Shown here: piece after piece, positions 1 to 30,074 of the stretch | Layout of the letters: each line of letters begins with the position of its first letter | Numbering within the stretch: position 1 is the stretch's first letter | Source: a virus | IMG/VR virus record: IMGVR_UViG_3300006318_000005 | Location: 1-30,074 of that record | DNA: 30,074 nt | Reading direction: 5' to 3' (one strand) | Translations under genes and position numbers: made by a program | The notes under the pieces: model-generated | What the model saw: only the letters and a program-made list of their open reading frames with translations | The model's database searches: none | Told to the model about the DNA's origin: nothing

Positions 1-54
1 ACCCTGTAGAGATTCAACCGCCCCTCCCCTTCTGAGACTGTGCGACAATGTTTC

Positions 55-204
55 ATGGCGTCCGACCTGCCAGACCCGCGACACGATCTTGCACTACTCG
101 AAGCCCATTCCGCCGCGATCAAGACGCTCCTGCTCCGCGTCGCACAACTGGAACAACGGATCGCCGGACTGGAATTTGATTCCGATCAAACCACGCGCCA
201 CTAG
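55..204 (+). CDS. small coiled-coil protein (49 aa), tentative
   Basis: A short rightward reading frame starts at ATG 55 and ends at TAG 202-204. The product has a strong heptad-like pattern (LALLEAH, IKTLLLRV, LEQRIAGLEF), so a single coiled-coil helix is likely. No function can be assigned. It has no good ribosome binding site and lies antisense to a competing leftward frame (94-225), so at most one of the two is probably real. If the genome is circular, a promoter-like pair at 30008-30037 on the same strand would lie about 90 bases upstream, which favours this frame slightly. Confidence 0.38.
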   Translation: MASDLPDPRHDLALLEAHSAAIKTLLLRVAQLEQRIAGLEFDSDQTTRH

Positions 205-225
205 TCCCCCGTCAAACTTTGTCAT
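94..225 (-). CDS. hypothetical protein (43 aa) after queE, tentative
   Basis: The leftward frame begins at an ATG that overlaps the queE stop as ATGA (225-222), the junction style used throughout this operon, and ends at 94. The product is 43 aa, mixed in character, with one cysteine and no membrane segment; I recognise no family. The overlap is the only positive evidence. It is antisense to the coiled-coil frame at 55-204. Confidence 0.33.
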   Translation of the reverse strand: MTKFDGGLVARGLIGIKFQSGDPLFQLCDAEQERLDRGGMGFE

Positions 226-824
226 GGAATGTTCCATCCTAAGTGGGCTTGTGATGACATCTGCACACCGGGTGTTCGCAGACAAAAGTCAATACACCGC
301 TGTTGCTCGTCAGTGGACCCGGCAAGTGGTTGCACCCATCTATAGGCGAAGTTCGTCGCCCACATCGCGTGGTCTTCCACGTCTGACCACGTCAATGACC
401 CCAACCGTGGAATCATTTTCACTTCGGATCCGTATAATCCCTCTATTCTCCTATGTGGACTTACCGACCTCCACGACAGCCCGTCAAAATGCTGTTGACC
501 GTTATGACCCGACTCTGCCAGTGCTACACGCCACGGCTGTAGTGCGTCGATTAGCGGTTGCAGGTCGTGATCCGTCGGTTCGCCACCCGTAATCCACACC
601 CACGGTTTCGTTGAATGAAACACTGCCGGTGCCGCAGACCGCACCCGAATTGCCAGCCCAGCTAACGACACCTGTTCTGCCACACTGTAATCAGTGTCGC
701 ATTCAGGACACCTGACGCTGCACCCTGCTAACCGCAGAAACACCATCGGTTGACCGCTGTGTGCGCCTTCGCCATTGATTGTCCAATAGACCCCGTTCGG
801 TGCAAGTGGATACGTGTCAGACAA
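222..824 (-). CDS. queE: 7-carboxy-7-deazaguanine synthase (radical SAM), QueE-like
   Basis: QueE converts 6-carboxytetrahydropterin to 7-carboxy-7-deazaguanine, the committed step toward preQ0. The protein has the family N-terminus (YPLAPNG, then TINGEG), a CX3CX2C cluster at C35, C39 and C42 for the 4Fe-4S centre, as in QueE, and the WITGGEPTDH S-adenosylmethionine-binding motif. A frame open from 902 would overlap dpdA by 86 bases. I chose TTG 824, which gives a normal-length 200-aa protein starting just before the conserved YPLAPNG and an 8-base overlap. It lies directly after the dpdA-like gene, so its product is probably meant for DNA rather than tRNA. FolE, QueD and QueC are not in the window and would have to come from the host. 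The gene has far fewer GATC sites than its neighbours, a sign of recent transfer. Confidence 0.9.
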   Translation of the reverse strand: MSDTYPLAPNGVYWTINGEGAHSGQPMVFLRLAGCSVRCPECDTDYSVAEQVSLAGLAIRVRSAAPAVFHSTKPWVWITGGEPTDHDLQPLIDALQPWRVALAESGHNGQQHFDGLSWRSVSPHRRIEGLYGSEVKMIPRLGSLTWSDVEDHAMWATNFAYRWVQPLAGSTDEQQRCIDFCLRTPGVQMSSQAHLGWNIP

Positions 825-1416
825 AGTGCATCCGTTTCTGCTGTTGCCAGCGGTGAAGTATTCGCATTCCTTCGTCGGGATACCAAGAAAAGGTGCTGCC
901 ATCCACGCTGTGGCAACCGATGTCAGATGCGTAGTTGTATCGTCGCAACGAATTCACGCGACCCATATGAACCCACAACCCCATTGCCCGTGCATACCCA
1001 CTGAACGATGCGGTGCGTCTGGACAGCTTGAACGTCGTGCTGCCACCAATGAACACGCTGTCAATGTCGGTCCAGGGAATATCGTGATGGGTCACCCCAT
1101 CCTGCAACACCACCGCCACTGGCAGGTGATGCGCCTTGATCACAGGTTGCCAGGTGTCAAACAACGTGCGTGTTTCGGTCCAGTTTTCTAACACGTCCGG
1201 TGCAGTCACAAACACACAACCGGTACGCCCACGCACCGTTTCCAGCATTCGCAGATAGGGTTCTGGTTTGAACCCGTGAAAGCAATCGTTGTCACACGCC
1301 CACGTGCCGGTCGTCAGTCCTTCAAACCCACCCGTGCTTGGTGTCAACAGATGCCCACAGCCAGGTTGTTCGTCACGGATTCCACTTCGCAGCACGATGG
1401 GTGTGTCAGTCACCAT
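817..1416 (-). CDS. dpdA: DpdA-like DNA 7-deazaguanine transglycosylase
   Basis: This 199-aa protein matches the short phage group of TGT-like transglycosylases that swap guanine in DNA for a 7-deazaguanine base. Recognisable blocks are GCVFVTAPDVL with an aspartate, LPVAVVLQDG, a DSVFIGGSTTFKLS glycine-rich strand, WVHMGRVNS, and GCHSVDGST followed by YPDEG. This is the usual order in phage DpdA proteins, which are much shorter than tRNA-guanine transglycosylases. The ATG at 1416 overlaps the methyltransferase stop by 7 bases. Queuosine tRNA modification is less likely because the protein lacks a visible Cys/His zinc site of the tRNA enzyme. GATC is nearly absent from the gene, unlike the flanking genes. 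Confidence 0.82.
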   Translation of the reverse strand: MVTDTPIVLRSGIRDEQPGCGHLLTPSTGGFEGLTTGTWACDNDCFHGFKPEPYLRMLETVRGRTGCVFVTAPDVLENWTETRTLFDTWQPVIKAHHLPVAVVLQDGVTHHDIPWTDIDSVFIGGSTTFKLSRRTASFSGYARAMGLWVHMGRVNSLRRYNYASDIGCHSVDGSTFSWYPDEGMRILHRWQQQKRMHFV

Positions 1417-1883
1417 TGGTTCCTAATGAATCGTCGGTGGTGTGTTGTCAACACCGCGATCAGTGATGGGAACGGCGCGGACGTTGCCGCCCCATTAAAC
1501 TTTAACCGCCCTGGCACTAGCCGCAATTCCACCCCTGGTCGAGCCTGATGTTGTGTTTGATCCCAGATCCACTGATGAAACCACTTCGTATCCGTTCGCG
1601 CAGGCAGTAAGAACACCGCCACGTCCGATCGTCCGGCGTCTATTTCCTCGCGTGCTTTTTTTAACCAGTCACCAACTCGCCGCCCATACGGCGGATTACA
1701 CCAGATCCGCCCGCGCCATTCCTGCGTTAGTCCGTCAGTCTCCCGATTGAAATACCGATCACATTTTCTGTTCTCATAGGTCGCCGCCACGTCTAACGTA
1801 AACCCAAACGCCCGATCTAATTCTCGAAACAGATCGTCCGGCGTCGCCCATTCCTCAGACGCCGAACTAAACATCGCCGCCAT
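1410..1883 (-). CDS. phage DNA N6-adenine methyltransferase (Dam family)
   Basis: This predicted 157-aa S-adenosylmethionine-dependent adenine-N6 methyltransferase belongs to the phage Dam group. It opens with the family pattern FSSASEEWATPDDLFRELD, then a FTLDVAAT motif, RYFNRETDGL, and the catalytic NPPY at residues 63-66, followed by a VFLLPARTDTKWFH block. ATG 1883 is preceded by AGGGG at 5 bases. A GTG at 1904 would overlap the previous stop as GTGA and is the alternative start, adding 7 residues. The target sequence cannot be read from the protein, but the genome is saturated with GATC, so GATC is a reasonable guess. It probably protects phage DNA or marks replicated DNA. Confidence 0.88.
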   Translation of the reverse strand: MAAMFSSASEEWATPDDLFRELDRAFGFTLDVAATYENRKCDRYFNRETDGLTQEWRGRIWCNPPYGRRVGDWLKKAREEIDAGRSDVAVFLLPARTDTKWFHQWIWDQTQHQARPGVELRLVPGRLKFNGAATSAPFPSLIAVLTTHHRRFIRNQW

Positions 1884-1900
1884 GCGTGCCCCTGGTTTTG

Positions 1901-2542
1901 TCACGCGACCACCCGCCGCCGATCGTCGCCGGTCATGCCGACCACGTCGCACCATCCTACTAACCGCGACATGAGCCGATCGTCCTGCATTTGATCACCA
2001 ACGGCGGACGGCGTCAGGTTACTGGTCCAGATCGTCCGGCGTCCCGCGTCCCGCCGCTGTTCCGCTAATGCCAATAAGGTCCGCCGCGTGTAATCGGTTG
2101 CCGTGTCCCGTTCTGCCCCCAAATCATCTAAGACCAATAGCGGAGCCGTCACCACCGGCCCCATATATTCCCGATCCGATCCCCCGCTTGGCTGCAACTG
2201 GACGAGTAACCACGGCACCCGCCGGAAGGTTCCCGCGCGCCGTTTGCAGAAGTGATCATTTAAAATAGAACACGCCAGCCGGGTTTTCCCGGTCCCGATC
2301 GATCCGCACAGATACAGATCGCGCCCCGTTGGGTTCTCAATATTCCGTAACATCCGCTTTGCTGCCGCCAACGCGTGCCGATAGGTTCCGCCCCAATTAT
2401 CCAGACTGGCCGATCGAAACTCTGCTGGCACACCATCCCCGAACCGGTGCGCTTTCACCCAACAATCGCACCGCTGTACCCGCGCGACGCCCTCGCCGTC
2501 CACCACGTCGATCCAGCCTGTGCCCCTGCAGGAGTTACACAC
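1901..2542 (-). CDS. DnaC-like AAA+ helicase loader
   Basis: This 213-aa AAA+ ATPase resembles DnaC/IstB-type helicase loaders, which place the replicative helicase at the phage origin. An N-terminal zinc-ribbon-like segment (CNSC then CDCW) precedes the ATPase. Walker A is GSIGTGKT at residues 80-87, Walker B is LLVLDDLG with aspartates at about 139-140, and IWTSNL is a sensor-1-like strand. GTG 2542 overlaps the replication initiator by 8 bases and has GGGGG just upstream. The open frame extends to 2605, but the longer start would give a 71-base overlap. Its position directly after the initiator gene is standard for phage replication modules. Confidence 0.85.
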   Translation of the reverse strand: MCNSCRGTGWIDVVDGEGVARVQRCDCWVKAHRFGDGVPAEFRSASLDNWGGTYRHALAAAKRMLRNIENPTGRDLYLCGSIGTGKTRLACSILNDHFCKRRAGTFRRVPWLLVQLQPSGGSDREYMGPVVTAPLLVLDDLGAERDTATDYTRRTLLALAEQRRDAGRRTIWTSNLTPSAVGDQMQDDRLMSRLVGWCDVVGMTGDDRRRVVA

Positions 2543-3362
2543 GATCGCCCCCGTAATCGACCGCCGTGTCGTAGTCCCGCCGCGCCGCTGTTGTGACCGT
2601 GCCACCCGCGACCGCCACCGGACGCGGCGTTCGCGCCTGTTCCAAATACTTTTGGAACGTAGTCTCGTCCCGGATTAACCAGTCGAGGGTCGCCGTCCAC
2701 TGTGGATGTTTCCCCGTGCCAGGAGCCCGACACCACGCCTGGGAATTGAGATAGGCGATCACGATCTGCCAATCGCCGACGTCCGGATAGGCTATTAACC
2801 GTTTCCGCAATAACGCCGCCCGCGACGCCGTGACCTTTTGCACCTGCGGGATCGGACTGGTGACAGTCTCATTCCAGACTGCGACCACCGCCGCTGGCGG
2901 GATCCGTTCCGCTTCGTTCCCTTCCGTTCCCTTATATTCCTTTCCCTTATATTCCTTTCCCTTCCCCGCGTCACTTGTACGCACGACCGCGACGTCCCCG
3001 TCCCCTAACCGCGACGTCCCCGTCGCACTCTGCGACAGATCCGACGCCGGAAACACCGACGCGGGTTCCTCTTTACGTGGTCGCTGATGCACCAGAAACC
3101 GCGGAATCGCGATCAGTTTCACCCCGTCCACCTCGTACCGGTCGATAAATCCCGCCGCGGCCAGCTCGTCTAACACCTGGCTAAAATCCAAATCATCATA
3201 GGGTAGAATCTGAGCCTTCAACCGCTTAGGCCGATCTGCCGCCCGTCCCTCGCGATCAACACAACAGAACAATCCAATGAACGCCAACCGCGCGATCGGG
3301 TTCAGTTCTGCTAACTCTTCATGGAGAAAGAGATCCGGTTTAATCGTTCGAATCCGTGGCAC
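2535..3362 (-). CDS. phage replication initiator with winged helix and DnaD-like C-terminus
   Basis: This 275-aa protein begins with a pattern typical of phage replication initiators (RIRTIKPDLFLHEELAEL, RLAFIGLFCCVDREGR, RPKRLKAQILPYD), a winged-helix DNA-binding domain in residues 1-95. A charged linker at about 120-155 contains KGKEYKGKEYKG. The C-terminal part (VAVWNE, WQIVIAYLNS, WTATLDWLIRDETTFQKYLE) resembles the DnaD-like tail that contacts the helicase loader, encoded just downstream. GTG 3362 overlaps the exonuclease stop by 23 bases and has GGGG upstream. The linker DNA carries two 17-bp direct repeats and an AT-rich tandem repeat, a possible origin inside the gene as in the lambda O gene. 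Confidence 0.82.
   Translation of the reverse strand: MPRIRTIKPDLFLHEELAELNPIARLAFIGLFCCVDREGRAADRPKRLKAQILPYDDLDFSQVLDELAAAGFIDRYEVDGVKLIAIPRFLVHQRPRKEEPASVFPASDLSQSATGTSRLGDGDVAVVRTSDAGKGKEYKGKEYKGTEGNEAERIPPAAVVAVWNETVTSPIPQVQKVTASRAALLRKRLIAYPDVGDWQIVIAYLNSQAWCRAPGTGKHPQWTATLDWLIRDETTFQKYLEQARTPRPVAVAGGTVTTAARRDYDTAVDYGGDRV
2929..3024. repeat. candidate replication origin: iteron pair plus AT-rich tandem repeat
   Basis: Within the linker of the initiator gene, two exact 17-bp direct repeats (core CGCGACGTCCCCGTC) lie at 2986-3002 and 3008-3024, spaced 22 bases apart. Next to them are two exact tandem copies of the AT-rich 15-mer CCCTTATATTCCTTT at 2929-2943 and 2944-2958. Iterons beside an AT-rich tract inside the initiator gene is the arrangement of the lambda origin. 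The repeats may instead only reflect a low-complexity protein linker. Confidence 0.4.
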
Positions 3363-4095
3363 GTCTGCCCCCTTTTTGTTGTCGCCGCAATGGTGGCACC
3401 ACGCCCACCGCCCGCGCGAGTTTCAACGTGATCACCACGTCACGCTTGACGTGCTTTTTGACCGCGGACCAATCATTCGCCAGGACTGCCGCGGGAACGT
3501 CCGCCCCCGTAATCGGATCCGCTGGACCAGTCAACGCCCGCCGGTCCGCGTGGAAACTTAACGATCGCCGTTGCAAAATACCGCCGAACGATAACGCGAT
3601 CATCAGATCCACCACGTCGCCACGCGTGCGATACGGGTGGAGATCAAACGATCGCGCGACGGGCACGCCAAGATAGTCCGACCGCCGCAAAAGATACGGC
3701 AGATCAAACGCTACGCAGTTATAGCCAACCAGGATCGCCCGCGCCGCCACCGTCCACCACTTCCGAAGTAAATACCGTTCCTGGCGTTCTGTTTTCGCAA
3801 TCGCTGATAACGTCCGCCCAGTCGCCTCATCCCACCACCCGATCGCCACAATCCGCCCTAGATCCGGATCCAGCGCGGCCCGATCGAGTAGTTCTTGACG
3901 TTTTCGATCCACATACGCCGCGATCTTGACCGGATCGCGATACGACCCCGGCGCGGACACCGCGGGCACCCACGCCGCCGCGCGATCATGCGCGGCTGTT
4001 TCGATATCAAACACCACGCGCCGCGACACGCCCGCCGCGTCTAATCGATCCGCCACTTGGCGCGCGCCGATCGTCCGGACTTTCTGTTGTGACAT
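3340..4095 (-). CDS. DnaQ-like DEDDh 3'-5' exonuclease
   Basis: This predicted RNase-H-fold 3'-5' exonuclease shows three classic motifs: Exo I VVFDIET (D30, E32), Exo II GYNCVAFDLPYLL (D130) and Exo III HVKRD (H214, D218), giving a DEDDh set. The wording around Exo II resembles stand-alone PolB-related exonucleases found in phages. It likely trims or proofreads during replication or recombination. ATG 4095 was chosen; an ATG at 4104 in frame is equally possible, and a GTG at 4056 would reduce the overlap with the HNH gene. No polymerase gene is seen, so it probably works with the host replisome. Confidence 0.8.
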   Translation of the reverse strand: MSQQKVRTIGARQVADRLDAAGVSRRVVFDIETAAHDRAAAWVPAVSAPGSYRDPVKIAAYVDRKRQELLDRAALDPDLGRIVAIGWWDEATGRTLSAIAKTERQERYLLRKWWTVAARAILVGYNCVAFDLPYLLRRSDYLGVPVARSFDLHPYRTRGDVVDLMIALSFGGILQRRSLSFHADRRALTGPADPITGADVPAAVLANDWSAVKKHVKRDVVITLKLARAVGVVPPLRRQQKGGRRATDSND

Positions 4096-4418
4096 TGCAC
4101 ACATAGACTTTGATGATTCCGCGGATCCTCAAACTTCCGCCGGTTCTGTTTGTGATCCTGAATATGATCCACCACTGTCGCCAGTCGCCGCCGTCCCTGT
4201 GCCCGACATAAGACACAGAACGGATGATCCCGCAGATATTCCGCGCGGTATTTCTCCCACGCCCTCGTATACCCACGTTTGCGCGCACTTGGCCGCACCG
4301 CGTCCGCTTGTTTTCGCGCGGCCCGCTGACACGGATCGCAATACCCCGACAGCCGCGACGTTAATCGCACGCACCCGATCCGCCGACACGGACGTTTCGG
4401 TCGCGCTAACCCCTTCAC
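4041..4418 (-). CDS. HNH endonuclease with zinc knuckle
   Basis: This 125-aa protein has a C-terminal HNH domain: VVDHIQDHK (D84, H85), EDPRNHQSLC (N101) and CVQCHNRK (H110). Four cysteines at 68, 71, 106 and 109 form a structural zinc site. The N-terminus has extra Cys pairs (C11, C16, C27, C30), possibly a second zinc ribbon. GTG 4418 overlaps the previous stop as GTGA. Phage HNH proteins of this size often help terminase packaging, but those lie next to terminase genes. Here the gene sits in the early operon, so a role in recombination or host DNA breakdown, or a free-standing homing enzyme, is also possible. Confidence 0.85.
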   Translation of the reverse strand: MKGLARPKRPCRRIGCVRLTSRLSGYCDPCQRAARKQADAVRPSARKRGYTRAWEKYRAEYLRDHPFCVLCRAQGRRRLATVVDHIQDHKQNRRKFEDPRNHQSLCVQCHNRKSGRSARAKWRID

Positions 4419-4585
4419 CGATCCGCGTCATCCGTCCGGATCCGCACGTCGAACCGTCCCGACACCACCACCAGCGCGCCCGCGGCGAACGCCAACCCTA
4501 ACCCGATCAGGCTCCAGGGCTCGACATACACCACCGCCGCCGCGGTACACAAACACGCCGACACGTTGATCGCTAGTTGTAACAT
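4415..4585 (-). CDS. small membrane protein (56 aa, two TM segments)
   Basis: The start ATG 4585 lies 13 bases inside the end of the exported HNH gene, and the stop overlaps the next gene as GTGA, so the frame is fixed by both junctions. The product begins MLQLAINVSACLC and has two hydrophobic stretches, about residues 3-20 and 24-42, with a charged tail (RFDVRIRTDDADR). No family is recognised. It belongs to a run of tiny membrane proteins around an exported nuclease and may be a partner, anchor or immunity factor for it; this is inference from position alone. Confidence 0.65.
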   Translation of the reverse strand: MLQLAINVSACLCTAAAVVYVEPWSLIGLGLAFAAGALVVVSGRFDVRIRTDDADR

Positions 4586-5136
4586 TCGCACCCTTTCGAG
4601 GCATTGACGATCGCGTTAACTTCCGCCGGATCCGCCGTGAGTTGATAGGCGTGCTTAATGCCCCGCCACCGGTCAAGATATCCACAAACGTCGCGCCCTG
4701 GCATCCACGCCGCTGGATCGCGCGCGCCCTTGGACCGATTCACCGATCGCCCGGTCGGACTAAGGTTCCGGACGTCATTGGCAAACAGTCGCCGCCCCGC
4801 GTCCGTCCATTGGTCCGCGCCCGATCGCCACGCCTCCCGTAACGGCACGATATGATCAATATCCAACACCGACGCATCCGACACCGTGTCCCCGGTATAT
4901 GGATCGAGCCATAGCCCCAGGACAACCCGGCATCCCGTGGCGTCAAACGTGACCGGCACCGCGGACGACGCGATCAACACTTCCGCGCGCGTGTTCTTGC
5001 AATCAAAATCCTGATCCGTCCACCCGCCAAACCGATCGCGATCGTAAGTCGTTCTCGATCCACTTGTCGCCGCCACCACAATCGCGCCCGCGACCGCCAC
5101 GCCAAGCCCGACGCCGATTCCGTTGGTCCGCGTCAC
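4573..5136 (-). CDS. membrane-anchored or exported HNH nuclease (DUF1524/GmrSD-C-like)
   Basis: This 187-aa protein resembles a family of secreted HNH nucleases. A hydrophobic N-terminal segment (about residues 7-24) should act as a signal peptide or anchor. The mature part has YDRDRFGGW (31-39), C46 before NTRAEVL, C69, DPYTG (78-82), the active-site block DIDHIVPLREAW with D94 and H95, RSGADQW, LFANDVRNL (N120, N124), NRSKG (N133, K136) and W144. Cysteines 46, 69 and 151 fit an oxidising compartment. GTG 5136 is fixed by a GTGA overlap with the preceding small membrane gene. Secreted bacterial homologues act outside the cytoplasm. A copy in a phage early operon suggests attack on DNA at the cell surface or periplasm, for example incoming phage DNA; that role is inferred. 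Confidence 0.8.
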   Translation of the reverse strand: MTRTNGIGVGLGVAVAGAIVVAATSGSRTTYDRDRFGGWTDQDFDCKNTRAEVLIASSAVPVTFDATGCRVVLGLWLDPYTGDTVSDASVLDIDHIVPLREAWRSGADQWTDAGRRLFANDVRNLSPTGRSVNRSKGARDPAAWMPGRDVCGYLDRWRGIKHAYQLTADPAEVNAIVNASKGCECYN

Positions 5137-5264
5137 GGCGACACCGCCGCCGTAATCCACCACCGAATCAGCCCAATACAGATCCCCATCACCGCCACCC
5201 AAATCGCCCCACAGACGCCGAGCCAATACAGAAACGTCCAGAACTCCTGCAGCCGCCGATCCAT
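5133..5264 (-). CDS. small membrane protein (43 aa)
   Basis: ATG 5264 begins 4 bases after the previous stop, and the stop overlaps the HNH gene as GTGA. The product starts MDRRLQEFWTFLYWLG and continues through a long hydrophobic stretch (about residues 8-34: VCGAIWVAVMGICIGLI), ending RWWITAAVSP. One long or two short membrane helices are likely. It is tryptophan-rich. No family is recognised. Tight coupling to the nuclease downstream suggests the two act together. Confidence 0.62.
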   Translation of the reverse strand: MDRRLQEFWTFLYWLGVCGAIWVAVMGICIGLIRWWITAAVSP

Positions 5265-5268
5265 GTGC

Positions 5269-5349
5269 TTAAAACCCCGCCAACAACACCACCGCCACCA
5301 CTAGCACCACCACAAAGACCCAGATCGCGACAACGTACACCCCGATCAC
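5269..5349 (-). CDS. tiny single-pass membrane peptide (26 aa)
   Basis: GTG 5349 overlaps the stop of the preceding gene as GTGA, and TAA lies 4 bases before the next ATG. Nearly the whole product is one hydrophobic helix (VYVVAIWVFVVVLVVAVVLLAGF) with no charged residue. At 26 aa it is below usual annotation cut-offs, but both junctions follow the operon's pattern exactly. It could be a holin-like or exclusion peptide, or a membrane partner of the exported nuclease; no function can be read from it. Confidence 0.55.
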   Translation of the reverse strand: MIGVYVVAIWVFVVVLVVAVVLLAGF

Positions 5350-5618
5350 AATTCCGCCAACCGATCCGCAATCACGATCCGCCGTCGCACTGTCCGCGCG
5401 ATCTTCGCCGGTGCGTTCGTCGCCCGACATAACCGCCCGTCGTCAATGCGCGCCATTGTCCAGGCGTAATAGGCCCGCGCGTAGGTTTCTTTGACCAGAT
5501 CAACCGCTGGATCACCGGGCACTGTGACCCGCGATCGCCGCCGTTGATCGAACCCATCATCCGGCGCGGCCAACATTGCGGTATACACCGCAACCCGTTC
5601 TTGATCCGCCTCCGTCAT
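5346..5618 (-). CDS. hypothetical early protein (90 aa)
   Basis: ATG 5618 overlaps the previous stop as ATGA; the long upstream extension of the open frame is spurious. The product (MTEADQERVAVYTAM and so on) is charged and soluble, with a likely helical core (VDLVKETYARAYYAWTMARIDDGRL) and a basic C-terminal region (KIARTVRRRIVIADRLAEL). No family is recognised. It lies between two small membrane-protein genes in the early operon. Confidence 0.65.
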   Translation of the reverse strand: MTEADQERVAVYTAMLAAPDDGFDQRRRSRVTVPGDPAVDLVKETYARAYYAWTMARIDDGRLCRATNAPAKIARTVRRRIVIADRLAEL

Positions 5619-5785
5619 TTTTTCGCGTTGGGCGTGACCAACTTCCGCTGGACAAACGCCACGATCGTCGCCACCACGGACACCGTGATCGCCACTTCCT
5701 CCGCGTCCAGCTCCAACCCAAACGCCGCGGCCAATGCGACCGCGACCGAGATCAACGCCCCGCCCAACACCGGTTCTTTTCGCAT
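5615..5785 (-). CDS. small membrane protein (56 aa), holin-like architecture
   Basis: ATG 5785 has a strong GGAGGG nine bases upstream, among the best ribosome binding sites in the window, and marks the first gene of the small-protein cluster. The product has two hydrophobic stretches (GGALISVAVALAAAFGL and VAITVSVVATIVAFV) separated by an acidic turn (ELDAEE), ending in a basic tail (QRKLVTPNAKK). This hairpin resembles small phage holin-like proteins, but the lysis genes are in the late operon, so another membrane role is likely. It follows a roughly 230-base gap that holds a dispersed repeat. Confidence 0.7.
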   Translation of the reverse strand: MRKEPVLGGALISVAVALAAAFGLELDAEEVAITVSVVATIVAFVQRKLVTPNAKK

Positions 5786-5844
5786 GATCTGATCCCTCCA
5801 ACGCTTTAACGCCCACAACACCCGGACGATCGATCGTGGCAACG

Positions 5845-6030
5845 CTAAAACTTGCCAGGGATCCGCCGCTGGACTAGGTCGCCGCCGCCGTCGTCGCCGT
5901 CCCACTTCTGCCCCGTTTTCGATATTTTCGACCCGGTCTCGATCGTTTTGACCGCGTCACGTTGCCTGTACGGCCACCCCATCGATCGCCGCAACCCCTC
6001 GCACCCCGACGATCTAGAACAATCGCCCAT
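5845..6030 (-). CDS. possible 61-aa ORF across the dispersed repeat
   Basis: In the gap between the winged-helix gene and the small membrane gene, a frame runs from ATG 6030 to a stop at 5845 and translates the repeat as GWPYRQRDAVKTIETG. The same frame stays open across the repeat copies at 13448 and 17135 (GWPYSGRDAVEISKSG and GWPYSERDAVGIVENG). It may be a decayed or very small gene, or chance. No strong ribosome binding site is seen. Confidence 0.2.
   Translation of the reverse strand: MGDCSRSSGCEGLRRSMGWPYRQRDAVKTIETGSKISKTGQKWDGDDGGGDLVQRRIPGKF
5906..6007. repeat. dispersed intergenic repeat, copy 1
   Basis: This copy starts TTCTGCCCCGTTTTCGA, contains GACCGCGTCACGTT, CTGTACGGCCA and GATCGCCGCAACCCCTCGCA, and ends CCCC. 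It fills the gap upstream of the small-membrane-protein cluster. It matches copies at 13448-13530 and 17135-17216, with about 18 extra bases in its middle. Each full copy lies just upstream of a leftward gene. Confidence 0.85.
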
Positions 6031-6385
6031 CCGCCGCCGCCGTCTGCACCGGTCCAAAGGATCGATATTCCCAGGTCGCGCCCGGTTCCGCCCCGGTCCG
6101 CCGTCGCCGTCGCCGAATGTCATAGCCGCCGAACCGCGGTTTCCGCAAATCACGCACCCGCGCCGACACACTCGCTTCTGAGGCGTGCCCCAACTCGCGC
6201 GCAATTTCTCGCACCGTCACCCACGCGCCGCGCAGCATGATCGCGCGCACCTGGTCGAATTGGCGCGACAACCGATCACCGTCAAGAGCCGGATCAAAAC
6301 TCTCGCCGTCAAAGGCCCGCACCGGTCGCCCGTCAAACCGAAACGCCACGCCGTTGACTATGCGCGCCCTGGTATCTATAGACAC
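6014..6385 (-). CDS. winged-helix DNA-binding protein
   Basis: This 123-aa protein contains a probable winged helix: FDQVRAIMLRGAWVTVREIARELGHASEASVSARVRDLRKPRFGGYDIRRRR, with a helix-turn-helix in the middle and an arginine-rich wing. The wording matches small phage helix-turn-helix proteins that resemble replication or regulatory factors. GTG 6385 gives a 10-base overlap with the resolvase gene; the frame is open to an ATG at 6421, which would overlap by 46. It may regulate the early operon or bind replication DNA. Confidence 0.65.
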   Translation of the reverse strand: MSIDTRARIVNGVAFRFDGRPVRAFDGESFDPALDGDRLSRQFDQVRAIMLRGAWVTVREIARELGHASEASVSARVRDLRKPRFGGYDIRRRRRRTGAEPGATWEYRSFGPVQTAAADGRLF

Positions 6386-6654
6386 TCGATCACCGGATCC
6401 GATCGTTGTTGGATTCGCCAATATTCTTTAGACACGTTCGCCGCCGTCTTGATCTGTTGGATCGCCTCCCGGTCCGCCGCAGACAACCGCGCCGATCCGC
6501 TTTTCACCTGGATCAACCGCACGCCCACCGACGACACCGCGACCAGGTCAAACGGCCCGTGGCTCCCCCGCGATTCGACCACTAGATAGCCCGCCGTTTC
6601 CAAAATGGCCCGACAGCGTTTCTCGTAATACGTCCCGCGCCGGTAATTACTCAC
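6376..6654 (-). CDS. Holliday junction resolvase-like PD-(D/E)XK nuclease
   Basis: The 92-aa protein has the small archaeal Hjc-like layout: GTYYEKRCRAILETAGY with E11 in the first helix, then SRGSHGPFDLVAV with D36, and RLIQVKSG with Q49 and K51. The usual E-x-K is Q-x-K here, a known variation in this fold. It would resolve branched recombination or replication intermediates, or trim branches before packaging. It belongs with the SSB-like and possible annealing proteins upstream in the same operon. Confidence 0.75.
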   Translation of the reverse strand: MSNYRRGTYYEKRCRAILETAGYLVVESRGSHGPFDLVAVSSVGVRLIQVKSGSARLSAADREAIQQIKTAANVSKEYWRIQQRSDPVIECL

Positions 6655-6657
6655 ACG

Positions 6658-6963
6658 TCACGATCCCGGTACTCGCGCCTTTTTCGGAATCCCCTTTTGA
6701 GACTTGCGCGGCTTTTTTCGCACTGGCCGCGCGTGTCGGCAGTCATCACACCCGCCGCGACAGGTTTTTCCATGCTCTCGATCCCACGCTTCAAACCAGC
6801 TCCGCGCGTTTTGACTACTGGCAATGGCGCATGGATTCGCCGCCCGCGGAAACCCGCGCCGCGCCGCCGACCGCCCAAACGCCCGCGCCCGCTCCGGCGT
6901 CATCACGCCCAACAATGTTTTCCCGCGCCGCTTGGCGACCGGCAGCGACATCCGCGACGCCAT
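6658..6963 (-). CDS. small basic protein with Rmf/CrpP-like motif
   Basis: The 101-aa product is very basic. Its middle (ARAFGRSAARRGFPRAANPC, then SWFEAWDREHG) matches the short pattern of ribosome modulation factor-like and CrpP-like proteins common in phages and plasmids: a G-x-x-AA-x-x-G helix, NPC/NPY, then W-x-x-x-W. A CRGGCDDC cluster (three Cys) and a lysine-rich tail follow. ATG 6963 overlaps the SSB-like stop as TAATG. A role in binding ribosomes or nucleic acid is possible but unproven. Confidence 0.5.
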   Translation of the reverse strand: MASRMSLPVAKRRGKTLLGVMTPERARAFGRSAARRGFPRAANPCAIASSQNARSWFEAWDREHGKTCRGGCDDCRHARPVRKKPRKSQKGIPKKARVPGS

Positions 6964-7319
6964 TAGAACGGAATGTCATCATCAGTTAATTCCGCGGGTT
7001 TTGGCGGATGTGCGACCACGGGAAACACCCGGATCCCTTTGCCGCCCGCGCGCGGATAATCCACCACGACCGCTTCCAGCGCGATCGACACCCCTTGCCA
7101 ATCGTTCGAATCATCACTCCCGGCGATCTCTGCAATCGCCCGCGCGTTGGTCTGATTTAATACCAACAATTTCTTTCCGTTGCGAAACGATACGATCGGC
7201 TTTTCGTCGCCGTTGTCGAAGGTTTCGATCGCCACGTCCGCGATCTCCACTTTGATCCGCTTGCCCTGCAAATCGTCAGAATGGAGCCACTTACTTGGAA
7301 ACATTTGATCCAGCTTCAC
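6963..7319 (-). CDS. SSB-like phage protein with acidic C-terminal tip
   Basis: This 118-aa protein starts with the family pattern MKLDQMFPSKWLHSDDLQGKRIKVEIADV, continues with PIVSFRNGKKLLVLNQTNARAIAEI and WQGVSIALE, and reads as a single beta-rich OB-like domain. The C-terminus, ELTDDDIPF, closely mimics the DDDIPF tip by which bacterial SSB recruits repair and replication partners. I infer single-stranded DNA binding in phage recombination or replication. GTG 7319 overlaps the previous stop as GTGA. Confidence 0.72.
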   Translation of the reverse strand: MKLDQMFPSKWLHSDDLQGKRIKVEIADVAIETFDNGDEKPIVSFRNGKKLLVLNQTNARAIAEIAGSDDSNDWQGVSIALEAVVVDYPRAGGKGIRVFPVVAHPPKPAELTDDDIPF

Positions 7320-7666
7320 GCGTCCGCCTTTCTATTCATCCCTGTTTGCGCCTGGGCAAAACTGGATCGCGCCGATTCGATCGCCGCGTCGAAACTCCGC
7401 CCCGCGCCCGCCCATTCGAGCGTTAACACTTCGCTGGTGTCTAAATTGATCAACGTCATCCGGTGCGTCGTAATCCACTCGCCCGCCGCCGCGTCCACTT
7501 TCACAATTTCATCGATCCAGACGGTCCGTAGATCGCCTAACTCGTTATGGAAAAACCCGGCAATTTGTCCTTGGTGTCGTTCGTGCCCACCCGCGCCGGA
7601 TCGAACACGACGGCCCACCGTCGCCAGGACTTCGATCACCGACAACGCAACCCGTCGATCGGTCAT
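7316..7666 (-). CDS. possible ERF-like annealing protein (short)
   Basis: The 116-aa protein has an ERF-reminiscent C-terminal half: TTHRMTLINLDTSEVLTLEWAGAGRSFDAAIESARSSFAQAQTG, similar to the strand followed by G-x-G-x-D-x-x-A-I-x-x-A-x-T helix of ERF single-strand annealing proteins. It is much shorter than typical ERF proteins and lacks a clear N-terminal half. The neighbouring SSB-like and resolvase genes make an annealing role plausible. ATG 7666 overlaps the previous stop as ATGA. Confidence 0.4.
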   Translation of the reverse strand: MTDRRVALSVIEVLATVGRRVRSGAGGHERHQGQIAGFFHNELGDLRTVWIDEIVKVDAAAGEWITTHRMTLINLDTSEVLTLEWAGAGRSFDAAIESARSSFAQAQTGMNRKADA

Positions 7667-8061
7667 TCCTGCGATCCAAATAACCGCGACGCTTGATCAG
7701 TTGTTAAACATTCGCCGGTCAATACATGGATCCAGGCGTCAACAATTGTGTGCGCGTGGTCCCCTGGCGTTTTGATCTGATCATGCGCGCAGATCTCCGC
7801 CGCATTCTCCGCGGTCCGGTACGCTTCCGCGCGCCACGTTTGCCGGTTGAAATGCAACGCCAACGCCGCCGATCGGAAATAGTGATCGCGCGCATCGTCC
7901 GGCAGATTCTCCCAGGCTGTCGGTTTTGTAAACTGCAGCAAATTAACCTGATCGATGATCGAAATATGTTTCGCGAGATCTTCCACCACGCGCCGATCAA
8001 CCACTTCCGCGGCGTCGCCATGCGGCCACAGTTTCGGCAGTTGTCGAACTAGCCGCGTCAT
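7663..8061 (-). CDS. hypothetical early protein (132 aa)
   Basis: ATG 8061 overlaps the excisionase-like stop as ATGA, so the 11-codon extension to 8094 is probably not used. The product is soluble and mostly helical, with no cysteine-rich or membrane segment except C-residues in EICAHD and TGECLTTD. I recognise no family. Its place between the excisionase-like gene and recombination genes suggests an early DNA-metabolism or host-takeover role. Confidence 0.7.
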   Translation of the reverse strand: MTRLVRQLPKLWPHGDAAEVVDRRVVEDLAKHISIIDQVNLLQFTKPTAWENLPDDARDHYFRSAALALHFNRQTWRAEAYRTAENAAEICAHDQIKTPGDHAHTIVDAWIHVLTGECLTTDQASRLFGSQE

Positions 8062-8261
8062 AACTTCCGCCGCCCGATCTGGTTCTCGATCCACAACGTC
8101 AACCGGGACTCCGGCACCCGGATCGCGTGCCCCACCCGAATCGACGGGATCGCGTCCTGTTTAATGAGCCGATACGCCTGGGACCGCGTAATCCGCAGAA
8201 TCGCCGCCGTTTCCGGAACCGTAAACAACCGCGCCGGTTCGTTGATCGGGTTATTTCTCAC
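8058..8261 (-). CDS. xis: excisionase-like HTH protein (MerR/HTH_17 fold)
   Basis: This 67-aa protein has a compact winged helix: LFTVPETAAILRITRSQAYRLIKQDAIPSIRVGHAIRVPESRLTLWI, the pattern of excisionase and helix_turn_helix_17 proteins. GTG 8261 overlaps the Cro-like stop as GTGA. As second gene of the leftward early operon it could act as Xis on attP, where four CGCAACG boxes lie at exact 10-bp spacing (10879-10915). A purely regulatory role is the alternative; another protein of this fold is encoded at 27436-27651. Confidence 0.72.
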   Translation of the reverse strand: MRNNPINEPARLFTVPETAAILRITRSQAYRLIKQDAIPSIRVGHAIRVPESRLTLWIENQIGRRKL

Positions 8262-8521
8262 GCGCGCGCCTGATGATCCGGAAACAGGGAATCCGCCGAC
8301 GTCGCCAACACCCGCGCGATCCGTTCCCGCGTTGATCGATCCGGACGCAGTCGCCCGATCTCGATCCGGCTGATCTGGTATTGCTCCAAATCACACACGA
8401 TCGCTAATTGTTTTTGTGTCAGCCCGCGCCGCTTGCGAACTTGGCGAATCTCACAACTAGCTATCGATTGACCGGTTTTGATCTCTTTTTCCGGGCGTGG
8501 CGCAAACACTCCGCTATCCAT
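8258..8521 (-). CDS. Cro-like XRE-family repressor
   Basis: The 87-aa protein has an XRE helix-turn-helix (EIRQVRKRRGLTQKQLAIVCDLEQYQISRIEIGRLRPDRSTRERIARVL) after a 17-residue N-terminal extension. It is the first gene of the leftward early operon, opposite the CI-like gene, so a Cro role is likely. The extension (VFAPRPEKEIKTG) matches the C-terminus of the CI-like protein (VFTPRPEKDIKAG). The promoter -10 box ends only 8 bases before the ATG, so the transcript is probably leaderless or nearly so. Confidence 0.82.
   Translation of the reverse strand: MDSGVFAPRPEKEIKTGQSIASCEIRQVRKRRGLTQKQLAIVCDLEQYQISRIEIGRLRPDRSTRERIARVLATSADSLFPDHQARA
8471..8512 (-). repeat. inverted copy of the repressor tag segment (with 8879-8920)
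   Basis: These 42 bases, read leftward, match 34 of 42 bases at 8879-8920 read rightward, with a 17-base identical core (CCACGCCCGGAAAAAGA). In the Cro-like gene they encode the N-terminal tag; in the CI-like gene they encode the last 14 residues. Confidence 0.85.
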
Positions 8522-8529
8522 AACCGCGG

Positions 8530-8558
8530 ATTATAGGCGCGCATATTTTCGGAGTAAA
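8530..8558 (-). promoter_or_regulatory. early leftward promoter
   Basis: Read leftward, TTTACT (8558-8553) and a perfect TATAAT (8535-8530) are separated by 17 bases. The -10 box ends 8 bases before the Cro-like ATG, leaving almost no leader. A perfect 6-bp inverted repeat (8568-8582) sits 9 bases upstream of the -35 box. Confidence 0.75.
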
Positions 8559-8567
8559 CAACTAAAT

Positions 8568-8582
8568 ATCTGTCTAACAGAT
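8568..8582. promoter_or_regulatory. operator-like palindrome in the immunity region
   Basis: ATCTGT, a 3-base spacer CTA, then ACAGAT form a perfect inverted repeat between the divergent repressor genes. Its position between both promoters suits binding by the Cro-like and CI-like XRE proteins. Flanking CTAAA and TTTTTAG extend the symmetry loosely. Confidence 0.6.
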
Positions 8583-8604
8583 CTTTTTAGTGTTTGCATA
8601 TTCT

Positions 8605-8638
8605 TTGCTTGGTTTCCGACAGTCTTTATAGGTAAAAT
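8605..8638 (+). promoter_or_regulatory. candidate rightward repressor promoter
   Basis: TTGCTT (8605-8610) and TATAGG (8627-8632) are 16 bases apart; TAAAAT at 8633-8638 is an alternative -10 box. The ATG at 8648 follows with no Shine-Dalgarno sequence, so the repressor mRNA is probably leaderless, as from lambda PRM. The exact boxes are uncertain. Confidence 0.45.
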
Positions 8639-8647
8639 ACGCCCTAG

Positions 8648-8923
8648 ATGCTTATCGAGTGGCACGTCGGCGAAGTCATTAGAAAATTACGCCAACATCA
8701 TAGGCTTACCATTTCAGACCTGGCGCGCGATTCCGGCGTGTCGGTTTCATCAATTCAAGCCATTGAAGCCGGACGGAAATTTAAAACGACCACGCTGGAA
8801 AAACTGGCGGACACTTTCGATACCACGATCAACGAGTTATTCCGCCAGGTTCCACCCACAATGCACATCCCCGATCGCGAAGTGTTCACCCCACGCCCGG
8901 AAAAAGACATCAAGGCCGGATAG
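8648..8923 (+). CDS. CI-like XRE-family repressor (short)
   Basis: The 91-aa protein has an N-terminal XRE helix-turn-helix (VGEVIRKLRQHHRLTISDLARDSGVSVSSIQAIEAGRKFKTTTLEKLADTFDTTINELF) and a short C-terminal tail ending VFTPRPEKDIKAG. It has no protease-like or dimerisation domain, so SOS autocleavage as in lambda CI is not expected. It is the first rightward gene of the immunity region and precedes the PAS-type regulator. The tail is nearly the same peptide as the N-terminus of the opposed Cro-like protein. Confidence 0.82.
   Translation: MLIEWHVGEVIRKLRQHHRLTISDLARDSGVSVSSIQAIEAGRKFKTTTLEKLADTFDTTINELFRQVPPTMHIPDREVFTPRPEKDIKAG
8879..8920 (+). repeat. repressor tag segment, CI-like copy
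   Basis: This is the rightward member of the inverted pair described at 8471-8512. It encodes the last 14 residues of the CI-like protein and lies just before AGGAG, the ribosome binding site of the next HTH gene. Confidence 0.85.
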
Positions 8924-8934
8924 GAGAAAATAAA

Positions 8935-9660
8935 ATGTCATCGTCGTTGTCAGAAATTCGCTATCACCTGGGCGACATCATCCGCCAGGTCCGGATCGGT
9001 CGCGGATTGCGACTCGATCAGCTTGCCGCCGCCGCGAAGGTTTCCATAGACAAACTGTCCGATCTGGAACAGCACGGATCAGACTTGCACTTATCGGATC
9101 TGTTGTCTCTGGTAAAAACGCTAAAATTTGATCTGTTCGAAGCGTACGACGCGATCGAACGATCGCACTATCGCGCGAACGTTTACGCGCCAAAACTGTC
9201 GGTCGCGCCCTTCATTAACACCAAAGCCCCGACCGCGACGCTACTTCTGGAACTTGATCGCGACATGGTGTTACTCCGTGGCGAGATCCTGCAGGAACAC
9301 TTGATGTTGTTTCCGCAATCGCGCCTGGATCCCTATCTTGGATCGAATGCCTGGTCGAACATGATCAATCCAGACTTCTACGCCGCCATTCGCGCGAACG
9401 TCTTGGCGACGTACGACACAACCCGCGAACAATCAATGTCCTATGATCGCGTGTTGCCGTTTTCCGCCGGTCGCGCCTATCAGCACGACATCCGATTTAC
9501 GCTGAACGCCGACACGCAGACCGTTACAGCAACCACGTATCTGCTGCCGACCGCCGCGCAATCGACAACCGATTTCGAATGCTGCCGGAAGTATTCAAAT
9601 TGCGTGGAATGTTTTACAGCAACGGAACAGATGGCACCCGTTCGAACTCGAAAGGCGTAA
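8935..9660 (+). CDS. HTH-PAS-like regulator with C-terminal cysteine cluster
   Basis: The 241-aa protein has an XRE helix-turn-helix in residues 5-70 (EIRYHLGDIIRQVRIGRGLRLDQLAAAAKVSIDKLSDLEQ), a linker, then residues about 98-206 that read like a PAS fold: TATLLLELDRDMVLLRGE, a helical part with NAWSNMINPDFYAAIRANVLATYD, and paired strands HDIRFTLNADTQTVTATTYLLP. Four cysteines (216, 217, 223, 226) follow in a short tail. AGGAG lies 8 bases before ATG 8935. As partner of the CI-like repressor and integrase it may sense a small molecule or redox state to set the lysogeny decision; the fold call is by eye. Confidence 0.65.
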   Translation: MSSSLSEIRYHLGDIIRQVRIGRGLRLDQLAAAAKVSIDKLSDLEQHGSDLHLSDLLSLVKTLKFDLFEAYDAIERSHYRANVYAPKLSVAPFINTKAPTATLLLELDRDMVLLRGEILQEHLMLFPQSRLDPYLGSNAWSNMINPDFYAAIRANVLATYDTTREQSMSYDRVLPFSAGRAYQHDIRFTLNADTQTVTATTYLLPTAAQSTTDFECCRKYSNCVECFTATEQMAPVRTRKA

Positions 9661-9663
9661 CCC

Positions 9664-10833
9664 ATGCCACAACACAAACGCGGACGCGGAGAAGGCACGA
9701 TCCACAAGATCCGACCGACCTTATGGATGGGACGGATCAGCCTACCAAACAACACCCGCCGATCGGTGTACGGAAAGACCCGCGCCGCCGTGGTTCAAAA
9801 ACTGCGCGATCTCACGGTGCAGCGCGTCACCACGGGATCGACCGCACCAGGCACGGCGACCGTTGCCACGTTGATCGATCAGTTTCTCGACAGCAAACGA
9901 CCCACCCTCCGCCGGTCGAGCTTTCAAACGTACGAATCGCTGCTCCGGCAGCACGTCGCCCCGCTGATCGGCAGTCTTCGCGCCGCGGACCTGGATTCGG
10001 TCGCCATCGATCGCACGTTCCGCGATCTGCAAACGTCCGGCGCGACCGCGGCCACCGCAAAAAACGCGCGCAAACGTTTGTCCGCCGCGTTCCGGCACGG
10101 CATCAAGAAAGGCCTAGTCGCCCGGAATCCCGTCACCGACTCCGATCCGATTCGCCACCAGGCACCAGAAATGGCGATCTATACCGAAGACCAGATCGCC
10201 CGCCTGTTTGCCGCGACCGCCGGATCGCCGCTTCGCGCTATGTTTTACCTGGCCGCACTGTGCGGACCCCGCGCCAGCGAACTACTTGGCTTGACCTGGT
10301 CGCATATTGATCTACACGCGCGCACCGCAACGATCGCCGCGCAACTCTATATCGAAACGATCGGCGATTCGACCACGTACGAACTCCAACCGCTGAAGAC
10401 CAAAAACAGCCACCGGACGATCGCCTTGCCCGATCTACTGGTTCCGCTCCTGCAGGAACGCCGACAACTCCAAAACGAGGCCCGCTTGCGCGCCGGTCGC
10501 GACTGGATCGCGCCGGTCGCTGATCTGGTGTTTACGATGGACCGCCCCGCGCCGCACGGACCCGGAAGGCCCGGACGCCCCGTTCGCCGCGATCGCTTTC
10601 GGAAGATCTACTACCACCACCTAAACGCCGCGAACCTGCACCGGCTGCCGCTACACGCTCTGAGGCATACCGCCGCTAGTCTTTACCTTTCGAAAACTCA
10701 AGACGTCCATTCCGTGTCCCGCATGTTGGGACACTCCGGGATCAATATTACGATCGATACGTACGGCCACCTGCTCCGCGGACGACAACACGATAACGCC
10801 GCCGCCGTGAACGCGATCTTCGCGACCATCTAA
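9664..10833 (+). CDS. int: tyrosine recombinase integrase
   Basis: The 389-aa protein has the standard three parts: an arm-binding N-terminus (residues 1-60, GEGTIHKIRPTLWMGRISLP), a SAM-like core-binding domain (about 65-155, TLIDQFLDSKRPTLRRSSFQTYESLLRQHV split over two helices) and a catalytic domain with R203 (GPRASELLGL), H331 and R334 (HALRHTAAS), H357 (LGHSG) and nucleophile Y367 (TIDTYGH). It starts 3 bases after the regulator gene, so it is expressed with the immunity genes. attP follows directly downstream, with matching arm-site pairs on both sides of a tRNA-derived core. Confidence 0.95.
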   Translation: MPQHKRGRGEGTIHKIRPTLWMGRISLPNNTRRSVYGKTRAAVVQKLRDLTVQRVTTGSTAPGTATVATLIDQFLDSKRPTLRRSSFQTYESLLRQHVAPLIGSLRAADLDSVAIDRTFRDLQTSGATAATAKNARKRLSAAFRHGIKKGLVARNPVTDSDPIRHQAPEMAIYTEDQIARLFAATAGSPLRAMFYLAALCGPRASELLGLTWSHIDLHARTATIAAQLYIETIGDSTTYELQPLKTKNSHRTIALPDLLVPLLQERRQLQNEARLRAGRDWIAPVADLVFTMDRPAPHGPGRPGRPVRRDRFRKIYYHHLNAANLHRLPLHALRHTAASLYLSKTQDVHSVSRMLGHSGINITIDTYGHLLRGRQHDNAAAVNAIFATI

Positions 10834-10842
10834 CCGCAAAAA

Positions 10843-10864
10843 GTAAACCAATTGTAAACCAATT
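10843..10864 (+). repeat. left integrase arm-site pair
   Basis: Two exact tandem copies of GTAAACCAATT (10843-10853, 10854-10864) begin 10 bases after the integrase stop. An identical pair lies at 11104-11125, beyond the attP core, in the same orientation. Confidence 0.8.
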
Positions 10865-10877
10865 TGTTTGGAATCCT

Positions 10878-10917
10878 ACGCAACGCAGCGCAACGGAACG
10901 CAACGCAGCGCAACGGA
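10878..10917. repeat. four CGCAACG boxes at 10-bp spacing
   Basis: A 20-bp unit is repeated exactly twice (10878-10897, 10898-10917). It contains CGCAACG starting at 10879, 10889, 10899 and 10909, one per helical turn. Inside attP this suggests side-by-side protein binding, possibly by the excisionase-like protein. Confidence 0.75.
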
Positions 10918-11012
10918 TTAACCCGTGTAACGTGTTGTGGTTTATGCACTTAGACGAGAACCGCCAATGTTTCCGGGTTCGCGCGATACGCCCAAATATG
11001 CTAGAGTCTCTA

Positions 11013-11051
11013 CCCCAAAGGTCGCGGGTTCAAATCCCGCCCCCGCAACCA
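11013..11051 (+). other. attP core: 3' half of tRNA-fMet gene
   Basis: The core includes AAGGTC, a T arm with stem GCGGG/CCCGC and loop TTCAAAT, then CCCCGCA, A and CCA. AAGGTC, the GGTTCAAATCC T loop and the CCCCCGCAACCA end match bacterial initiator tRNA. The 5' half of the tRNA is absent, so this is not a tRNA gene. Integration would restore the host tRNA. Confidence 0.78.
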
Positions 11052-11074
11052 ACCCTTATAAACATTGGAGAAAA

Positions 11075-11096
11075 CAGCGATCGGGCGATCGCTTTT
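11075..11096. terminator. bidirectional hairpin terminator
   Basis: AGCGATC-GGGC-GATCGCT forms a perfect 7-bp stem followed by TTTT on the rightward strand and by a GTTTTC tract on the leftward strand. It lies between the converging integrase and late operons and can serve both. Confidence 0.6.
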
Positions 11097-11103
11097 GGGA
11101 AAA

Positions 11104-11125
11104 GTAAACCAATTGTAAACCAATT
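11104..11125 (+). repeat. right integrase arm-site pair
   Basis: Two tandem copies of GTAAACCAATT, identical to those at 10843-10864, lie 52 bases beyond the attP core. Confidence 0.8.
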
Positions 11126-11211
11126 CTCCACCACGCCGATCACGCCGCGACCTCTAGTATTCCCGAAAACAGGACCGCCGCCCGATCTGTAACTCCTGGA
11201 AATTTTGTTAA

Positions 11212-11283
11212 ATCTGGTACCGCTTTCTATTTCTGCTATAACTGCACTAACTAAAAGACTTATCGGCTCGACTAATGCCGGCG
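11212..11283. repeat. 72-bp direct repeat, copy at the end of the late operon
   Basis: This segment matches 29881-29952 in the same orientation with 2 mismatches in 72 bases. It lies 6 bases beyond the stop of the last late gene; the other copy lies 45 bases before the first late gene. It has no strong hairpin. Read leftward, one frame is open in both copies (PALVxPISxLVSAVIAEIESGTR). Confidence 0.95.
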
Positions 11284-11289
11284 ACAGTT

Positions 11290-11538
11290 TTACCCAAACC
11301 ACCCCGCCGCGAGTAATCCGGACACCGTCCCGAATGCCGATCCCGTCGCATAACAGACCGCCGCGATCGGACGATCCACCCTGGCCGCGGTTTTTGCATT
11401 GCCCCACCAGACCAACGCCAGACAGAACGAACATGCAAACGCCGCCGCCGCGATCCCGCGTGACAGGAACACCGTGTTCGCCGACACAAGCCCGACAATC
11501 ACATACCCGCGGACCGCGATTCTAACCAGCTCGATCAC
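11290..11538 (-). CDS. small membrane protein (82 aa), last late gene
   Basis: GTG 11538 overlaps the previous stop as GTGA. The product has three hydrophobic stretches (VRGYVIVGLVSANTVF, GIAAAAFACSFCLALVWW, and PIAAVCYATGSAFGTVSGLLAAGWF) and few charges. Its end-of-operon place near the lysis genes suggests a lysis-related or membrane-modifying role, but no family is recognised. Confidence 0.65.
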   Translation of the reverse strand: MIELVRIAVRGYVIVGLVSANTVFLSRGIAAAAFACSFCLALVWWGNAKTAARVDRPIAAVCYATGSAFGTVSGLLAAGWFG

Positions 11539-11822
11539 TGGTCGCCCCGGTCCGGATGGAACCGCCACAACAGGAAACACCAGGCCGCACATTTCACCAG
11601 ATCGATCGACTGACGTTTCGCCCCGTACCGCTGCAGCTTGTACACCGCCTCGCCGAGCCCGTGCCCGGAGATCCCGCCGCCGGTTTCCGTTAACGTCGTT
11701 ACAAACTCAAATAACGGGTTTGCCGCGTCCGGTCCGCCGCCAGAATACCCTTTCGCCGCCGCGTCCGCCGTCAGTAATGTTTCAACTTGATCTAAAAACC
11801 CTTGAAAACTTCGATCGTTCAA
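11535..11822 (-). CDS. hypothetical late protein (95 aa)
   Basis: The TTG start at 11822 overlaps the phosphoesterase stop as TTGA, matching the operon's junction style. The product is mostly soluble (SFQGFLDQVETLLTADAAAKGYSGGGPDAANPLFEFVTTL, GEAVYKLQRYG) and ends CAAWCFLLWRFHPDRGDQ. The first part resembles small phage proteins of unknown role encoded near lysis genes. No function is assigned. Confidence 0.65.
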   Translation of the reverse strand: MNDRSFQGFLDQVETLLTADAAAKGYSGGGPDAANPLFEFVTTLTETGGGISGHGLGEAVYKLQRYGAKRQSIDLVKCAAWCFLLWRFHPDRGDQ

Positions 11823-13129
11823 TTGTCGCCCGTCCTTTCATAAAATCGCCGATCCACGTCATACCAAAACAGCTTGACCGAATTGAGATCCGACACCCAC
11901 CGTTCGACGCCGCCGCCGTCCGTTTCCCTGGTCTGATCGAACGCGACCCACCCGCGCCGCTGTGGTGGACCGCCCCGGACCGCTGTTGGCTGGACTTGAT
12001 ACCGTTGCGTACTGACCAGACACCCGGTCTCGACCAATAATTGATCCGCGTGGTATGGAATCATCGCGAGGGAATGCGTATGCCCGCACAACACCAACCG
12101 CGGTACCCGTTCTAGTCCGAGCGTTTGCCTATTCTGCGACAAGTATTCCGCCGTCCGCCGTAGGTGTGTGCCTGGAACTTTGCTGTAGCCCTCGCCATGC
12201 CCGACCCAACAATCGGACCCGACTACGGTAAACCAATCGATCACCACGGGCGGGACCGTCCCAGGCACCGCCCAATCTGCGATCGTGACATTCTGGAACC
12301 CGCGCGCGATCGCGCGCACCGGATCCAACGTCCCCGCCAAACTGACGATCGCGTCTACCGCGTCCTGTGTTAGATTCGCCTCCCGGACCCGCTTTTGTAA
12401 TCGGCGATCATGATTGCCGATCACAATCACGACTTGAGGGAAACGGGAGGAAAGTTCCTCCATCACGATTTGAAGTTCCGCAAATTCTGCGCGCCACCCG
12501 CCCAGGTTATCTTCCTTGGTGTACGAACTGACCGAAAACGAATCCGACAGATCGCCCATACACACACAGAGATCCGCGCCCTCGTTCGCCTGGAGCCAAT
12601 CCGCAAACATGCGAACATCGTGAACTGGCACATGTAGATCGCTCAACACCGCGACGCGCCGCCGTTCCGTAGCCTGGGACGGTTCCGCCGCGCCCCGATA
12701 TTTGGATCCACGCATCCCGATCAACGCTTGCCACTTGGACCACGCTTCCGGATAGGCTAACTCTAACGCGGGACGATAAGTTCCCGTTGTTGGATCCGTT
12801 TCCGCCGCCGTCTGGATCGCGCCCGCCCGATAACACCGCACGCACTGTTTCGATCGTGACGTGATAGGCGTGTTGCACGTTTGGCAGGTGTACCGCTTTT
12901 TTTTGCTACTGCTATCTGGACCCCGCGATCGGTAACATTCTAAACAGAGTTTCGCCGTCACCGAGCCCAACACCCGCCCGCACTTCTCACACGTTGGTTT
13001 CGGTTTTCCTGGAAATTGTGGCGGATCTTTCCGGTAGCACGCCATGCAGCGTTTGGCCCGATAACTGCAGGGACCGCCACACGTTGGACACAGATATTTT
13101 TCAGGCGTGATCGGCTTCGACATGGACAT
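11819..13129 (-). CDS. metallophosphoesterase with three N-terminal zinc ribbons
   Basis: The 436-aa protein starts with three consecutive Cys4 modules (CPTC...CMAC, CEKC...CLEC, CQTC...CVRC; residues about 13-105) and then a calcineurin-like phosphoesterase domain: DLHVP, GDLSDS, GNHDRR, GHGEG and CGHTHS, all five metal-binding blocks. It could cut a phosphodiester in a nucleotide, nucleic acid or cell-wall precursor; the substrate cannot be read. The zinc ribbons suggest nucleic-acid or protein docking. The start was set at the ATG pair 13129/13123, inside the endolysin end; upstream in-frame ATGs at 13174 and 13159 are alternatives. A phosphoesterase after the endolysin is unusual. Confidence 0.85.
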   Translation of the reverse strand: MSMSKPITPEKYLCPTCGGPCSYRAKRCMACYRKDPPQFPGKPKPTCEKCGRVLGSVTAKLCLECYRSRGPDSSSKKKRYTCQTCNTPITSRSKQCVRCYRAGAIQTAAETDPTTGTYRPALELAYPEAWSKWQALIGMRGSKYRGAAEPSQATERRRVAVLSDLHVPVHDVRMFADWLQANEGADLCVCMGDLSDSFSVSSYTKEDNLGGWRAEFAELQIVMEELSSRFPQVVIVIGNHDRRLQKRVREANLTQDAVDAIVSLAGTLDPVRAIARGFQNVTIADWAVPGTVPPVVIDWFTVVGSDCWVGHGEGYSKVPGTHLRRTAEYLSQNRQTLGLERVPRLVLCGHTHSLAMIPYHADQLLVETGCLVSTQRYQVQPTAVRGGPPQRRGWVAFDQTRETDGGGVERWVSDLNSVKLFWYDVDRRFYERTGDN

Positions 13130-13436
13130 GATCCGCGGGACTGGTTGACGTCGGACCATGCGCGACAATGTCATAGGGATCGCCCAACCGCCGCCGAAGA
13201 TATCGCGCGAGATCTTCCAGTTTCGCCACCCGTTCCGAATGCGTGATCGAAAAATCCCACGCGAGATCGTCCGGATGTAAACTGTTCTTACTCCGCCCCG
13301 CCGCCCCGTCCGCCGCGGACGTCATCCGGACATCAATTCCGGATCGTTCCGACCAGTCGCACACATGCCGCAACACCGGGATCAGCTCCGGATAGACTCG
13401 ACGCATTCGAACCGCCGCTTTAAACCGCAACATCAC
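13101..13436 (-). CDS. endolysin, M15-type D,D-/L-Ala-D-Glu peptidase
   Basis: The 111-aa protein has the M15 zinc-peptidase signature: RMTSAADG, a SLHPDDLAWDFS block with H54 and D61, then YDIVAHG and DHVHVE with H103 and H105 as ligands. Phage members cut peptide cross-bridges of peptidoglycan. It lacks a cell-wall-binding domain and a signal peptide, so release would need the holin encoded just upstream. The start is GTG 13436 or the adjacent ATG 13433, with AGGCGG upstream. A dispersed repeat precedes it. Confidence 0.85.
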   Translation of the reverse strand: MMLRFKAAVRMRRVYPELIPVLRHVCDWSERSGIDVRMTSAADGAAGRSKNSLHPDDLAWDFSITHSERVAKLEDLARYLRRRLGDPYDIVAHGPTSTSPADHVHVEADHA

Positions 13437-13447
13437 CGATCCGCCTG

Positions 13448-13530
13448 TTCTGCCCCACTTTTGGAAATTTCGACCGCGTCACGTCCGCTGTACGGCCATC
13501 CAACCGATCGCCGCAACCCCTGGCACCCCG
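13448..13530. repeat. dispersed intergenic repeat, copy 2
   Basis: This copy fills the gap between the holin-like gene and the endolysin. It runs from TTCTGCCCC through GACCGCGTCACGT and GCTGTACGGCCATCCAACCG to CACCCCG. It is most like the copy at 17135-17216, and its TTCTGCCCC half resembles the coding copy at 25411-25444. Confidence 0.88.
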
Positions 13531-13535
13531 TAAAA

Positions 13536-13811
13536 TCACGCCGCCGCCCGTTTCTTGGCGACCGTGTTTTCGAGTAGCACCACCAGATCCACGATCTGCC
13601 GGACGATCCGTTCGGTATCCGGATCCGCGAGTAGCGATTCCGCCGACTCGATCCCCGTGCTCCGAGAAATCGACAACAACGTCCGGATCACTTCCACCGC
13701 CGAATCCTGTTTTGCCTGGGAACTTTCCCCGCGGACAAACTGTTCCACCCATTGCACCGCCGACACCACCATCGGCAGAATTGACGCCGCGACCTTGACC
13801 CATTGCAGCAT
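13536..13811 (-). CDS. holin-like protein (91 aa)
   Basis: ATG 13811 overlaps the previous stop as TAATG. The N-terminal segment (WVKVAASILPMVVSAVQWVEQFV) is amphipathic to hydrophobic and can insert in a membrane. The rest is helical and charged, with a second long helix (IVRQIVDLVVLLENTVAKKRAAA). Position between the coiled-coil holin-like gene and the endolysin suggests a lysis role. The family is not recognised. Confidence 0.55.
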   Translation of the reverse strand: MLQWVKVAASILPMVVSAVQWVEQFVRGESSQAKQDSAVEVIRTLLSISRSTGIESAESLLADPDTERIVRQIVDLVVLLENTVAKKRAAA

Positions 13812-14074
13812 TAGCCCCCCTTATTCACCACGTTAAAGACCGCCGCCGTCGCCGACGACACGATCGCCGCAATCACGCCGCCCCACCGCGCGACCGTACC
13901 CCGCAATGTCGCGACCCGTTCCGCTTGTGTCGCGATCTCGATCTCATTCTCCCTAACGCGTCCGTTTAACGAATCCAGCCGATCGACCACGCGATCGAAC
14001 CCACGTTCGATCGACTGATCCAACGTCTGGATCCGTGCTTCGAACTCCGGACGCGTGATCGGCGACCCGCTCAC
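13811..14074 (-). CDS. coiled-coil, C-terminally anchored lysis protein (XhlA-like)
   Basis: The 87-aa protein has a long coiled coil (FEARIQTLDQSIERGFDRVVDRLDSLNGRVRENEIEIATQAERVATLRGTV, in heptads over residues 10-62) and one C-terminal membrane helix (WGGVIAAIVSSATAAVFNVV). This is the plan of XhlA/hemolysin-like phage lysis proteins. GTG 14074 overlaps the previous stop as GTGA. It probably works with the holin-like product just downstream. Confidence 0.7.
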   Translation of the reverse strand: MSGSPITRPEFEARIQTLDQSIERGFDRVVDRLDSLNGRVRENEIEIATQAERVATLRGTVARWGGVIAAIVSSATAAVFNVVNKGG

Positions 14075-14448
14075 AGGCCCACCCCGTCAGGCGCAACCGG
14101 CCAGTTAATCACACTTGGATCACTGTTATCCTGTGGGACGTTCCGCAACGCTTGACGATACACGCGCCACGCCGCCACCTGCTCCGACGAAATCGGCGCG
14201 TCGGACAATTGCGTCCAATCACACCGCGCCAGCCGAGAGGTTCGCACGCGGCGAACGCCTACCCATGCCGCCGCCGTGGCGTTCGCTTCCACGTCAAAAC
14301 CGTTTATGATCGCTTGCGCGGCGGATTGCAGATCGGAAGGTTGAACCGTCCACGTCGTTTTATCGCCTGGATCTCCAATCGATACGCCACTAATCGCAAT
14401 ACCCGTTTCCCGGATTATTCCATCAAGTGTAGCGGCCAGATTTTCCAT
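14071..14448 (-). CDS. tail fibre assembly chaperone-like protein
   Basis: The 125-aa protein carries a typical tail-fibre-assembly C-terminus: ARCDWTQLSDAPISSEQVAAWRVYRQALRNVPQDNSDPSVINWPVAP. The W-x-Q-L-x-D, Y-R-Q-x-L-R-x-x-P and W-P-x-x-P pattern is shared by many phage fibre chaperones. It lies 2 bases after the fibre gene, its natural partner. The N-terminal half is less typical. Confidence 0.72.
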   Translation of the reverse strand: MENLAATLDGIIRETGIAISGVSIGDPGDKTTWTVQPSDLQSAAQAIINGFDVEANATAAAWVGVRRVRTSRLARCDWTQLSDAPISSEQVAAWRVYRQALRNVPQDNSDPSVINWPVAPDGVGL

Positions 14449-14450
14449 AG

Positions 14451-15551
14451 TTAACCTTCAATCCATCCAGACATGCCGGACCGTGTCGGCGTCGAAGCCG
14501 TATTGTTGCCATACCATGTTGTAGTGCCAGCAGCCGAAGACCATTCCAACATCGGAAAATAGGAAAACCCAATAGCTGGATAGATCGTCAGACCCGCGCC
14601 AAGTGTTTGCACATGGTAGGCCACAGGCGACGTGGAATAGCTAGACTGGGAAGTAGTGACGGGCACCCCGACCGAATTGTGGCCGATACCTGCCCACATA
14701 TTAACGCCGACGCCGGAATTTTGTGCACCGATTCTCAGAGACAACGACACCGGCACTTCGGCAACGCCAACAACGACATCGACCTGATTTGCCGTACTGC
14801 CACGCATCTGTCGGACTGTCCCCGTCGTATATGTCCAACTGTTGGTGGTATCCATTACGCGAAGATTACGGGAATGTCTGTTGTAGTAGTTCCACACGTA
14901 CCGCTTCAGAATCGTGTCCTCTGTCTGTCCGCCAGCGGCATTGATGTACACCGTGCCAAGGTAGCGTCGAGTGGTCGCACCGGATTTGACCAGTACACCG
15001 TCCTGGTACGCCAGTGCAGTTGCTCTGGTGGTGTTGTTGGTCCAGATCAAAGTTTCGATCGCAACGGTGCCCGAATTGTTATACGCAAACACGTCGTACG
15101 GCTTGATCGCGGTAAACCCGCTAAGACTGATCGTGATCTCCGTAAACGTCTTAACCTCCCACGCCGACGATCCGTCGTACAGCGCGATCCGGTTTCCCGC
15201 GTACGGCGTAAAATAAATATTCGCCGCGCCCGACACGTCCGCGATCGTTACCGGGACGCCACTACTCGCCGTTAGCCGACCTTCCACGATCCCGATATCT
15301 GATTCCACCGCGACTGCCGCCCACGCTGGAGCCGAGCCCGTGGAATTGGTTTTGAGGAAATGCCCCGACGTTCCCGGCGCGAGTCTCGCCCAGGTATTCG
15401 CGCCGGTCGCGACCGCGAGATCGTGCGTCGCCTGGGAACTTAACGCGATCTCACCCGCCCGCAACGCCGTCACGTTGGTCTGTATCGCGTTCAAATCACT
15501 CGCCAGGACTAATTGGCCCGCCGAAAAGGTCGCGGGCGTCGCATATGCCAT
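14451..15551 (-). CDS. tail fibre / receptor-binding protein
   Basis: The 366-aa protein has an N-terminus common in siphophage fibres (TPATFSAGQLVLASDLNAIQTNVTALRAGEI), a repeat-like GTSGHFLKTNSTGSAPAWAAV segment typical of trimeric fibres, and a beta-rich serine, threonine and glycine-rich C-terminus. The first half is likely the attachment part and the last half the receptor tip. GATC sites are dense in the first half (11 in about 500 bases) and nearly absent in the second (1 in 585), so the tip was probably acquired separately. Confidence 0.8.
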   Translation of the reverse strand: MAYATPATFSAGQLVLASDLNAIQTNVTALRAGEIALSSQATHDLAVATGANTWARLAPGTSGHFLKTNSTGSAPAWAAVAVESDIGIVEGRLTASSGVPVTIADVSGAANIYFTPYAGNRIALYDGSSAWEVKTFTEITISLSGFTAIKPYDVFAYNNSGTVAIETLIWTNNTTRATALAYQDGVLVKSGATTRRYLGTVYINAAGGQTEDTILKRYVWNYYNRHSRNLRVMDTTNSWTYTTGTVRQMRGSTANQVDVVVGVAEVPVSLSLRIGAQNSGVGVNMWAGIGHNSVGVPVTTSQSSYSTSPVAYHVQTLGAGLTIYPAIGFSYFPMLEWSSAAGTTTWYGNNTASTPTRSGMSGWIEG

Positions 15552-15560
15552 ACTATCCCC

Positions 15561-17117
15561 CTACAAATACCCGCACCGCGTCGTTATATCCATCACCGAC
15601 GCGCCCGCATTTTCTAAAATCCAAAAACTTACCGCGTCCGACGGCACCAGGGTATAGCCAACCCGCAACACGTCGCCGCGTTCGAAATTCACCGCGTTAA
15701 TAAAATGGCCGCGCGTACTGGTGCCCGCGACCACGTCATCGACGCCGGTTTGATTCTCCTGGATCCCGATCCGATCGGATACGTCCAAACTGATCGCCGC
15801 GTCCATCAGATCCGGGTTTCGATTCGCGATATAACTGATCTCCTGGATCGTCGTCACCGGATCTTTGTGCATCCCAAGAATATAATCCGCGACCCGTTGC
15901 GCGACCCGCTGATCGTCTTGATACGGCATGTCGAATGACATGGCGCGTTCGCCGTACGTCGTCATTGAATCCGTGTCGCTCGCTTCCATGTGCGCCTGGG
16001 CGTAGTCATACAGCCCGCGCCCGCGACATTGCAGTTTCGTCACGTACGCATCCGCCGCCGTGTTGTTCGTAATCGTCCAGCGCACGCCGGTCGCATTGAA
16101 CACCGCCGCCACCGTGCAACTCGCCGTGACATTGGAGCCGGATCCATCCGCCGCGGTATTGAGGAGAAAATCCGTGGTCGCCGCGGGCGTGATCATGCTG
16201 GTTCCGCCCACGCGCGCCGCCTCTTGATCGGGGTCTCGAAACGGCCCGAACGGTTTGAGCGTTTGCCCTGCCTCAATTTTCGGGACCGCGTCGCCCTGGT
16301 CCCACAACACCACGTCACTGGTGTCCAACCGCCGCGGGTGCGCTGTCACGCCGACCACGTTATAGATCGCCGACCGATTCCGCGACAATGTCAACTGATC
16401 GGTATCGCCGCGGAACGTGTACGCGTTCGTTGCCGTTTTGGTCCGACTGTGGCGATCTTCAAATACTAAGGTTTCACCGGACACGCCGTCCCGCTTGACC
16501 GCGATATAACCCAACTCTGATAACGCTAACTGCTGAAACGCCGCCATCGCGGTCTTTTCTTCCTGCAGATTATCGAACGCGTACGCGTAGGTATCCTGGC
16601 CGGTTCCGATCGCGGTCCGATCGGGTTGCTTGGTCACCGCCCCATAGATCAACGTAAACAGTTGATCGGAGCGTTTATTTGTTTGCACCGTCAGCCCACG
16701 CAACCGAAACCGCGCGTAGGCATCCAGCAGATCGACGCCCGTGATCAACGTCGCGCGGACGCCGTGGTCGCCCGCCGTTGGCTGGATCGCTTCCAAATAG
16801 TATTTCTTATACGTCGTCGCGCCGCCGTAACTGAGCCCGATCCGGATCCCGATCCCGACGTCGAATCCTGGCGTACAGTTTCGATGGTCCGGACTCCACC
16901 GCCCCGCCGCCAGATCGCCCCCGGCATGGTTCGACAGTGTCAGCGTACAACTTCCAGAACTCGCCACGCGCGCCGTGGGCGTCGAGCCCGCGATCCCGTA
17001 ACTCCACCGGACCGGATCCGATCGGCGAACGTCTGCCGTGACGTCCGTATAGACGCCCGCGGCCAATTCCAGCGCGACCGTTAATTCCGCGTCACACGCG
17101 TCGAGATCTTTCGCCAT
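15561..17117 (-). CDS. minor tail protein, tail hub/baseplate type
   Basis: The 518-aa protein follows the tape measure gene and has the features of siphophage hub-like minor tail proteins: an N-terminal beta-rich domain (TPTARVASSGSCTLTLSNHAGGDLAAG, then the GLSYGGATTYKKYYL strand), a central ATLITGVDLLDAYARFRLRG helix region and a long middle. The C-terminal part (IQEISYIANRNPDLMDAAISLDVSDRI) fits a hub domain that contacts the tail tube. Position between tape measure and fibre genes supports this. The exact family cannot be named with certainty. Confidence 0.72.
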   Translation of the reverse strand: MAKDLDACDAELTVALELAAGVYTDVTADVRRSDPVRWSYGIAGSTPTARVASSGSCTLTLSNHAGGDLAAGRWSPDHRNCTPGFDVGIGIRIGLSYGGATTYKKYYLEAIQPTAGDHGVRATLITGVDLLDAYARFRLRGLTVQTNKRSDQLFTLIYGAVTKQPDRTAIGTGQDTYAYAFDNLQEEKTAMAAFQQLALSELGYIAVKRDGVSGETLVFEDRHSRTKTATNAYTFRGDTDQLTLSRNRSAIYNVVGVTAHPRRLDTSDVVLWDQGDAVPKIEAGQTLKPFGPFRDPDQEAARVGGTSMITPAATTDFLLNTAADGSGSNVTASCTVAAVFNATGVRWTITNNTAADAYVTKLQCRGRGLYDYAQAHMEASDTDSMTTYGERAMSFDMPYQDDQRVAQRVADYILGMHKDPVTTIQEISYIANRNPDLMDAAISLDVSDRIGIQENQTGVDDVVAGTSTRGHFINAVNFERGDVLRVGYTLVPSDAVSFWILENAGASVMDITTRCGYL

Positions 17118-17134
17118 TCGCTCCGATCCGTCTC

Positions 17135-17216
17135 TTCTGCCCCATTTTCGACAATTCCGACCGCGTCACGTTCGCTGTACGGCCATCCAACCGATCGTTG
17201 CAACCCCTCGCACCCC
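17135..17216. repeat. dispersed intergenic repeat, copy 3
   Basis: This copy fills the gap between the tape measure stop and the hub gene start. It shares GACCGCGTCACGTTCGC, TGTACGGCCATCCAACCGA and GCAACCCCTCGCACCCC with the other copies. Confidence 0.88.
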
Positions 17217-17218
17217 CA

Positions 17219-20200
17219 CTACACCGTCGCTAACAACACCGCGTCCCGCGTCGCGCGCGCCAGTTGATCAGGCTGACGGACTAACAACCGCTCGATCCGA
17301 TCGAGTTTCGATTCCACGCCGCCCGTACTAAACCCGCCGCCGCCCATTTGCGACAACGGAATAATGGCTTCCGGTCCGGCTTCACCGACGAGCCCGATCG
17401 TTGGACGCCGAACAATCCCGCCGCGCGCGAAATGTTCGATCCCCATGTCGCTCATGTCAGCGTATCTATTCCCGAAATCAGGCATCCGCAGATCGTCCAC
17501 GTTGAATTTAATCCGGATCGATTTTTCCTCTTCGATCGTGTCCATCTTCGCGACCAAATTTTTGATGGATTCTTCCGCGCCGCCTTTTCCCCTTAAACTG
17601 TCGATCAACTCAGAAATCTTTTCGATCACCGTGTCGAACTTTTTAGCGATCGGCTCTGCAAAATTGACATCATCCAACGATTGCAACTTATCGCCGTTGG
17701 CGTCCGTCAGCGACCCTTGTTCGATCAGACTGTCGATAATCGGACGCATGGACGACGGCACCGCGACGCCGGACCGCGCCGCGTCATCGATCAACCCCTG
17801 GACTTCGTCCTGCATTCCAACCAATACTCCGGACACGTCCGCACCACTCGCCTTTAACAGCTCGAAATCCGCCGCGATCAGATCCGCCGCGTCACGCAAC
17901 CGCGCGACGTTAAATTCCGATCCCAAATGCTCCAGCTTGATCCCGTATTTCTGCGCCGCCTCCCGCATTCGATCATGATCACCGACCCCGGAATCGCCTA
18001 ACGCTTTATGGGCGTCTAACACCGGCTGGATCTCCGCGAGTACCGCCCGATACGCCGCCGGTCCCTGTTTGGTCGCATCCCATAACCGCTGGACGTCCCG
18101 TTCCGCTTGTTTCGCGGACTTCCCTTGCGACACGTACGCATCGCGGACGCCGATCACGACCTGTGCCCACCGCCGCCCACCGGCCTCCGCTTGTTGCTCA
18201 GCGTTCAACCCCGCGATCACGGAATCTTCGAACGCCTGGTTCAGTTTCCGCGCCGCTTTCTCCGCTTTCCCCGCGCCACCGAATAACCCTTTGACCCATC
18301 CGCCGAGCTTCGCGATCCCTTTCATCGCCAACCCCACGCCCATATTGATCAGACTGGAAAGGCCGCCGGAAATGATATTTCCGAACCCTTCGATCACGCC
18401 CGTGCCCAGGTTTGTAAATAATCCCTTAATACCACCTTCTGAACCCGTGATCCCCTGCTTTAACCCGCTTAACGCTTGTTTGAGACTCGACTTGAAATTC
18501 GAAAACCCCGACACCGCTTTTTCCGCCGCGACCTTGTTTCGTTCAAATGTCTTTGTCAGCAGATCCGCGCCGTTGCGTAGCCGCAGCATGTCGAACCCGG
18601 CTTGTCGATAATTTGTAGACAAATGGGATAATGCCGTCCCAACACCTTCACCCGCCGCAGTCGCTTCGATCCCGTACGCCTTAAACCCTGCCGCTAGACG
18701 TTTTGTGGTCGCAATACCCGCCGCCTCGAAATTCCCAAACGCGCCCGCCGTGTCGGTCACTTCATCCGACACCGTGCCCGCCGAGCTTGCCAGGTCGTCT
18801 AACGTCGCCTGGAGATCAACCGCGACGCCCTCCGCGTCCGCCATGGCGTCCGCCGCGGTATCCGTCGCCGCTGCCACATCTTCCGTAATCTCAAACAGAT
18901 CATCAAAGCCCAGGAACCCGGCCAACGTGTTGGCCCACTCCTTAACCTTGTTAACCACCGTACCAAACGCGTCCAAAATCTGATCGCGGAACTTGTACGC
19001 CAACACCCCTAAGCCGACCAACGCCGCGACCACGATCCCAACCGGCGACGCCAACAACGCAAACGCCGCGCCCAAGACCTTCGCCGCCACGACAATCGCC
19101 GGGATCGCCATGCTAATCTGTCCCAGGACAAACAACACCGGCCCCAACGCCGCGACCAGGCCCGCCGCGATCGCGATCATCCGTTTTGCCGCGGGCGACA
19201 ATTCCGTAAACCACCGCACGATCGCCGTAATCCGATCGGCCAAGGTTTCGACCACTGGAATCAATCCGACGATCGCTTTTTTCAGATCGTCGCCCAAGGG
19301 TTTAAACGCTAACTGTGCCCGGTTTTTCAGCGTCCCGAAGACTTCCGCGAGTGTCTGGTTTTTTGTCGTTGCCGCCGTGACCGCGCCCGAACTGTCTTCC
19401 AACGCGTCCTGGAATCCTTCCAAACTAAACGCACCCTGACGAACTGCCGCCGTCATCCGTTGCGCGCCTTCCGCCCCAAACGCCGCCGTCGCAATCGTCA
19501 ACGCTTCCGTTTCCGTCGCGGCATCCTGCATTTGCGCGACCGTAACCGCTAACATTCCCTGGACGTCTTGACCGTCCGCCGCCCATCGTCGGAACGCCGC
19601 GTTCAGCCCTGGCATCACCCGCGACACTTCGATCCCGATACTTTGAAACTGTCCGAACACCGCGGCGGATTCCGCCATACTGAACCCGGCATTCCGTAGC
19701 ACCGATCCGTACGTGTTGGTATCCGCCGTCAGTTTGCCTAATGCCGCCCCGGTTCGTTGCGACACCACAAAGAATTGATCGAGCAATGCCGCGCCTTGTT
19801 CCGCCGGGACGTTAAATTGTGCCAACGCCGTCGCGAAACTTTTGGCATTTACCGCGCCGTCCTCGCCCAACACCCGCGACGCGTCGAACAGTCGTTTAGT
19901 GAGATCTTCCAAAATAGGACCAGTGGCCCCGGTGATCGTGTTCAGTGTTGCGATCGCACTGGCGACCGCGTCCGCAGACTCCGGAACCGAGCCGAACACC
20001 TGATTAAAACTCTCGCCGAGCCCGTCCAACGCGTCGCCGGTCGCGCCCGTGCCCGCCGCGATCGACCGCAACGCCTCATCTATTTGTTCTGAGGATTTAA
20101 CCGCGGCTACGCCAACCATCACCATGGGTAGCCCGATCCCGACGCCGATCTGTTTGCCTAAACCAGACATTCGCCGCCCGACCCGTCCGAAACTTTTGTC

Positions 20201-20299
20201 GAGCTTTCGAACCGACCCGGACGCCTTGCCAAGATCGCCCACAAACTGGCCGACGTTGGTAGACAGGTTAACGCGTAAACTTCCAACTGCCGCGGCCAT
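17219..20299 (-). CDS. tail tape measure protein
   Basis: The 1026-aa protein is the longest in the window and sits after the chaperone pair. It has a helical N-terminus (SLRVNLSTNVGQFVGDLGKASGSVRKLDKSF), long coiled and alanine-rich stretches, a hydrophobic block in the middle (about residues 385-445: ALGPVLFVLGQISMAIPAIVVAAKVLGAAFALL and so on) and a C-terminal MARGGIVRRPTIGLVGEAGPEAIIPL-like end typical of these proteins. ATG 20299 overlaps the chaperone stop as TAATG with GGAGG upstream. By the usual rule for tape measure length the tail would be roughly 150 nm. Confidence 0.92.
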   Translation of the reverse strand: MAAAVGSLRVNLSTNVGQFVGDLGKASGSVRKLDKSFGRVGRRMSGLGKQIGVGIGLPMVMVGVAAVKSSEQIDEALRSIAAGTGATGDALDGLGESFNQVFGSVPESADAVASAIATLNTITGATGPILEDLTKRLFDASRVLGEDGAVNAKSFATALAQFNVPAEQGAALLDQFFVVSQRTGAALGKLTADTNTYGSVLRNAGFSMAESAAVFGQFQSIGIEVSRVMPGLNAAFRRWAADGQDVQGMLAVTVAQMQDAATETEALTIATAAFGAEGAQRMTAAVRQGAFSLEGFQDALEDSSGAVTAATTKNQTLAEVFGTLKNRAQLAFKPLGDDLKKAIVGLIPVVETLADRITAIVRWFTELSPAAKRMIAIAAGLVAALGPVLFVLGQISMAIPAIVVAAKVLGAAFALLASPVGIVVAALVGLGVLAYKFRDQILDAFGTVVNKVKEWANTLAGFLGFDDLFEITEDVAAATDTAADAMADAEGVAVDLQATLDDLASSAGTVSDEVTDTAGAFGNFEAAGIATTKRLAAGFKAYGIEATAAGEGVGTALSHLSTNYRQAGFDMLRLRNGADLLTKTFERNKVAAEKAVSGFSNFKSSLKQALSGLKQGITGSEGGIKGLFTNLGTGVIEGFGNIISGGLSSLINMGVGLAMKGIAKLGGWVKGLFGGAGKAEKAARKLNQAFEDSVIAGLNAEQQAEAGGRRWAQVVIGVRDAYVSQGKSAKQAERDVQRLWDATKQGPAAYRAVLAEIQPVLDAHKALGDSGVGDHDRMREAAQKYGIKLEHLGSEFNVARLRDAADLIAADFELLKASGADVSGVLVGMQDEVQGLIDDAARSGVAVPSSMRPIIDSLIEQGSLTDANGDKLQSLDDVNFAEPIAKKFDTVIEKISELIDSLRGKGGAEESIKNLVAKMDTIEEEKSIRIKFNVDDLRMPDFGNRYADMSDMGIEHFARGGIVRRPTIGLVGEAGPEAIIPLSQMGGGGFSTGGVESKLDRIERLLVRQPDQLARATRDAVLLATV

Positions 20300-20954
20300 T
20301 ACCTGGACCCCTCCCCTGGTGGCGGGCTCCACAATGCCACGATATTCCGCGCAACCGCGATTTGTTCATCCATAGTTTGCTTGGGAGTTGTGTTGGGAAA
20401 GGTGCGCGCGATCCAGCGACTCAGATCCGGGATCGTTTTGGCACGCCCGAACGCCGCAACGTGCCAGCCGATAAACATCTGATCCTTGATCGAATCAATC
20501 CGCTGTTGCTGGTACGCCTGGACCAACGCGTCCACCTCGCGCGGCGTCGAACGCCAGAACAGATCCGGATCTACGCCGACGGCGACCGCGTCCGCGTAGA
20601 GGCGCGACCACGGGACCGGGTCCGCGTGGTCTTTTTTTTTGCCGCCCCATTCGCCGGGAACGCATCCGCCAACGTCTCGCCAATTAACGCGATCGCCCGG
20701 TCCAGTCCGATCGCCTCGATCAAGACGCCCGCGCCCCGGAGATCTACGTCAGCATGGTGATCGCGTAACGCCGCCCACCATAACAACCGGATATCCCGGA
20801 CCCCGGCGTCCCCATTGGTCAACCGGGATCCGATCTGTTCAATGGGACGATCCGCGCGATCTTCTAATTCACAGATCGCGTTGATCGACATCCGGAGCGT
20901 ATATTCCGCGCCGTCAATCTCGATCGCGTGTTCACCGCGCGCGCTATTCCCCAC
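20299..20954 (-). CDS. tail assembly chaperone G-T fusion via -1 frameshift
   Basis: A run of nine A residues (read leftward, at plus-strand 20640-20632) lets the ribosome slip -1, leaving the G frame (GAAKKK then TTRTRS) for DHADPVPWSRLYADAV and then VDALVQAYQQQRIDS. The fused product would be about 218 aa. In phages such as lambda the G and G-T proteins assist tape measure assembly. The downstream frame has no good start of its own, and the tape measure gene follows by TAATG overlap. Confidence 0.85.
20571..20954 (-). CDS. tail assembly chaperone G
   Basis: The unshifted product is 127 aa, beginning at GTG 20954 with AGAGGGG upstream. Its core (GEHAIEIDGAEYTLRMSINAICELEDRADRPIEQI, LLWWAALRDHH, LIEAIGLDRAIALIGETLADAF) matches phage tail chaperones of the GTA-gp10/lambda-G type. 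The last 20 residues after KKK are the alternative frame and very basic. Confidence 0.85.
   Translation of the reverse strand: MGNSARGEHAIEIDGAEYTLRMSINAICELEDRADRPIEQIGSRLTNGDAGVRDIRLLWWAALRDHHADVDLRGAGVLIEAIGLDRAIALIGETLADAFPANGAAKKKTTRTRSRGRASTRTRSPSA
20632..20640 (-). other. A9 slippery site for programmed -1 frameshift
   Basis: Nine consecutive A residues on the leftward strand (GCA AAA AAA AAG in frame 0) give a slip site for G-T. Slipping by one base opens the frame to the tape measure junction. Slip could also go +2, but only -1 yields the observed T frame. Confidence 0.82.
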
Positions 20955-20964
20955 GTATCCCCTC

Positions 20965-21405
20965 TTACGCGAGTGTCGGTTCCGCGACCACCTTGATCGT
21001 CACGTCCGCCGTTAACGCACCATCGATCGGCGCGGTCGGCGACAGGCTTGTGATCACGCCCGTAAACGCAAACGTCGTTGACGAGGTATCAGGCCAGACC
21101 ACCTGGAAATTCCGCCGCGTCGCGTCCTTGTAATCTTTCAGCAGTCCGTTAGTTACGCCGTGCCCTGCAGCACTATTTAGATCCGGCTGCCAGTTAATCG
21201 AAAACGACACGTCGCCGGAATCCTTTAACGATCCGATATGTTCCCGGTGTTGACTTGCGGATCCGTGATGCGTCACGTCGATCGTTTCCCTCGTTAACGT
21301 CGGCCCGGACAACGCCGTCACTTCCGCGATCGTTGTAAACGCCTCCGATCCGCCGCCGTCGCCCCGTTTGAGTAGTGTGCCAAATGCTCCCAACGCGTTC
21401 GCCAT
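20965..21405 (-). CDS. major tail tube protein
   Basis: The 146-aa protein has the siphophage tail-tube pattern: IAEVTALSGPTLTRETIDVTHHGSASQHREHIGSLKDSGDVSFSINWQ, then RRNFQVVWPDTSSTTFAFTGVITSLSPTAPIDGALTADVTIKVV. This is the gpV-like beta fold. It lies directly before the chaperone gene, as usual. Confidence 0.88.
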   Translation of the reverse strand: MANALGAFGTLLKRGDGGGSEAFTTIAEVTALSGPTLTRETIDVTHHGSASQHREHIGSLKDSGDVSFSINWQPDLNSAAGHGVTNGLLKDYKDATRRNFQVVWPDTSSTTFAFTGVITSLSPTAPIDGALTADVTIKVVAEPTLA

Positions 21406-21429
21406 GTGTCCCCCTTATCGTTCGTTCTG

Positions 21430-21936
21430 CTAACTAGACGATCCCACAATCACGACATCGTACGTAACCGTAGATCCGCTTGAACTGTTCGCCGCTTGTA
21501 ATACGTCCGCCGAGCCCGCCGCGACCGCGTACGCCGTCGCGTCCGGCGCGTGTAACACAAAGATCCCGCCTGGTCGGACGTTCACCTTGTCGCTGGTATC
21601 GGCGACCCATTGCGCTAAGGGATTCGACCCCGCGCCGCCGATCACCACGTTATTTGTATTCGCCGCCGCCGCAAAGACCACGATCGTTTTTACTCGAGCA
21701 AACGTCACCGTTGCGCCAAATGCATTTGTGAGACTCCCGGCCAGATCCAAACTATCCGTACCACTCGCCGCGATCGTTCGCTGATCGTGCCAGAGTTGAT
21801 CGCCCTGGTTCGCCCCGGTCCCATCCGTCAGCGACAAGGTTTTTTCATAGTCCAGCGGATCTTTGGCCGTGCCTAAATCCAGCACGGACGTTAAGGTCGC
21901 CGCGAGTTTGATCGTGAGTTTCGAAGTTAACGCCAC
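21430..21936 (-). CDS. structural protein, tail or head decoration type
   Basis: The 168-aa protein matches a common phage structural family beginning MALTSKLTIKLAATLTSVLDLGTAKDPLDY with LSLTDGTGANQGDQLWHDQRTIAASGTDSLDLAGSLTNAFGATVTFARVK and NTNNVVIGGAGSNP blocks. It is beta-rich with an Ig-like look. It lies between the tail-terminator gene and the tail tube gene, so it is likely a second tail or decoration protein. Confidence 0.75.
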   Translation of the reverse strand: MALTSKLTIKLAATLTSVLDLGTAKDPLDYEKTLSLTDGTGANQGDQLWHDQRTIAASGTDSLDLAGSLTNAFGATVTFARVKTIVVFAAAANTNNVVIGGAGSNPLAQWVADTSDKVNVRPGGIFVLHAPDATAYAVAAGSADVLQAANSSSGSTVTYDVVIVGSSS

Positions 21937-21937
21937 G

Positions 21938-22345
21938 CTAGTCCTCCCGATGCCAGATCACAAAATCCTGCGATACCCGAAACAACACCGGATCGTCCTC
22001 CATAAGATCGCGTTCATCCTCAATTGCGACCCGGTAAACTTTTGTGGTTCCCATCAGCCCCGAAAACCCGTCTAACGCTTTCCGGCACGCGTCCGCGAGA
22101 TCCGACACGGTCCGAAACCCGGACACGCCCGCCGCGTCCGGACTCCACCAGTCAATCTGGAACCGCGGCGCGGCCAGATCTGATGGTCCGCTATGCGATT
22201 CGATCCGCGGCGTGGTAATACGCTGATACCGGCCCGCCGGATAGGTCACGTTTTGCGGTAAGACCAGCGGATAGAACCGCGGTCCGATCTGATTGACCAG
22301 CCGCGGATGCTCTGTTACAAACTGATACAGATCCGATTCAATCAT
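21938..22345 (-). CDS. tail terminator (DUF3168-like)
   Basis: The 135-aa protein has DUF3168-like elements: IESDLYQFVTEHPRLVNQIGPRFYPLVLPQNVTYPAGRYQRI, RFQIDWWSPDAAGVSGFRTVSDLADACRKAL, and VYRVAIEDERDLMEDDPVLFRVSQDFVIWH. Such proteins stop tail-tube growth and join the tail to the head. ATG 22345 overlaps the previous stop as ATGA. Confidence 0.82.
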   Translation of the reverse strand: MIESDLYQFVTEHPRLVNQIGPRFYPLVLPQNVTYPAGRYQRITTPRIESHSGPSDLAAPRFQIDWWSPDAAGVSGFRTVSDLADACRKALDGFSGLMGTTKVYRVAIEDERDLMEDDPVLFRVSQDFVIWHRED

Positions 22346-22860
22346 CCCCGCGCCGCCTTCGCCGCTTTCCGCGCTAACCGCGCGGCCCGCTTTTCGATCT
22401 CATTTGCCAGGATCTTGGTATGTGTCTGCAAGACGCGATCTTTGTTGGACTCCCAGGCTGGACGCAAAAACGGACGCGCCGCGATCCGCGCCGTGCCAAA
22501 TTCCACAAACTGGCCGTAGAATTGCCACCCCGCCGGACCCACTACGGTCGGCTTCAGATCCGACGGATCGAAATCGCGATGCTTGCGGACATTCGCCGGA
22601 CGCGCCGCGATTGATTCCGCTAGCGCGCCCGTCCGATTTGGTGCCAACTGTTTCGCCGCTTCGACCACGGGATCTAACGCCCGCTGTTGGGCGCGTTGAA
22701 CCACGCGTTCAATATCGCGCCGGTTTCCTAACTTGGTTAACGCCGCGACCAGCTCACGCCCGCCGGAGATCTCCATCTTGACAAACGTCCCGGACTGCGA
22801 GAGCCCCTGTGGGTTCTCGAAATTTTGCAACGTGACCGCGCGCGCTGTGCTTTGTGCCAT
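22342..22860 (-). CDS. HK97 gp10-like head-tail protein
   Basis: The 172-aa protein has the gp10 signature RALDPVVEAAKQLAPNRTGALAESI, GWQFYGQFVEFGTARIAARPFLRPAWES and a basic C-terminus. The first 27 residues precede the conserved part, but ATG 22860 overlaps the previous stop as TAATG, which supports this start. It is expected at the head-tail interface. Confidence 0.85.
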   Translation of the reverse strand: MAQSTARAVTLQNFENPQGLSQSGTFVKMEISGGRELVAALTKLGNRRDIERVVQRAQQRALDPVVEAAKQLAPNRTGALAESIAARPANVRKHRDFDPSDLKPTVVGPAGWQFYGQFVEFGTARIAARPFLRPAWESNKDRVLQTHTKILANEIEKRAARLARKAAKAARG

Positions 22861-23186
22861 TAGTCGATCGCTTCCTTGACGTGTACCGTTTGCCCACGAC
22901 CCCGGCGCGCCGGTTCTAGCACAGTGACAATATCCACGATCGCGGCGTCATCCACGATCCGCATTTCTGCCGCCAGCCCGGACACGGGTTCCGCCAGCGT
23001 ATACACCGCCGACACCGACGCGCCAACCTGGTCCGCCGCGAAGCGTTCCGCGCCCCGCAGATCCCGCCGCGTCGCCCGCCGGGTCGCGACCGGGATCCAG
23101 GTATCGATCGGGCGTCCGTAGCCGCCCGCCGGTTGTGTGGCCGTCCGTTCTTCGATCGTCACCCGTCGATCAAATCGCCCCCGCAT
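22860..23186 (-). CDS. head closure / head-tail joining protein
   Basis: The 108-aa protein reads as a phage head-tail joining protein: RFDRRVTIEERTATQPAGGYGRPIDTWIPVATRRATRRDLRGAERFAADQ, VSAVYTLAEPVSGLAAEMRIVDDAAIVDIVTVLEP. Size and order between connector and gp10-like genes fit. Confidence 0.85.
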   Translation of the reverse strand: MRGRFDRRVTIEERTATQPAGGYGRPIDTWIPVATRRATRRDLRGAERFAADQVGASVSAVYTLAEPVSGLAAEMRIVDDAAIVDIVTVLEPARRGRGQTVHVKEAID

Positions 23187-23188
23187 GA

Positions 23189-23794
23189 TTACCCCGCCGC
23201 CGGAATGCGATACGGCGCGATCGCCGCGTCAAACCCAAACGGCAACACCGACAGATTCGGCCCCGCCACGCCGGTCGATTCGTACCAATGCCCGACCAAC
23301 AACACGATCGCCTGTCGCAACGGCGCGGGCACACTGTCATCGACTGCCGCCCCGTAGCCCGTGACATACCGCACCAGACCGACCGAGCCCGTCGCCCGGA
23401 GATCCGACGGCCACACCGCGCCATCATTTAACGCGATCCGGCCTGGATCCGTCGCCGTGTCTACCCGGTAGTCTGCCGCGTCCATCACCACCGCCGCATC
23501 CGCCGCGGTGTAGGACGTCACCGACGTCACCGACTGCACCGGCCCGCGTGGCAGTTCGATTTCATCCCCCGGCCATTCGTCAAACGTCAGATCGAGCGTT
23601 TGCGTGATCAGCGATCGATTCGCGATCCGTTCCGTATACTCGCGCGCCGCCTGGATTAGAAACCCCACCAGATCATCATCCGCCGACGTTTCCAACCGGA
23701 GCGATCGTTTCGCCGCCGCCAGCGACACCGGCTCGACTGACGGTCCGGTCTGGACTGTAACCGTTGACGCAATGTCTAGCCACGGGTTAACCAT
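23189..23794 (-). CDS. head-tail connector (gp6-like)
   Basis: The 201-aa protein has the connector pattern PVSLAAAKRSLRLETSADDDLVGFLIQAAREYTERIANRSLITQTLDLTFDEWP, SYTAADAAVVMDAADYRVD, RYVTGYGAAVDDSVPAPLRQAIVLLVGHWYE. The first alpha-helical part forms the ring below the portal. The overlap with the preceding gene is 8 bases. Confidence 0.88.
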   Translation of the reverse strand: MVNPWLDIASTVTVQTGPSVEPVSLAAAKRSLRLETSADDDLVGFLIQAAREYTERIANRSLITQTLDLTFDEWPGDEIELPRGPVQSVTSVTSYTAADAAVVMDAADYRVDTATDPGRIALNDGAVWPSDLRATGSVGLVRYVTGYGAAVDDSVPAPLRQAIVLLVGHWYESTGVAGPNLSVLPFGFDAAIAPYRIPAAG

Positions 23795-24041
23795 TCGCCG
23801 CCCGCCGTTTCCGTTTCGCGCGTTTTTTCGGGATCGCCGGTTTGACCGTCGCCGTTTCCGGACCTGCCGCCACCGACGCCGTTTCCGCCGCCCGCGTCAC
23901 GGCCACCGCCGATCCCCGTTCGATCAACGTCGCCGCGACTGCCGCCGGGAGTTCGACCACGTCACCGGGATCGCCCGACGGCGTGCCCGCCATGCCGCAC
24001 AGTAACCGGACCCGCGCCGTTCTGGTTTGTAATAGCCCCAT
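23787..24041 (-). CDS. small head protein, hypothetical (84 aa)
   Basis: A short protein with ARVRLLCGMAGTPSGDPGDVVELPAAVAATLIERGSAVAV, a pattern seen in many phage ORFs between capsid and connector genes. The C-terminal tail is very basic (KKRAKRKRRAANG). A gap of 90 bases separates it from the capsid gene. Its exact role is unknown. Confidence 0.72.
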   Translation of the reverse strand: MGLLQTRTARVRLLCGMAGTPSGDPGDVVELPAAVAATLIERGSAVAVTRAAETASVAAGPETATVKPAIPKKRAKRKRRAANG

Positions 24042-24131
24042 AAATAAACCGCGCCGCCGCGCCAGGTGCAGCCCGCGCCCCCGCGTCCGGGTTCTGGCTA
24101 CACGTCTACCTAGCGCGGCGACCGTGGCAAT

Positions 24132-25307
24132 CTACGCTTGGACGATGCACCCGCCGGACGCGGCGATCGAAATCTTCGAATCAAACCGCCGCGTCGCCTT
24201 GACGAGCGTTTGATCGGTTTCGATATAGCGTTCCCGCGATACCTCGATCCGCGTGCTACCCTGATCCGCGATGATGTACCATTTTGGATCCCCCAGTACG
24301 ACGCTACGCTTTCCGGAGGTCATCGCGTCCATGTCTGAATGCGTATACACCGGACGCCCAAACAGTTGATCCGGCCCGCCCTGGTAACCTGGGCTGTAGA
24401 TGTACTGGTTCGTGGTATCTTTCAACTTCCGCACCGCGGCGAGTGTCAGATCTTCCATGAGCCACACACTATTCTGTCGGTAACTTTGCTTGACCGAGAA
24501 CCATAGTGAGTAGATTTCATCCGAAGTCAATGCTGCGGCCCCGCTAGCCGTCACGTTGGCGGCTACCCCATTCATCCATCCTTGCGGGAGACTCGATCCG
24601 CTACCGTTGATCATGTAGGTATTCTCACCCGCCGCCAGTCGCCGGGTTAACTCCTGATTGATCCACTCTGATAAATTAAACGCTGAATCCTCGATCAGCT
24701 CATTCGATATGAGAATCGATCCAGTTAACTTATACGGTGTAAACGCCAACTGACCGAACGCGCCGTCGCTTGGCGTAATCGTGCCCTCTTCGGCCACGAT
24801 TGTCGCCGTGCCATCCGTTGCCACCGTTGGAATATTGGTTTTACCGGACACCTGGATCACAGTGGACAGCGCGCGCATGAAATTCTGCTCACGCAGACCT
24901 TCAATAATCCGCGCCTCTGTAATTGTCGGCGTGAGATAGCCGCCCTCTGAATCCGTGCCCGCTTCTAACGCGCGCGACTCGCCCGCGGACAAGGTGCCCC
25001 GCCGGAAGATCGCCTTTTCCCAGGCCGCCCGGTACTCTTCACTCTTGACCGACACGCCGCGCGACTCTGGTTCCGCGACTGGCTGCACATCCGCCGCCGC
25101 CCGCGTATCCGCGATCGCCGGTCGATCCGCCTCCGTTTGATGCCGCTGAATTGTAGACGTCAACGCGGACACGTCCGCGTCAATCCCGTCATACTTGACG
25201 ACGTCATCCGGAGACAATGGATCGCTTCCGGCGGCGTCCAAAATGGCGCGCCCCTGGGCGATCAATCGGTTCCGCTGTTCTTGTAATTTCTTAATGATCT
25301 CACTCAT
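24132..25307 (-). CDS. major capsid protein, HK97 fold
   Basis: The 391-aa protein has an N-terminal helical scaffold-like delta domain (KKLQEQRNRLIAQGRAI ... LTSTIQRHQTEADRP, residues 1-110) to be cut by the protease, then the mature HK97 fold: GTDSEGGYLTPTITEARIIEGL, TDGTATIVAEEGTITPSDGAFGQL, FNLSEWINQELTRRLAAGENTYMINGSGSSLPQGWMNG, and ending IAASGGCIVQA. ATG 25307 overlaps the protease stop as ATGA. Late operon position is canonical. Confidence 0.95.
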   Translation of the reverse strand: MSEIIKKLQEQRNRLIAQGRAILDAAGSDPLSPDDVVKYDGIDADVSALTSTIQRHQTEADRPAIADTRAAADVQPVAEPESRGVSVKSEEYRAAWEKAIFRRGTLSAGESRALEAGTDSEGGYLTPTITEARIIEGLREQNFMRALSTVIQVSGKTNIPTVATDGTATIVAEEGTITPSDGAFGQLAFTPYKLTGSILISNELIEDSAFNLSEWINQELTRRLAAGENTYMINGSGSSLPQGWMNGVAANVTASGAAALTSDEIYSLWFSVKQSYRQNSVWLMEDLTLAAVRKLKDTTNQYIYSPGYQGGPDQLFGRPVYTHSDMDAMTSGKRSVVLGDPKWYIIADQGSTRIEVSRERYIETDQTLVKATRRFDSKISIAASGGCIVQA

Positions 25308-26005
25308 GCCCCGCCCTCCCCTGTTAAGAAATGCTCATGTAGCCGTTGACGCCGTCGCCGAATATCGGTCCTGGAATCGCCCCCAGGATCCGACACTGGA
25401 TCCGCGTCCTGTTCTGCCCCGTTTTTGGAATCTTCGACCGCGTCTTGTGCTGCCGCCTGGTCTTTTGTCTGGCGATACGCCGCCACTGTCGCCCGTGCTT
25501 CCGTCACCGTCGCCGACGTGTCCGGATAGGCTGGATTTACGACGACACTTACGTCCAATAATTCCACCGACTCAAGTACCCGCAACGGCAGATCGCCATC
25601 CGTCGCCGGATCCACCCATCGATCGCCGCCGTCATGTGGAAGAAACGCAAAACTCGATCCGCCCAGGTCGCCGCGTTCACACACCGCCAAGACATGATCG
25701 CCGATCGGTCCCTCCGGGACGCTGACGCTATATTTCAACCCTTGCGGCGTCACGTCGATCGCACACGTCCCGGACCGCGTCGATCCAATCACCCAGTTGA
25801 GATCATGGTTAAACGTCGCGACCACTGGCCCATCATTCCGACTCTCAAACGCCGACGGACTGATCCGTTCGCGGTAGACGCCGCCGATCGTGGTTTCCTG
25901 GTCGAAGATCGCCGCGTAGCCTTCAATCGTCCGCGTCTTCGTTGCGGACCGTGTCGCCCGCGTCCGCTCATCCGCGACCATGCGCCGTTCTGGTTTTGCC
26001 GTCAT
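25304..26005 (-). CDS. HK97-type prohead protease (S78) with repeat-derived tail
   Basis: The 233-aa protease has the family blocks RTIEGYAAIFDQET, FNHDLNWVIGSTRSGT (catalytic H), GDLGGSSFAFLP (catalytic S) and LLDVSVVVNPAYPDTSATV. It matures the capsid by removing the delta domain. After residue about 185 the tail DAVEDSKNGAEQDADP is encoded by a segment (25411-25444) that matches the dispersed intergenic repeat. ATG 26005 overlaps the portal stop as ATGA. Confidence 0.92.
   Translation of the reverse strand: MTAKPERRMVADERTRATRSATKTRTIEGYAAIFDQETTIGGVYRERISPSAFESRNDGPVVATFNHDLNWVIGSTRSGTCAIDVTPQGLKYSVSVPEGPIGDHVLAVCERGDLGGSSFAFLPHDGGDRWVDPATDGDLPLRVLESVELLDVSVVVNPAYPDTSATVTEARATVAAYRQTKDQAAAQDAVEDSKNGAEQDADPVSDPGGDSRTDIRRRRQRLHEHFLTGEGGA
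25411..25444. repeat. dispersed repeat fragment inside the protease gene (copy 4)
   Basis: These 34 bases (GTTCTGCCCCGTTTTTGGAA and TCTTCGACCGCGTC) match the first half of the intergenic repeat, closest to copy 2. Here it lies in frame near the protease C-terminus. Confidence 0.75.
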
Positions 26006-27243
26006 TCTGTACCCCCGCCATCCGCCGGAATCGGTCCCATATTCAGCGGGCGTAACAACTGATCCCCGCCGTCGATCGCGTTCCGGTTCTCAATCGCCCG
26101 GACTTCGTTAATACTTAAAAACCCATTCTGGATCGCCGTCGCATGGGCTTGCATCCGCGACGCGGTATCCGATCGCAACAACGCATCCGGGACAAATTCC
26201 GCAAAATGCACCGTTGATCGCCCCAGGAGTTGTTTATTGATCGCCGACTCGATCCGCTTGAACCACGGCCCCATCGAATGGACGACAAATTCCAACGCTT
26301 GTTGTTCAATGTTTGAAAACGTCGATCGTTCCAGACTGCCGATCAAATGCGACGGCACGCGGAACGCCCGCGCGACGTCTTCGACCTGAAATTTCCGCGT
26401 CGCCAACAACTGCGCGTCTTCCGGCGGAATACTGGTCGCCTGGAACGTCATTCCCTCTTCTAAAATCGCCATCCGGTTCGCATTCGACAACCCGCCGTGA
26501 TGGTTCGTCCAGGACTGCCGGATCCGCTGGTGCGCTTCCGGCGAGAGTTGGCCCTTAGTCTGCAGCACTCCATTCGGTCGCGCGCCATTGGCAAAAAACG
26601 TCCCCGCGTACGACTCCGCCGCTTTACTGAGGCCCAACGTATCCCGGCACTGACTGATCACACTGGTCCCGACCATCCCGTCGCGCGAATACGCCTTAAT
26701 ATGTAAGATCGGCGGATACACCGGATCATCGATCCACGTCACCACCTCGCCTGAACTCAGCCCGTAGCGATACCGCAACCGGCCCGACGGCGCGCGATCG
26801 ATCGCCATTTGATCCGGATTCAAAAACCACAAATGCTGCACCCGTCCGCGCGCGTCCCGCTGGATCTCCGCGTACGCGTTGCCGTGTAACAACAACGCGG
26901 TCGCCATAATTTCCTTAAAAACAAACGCGTCCGTTTCCGGATTCACCTGACTGGTGAGAATGGTATGCAGCGGGTGATTCTGTTCGATCACTTTGCCGCC
27001 GTCCCGCCCTAATCGCCGGAACAACTTGATCGGCACCTGGGAAATCGTCCCCGCGATCAAATGGACCGCTGACACCACCGCCGGGATCGCGAGGGACGAA
27101 TCCGCCGTAATCGCCACGCCGGACACACTGGATTCGCCTGTTAACGCCGCCGCAAACCACCCGGATGGCGACGCCAAGGTCGCCCGTTTTTCCAGTAATC
27201 GATCTAGAACCGCCAGAACGCCCCCGTTATCGACTGGTAACAA
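26002..27243 (-). CDS. portal protein, HK97 family
   Basis: The 413-aa protein shows the portal pattern: AIPAVVSAVHLIAGTISQVPIKLFRR, NPETDAFVFKEIMATALLLHGNAYAEI, LWFLNPDQM, ILHIKAYSRDGMVGTSVISQCRDTLGLSKAAESYAGTFFANGARPNGVL, QVEDVARAFRVPSHLIGSLERSTFSNIEQQALEFV. The start is TTG 27243, giving a 17-base overlap with the preceding small membrane gene. It forms the DNA-entry ring of the head. Confidence 0.93.
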   Translation of the reverse strand: MLPVDNGGVLAVLDRLLEKRATLASPSGWFAAALTGESSVSGVAITADSSLAIPAVVSAVHLIAGTISQVPIKLFRRLGRDGGKVIEQNHPLHTILTSQVNPETDAFVFKEIMATALLLHGNAYAEIQRDARGRVQHLWFLNPDQMAIDRAPSGRLRYRYGLSSGEVVTWIDDPVYPPILHIKAYSRDGMVGTSVISQCRDTLGLSKAAESYAGTFFANGARPNGVLQTKGQLSPEAHQRIRQSWTNHHGGLSNANRMAILEEGMTFQATSIPPEDAQLLATRKFQVEDVARAFRVPSHLIGSLERSTFSNIEQQALEFVVHSMGPWFKRIESAINKQLLGRSTVHFAEFVPDALLRSDTASRMQAHATAIQNGFLSINEVRAIENRNAIDGGDQLLRPLNMGPIPADGGGTE

Positions 27244-27433
27244 CGATCAAGATTGCGACGCCGACACAACACGCGCCGCCAAAGATCCACCCCACCGGGA
27301 TCGAAATTTGCGCCGCGCCGATCGTCATGGCCGCAAGCCCGCAGACCCCAACCAGGTCCGCAACCGTCCCACGGGTTATTGTCACCGACCGCGCCCAATT
27401 CAAAAAGCGGAACCGTTTGTTCTTGTGTCGCAC
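27227..27433 (-). CDS. small membrane protein between terminase and portal
   Basis: This 68-aa product has two hydrophobic stretches (VADLVGVCGLAAMTIGAAQI and VGWIFGGACCVGVAILIVV) after a basic N-terminus (RHKNKRFRFLNWARS). GTG 27433 lies 2 bases after the previous stop. Small membrane proteins are often seen before phage portal genes, with no defined role. Confidence 0.68.
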   Translation of the reverse strand: MRHKNKRFRFLNWARSVTITRGTVADLVGVCGLAAMTIGAAQISIPVGWIFGGACCVGVAILIVVTSR

Positions 27434-27435
27434 TG

Positions 27436-27651
27436 TTAGATGTTGTGAAAGGCCCGCGGCAAATTCCGCCGCATTGACGCTAACGCGATCCGCACGTCGA
27501 TCCGGATCGTCCGCCCGCCTGGAATCCTGGACACGCCGTCCAGCCGCTCCCGCCGGATCGCGGTATAGATGGTATTCGGATGGACCGCCAACAACGTCGC
27601 AAACTCTGACACGCTGACAAACTGCCGCCCTGGTCCCGGCGCGCGTGTCAT
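27436..27651 (-). CDS. HTH_17/excisionase-like DNA-binding protein in the head module
   Basis: The 71-aa product has an excisionase-type winged helix: QFVSVSEFATLLAVHPNTIYTAIRRERLDGVSRIPGGRTIRIDVR. ATG 27651 overlaps the large-terminase stop as ATGA. A regulator here, between terminase and portal, is unusual. It might mark packaging sites, act in late regulation, or be a second directionality factor. Confidence 0.78.
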   Translation of the reverse strand: MTRAPGPGRQFVSVSEFATLLAVHPNTIYTAIRRERLDGVSRIPGGRTIRIDVRIALASMRRNLPRAFHNI

Positions 27652-29357
27652 AGCGTCAACAACCCGCGATCTTCATACACCGACCGCACCGTCGCCGCGG
27701 CGTCCGCGTCCGCATACCGCGCTAACTTGATCGCCAGAATCGACGCGATCACGCCGTCTATATGGCCGCGCGCCCTGGCCTTTGATGGAAAAATGTTGCC
27801 GTTGGCGTCTACTTTAACCACGGCATTGCCCACCATCCACGTTAAAACCGGACACGATCCCGCGTCGATCAGCTCTTCCAGGATTAACGCCTCAAACTCT
27901 TTTGACGGATCGGACAACTGGCCGACCGTTTGCGGAATCTCGACAACCCGCCCGTCGCCGATCTCCCGCTGCAGATCCGCGATTAAACTGGCCGCATTCC
28001 AGGGATCCAGCCCGATCAACTGGACGTCATAGTCCCGACACGCCTGGAACAAATACTCCCGGATATACTGCTGGTCAATGCGCGCGCCTGGGATCCGCTG
28101 GAGATCCCGCGACCGGATCCACTCCTGATAGGGTGCCCGCGCCGCATGTTCCCGCGCGTCCAAATCCGCGTCCGGCGTCCAAAACTTGGGCAGAATGCGC
28201 CACTTGGGATCCGCGTCCGTTGGCTTGAACACGATCGCCGCCGCCGCGAGATCAATTTTCGACGCCAGATCAACGCCGATACAACACGATCGGCCCGCGA
28301 ACGTCGCCGGAGACAACCGGCGATCTGACTGCCCCGCGCGCCACCGTTCCAGGTTTAACCAGGGATCGCCGCCCTCCACCCATTGGTTCAGCCGTTTGGT
28401 CCGAAACATCGCCAACGCCGACGGGACCGCCTTGGCTTGTTTCGCTAGTCGCCGCATGTCCTCCGGATTCACCGACACGCCCCACATGGGGTTCGCTTTT
28501 TTCCAGGTTCGCACCAGGAACGGGTTATCTTCCGGATCCGCGTGGGCGATAAACCCAAACAACCGATCGTCCGATAACGTCCCGTCAAGAATTTGCCGGA
28601 CGTAATCCCGAAACACCGCACACGGCGACAGGAGATCGACGCCCGCCGTTGTAATCGCAAACAACAACGGTTCCCGCCGCGCGCCTTGCGCGGTTTCGAT
28701 CACGTCCACCAGTCCGCGCGTTTTGTGCGCGTGGTATTCATCAATCACCGCCGCCGACGGGTTCAACCCGTCTAACGAGTTGTAGTCGCTGGACAAGGGT
28801 TCGATCTTCGACCGCGTATCCAACCGCGCGAGATTTGAGACAAACACGCGGATCCGTTTTTTTAGCATGGCGTCCTGTTGAACGATCGCCTTGCAATCGT
28901 CAAACACAATCCGCGCCTGGTCCCGCTTGACGCCGCACGCGTACCCCTCTGCGCCCGCTTCCCCGGTGAAAAAGGTGGTATAGAGTAGGACGCCCGCCGC
29001 GAGAAAACTTTTCCCGTTCTTCCGTGGCACTTCGATATACGCCGATCGAAACCGTCGAAACCCGGTTGCCGGATCAATCCAGCCGTACAGATTCGCGAGA
29101 ATAAATTGCTGGAACGGTTCCAACTGCAGCCGCGATCCCGACCATTGGCCCTTGTAATGCTTTAAGGTGGAGAAAAACAACAACGCGCGATCCGCGCGGT
29201 CGCGATCGAAGACAAACGGGAACGCGTCGTCCGTCCGGGTCCGCTTTAAATCTTCCAGGAACCGAATCCCCGCGCGACGGTGCAACGCCCCAACGGACGC
29301 CGTCGGTTTTGCAATCTTTCGCGCGTACCGAACAACCGGATCCGGCTTAGTGGGCAC
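27648..29357 (-). CDS. terL: terminase large subunit
   Basis: The 569-aa protein has an N-terminal ATPase (LQLEPFQQFILANLYGW, Walker A VPRKNGKS at about 110-117, Walker B AAVIDEYH, then FAITTAG) and a C-terminal nuclease (IGVDLASKIDLAAAAIV, IGLDPWNAASLI, HIDGVIASILAI with acidic residues). It packages DNA into proheads. GTG 29357 has GGGAG 8 bases upstream and gives an 11-base overlap with terS; the open frame to 29420 is unlikely. Confidence 0.95.
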   Translation of the reverse strand: MPTKPDPVVRYARKIAKPTASVGALHRRAGIRFLEDLKRTRTDDAFPFVFDRDRADRALLFFSTLKHYKGQWSGSRLQLEPFQQFILANLYGWIDPATGFRRFRSAYIEVPRKNGKSFLAAGVLLYTTFFTGEAGAEGYACGVKRDQARIVFDDCKAIVQQDAMLKKRIRVFVSNLARLDTRSKIEPLSSDYNSLDGLNPSAAVIDEYHAHKTRGLVDVIETAQGARREPLLFAITTAGVDLLSPCAVFRDYVRQILDGTLSDDRLFGFIAHADPEDNPFLVRTWKKANPMWGVSVNPEDMRRLAKQAKAVPSALAMFRTKRLNQWVEGGDPWLNLERWRAGQSDRRLSPATFAGRSCCIGVDLASKIDLAAAAIVFKPTDADPKWRILPKFWTPDADLDAREHAARAPYQEWIRSRDLQRIPGARIDQQYIREYLFQACRDYDVQLIGLDPWNAASLIADLQREIGDGRVVEIPQTVGQLSDPSKEFEALILEELIDAGSCPVLTWMVGNAVVKVDANGNIFPSKARARGHIDGVIASILAIKLARYADADAAATVRSVYEDRGLLTL

Positions 29358-29835
29358 GCGCCGACACTCCCGGCGACGTCCGATCAAACTCCGCGAACGG
29401 ATCCGCATCCTCCGCGACATCGTCCACCCGCACCGCGCGACTTTGCGCCGTCGGCGTGAGCCCCATTTCCGCCAACGCTTTCACCACTTGCGACCAGGCA
29501 CGATCCGCAATCGACAACCACGCGGACTTTTGTTCGAATCCGTTAGGCGTCACCTGGACCGCGCCGTCCGATCGGACCCGTCGTTCCGCCTGGACCCACC
29601 GCGACCACGCGACGCAATACGTAGCAAAGATCGGACCATACACCACGCCGATCCGCTGTTCCTTCACCAGCTCCGCGCCGAACGTGTACCAGTGATCCTT
29701 GGCGTCCGCGTCTAAAAACTCCGGCGGATCCGGTAATCCAACCCGGACCACCGGTTCCCGCTTGTTAAATGGTCGCTTCCCCGCGTTTCCGCCAAGTTTG
29801 CGATCGATGGTGGCTTTTGGTCGTCGTCCTGGCAT
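29347..29835 (-). CDS. terS: terminase small subunit, P27 family
   Basis: The 162-aa protein starts PGRRPKATIDRKLGGNAGKRPFNKREP, a hallmark of P27-type small terminases, followed by DAKDHWYTFGAELVKEQRI, YCVAWSRWVQAERRV, EQKSAWLSIADRAWSQVVKALAEMGLTP and a disordered acidic end. It recognises the packaging site. It is the first late gene, with a hairpin and the 72-bp repeat just upstream. Confidence 0.92.
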   Translation of the reverse strand: MPGRRPKATIDRKLGGNAGKRPFNKREPVVRVGLPDPPEFLDADAKDHWYTFGAELVKEQRIGVVYGPIFATYCVAWSRWVQAERRVRSDGAVQVTPNGFEQKSAWLSIADRAWSQVVKALAEMGLTPTAQSRAVRVDDVAEDADPFAEFDRTSPGVSARAH

Positions 29836-29858
29836 CGTGATCTTATTCTCCGCGATCC

Positions 29859-29879
29859 GGGTTAGCTTGTCGCTAACCC
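29859..29879. promoter_or_regulatory. perfect hairpin upstream of terS
   Basis: GGGTTAGC, loop TTGTC, then GCTAACCC form an 8-bp perfect stem 24 bases before the terS ATG and next to the 72-bp repeat. There is no T tract, so it is not an obvious terminator; an operator, packaging site or leader structure is possible. Confidence 0.55.
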
Positions 29880-29880
29880 C

Positions 29881-29952
29881 ATCTGGTACCGCTTTCTATT
29901 TCTGCTATAACTGCACTAACTAAAACACTTATCGGCGCGACTAATGCCGGCG
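29881..29952. repeat. 72-bp direct repeat, copy upstream of terS
   Basis: This segment is the second copy of 11212-11283 (70 of 72 bases identical). Read leftward it lies in the terS leader and may include late promoter elements. Confidence 0.95.
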
Positions 29953-29968
29953 GATTTTTGGCAATAAG

Positions 29969-29988
29969 AAAAAACCCTCAAATTTGGG
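29969..29988 (-). terminator. weak terminator-like element before the late operon
   Basis: Read leftward, CCCAAATTTGAGGG is followed by TTTTTT. The stem is short, so confidence is low. In a circular genome this would end early transcripts before the late genes, leaving the region beyond for late control. The rest of 29836-30074 has no gene. Confidence 0.28.
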
Positions 29989-30007
29989 CACTTTTCGACC
30001 GATCGCG

Positions 30008-30037
30008 TTGGGTCTCATTTTCATATACCCCTATAAA
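30008..30037 (+). promoter_or_regulatory. promoter-like pair pointing to the window end
   Basis: TTGGGT (30008-30013) and TATAAA (30032-30037) are 18 bases apart. If the genome is circular the transcript would enter the start of the window toward the 49-aa frame at 55. Confidence 0.28.
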
Positions 30038-30074
30038 CATTGGACGTTTTCGACCCCCCGCGTCCATTTCGCGT

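What the first reader, a model, noticed from the sequence alone, without database searches (positions are those of the whole stretch)
222..1416. queE-dpdA pair sits in a GATC-poor island inside a GATC-saturated phage
Seen: in 241-1500 I count 4 GATC in 1260 bases, while samples elsewhere give 16 in 660 (9961-10620), 13 in 420 (3601-4020) and 11 in 600 (24121-24720). The low-GATC zone coincides with the two 7-deazaguanine genes, and GATC becomes dense again within the methyltransferase gene. Inference: the pair was added recently and has not yet taken on the phage's composition. Only QueE and DpdA are present, so the host would have to supply the other preQ0 steps.
Basis: partly seen in the sequence, partly recalled or inferred. 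Interest (0 to 1): 0.78.

Follow-up and report, generated by a model that had tools for sequence, protein, structure and literature searches.

The report
Borrowed two-gene phage DNA-modification cassette
A small temperate phage carries a foreign-looking two-gene cassette, probably taken from another phage, that likely swaps guanine in its DNA for a modified base and depends on the infected bacterium for the remaining steps.

Summary
The island is broader than GATC: CpG, codon choice and GATC-masked dinucleotides also differ. Foreign origin is well supported: an otherwise different, GATC-normal phage contig (L002) shares DNA with the window only from dpdA's start to queE's stop (75.6% over 1193 bp), and both genes evolve under purifying selection (dN/dS 0.13). 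A second assembly closes the window to within 41 bases of a circle, so the absence of QueC and QueD is real; the host must supply those steps. The short DpdA is predicted to be a TIM barrel whose best PDB match is tRNA-guanine transglycosylase. Of 50 records with this enzyme, 25 carry a 7-deazaguanine supply gene (QueE, QueD, QueC or YhhQ), within 1 kb in 24; YhhQ never co-occurs with synthesis genes. No empty site was found, so 'recent' rests on unameliorated composition. Chemistry, host and protection are inferred.

The parts
817..1416 (-). dpdA-like gene: short (199 aa) putative DNA-guanine transglycosylase, family phrog_15826
   Evidence: phrog_15826 5e-42; D42, P73, D74, Q105, G124, G125, K130, H150, G152, R153, D172 invariant in 60 of 60 sequences; AlphaFold2 model pLDDT 89.6, pTM 0.87; best PDB match tRNA-guanine transglycosylase
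222..824 (-). queE-like gene: radical SAM 7-carboxy-7-deazaguanine synthase homologue, TTG start overlapping the dpdA stop (ORF is open up to ATG at 902)
   Evidence: phrog_2076 1e-16; PDB QueE 4njg 7.8e-14 full length; top 5 Foldseek matches of its model are all QueE; start position
222..1416 (-). compositional island = the whole two-gene cassette; boundaries match the DNA homology with L002 (window 222-1412)
1410..1955 (-). dam: phage N6-adenine DNA methyltransferase directly upstream; its stop overlaps the dpdA start by 7 bases; GATC use is that of the rest of the phage
   Evidence: PF05869 9e-25; GATC used at 9 of 11 possible positions; overlap
29347..29835 (-). terS: terminase small subunit, next gene downstream of queE across the contig join
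   Evidence: homology to L236/L237 TerS, 68-72%; join shown by L004

Best explanation
The segment is a horizontally acquired, probably translationally coupled two-gene DNA-modification cassette (dpdA-like then queE) seated between the phage's dam gene and terS. Proposed working: host FolE and QueD make CPH4; [quoted passage not shown] host QueC turns that into preQ0 (or CDG is used directly); the short DpdA exchanges guanine in phage DNA for this base, and the altered DNA resists host restriction enzymes. Shown here: both genes and their overlapping layout, their foreign composition, exact-boundary sharing with another phage, purifying selection, a near-closed genome with no match to the other pathway genes tested, a transglycosylase-type fold with conserved residues, and a family-wide link to 7-deazaguanine supply genes. 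Inferred: the reaction, the inserted base, the host's contribution and the protection.
For: Cassette transfer: DNA homology to L002 begins and ends with the two genes, 75.6% over 1193 bp, nothing else shared at the DNA level; composition tests. Function kept: dN/dS 0.13 for both genes. Transglycosylase: model pLDDT 89.6; Foldseek PDB rank 1 is TGT 3hfy, E 5.8e-5; the viral library includes queuine tRNA-ribosyltransferases of Bella96 (2.5e-4) and Sonali (2.0e-3); profile comparison with three standard phage DpdAs: probability 81.9, E 1.1e-5, aligned over the D42 and D74 motifs. Pathway link: 25 of 50 records with the enzyme carry QueE, QueD, QueC or YhhQ, 24 of 25 within 1 kb counting the window; in 43 control records 0 carried YhhQ and 0 QueE. 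QueE: cluster cysteines and the residues corresponding to E. coli E15, R27 and T40 kept (residue roles from passages of PMC11142719). Precedents: 9g DpdA alone put dPreQ0 in plasmid DNA in E. coli (Table 1 passage of PMC6884629); phage MED16 with dam plus a lone dpdA has dADG DNA (passages of PMC8306585).
Against: No modified nucleoside has been measured. The host is unknown, so its QueD and QueC are assumed. Sequence similarity to standard DpdA is partial, and there is none to E. coli TGT by hhalign. VIA-align places TGT (Z 13.9) level with pyruvate kinase (Z 14.4), i.e. a common TIM barrel. Arthrobacter phage Sonali and Vibrio phage R29Z carry both this short enzyme and a standard DpdA, so the short one may have a different role. 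The cassette's QueE departs where the 7 other homologues aligned agree or nearly agree: N for Q13 (7 of 7 have Q), SPH for SPK (7 of 7), HL for HK (4 of the 6 that reach that position); it scores far below NCBIfam's QueE cut-offs. Mycobacteriophage Orion, with DpdA only, had no modification where the host lacks the pathway (PMC6884629 section 11).
Confidence: 0.7

Rival explanations
1. Queuosine booster: QueE raises host CDG/preQ0 to enrich queuosine in host tRNA and translation; the DpdA-like protein acts elsewhere or on tRNA.
For: Hutinet et al. propose this for phages with pathway genes but no DpdA (PMC6884629 section 8).
Against: queE overlaps a transglycosylase-like gene and the two are shared as an exact unit; the same enzyme family also pairs with YhhQ, QueC or QueD.
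Confidence: 0.1
2. QueE as host-division blocker: the phage protein arrests septation as overproduced E. coli QueE does.
For: E. coli QueE co-localises with FtsZ and blocks division (abstract and passages of PMC11142719).
Against: That paper finds region E45-W67 needed for it, and that region missing or nearly so in QueEs that do not filament; the phage protein is about 18 residues shorter between the T40 position and GGEP and aligns with gaps there. The link to dpdA is left unexplained.
Confidence: 0.03
3. Composition by selection, not by ancestry: the two genes are old residents kept low in GATC and CpG, or their protein sequences forbid GATC.
For: dpdA offers only 7 GATC-able positions; several dpdA-like genes elsewhere have low GATC.
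Against: At positions that could hold GATC the pair uses 3 of 21 against 455 of 667; a queE-dpdA pair in the GATC-rich phage L125 uses 16 of 31 and matches its genome, O/E 3.79 against 3.70; CpG and masked dinucleotides differ too; L002 carries the pair in different surroundings.
Confidence: 0.07
4. The short DpdA-like enzyme is not a base-exchange enzyme but an accessory (for instance a remover or editor of modified bases, or a different TIM-barrel hydrolase).
For: It co-occurs with a standard DpdA in Sonali and R29Z; TIM-barrel Z-scores do not single out TGT; weak PDB sequence hits include GP-PDE proteins.
Against: Foldseek's best hit and most of its listed top hits are TGT; motif order matches standard DpdA in profile comparison; it is linked to preQ0 supply genes in half of the records examined.
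Confidence: 0.1

Closest known systems
dpdA-queE pair of IMG/VR contig 3300046467_001799 (L002)
   Same: Same gene order, 72% and 84% protein identity, same TTG overlap.
   Different: Different phage: no other shared DNA; pair sits before a C5-cytosine methyltransferase (PF00145) instead of after dam; GATC-normal genome.
Standard phage DpdA with full preQ0 pathway (CAjan, 9g, Rosebush; Hutinet 2019)
   Same: Transglycosylase-type enzyme plus QueE; expected 7-deazaguanine DNA.
   Different: Those encode FolE, QueD, QueE, QueC; CAjan's DpdA is 306 aa and phrog_887. Here only QueE and a 199 aa enzyme of another family.
Singleton DpdA phages (Salmonella 7-11, Orion; Pantoea MED16)
   Same: Host must supply precursor; MED16 also has a dam gene and dADG DNA.
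   Different: They carry no pathway gene; this phage adds QueE.
SEA-PHAGES 'DpdA-like tRNA-guanine transglycosylase' (Sonali gp81, Majeke, Aoka)
   Same: Same family, 33-37% identity in the alignment.
   Different: None of the three has an adjacent queE; Sonali has the full pathway and a second DpdA, Aoka a YhhQ-like gene nearby.

Membership tests
Phage DpdA (DNA-guanine transglycosylase) | TIM-barrel fold of the TGT superfamily | tested here: met
   Model pLDDT 89.6; Foldseek best PDB hit TGT 5.8e-5; Z shared with other TIM barrels
Phage DpdA (DNA-guanine transglycosylase) | Catalytic aspartates in the TGT order (roles recalled, not from a call) | tested here: met
   D42, D74, D172 invariant in 60 of 60; D42 and D74 motifs align to standard DpdA; D172 lies outside that alignment
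Phage DpdA (DNA-guanine transglycosylase) | Sequence similarity to characterised DpdA | tested here: inconclusive
   hhalign probability 81.9 over 90 columns; PHROG differs from phrog_887/7068
Phage DpdA (DNA-guanine transglycosylase) | Inserts a 7-deazaguanine base into DNA | not testable with these tools
   needs LC-MS or enzyme assay
QueE (CDG synthase) | Radical SAM cluster motif and QueE fold | tested here: met
   C-x3-C-x2-C, GGEP; 4njg 7.8e-14 over the full length; top five Foldseek hits QueE although the model is weak (pLDDT 66)
QueE (CDG synthase) | Residues named for substrate and Mg binding in E. coli QueE (Q13, E15, R27, T40) | tested here: inconclusive
   E15, R27, T40 kept, Q13 is N; Q13A had negligible effect in E. 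coli (passage)
NCBIfam QueE equivalogs (TIGR04508, TIGR04322) | Score above curated cut-off | tested here: not met
   64.6 and 52.6 bits against 240 and 200; hence 'QueE-like homologue'
Full phage preQ0 pathway group (Hutinet group 2) | QueD and QueC encoded beside QueE and DpdA | tested here: not met
   No PF01242 or PF06508 match in the window; tblastn with CAjan/R29Z QueC, QueD, FolE found nothing credible

The most novel reading that the evidence does not exclude
The short DpdA-like family (phrog_15826, listed as unknown function) is a plug-in DNA transglycosylase: each phage couples it to only the one supply step its host lacks or limits (import by YhhQ, or QueD, QueE or QueC), so the neighbour gene predicts the gap in the host's pathway. 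In this phage and L002 the step is an unusual QueE with altered pocket residues, which might even deliver a different base such as CDG.
Probability: 0.3. Interest if true: 0.68.

Novelty: new variant of a known kind. Interest (0 to 1): 0.52.

Why it matters
It shows a DNA-hypermodification function shared between phages as an exact two-gene unit, caught before its composition has changed. It also suggests that a large phage enzyme family of unlisted function (476 relatives confirmed in one viral scan) is a minimal transglycosylase that borrows the host's queuosine pathway and often carries one helper gene. That can be tested by LC-MS on existing isolates such as Majeke, Aoka and ReqiPine5.

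Tried and rejected
Host identification: a terminase scan of bacterial genomes gave 60 relatives, best 41% (Paenibacillus), so the host stays unknown; no tRNA in the window. Empty-site test: dam, repO and terS scans gave few relatives; L238/L239 (TerL 64%) end 44-47 bases beyond terS, so the site is not covered. A search for further copies of the cassette's QueE returned only L002's contig. DpdA-like was absent from 11 kin records searched, but several are short fragments and the tool notes that an empty answer shows nothing; 1 of 43 control records had it. E. coli TGT did not align by hhalign, and the PDB profile search with the DpdA-like alignment gave nothing above chance. The QueE model is weak, so only its fold match is used. 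A weak QueE match in G008 (15 bits, 72-aa frame) was dropped from the count. A chemical link between the cassette and GATC was considered and dropped: CpG and CGCG deviate as strongly. Cui et al. 2023 (further DpdA subfamilies, dCDG) is not held; what I know of it is recall, and how this family maps to their DpdA3/4 was not tested. Paper searches bearing on novelty; none of the listings or passages I saw describes the one-partner pattern, but subscription papers are not held. Hutinet et al. report no correlation of YhhQ with any phage group.

Selection of records: the 50 records were the window plus 49 records behind the 80 loci, mostly contigs of 15 kb or more; some redundant or shorter ones were left out by me. 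G003 and G004 are near-identical, so independent cases are fewer. The 43 control records were 41 terminase relatives and L232, L233; one (G013) is also in the first set and was left out of the Fisher test. FolE was sought only by tblastn, not by family search. FolE, QueC and QueD were not searched in the controls.

Full report
What was claimed and whether it is there. The window holds 545 GATC in 30,074 bases, 5.1 times the base-composition expectation. The segment 222-1416 holds 3; across all windows of that size the mean is 21.9, and the lowest beyond position 1500 is 12. Protein content explains part of this, but at positions where the encoded proteins allow GATC the pair uses 3 of 21 and the 34 other ORFs tested use 455 of 667 (Fisher p = 8e-7). 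Apart from the pair, only two small genes fall to 0.40 or lower: 8648-8923 (2 of 8) and 14071-14448 (4 of 10).

The island is wider than GATC. With every GATC masked, dinucleotide distance of the pair from the rest is 0.238; the highest of 274 control windows is 0.135. CpG O/E is 1.03 against 1.57, lowest elsewhere 1.37; CGCG is 1.7 against 18.5 per kb. Codon choice of both genes fits L002's genes better than the window's (differences -0.065 and -0.049), while 31 of 34 window genes prefer their own genome. The three exceptions are the plus-strand genes 8648-8923, 8935-9660 and 9664-10833. The fit to L002 is not perfect: the pair's dinucleotide distance to the rest of L002 is 0.191, lower than to its own genome but above every control window's distance to the rest of its own genome.

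The genes. dpdA-like (817-1416) matches phrog_15826 and no Pfam or NCBIfam model. Its start overlaps the dam stop by 7 bases, and queE most likely starts at TTG 824, overlapping the dpdA stop by 8. The L002 pair has the same overlap. Order on the minus strand: dam, dpdA-like, queE, then terS.

Completeness. L004, another assembly of the same phage (99.5%), begins with the reverse of window bases 39-1, then 41 new bases, then continues from base 30074 inwards. The window therefore lacks about 41 bases of a circular map, and missing pathway genes are not hidden beyond its left end. QueC, QueD and YhhQ families give no match in it, and tblastn with CAjan and R29Z enzymes finds only queE.

Transfer. 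L002 is the closest relative found: DpdA 72%, QueE 84% protein identity, DNA 75.6% over window 222-1412, and nothing else shared at the DNA level. At the protein level the two phages also share a distant metallophosphoesterase (39%) and a weak repO match (27%), so they may be distantly related. L002 has 5.4 GATC/kb. A terminase relative of the window phage (L005, 78% protein identity), GATC-rich at 16.2/kb, carries the same metagenome number as L002 (3300046467), so both phage types appear to occur in one sample. dN/dS is 0.13 for both genes; dS is 1.77 (dpdA) and 0.80 (queE), so the two copies are not recent sisters. As a counter-control, the queE-dpdA pair of L125, a different GATC-rich phage, shows its genome's GATC level (O/E 3.79 against 3.70), so such genes need not be GATC-poor.

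What the short DpdA is. Sixty family members keep D42, P73, D74, Q105, G124, G125, K130, H150, G152, R153 and D172 without exception. The model is confident. Foldseek's first PDB match is TGT 3hfy (E 5.8e-5), with many TGT entries and some EAL-domain proteins behind it. VIA-align ranks pyruvate kinases (Z 14.4) and TGT (Z 13.9) as ties, so the fold alone does not give the function. Profile comparison to three standard DpdAs gives probability 81.9, with two aspartate motifs in register.

Family-wide context. Among 50 records (the window and 49 others), QueE occurs in 8, QueC in 6, QueD in 5, YhhQ in 13 (12 above cut-off) and at least one in 25. The nearest such gene is within 1 kb in 23 of 24 other records, and the window's is contiguous. 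The exception is Sonali. Eight records have a single synthesis gene (QueE in four, two of them near-identical; QueC in three; QueD in one), 13 have YhhQ alone, one has QueD plus QueE, three have QueE, QueD and QueC, and 25 have none. YhhQ and synthesis genes never co-occur (Fisher p = 0.022). Of 43 control phage records, none has YhhQ or QueE (p = 1.7e-4 and 0.007). This links the family to 7-deazaguanine supply but is not proof of the reaction.

QueE. Cluster cysteines, E15, R27 and T40 equivalents and the C-terminal NIP shared with Burkholderia QueE are kept. Asn replaces Gln13, and two other motif positions (SPK, HK) differ, in both cassette copies. Q13A was tolerated in E. coli (passage of PMC11142719). 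The filamentation insertion is missing.

Literature seen. PMC6884629: abstract, sections 8-11 and passages. PMC8306585, PMC11142719, PMC5347944, PMC11888242, PMC8651126 and PMC12783734: passages only. Others: search listings only. Cui et al. 2023: recalled, not held.

Verdict. The host-dependent DNA-modification function is the best reading at about 0.7. No chemistry, no host and no empty site are shown.

Noticed in passing
L092 (IMGVR_UViG_3300049432_000035), 1-10492: Next-closest DpdA-like phage has 0 GATC in 10,492 bases at 58% GC, where about 39-43 are expected: the opposite extreme to the window.
   Followed up: partly
window 1-30074: GGCC (81, about 137 by Markov model) is under-represented in a phage with 545 GATC; may reflect host restriction. 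AGCT is rare too (25), but the Markov expectation is 22.
   Followed up: no
window 5946-6008, 13436-13529, 17123-17216, 25399-25444: Dispersed repeats of about 46-94 bp, 85-88% alike.
   Followed up: no
window 11212-11283 and 29881-29952: 97% identical 72-bp repeat; L004 lacks about 50 bases at the second copy. Purpose unknown.
   Followed up: no
window 10839-10864 and 11100-11125: Identical 26-bp A+T-rich repeat just downstream of the integrase, a candidate part of the attachment site.
   Followed up: no
L084/L243 (Sonali) and L089 (Vibrio phage R29Z): Two transglycosylase-like genes in one phage: the short family and a standard DpdA.
   Followed up: partly
L097, L099, L113, L126, L130, L131, L137: The dpdA-like gene often lies close to the terminase genes, as it does here.
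   Followed up: no

Follow-up and report, generated by a model that had tools for sequence, protein, structure and literature searches.

A candidate membrane-anchored extracytoplasmic DNase of the DUF1524 type encoded by a temperate tailed phage

Why would a phage encode a nuclease that appears to leave the cytoplasm, and what is the meaning of the tiny membrane proteins encoded around it? The locus that raises these questions lies in an IMG/VR virus record of 30,074 bp that was analysed over its whole length (the window). A preliminary description had regarded six leftward genes at 4415-5785 as a candidate superinfection-exclusion cassette, in which a membrane-placed nuclease made early could cut the DNA of competing phages as it enters. 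The analysis reported here leads to a narrower reading, to which we give a probability of about 0.4, namely that the gene at 4573-5136 encodes a membrane-anchored extracytoplasmic DNase that destroys incoming DNA, a use in exclusion included.

The genome that carries this locus is that of a temperate tailed phage. Its temperate nature follows from repressor-type genes and an integrase that are transcribed rightward within 8648-10833, while all genes outside this segment run leftward, starting with a Cro-like gene and early genes, followed by replication genes (initiator, DnaC-like loader and exonuclease) and then by genes for a Dam methylase and a QueE-like protein, and continuing round the circle through the terminase, head and tail genes and the late module. 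The contig L010 starts 80 bases past the right end of the window, and its first 40 bases are those of the window in reverse complement. L010 thus bridges the two ends (L010 1-80; window 1 and 30074), so the genome is circular or permuted with about 40 bases missing. Although classed as linear, the record covers nearly the whole of a circular or permuted genome that measures about 30.11 kb. A close DNA match to the window is absent among named phages.

All six linked leftward ORFs of the proposed cassette are present on the minus strand with the sizes that had been given for them, and the chain extends by a GTGA overlap to a seventh gene absent from the preliminary description, which encodes a second, 125-aa HNH endonuclease (Table 1). 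The ATGA, GTGA or four-base junctions described earlier are found between the first 56-aa and the 90-aa gene (ATGA), between the 90-aa and the 26-aa gene and the 43-aa and the nuclease gene (both GTGA) and between the 26-aa and the 43-aa gene (a 4-base gap), whereas the nuclease gene and the second 56-aa gene overlap by 13 nt. A codon-usage score trained on the large genes of the phage itself ranks the annotated frame above the other five in every ORF of the run and speaks against an upstream extension of the nuclease start. Hydropathy predicts the transmembrane segments listed in Table 1 and, for the nuclease, a single N-terminal segment at residues 6-24. This concentration of strongly hydrophobic ORFs is unusual, since the 1,371 nt contain five of them compared with a mean of 0.23 in a second-order random model built from this stretch, in which none of 1000 trials reached five or more. 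In sliding windows the minus strand reaches five such ORFs in one window and the plus strand never has more than two. The first 56-aa protein matches the PHROG holin family phrog_9752 (E=5.8e-7) and no Pfam family, and may thus be called holin-like. The 90-aa protein has no match in Pfam or PHROG and the second 56-aa protein none in PHROG, and tblastn of the 56-aa and 90-aa proteins against named phages returned nothing at E<=1.

Table 1. Positions of the genes and repeats discussed in the text
Feature	Position	Strand	Remarks
56-aa membrane protein, two TM	5615-5785	-	ATG; Shine-Dalgarno-like GGAGG upstream; codon score 0.70
90-aa soluble protein, no known family	5346-5618	-	codon score 0.52
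26-aa single-TM peptide	5269-5349	-	GTG, overlaps preceding stop; hydropathy 3.43; codon score 0.62
43-aa single-TM peptide	5133-5264	-	hydropathy 2.43; codon score 0.44
187-aa DUF1524 (GmrSD_C) HNH endonuclease, N-terminal anchor/export segment	4573-5136	-	GTG; PF07510
56-aa two-TM membrane protein, no family	4415-4585	-	ATG; codon score 0.56
125-aa cytoplasmic HNH endonuclease	4041-4418	-	PF01844 29.6 bits; phrog_144 9e-31
About 94-nt leader repeat	5914-6007	-	gap upstream of first 56-aa gene (5615-5785)
About 94-nt leader repeat, copy	13436-13529	-	fills gap before putative cell-wall peptidase gene
About 94-nt leader repeat, copy	17123-17216	-	fills gap before tail gene
Haemolysin/XhlA-like gene	13811-14074	leftward	late module
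Putative cell-wall peptidase gene	13101-13436	leftward	motifs SLHPDDLAWD and HVHVE only

The proposal that the six genes form a unit is not borne out by the relatives. The closest ones, with about 53% identity, are found in L011, L012 and L014 and come from related phages, of which L012 and L014 share with the window a metallophosphoesterase, the portal, capsid and protease, a tail protein and other proteins, mostly at 35-48% identity. In all three the gene for the exported HNH protein overlaps by 8 nt with the gene directly downstream, which encodes a phrog_144-type HNH protein; in the window one 56-aa gene sits between the two. No small hydrophobic ORFs are found near the nuclease gene in these three phages, nor is the cassette order kept. 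Across 29 family clusters, 11 same-strand small hydrophobic ORFs lie within 1 kb of the nuclease gene where 11.5 would be expected from the rest of each locus, so that a family-wide association is absent as well. Since the order is kept without the tiny genes, what this group of phages conserves is the pair of exported and cytoplasmic HNH proteins, next to which the tiny membrane proteins are local, phage-specific neighbours. The same observations bear on a different view of the block, which treats all of it as a second lysis or host-takeover module where the membrane is permeabilised or reorganised by holin-like and tiny transmembrane proteins, with the nuclease merely riding along. The phrog_9752 match of the first gene, the tight packing of five hydrophobic ORFs and their overlapping, probably coupled starts are what such a module might look like, but the block contains no endolysin gene, and the occurrence of the nuclease without small membrane genes in related phages, together with the lack of association throughout the family, makes this view quite improbable.

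The nuclease itself, a single-domain protein, fared better. Its assignment to the DUF1524 type was confirmed by a score of 35.6 bits for Pfam GmrSD_C (PF07510), for which the curated cut-off is 23, with nothing else of weight. PADLOC gave no substantial match (best E 0.007), and the protein has no sequence match in the PDB. That it might belong to a type IV restriction enzyme was rejected, as neither the protein nor its scanned neighbours contain DUF262. A profile search of viral contigs with a trimmed four-member family alignment found relatives on at least 246 IMG/VR contigs, and the best 80 of these were retained; when the viral contigs were searched with one sequence at a time, neither the nuclease nor the exonuclease gave a match. 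Among 45 non-redundant family members R50, D94, H95 and K136 are invariant, and N120 and N133 are kept in 42 and 43 of them, respectively.

The N-terminal export or anchor segment and the cysteines noted in the preliminary description proved to be features of the whole family. A hydrophobic N-terminal segment precedes the domain in 43/45 non-redundant members as judged by hydropathy, and a four-cysteine pattern, C-x(18-26)-C-x(76-92)-C-x(28-35)-C, represented in the window protein by C46, C69, C151 and C183, occurs in 71/78 members. Furthermore, the DUF1524 relative gp27 of Gordonia phage Finkle carries a C-terminal Excalibur domain, an extracellular calcium-binding domain, and the Salinispora relative (L002) resembles a lipoprotein. 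Together, the N-terminal segments, the four cysteines, the Excalibur fusion and the lipoprotein-like relative make export of the 187-aa protein across the membrane well supported at the level of sequence, and we hold the combination of export with a nuclease fold to be very probable. Beside gp27, Finkle gp28 (L005 6702-7172) is a second predicted exported protein with an Excalibur domain. One could instead suppose that the N-terminal segment does not serve export and that a cytoplasmic HNH protein, paired with the 125-aa one, acts on the DNA of the host or the phage, in host-DNA breakdown, packaging or recombination. The order of the nuclease and phrog_144 HNH genes kept in related phages and their location among replication genes agree with this supposition, as does a precedent, in that some phage HNH proteins act with terminase. 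Near-universal hydrophobic N-terminal segments of different types, four conserved cysteines and a fusion to Excalibur would be hard to reconcile with it, however, and we rate it as very improbable.

The AlphaFold model has a pLDDT of 96-98 across the nuclease domain and low values over the first 30 residues, as expected for a lone transmembrane helix. When it was compared with the PDB using Foldseek, the top folds were Vvn, which is periplasmic, and the extracellular Endonuclease I of Vibrio, with probabilities of 0.99-1.00; these matches are weak (TM 0.35-0.44, E 0.0045-0.027), and nothing was found at E<=0.001. The nearest viral model is another GmrSD_C protein (E 9e-15). The Endonuclease I family is not among the Pfam matches, and the predicted resemblance is a weak one that suggests similarity of kind, not membership.

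When the nuclease is produced can be approached from two directions. The cassette belongs to the run of leftward genes that sets out from the repressor region, close to a promoter-like site at 8558-8530, and early expression would follow from this position. In the gap upstream of the first 56-aa gene, however, there is a repeat of about 94 nt that also occupies the intergenic gaps preceding a tail gene and the gene of the putative cell-wall peptidase (Table 1), the 5914 and 17123 copies being 71% and 88% identical to the 13436 copy. Its 33-mer core, GGGGTTGCGGCGATCGGTTGGATGGCCGTACAG, occurs three times within 3 mismatches (0.00 expected). The repeat is likely a shared promoter or leader, in which case the cassette could be a transcription unit of its own, perhaps with the timing of late genes. 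With an early position on one side and a late-gene leader repeat on the other, early production of the nuclease, as stated before, is a possibility. The repeat has no Rfam match, and its explanation as a known RNA was given up. A further fragment of it, at 25391-25448, sits inside the protease gene.

The settings in which relatives are found differ by lineage. In freshwater phage clusters the nuclease gene lies between a D5-type primase/helicase and a CHAP endolysin, and in L013, L033 and L036 it is at or beside the CHAP endolysin gene; in L024 it directly precedes a GH108 endolysin. In several temperate proteobacterial clusters it is on the strand opposite to its neighbours, between early genes and a CI/S24-type repressor, and in Finkle it is located between tail genes and HTH repressor-like genes. 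The neighbours of other relatives are unknown genes. A fixed partner across all phages was rejected, as primase/helicase, repressor or endolysin genes adjoin the nuclease according to lineage, and no single genomic setting fixes its role.

The endolysin-adjacent relatives are a reason to consider that the exported nuclease serves lysis or feeding, by degrading host DNA released at lysis or extracellular DNA and so lowering viscosity, freeing virions or supplying nucleotides and phosphate. The leader repeat that the cassette has in common with the putative cell-wall peptidase and tail genes and the holin-like first gene fit this scenario, and in bacteria, extracellular DNases are known to act in nutrition and in biofilms (PMC4372405). 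Yet the window product appears to be anchored in the membrane and not released, the temperate proteobacterial group has the gene beside the repressor and away from the lysis genes, and the putative peptidase gene of the window, for which library searches gave no supporting match, forms with the haemolysin/XhlA-like gene a separate late module (13101-14074). A role in lysis or feeding is therefore judged unlikely.

The reading that we put forward, an envelope DNase acting on incoming DNA, would work as follows. The N-terminal helix would pass the chain through the host inner membrane and then hold the nuclease there, and its domain would fold in the oxidising envelope, stabilised by disulfides. 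The export, the disulfides and the fold are predictions from sequence, conservation and modelled structure. The HNH metal site (D94/H95 with the conserved N120, N133 and K136) would cut DNA, probably without sequence specificity, judging from the fold and from precedents. Its target would be DNA that reaches the envelope of a cell during infection or lysogeny, in the first place that of entering competitor phages or other elements, while the phage's own replicating DNA would be out of reach in the cytoplasm and the anchor would retain the enzyme on the cell that produced it. The tiny membrane proteins next to the nuclease would not be needed for cutting DNA at the envelope.

By analogy, the exclusion of competing phages is a plausible use of such an enzyme. 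It is suggested by the nearest folds, which are those of enzymes in or beyond the envelope, by the repressor-side position of the gene in other temperate phages, a usual site of morons expressed in lysogens, and by Campylobacter prophage-like elements whose extracellular DNases block DNA uptake. On the other hand, the similarity to the Endonuclease I fold is weak (TM ~0.4), the endolysin-side positions elsewhere fit a lysis or nutrient role equally, the timing is possibly late, and the window gene is part of a lytic operon rather than in a classic moron slot. Delivery of DNA shielded by the tail also counts against exclusion, as tailed phages deliver their DNA via the tail channel, which may protect it from envelope nucleases.

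Several known systems resemble the window protein in part. Among the secreted single-domain DUF1524 HNH proteins of bacteria, the lipoprotein-like Salinispora protein shares the domain, the cysteines and an N-terminal export segment at about 40% identity, but is encoded by a bacterial chromosomal gene, whereas that of the window comes from a phage and has a short transmembrane anchor. Named phages with a relative number only five (6 of 50,697 records, and the same six records with another query): Rhodococcus phages Dorin and Francesca (gp140), Gordonia phage Finkle (gp27) and the Vibrio jumbo phages pVp-JHP1101 and pVa-21 encode an exported DUF1524 HNH domain as well, and Dorin gp140 even agrees with the window protein in its 187 aa and N-terminal transmembrane segment. 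They differ from it in having 33-41% identity and other neighbours, and they are annotated only as 'HNH endonuclease' or 'membrane protein'. GmrSD, BrxU and SspE likewise have a C-terminal DUF1524 HNH domain; these are cytoplasmic proteins with an N-terminal DUF262 NTPase domain, which the window protein lacks. The Endonuclease I family (Vvn, Vibrio EndA/Dns), although the best structural match and envelope-located or secreted, has no sequence similarity to the window protein that could be found. Enzymes of this family limit DNA uptake. For Vibrio cholerae, such limitation of DNA uptake is also stated in PMC4372405.

Phage elements that supply an extracytoplasmic DNase, as the window phage would, include those encoding Campylobacter CJIE1 Dns, CJE0566 and CJE1441 and streptococcal phage Spd-3, and the exported DNase YokF of B. 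subtilis SPbeta is phage-borne too. These DNases belong to other nuclease families and are lysogenic-conversion genes rather than members of a lytic operon. The Campylobacter elements CJIE1/2/4 encode extracellular DNases blocking natural transformation (PMC4372405, PMC7291426), and CJIE1 Dns, CJE0566 and CJE1441 are phage-element DNases that block DNA uptake (PMC4372405, PMC7291426, PMC3629212). The membrane superinfection-exclusion proteins T4 Imm and P22 SieA are comparable to the proposed role in that they would act on DNA during entry; unlike it, they block passage, and the word 'nuclease' is absent from a 2024 review of superinfection exclusion (PMC11436027). Nuclease-based superinfection exclusion was likewise not found in the open literature searched.

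Phage-borne exported DNases are thus of a kind already known, while a large family of exported DUF1524 nucleases in environmental phages was not found described as such. Against the five named phages stand at least 246 uncultivated viral contigs with unrelated genome contexts, and the export signal and the cysteines have been retained as the nuclease gene was passed around. Should the enzyme cut entering DNA, it would add nuclease action as a direct means of superinfection exclusion and of phage control over gene transfer; should it act at lysis or on extracellular DNA, phages would have a role in DNA recycling. An envelope-DNase weapon, if true, would give superinfection exclusion a class that relies on a nuclease, which the review (PMC11436027) does not mention. 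The broadest form of this idea, that exported DUF1524 nucleases, membrane-tethered or secreted and made by resident or infecting phages, are a widespread and unrecognised phage weapon shredding incoming DNA at the envelope in many environmental bacteria, seems somewhat doubtful to us.

Apart from the nuclease locus, the window has several further features. An inverted repeat of 47 nt (83%) at 8472-8518 and 8873-8919 extends across two divergent repressor-type genes. Its arms code for almost identical peptides, VF[AT]PRPEK[ED]IK[TA]G, one lying close to the N-terminus of its protein and the other at the C-terminus. A direct repeat of 72 nt with 97% identity is present near the integrase side (11212-11283) and upstream of the terminase (29881-29952), and an exact 26-nt repeat, AAAAGTAAACCAATTGTAAACCAATT, found at 10839-10864 and 11100-11125 directly after the integrase stop, may mark attachment or integrase-arm sites. 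The 101-aa protein encoded at 6658-6963 is weakly similar to ribosome modulation factor (RMF) and conserved at 42% in the related L011 and L014; a viral-contig search with it returned the same three related phages and nothing further. Finally, a QueE-like radical SAM protein (phrog_2076) adjoins a phrog_15826 protein (222-902 and 817-1416), which may point to a DNA modification of the 7-deazaguanine type, a possible shield of the phage DNA from nucleases.

Follow-up and report, generated by a model that had tools for sequence, protein, structure and literature searches.

Two opposed HTH regulators in an uncultured viral genome have the same 47-bp DNA segment at their coding ends, in opposite orientation. 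The record, a virus of 30,074 bases, was analysed whole and is called the window below. The repeat is real and well beyond chance. We consider it likely that it arose by a local inverted duplication within an ordinary divergent CI/Cro-type lysogeny switch, and that the peptide tag it encodes has been tolerated and has drifted about neutrally. The duplication is reconstructed from the sequence of one genome, and its history is a proposal.

The left arm (8472-8518, minus strand; DSGVFAPRPEKEIKTG) covers codons 2-17 of the Cro-like gene, and the right arm (8873-8919, plus strand; DREVFTPRPEKDIKAG) covers the last codons of the CI-like gene and adjoins its stop codon. According to a repeat search and a script, the arms are identical at 39 of 47 nucleotides (83%) in inverted orientation, and a spacer of 354 nt separates them. 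The peptide read from both is VF(A/T)PRPEK(E/D)IK(T/A)G. Their longest identical stretch is a 17-nt run that starts in phase 0 in both ORFs, with one copy over the PRPEK codons of the Cro-like gene (8484-8500, minus strand) and the other at 8891-8907 (plus strand). An earlier note on this DNA had counted 34 matching bases in 42, with 17 in a row; the first figure is correct for the 14 codons it covered, and the run is confirmed at these positions. Such a run is unremarkable for arms with 8 mismatches in 47 (P = 0.14).

When scored without gaps at +1/-2, the arm pair reaches 23 and is the top inverted match within 8000-9700. In 100 dinucleotide shuffles of that region the mean score was 12.7 and the highest 20, and a chance match was rejected because the observed score exceeds them all. 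In a self-comparison of the window the pair has E = 8e-7 and ranks under several direct repeats. It is the sole non-overlapping inverted pair of at least 40 bp and at least 80% identity in the window, and no such inverted pair was present in any of nine control phages. An assembly chimera, which would be expected to produce identical copies, was rejected by inference, since 8 of the 47 bases are not the same in the two arms.

The setting would be that of a temperate phage with HK97-type head genes, and matches to PHROG families include terminase, portal, protease, capsid, tape measure, DnaC-like and replication initiation proteins. The Cro-like regulator (87 aa; 8258-8521, minus strand) heads the leftward early gene series and matches HTH_31 (6e-11), with its HTH at residues 24-77. 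The CI-like regulator (91 aa; 8648-8923, plus strand) heads the rightward series with the integrase and matches HTH_3 (2e-12), with its HTH at residues 11-64. Both ORFs are credible genes because these Pfam matches lie above the cut-off, while the names CI-like and Cro-like are putative and rest on gene layout. The two genes share a divergent control region (8522-8647). On one side lies a tyrosine integrase (9664-10833, plus strand; Phage_integrase 1e-20, phrog_1 2e-60). On the other are an excisionase-like HTH_17 protein that comes after the Cro-like gene (8058-8261, minus strand; HTH_17 1e-11, phrog_66 8e-9) and the replication initiation and DnaC-like proteins (1901-3362). This is the layout of a divergent CI/Cro-type module, and the switch would be expected to operate in the ordinary way, through HTH dimers that bind intergenic operators. 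A third HTH protein (241 aa; 8935-9660, plus strand) follows the CI-like gene. The tag is absent from this gene itself, and the C-terminal part of its product had no match in Pfam, PHROGs, NCBIfam or the phage records searched.

A predicted sigma-70-like promoter of the Cro-like gene (8558-8530; TTTACT, 17, TATAAT) ends 8 bases before the ATG, and for this reason the Cro-like mRNA may be leaderless. Boxes resembling -10 elements lie close to the ATG of both regulators (8522-8560 and 8609-8648, the CI-like one read by eye); judged by its sequence, the CI-like mRNA may be leaderless as well. Just beyond the integrase, a stretch resembling the 3' half of a tRNA (about 11010-11051) lies between the two copies of a perfect 26-bp direct repeat (10839-10864 and 11100-11125). 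In Rfam this stretch gave a weak tmRNA match under the cut-off. This arrangement is probably attP with integrase arm sites.

Among known systems, a divergent CI/Cro-type module such as that of Thermus phage Riverbug (PQ109080) has in common with this locus the divergent regulators, the integrase on the repressor side and an excisionase-like gene behind the Cro-side regulator. The locus described here differs in three respects: a 47-bp inverted duplication links the coding ends of both regulators, the CI-like protein has just 91 aa and lacks a LexA-like part, and a third HTH protein follows whose C-terminal part is without matches. The literature searched on phage repressors sharing peptides and on dispersed phage repeats did not contain this arrangement among the matches listed.

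The earlier note had suggested that a whole unit of tag and HTH domain was duplicated and inverted. The inverted duplication stands for the 47 bp, but the HTH domain was not part of it. Similarity between the two loci ends at the arm ends, and the DNA of the HTH regions scores below the shuffle maximum in every pairing: 21 against 26 for the Cro-like gene and the start of the third gene, 21 against 28 for the Cro-like and CI-like genes, and 20 against 24 for the CI-like and third genes. At the protein level the HTH domains do exceed their shuffles, with scores of 54 (maximum 40) for Cro-like and CI-like, 47 (maximum 41) for Cro-like and third, and 63 (maximum 44) for CI-like and third. The pair on which a unit duplication depends, the Cro-like and third proteins, has the lowest of the three scores. 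These values point to a real but generic kinship among the three HTH domains, and duplication of the whole unit was rejected on both grounds. The note also placed the tag directly ahead of an HTH domain in both genes; this holds by position only, as in the CI-like case the tag is followed by a stop codon and the next HTH has a start codon of its own. What the two genes have in common is best read as a DNA stretch and not a kept peptide.

To find relatives of the locus, we queried viral_contigs and a phage collection with the CI-like, Cro-like, third HTH and integrase proteins, and also searched at the DNA level. These queries returned distant HTH or integrase matches or none, and no relative spanning the locus; a metallophosphoesterase query found no relatives. 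The capsid query retrieved three near-identical fragments (L015, L016 and L017; 99.5-99.96% identity over the main matches), none of which contains 8400-9000. In L017, 41 bases absent from the window (40-80 of that fragment) link the window's start to its end. Because of this bridge the genome would close or be permuted, and we take the window to be a nearly complete genome, circular or permuted.

Other duplications are present in this genome. A 72-bp direct repeat of 97% identity lies beside the attachment region (11212-11283) and upstream of the terminase (29881-29952). L017 is without the terminase-side copy, 30 other bases (202-231) standing in place of 29874-29953 of the window, and the element therefore appears to come and go. 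A dispersed family of direct repeats (13436-13529, 17123-17216, 5946-6010 and 25399-25444; 85-88%) has three intergenic copies and one piece within the coding end of the head protease gene. In total, the window has six pairs of at least 40 bp and at least 80% identity, one of them inverted, compared with 0 to 3 per control phage and none inverted, the controls being few and non-random (nine phages taken from hit lists after one of ten fetched was excluded, with Giles represented by 50,000 of its 53,746 bases).

An inverted copy is the reading we favor because the match of the arms lies beyond shuffles, the frame is the same and similarity stops at the arm ends, and because the genome contains other short duplications, one of which, the 72-bp copy, is absent from L017. 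One regulator gene would have received at its end an inverted copy of 47 bp taken from the end of the other. Since the copy lies in frame within both ORFs, each protein would have gained or kept the same flexible extension of 15-16 residues, at the C-terminus of the CI-like protein and at the N-terminus of the Cro-like protein. Either gene may have been the donor: 16 of the 20 matches listed for the Cro-like protein, out of 153 records, start at residue 16 or later, and 4 of the 20 listed for the CI-like protein, out of 97 records, extend to residue 85 or beyond, so that both extensions are mostly outside the region common to relatives.

The copying step was probably a template switch during replication or repair, which we put no more firmly because the arm spacing exceeds that of published cases. 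In two such reports, template switching at inverted repeats in yeast coding DNA is associated with arm homogenisation and spacer inversion (PMC8604942), and template switches occur at quasipalindromes of E. coli (PMC7202029). These cases share with ours an imperfect inverted repeat in coding DNA that alters proteins. They differ in scale, with arms of 7-16 bp against 47 bp here and screened spacers of 70 bp or less against 354 bp (PMC8604942). They also involve one gene where there are two here, and the present case is known from sequence, the event being unobserved.

A different view gives the shared peptide a function as a linear motif: a degradation tag or docking site, as raised in the earlier note, through which one factor would act on both regulators. 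The common partner could be an antirepressor or a protease, for example; the motif would have spread by the same inverted duplication and then been kept by selection. The location of the peptide is compatible with this. The tag lies outside the HTH domain in both regulators. In the structure model of the CI-like protein (mean pLDDT 71), residues 7-66 form a helical bundle and residues 67 to 91 are unstructured, with tail blocks at pLDDT 52-59. The confidence of the Cro-like model (pLDDT 50) is too low for use. The tag is thus predicted to be disordered in the CI-like protein, on the one usable model.

The differences between the copies, however, are those expected from neutrality. Over 15 codons the arms have 8 base differences, distributed 3, 1 and 4 over codon positions 1, 2 and 3, and 5 amino-acid changes; neutral simulation predicts 5.2 changes, with P(<=5) = 0.60. 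Under omega values of 0.05, 0.1, 0.2 and 0.5, the probability of at least 5 changes is 0.001, 0.021, 0.098 and 0.437, so that with only 8 changes the test has little power from omega 0.2 upward. Strong purifying selection on the peptide (omega of 0.1 or less) is unlikely because such values yield at least 5 changes in about 2% of simulations or fewer, and some or weak selection on the tag is possible. The 12-codon core VFxPRPEKxIKxG does contain only three changes, all mild, with a BLOSUM P of 0.08-0.09 for a core picked post hoc.

The earlier note had also proposed looking for the tag in other phage repressors. With degenerate patterns, no HTH gene was matched in viral_contigs or genome_contigs. 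The pattern PRPEK(D/E)IK occurred in one stretch of viral_contigs, outside any HTH gene; the long gene there is an integrase on the other strand, and the stretch was rejected as a relative for that reason. A relaxed pattern gave no match in viral_contigs and 10 in genome_contigs, none of them in an HTH protein, judged by eye on up to 140 residues per frame. Such pattern searches miss diverged forms, and they may exclude the window's own record or ones very near it. No candidate partner was seen either. These results lend no support to a conserved docking or degradation tag, and we regard a functional motif as unlikely; on the preferred explanation, an inverted copy with an extension that was tolerated, the tag probably has no function.

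The repeat could instead act as DNA, as an operator pair or as a looping or hairpin element around the divergent promoters, with the peptide as a by-product. The arms do lie on both sides of the control region, and AGTGTTTGC of the left arm is found again between the genes at 8589-8597. Yet the right arm carries AGTGTTCAC in its place, and the 9-mer AGTGTTTGC alone is a weak signal, with 10 sites at no more than one mismatch in the window against 4.7 expected, and 1 of 100 shuffles also reaching 10. Elsewhere in the window the 47-mer matches at no more than 25 of 47 positions. Between the genes there are short palindromic arms (8564-8573 and 8577-8586), but the longer intergenic dyad is no better than shuffled sequence, 175 of 300 shuffles reaching its score. 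We therefore find a role as DNA improbable.

Least probable of all is an invertible switch, in which recombination between the arms would turn around the 354-bp control segment together with its two promoters. Such a flip would yield a 161-aa protein with the CI-like HTH fused in frame to the Cro-like HTH, while the promoters swap gene series. The arms are mutually in frame, and both products of a crossover would have open frames (161 aa and 17 aa, as judged by lengths only). Exact identity, however, extends over only 17 bp within 83% overall, no recombinase site was recognised in the arms, and no inverted copy was seen, the three relatives not extending over the locus. We find this reading very doubtful. 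If true, it would be a switch with a two-headed HTH protein and a promoter swap, in which lysogeny control is changed by DNA inversion.

The practical weight of the repeat is small unless a function of the tag or an inversion is shown. On the preferred reading, an inverted duplication within an ordinary switch, its meaning lies in how shared peptides may originate. A peptide common to neighbouring proteins can be the trace of an event in the DNA rather than a conserved motif, which calls for caution when such peptides are interpreted. In a single step, a short inverted copy can equip two antagonistic regulators with the same extension, and by this cheap route linear motifs could arise simultaneously in both proteins of a pair.
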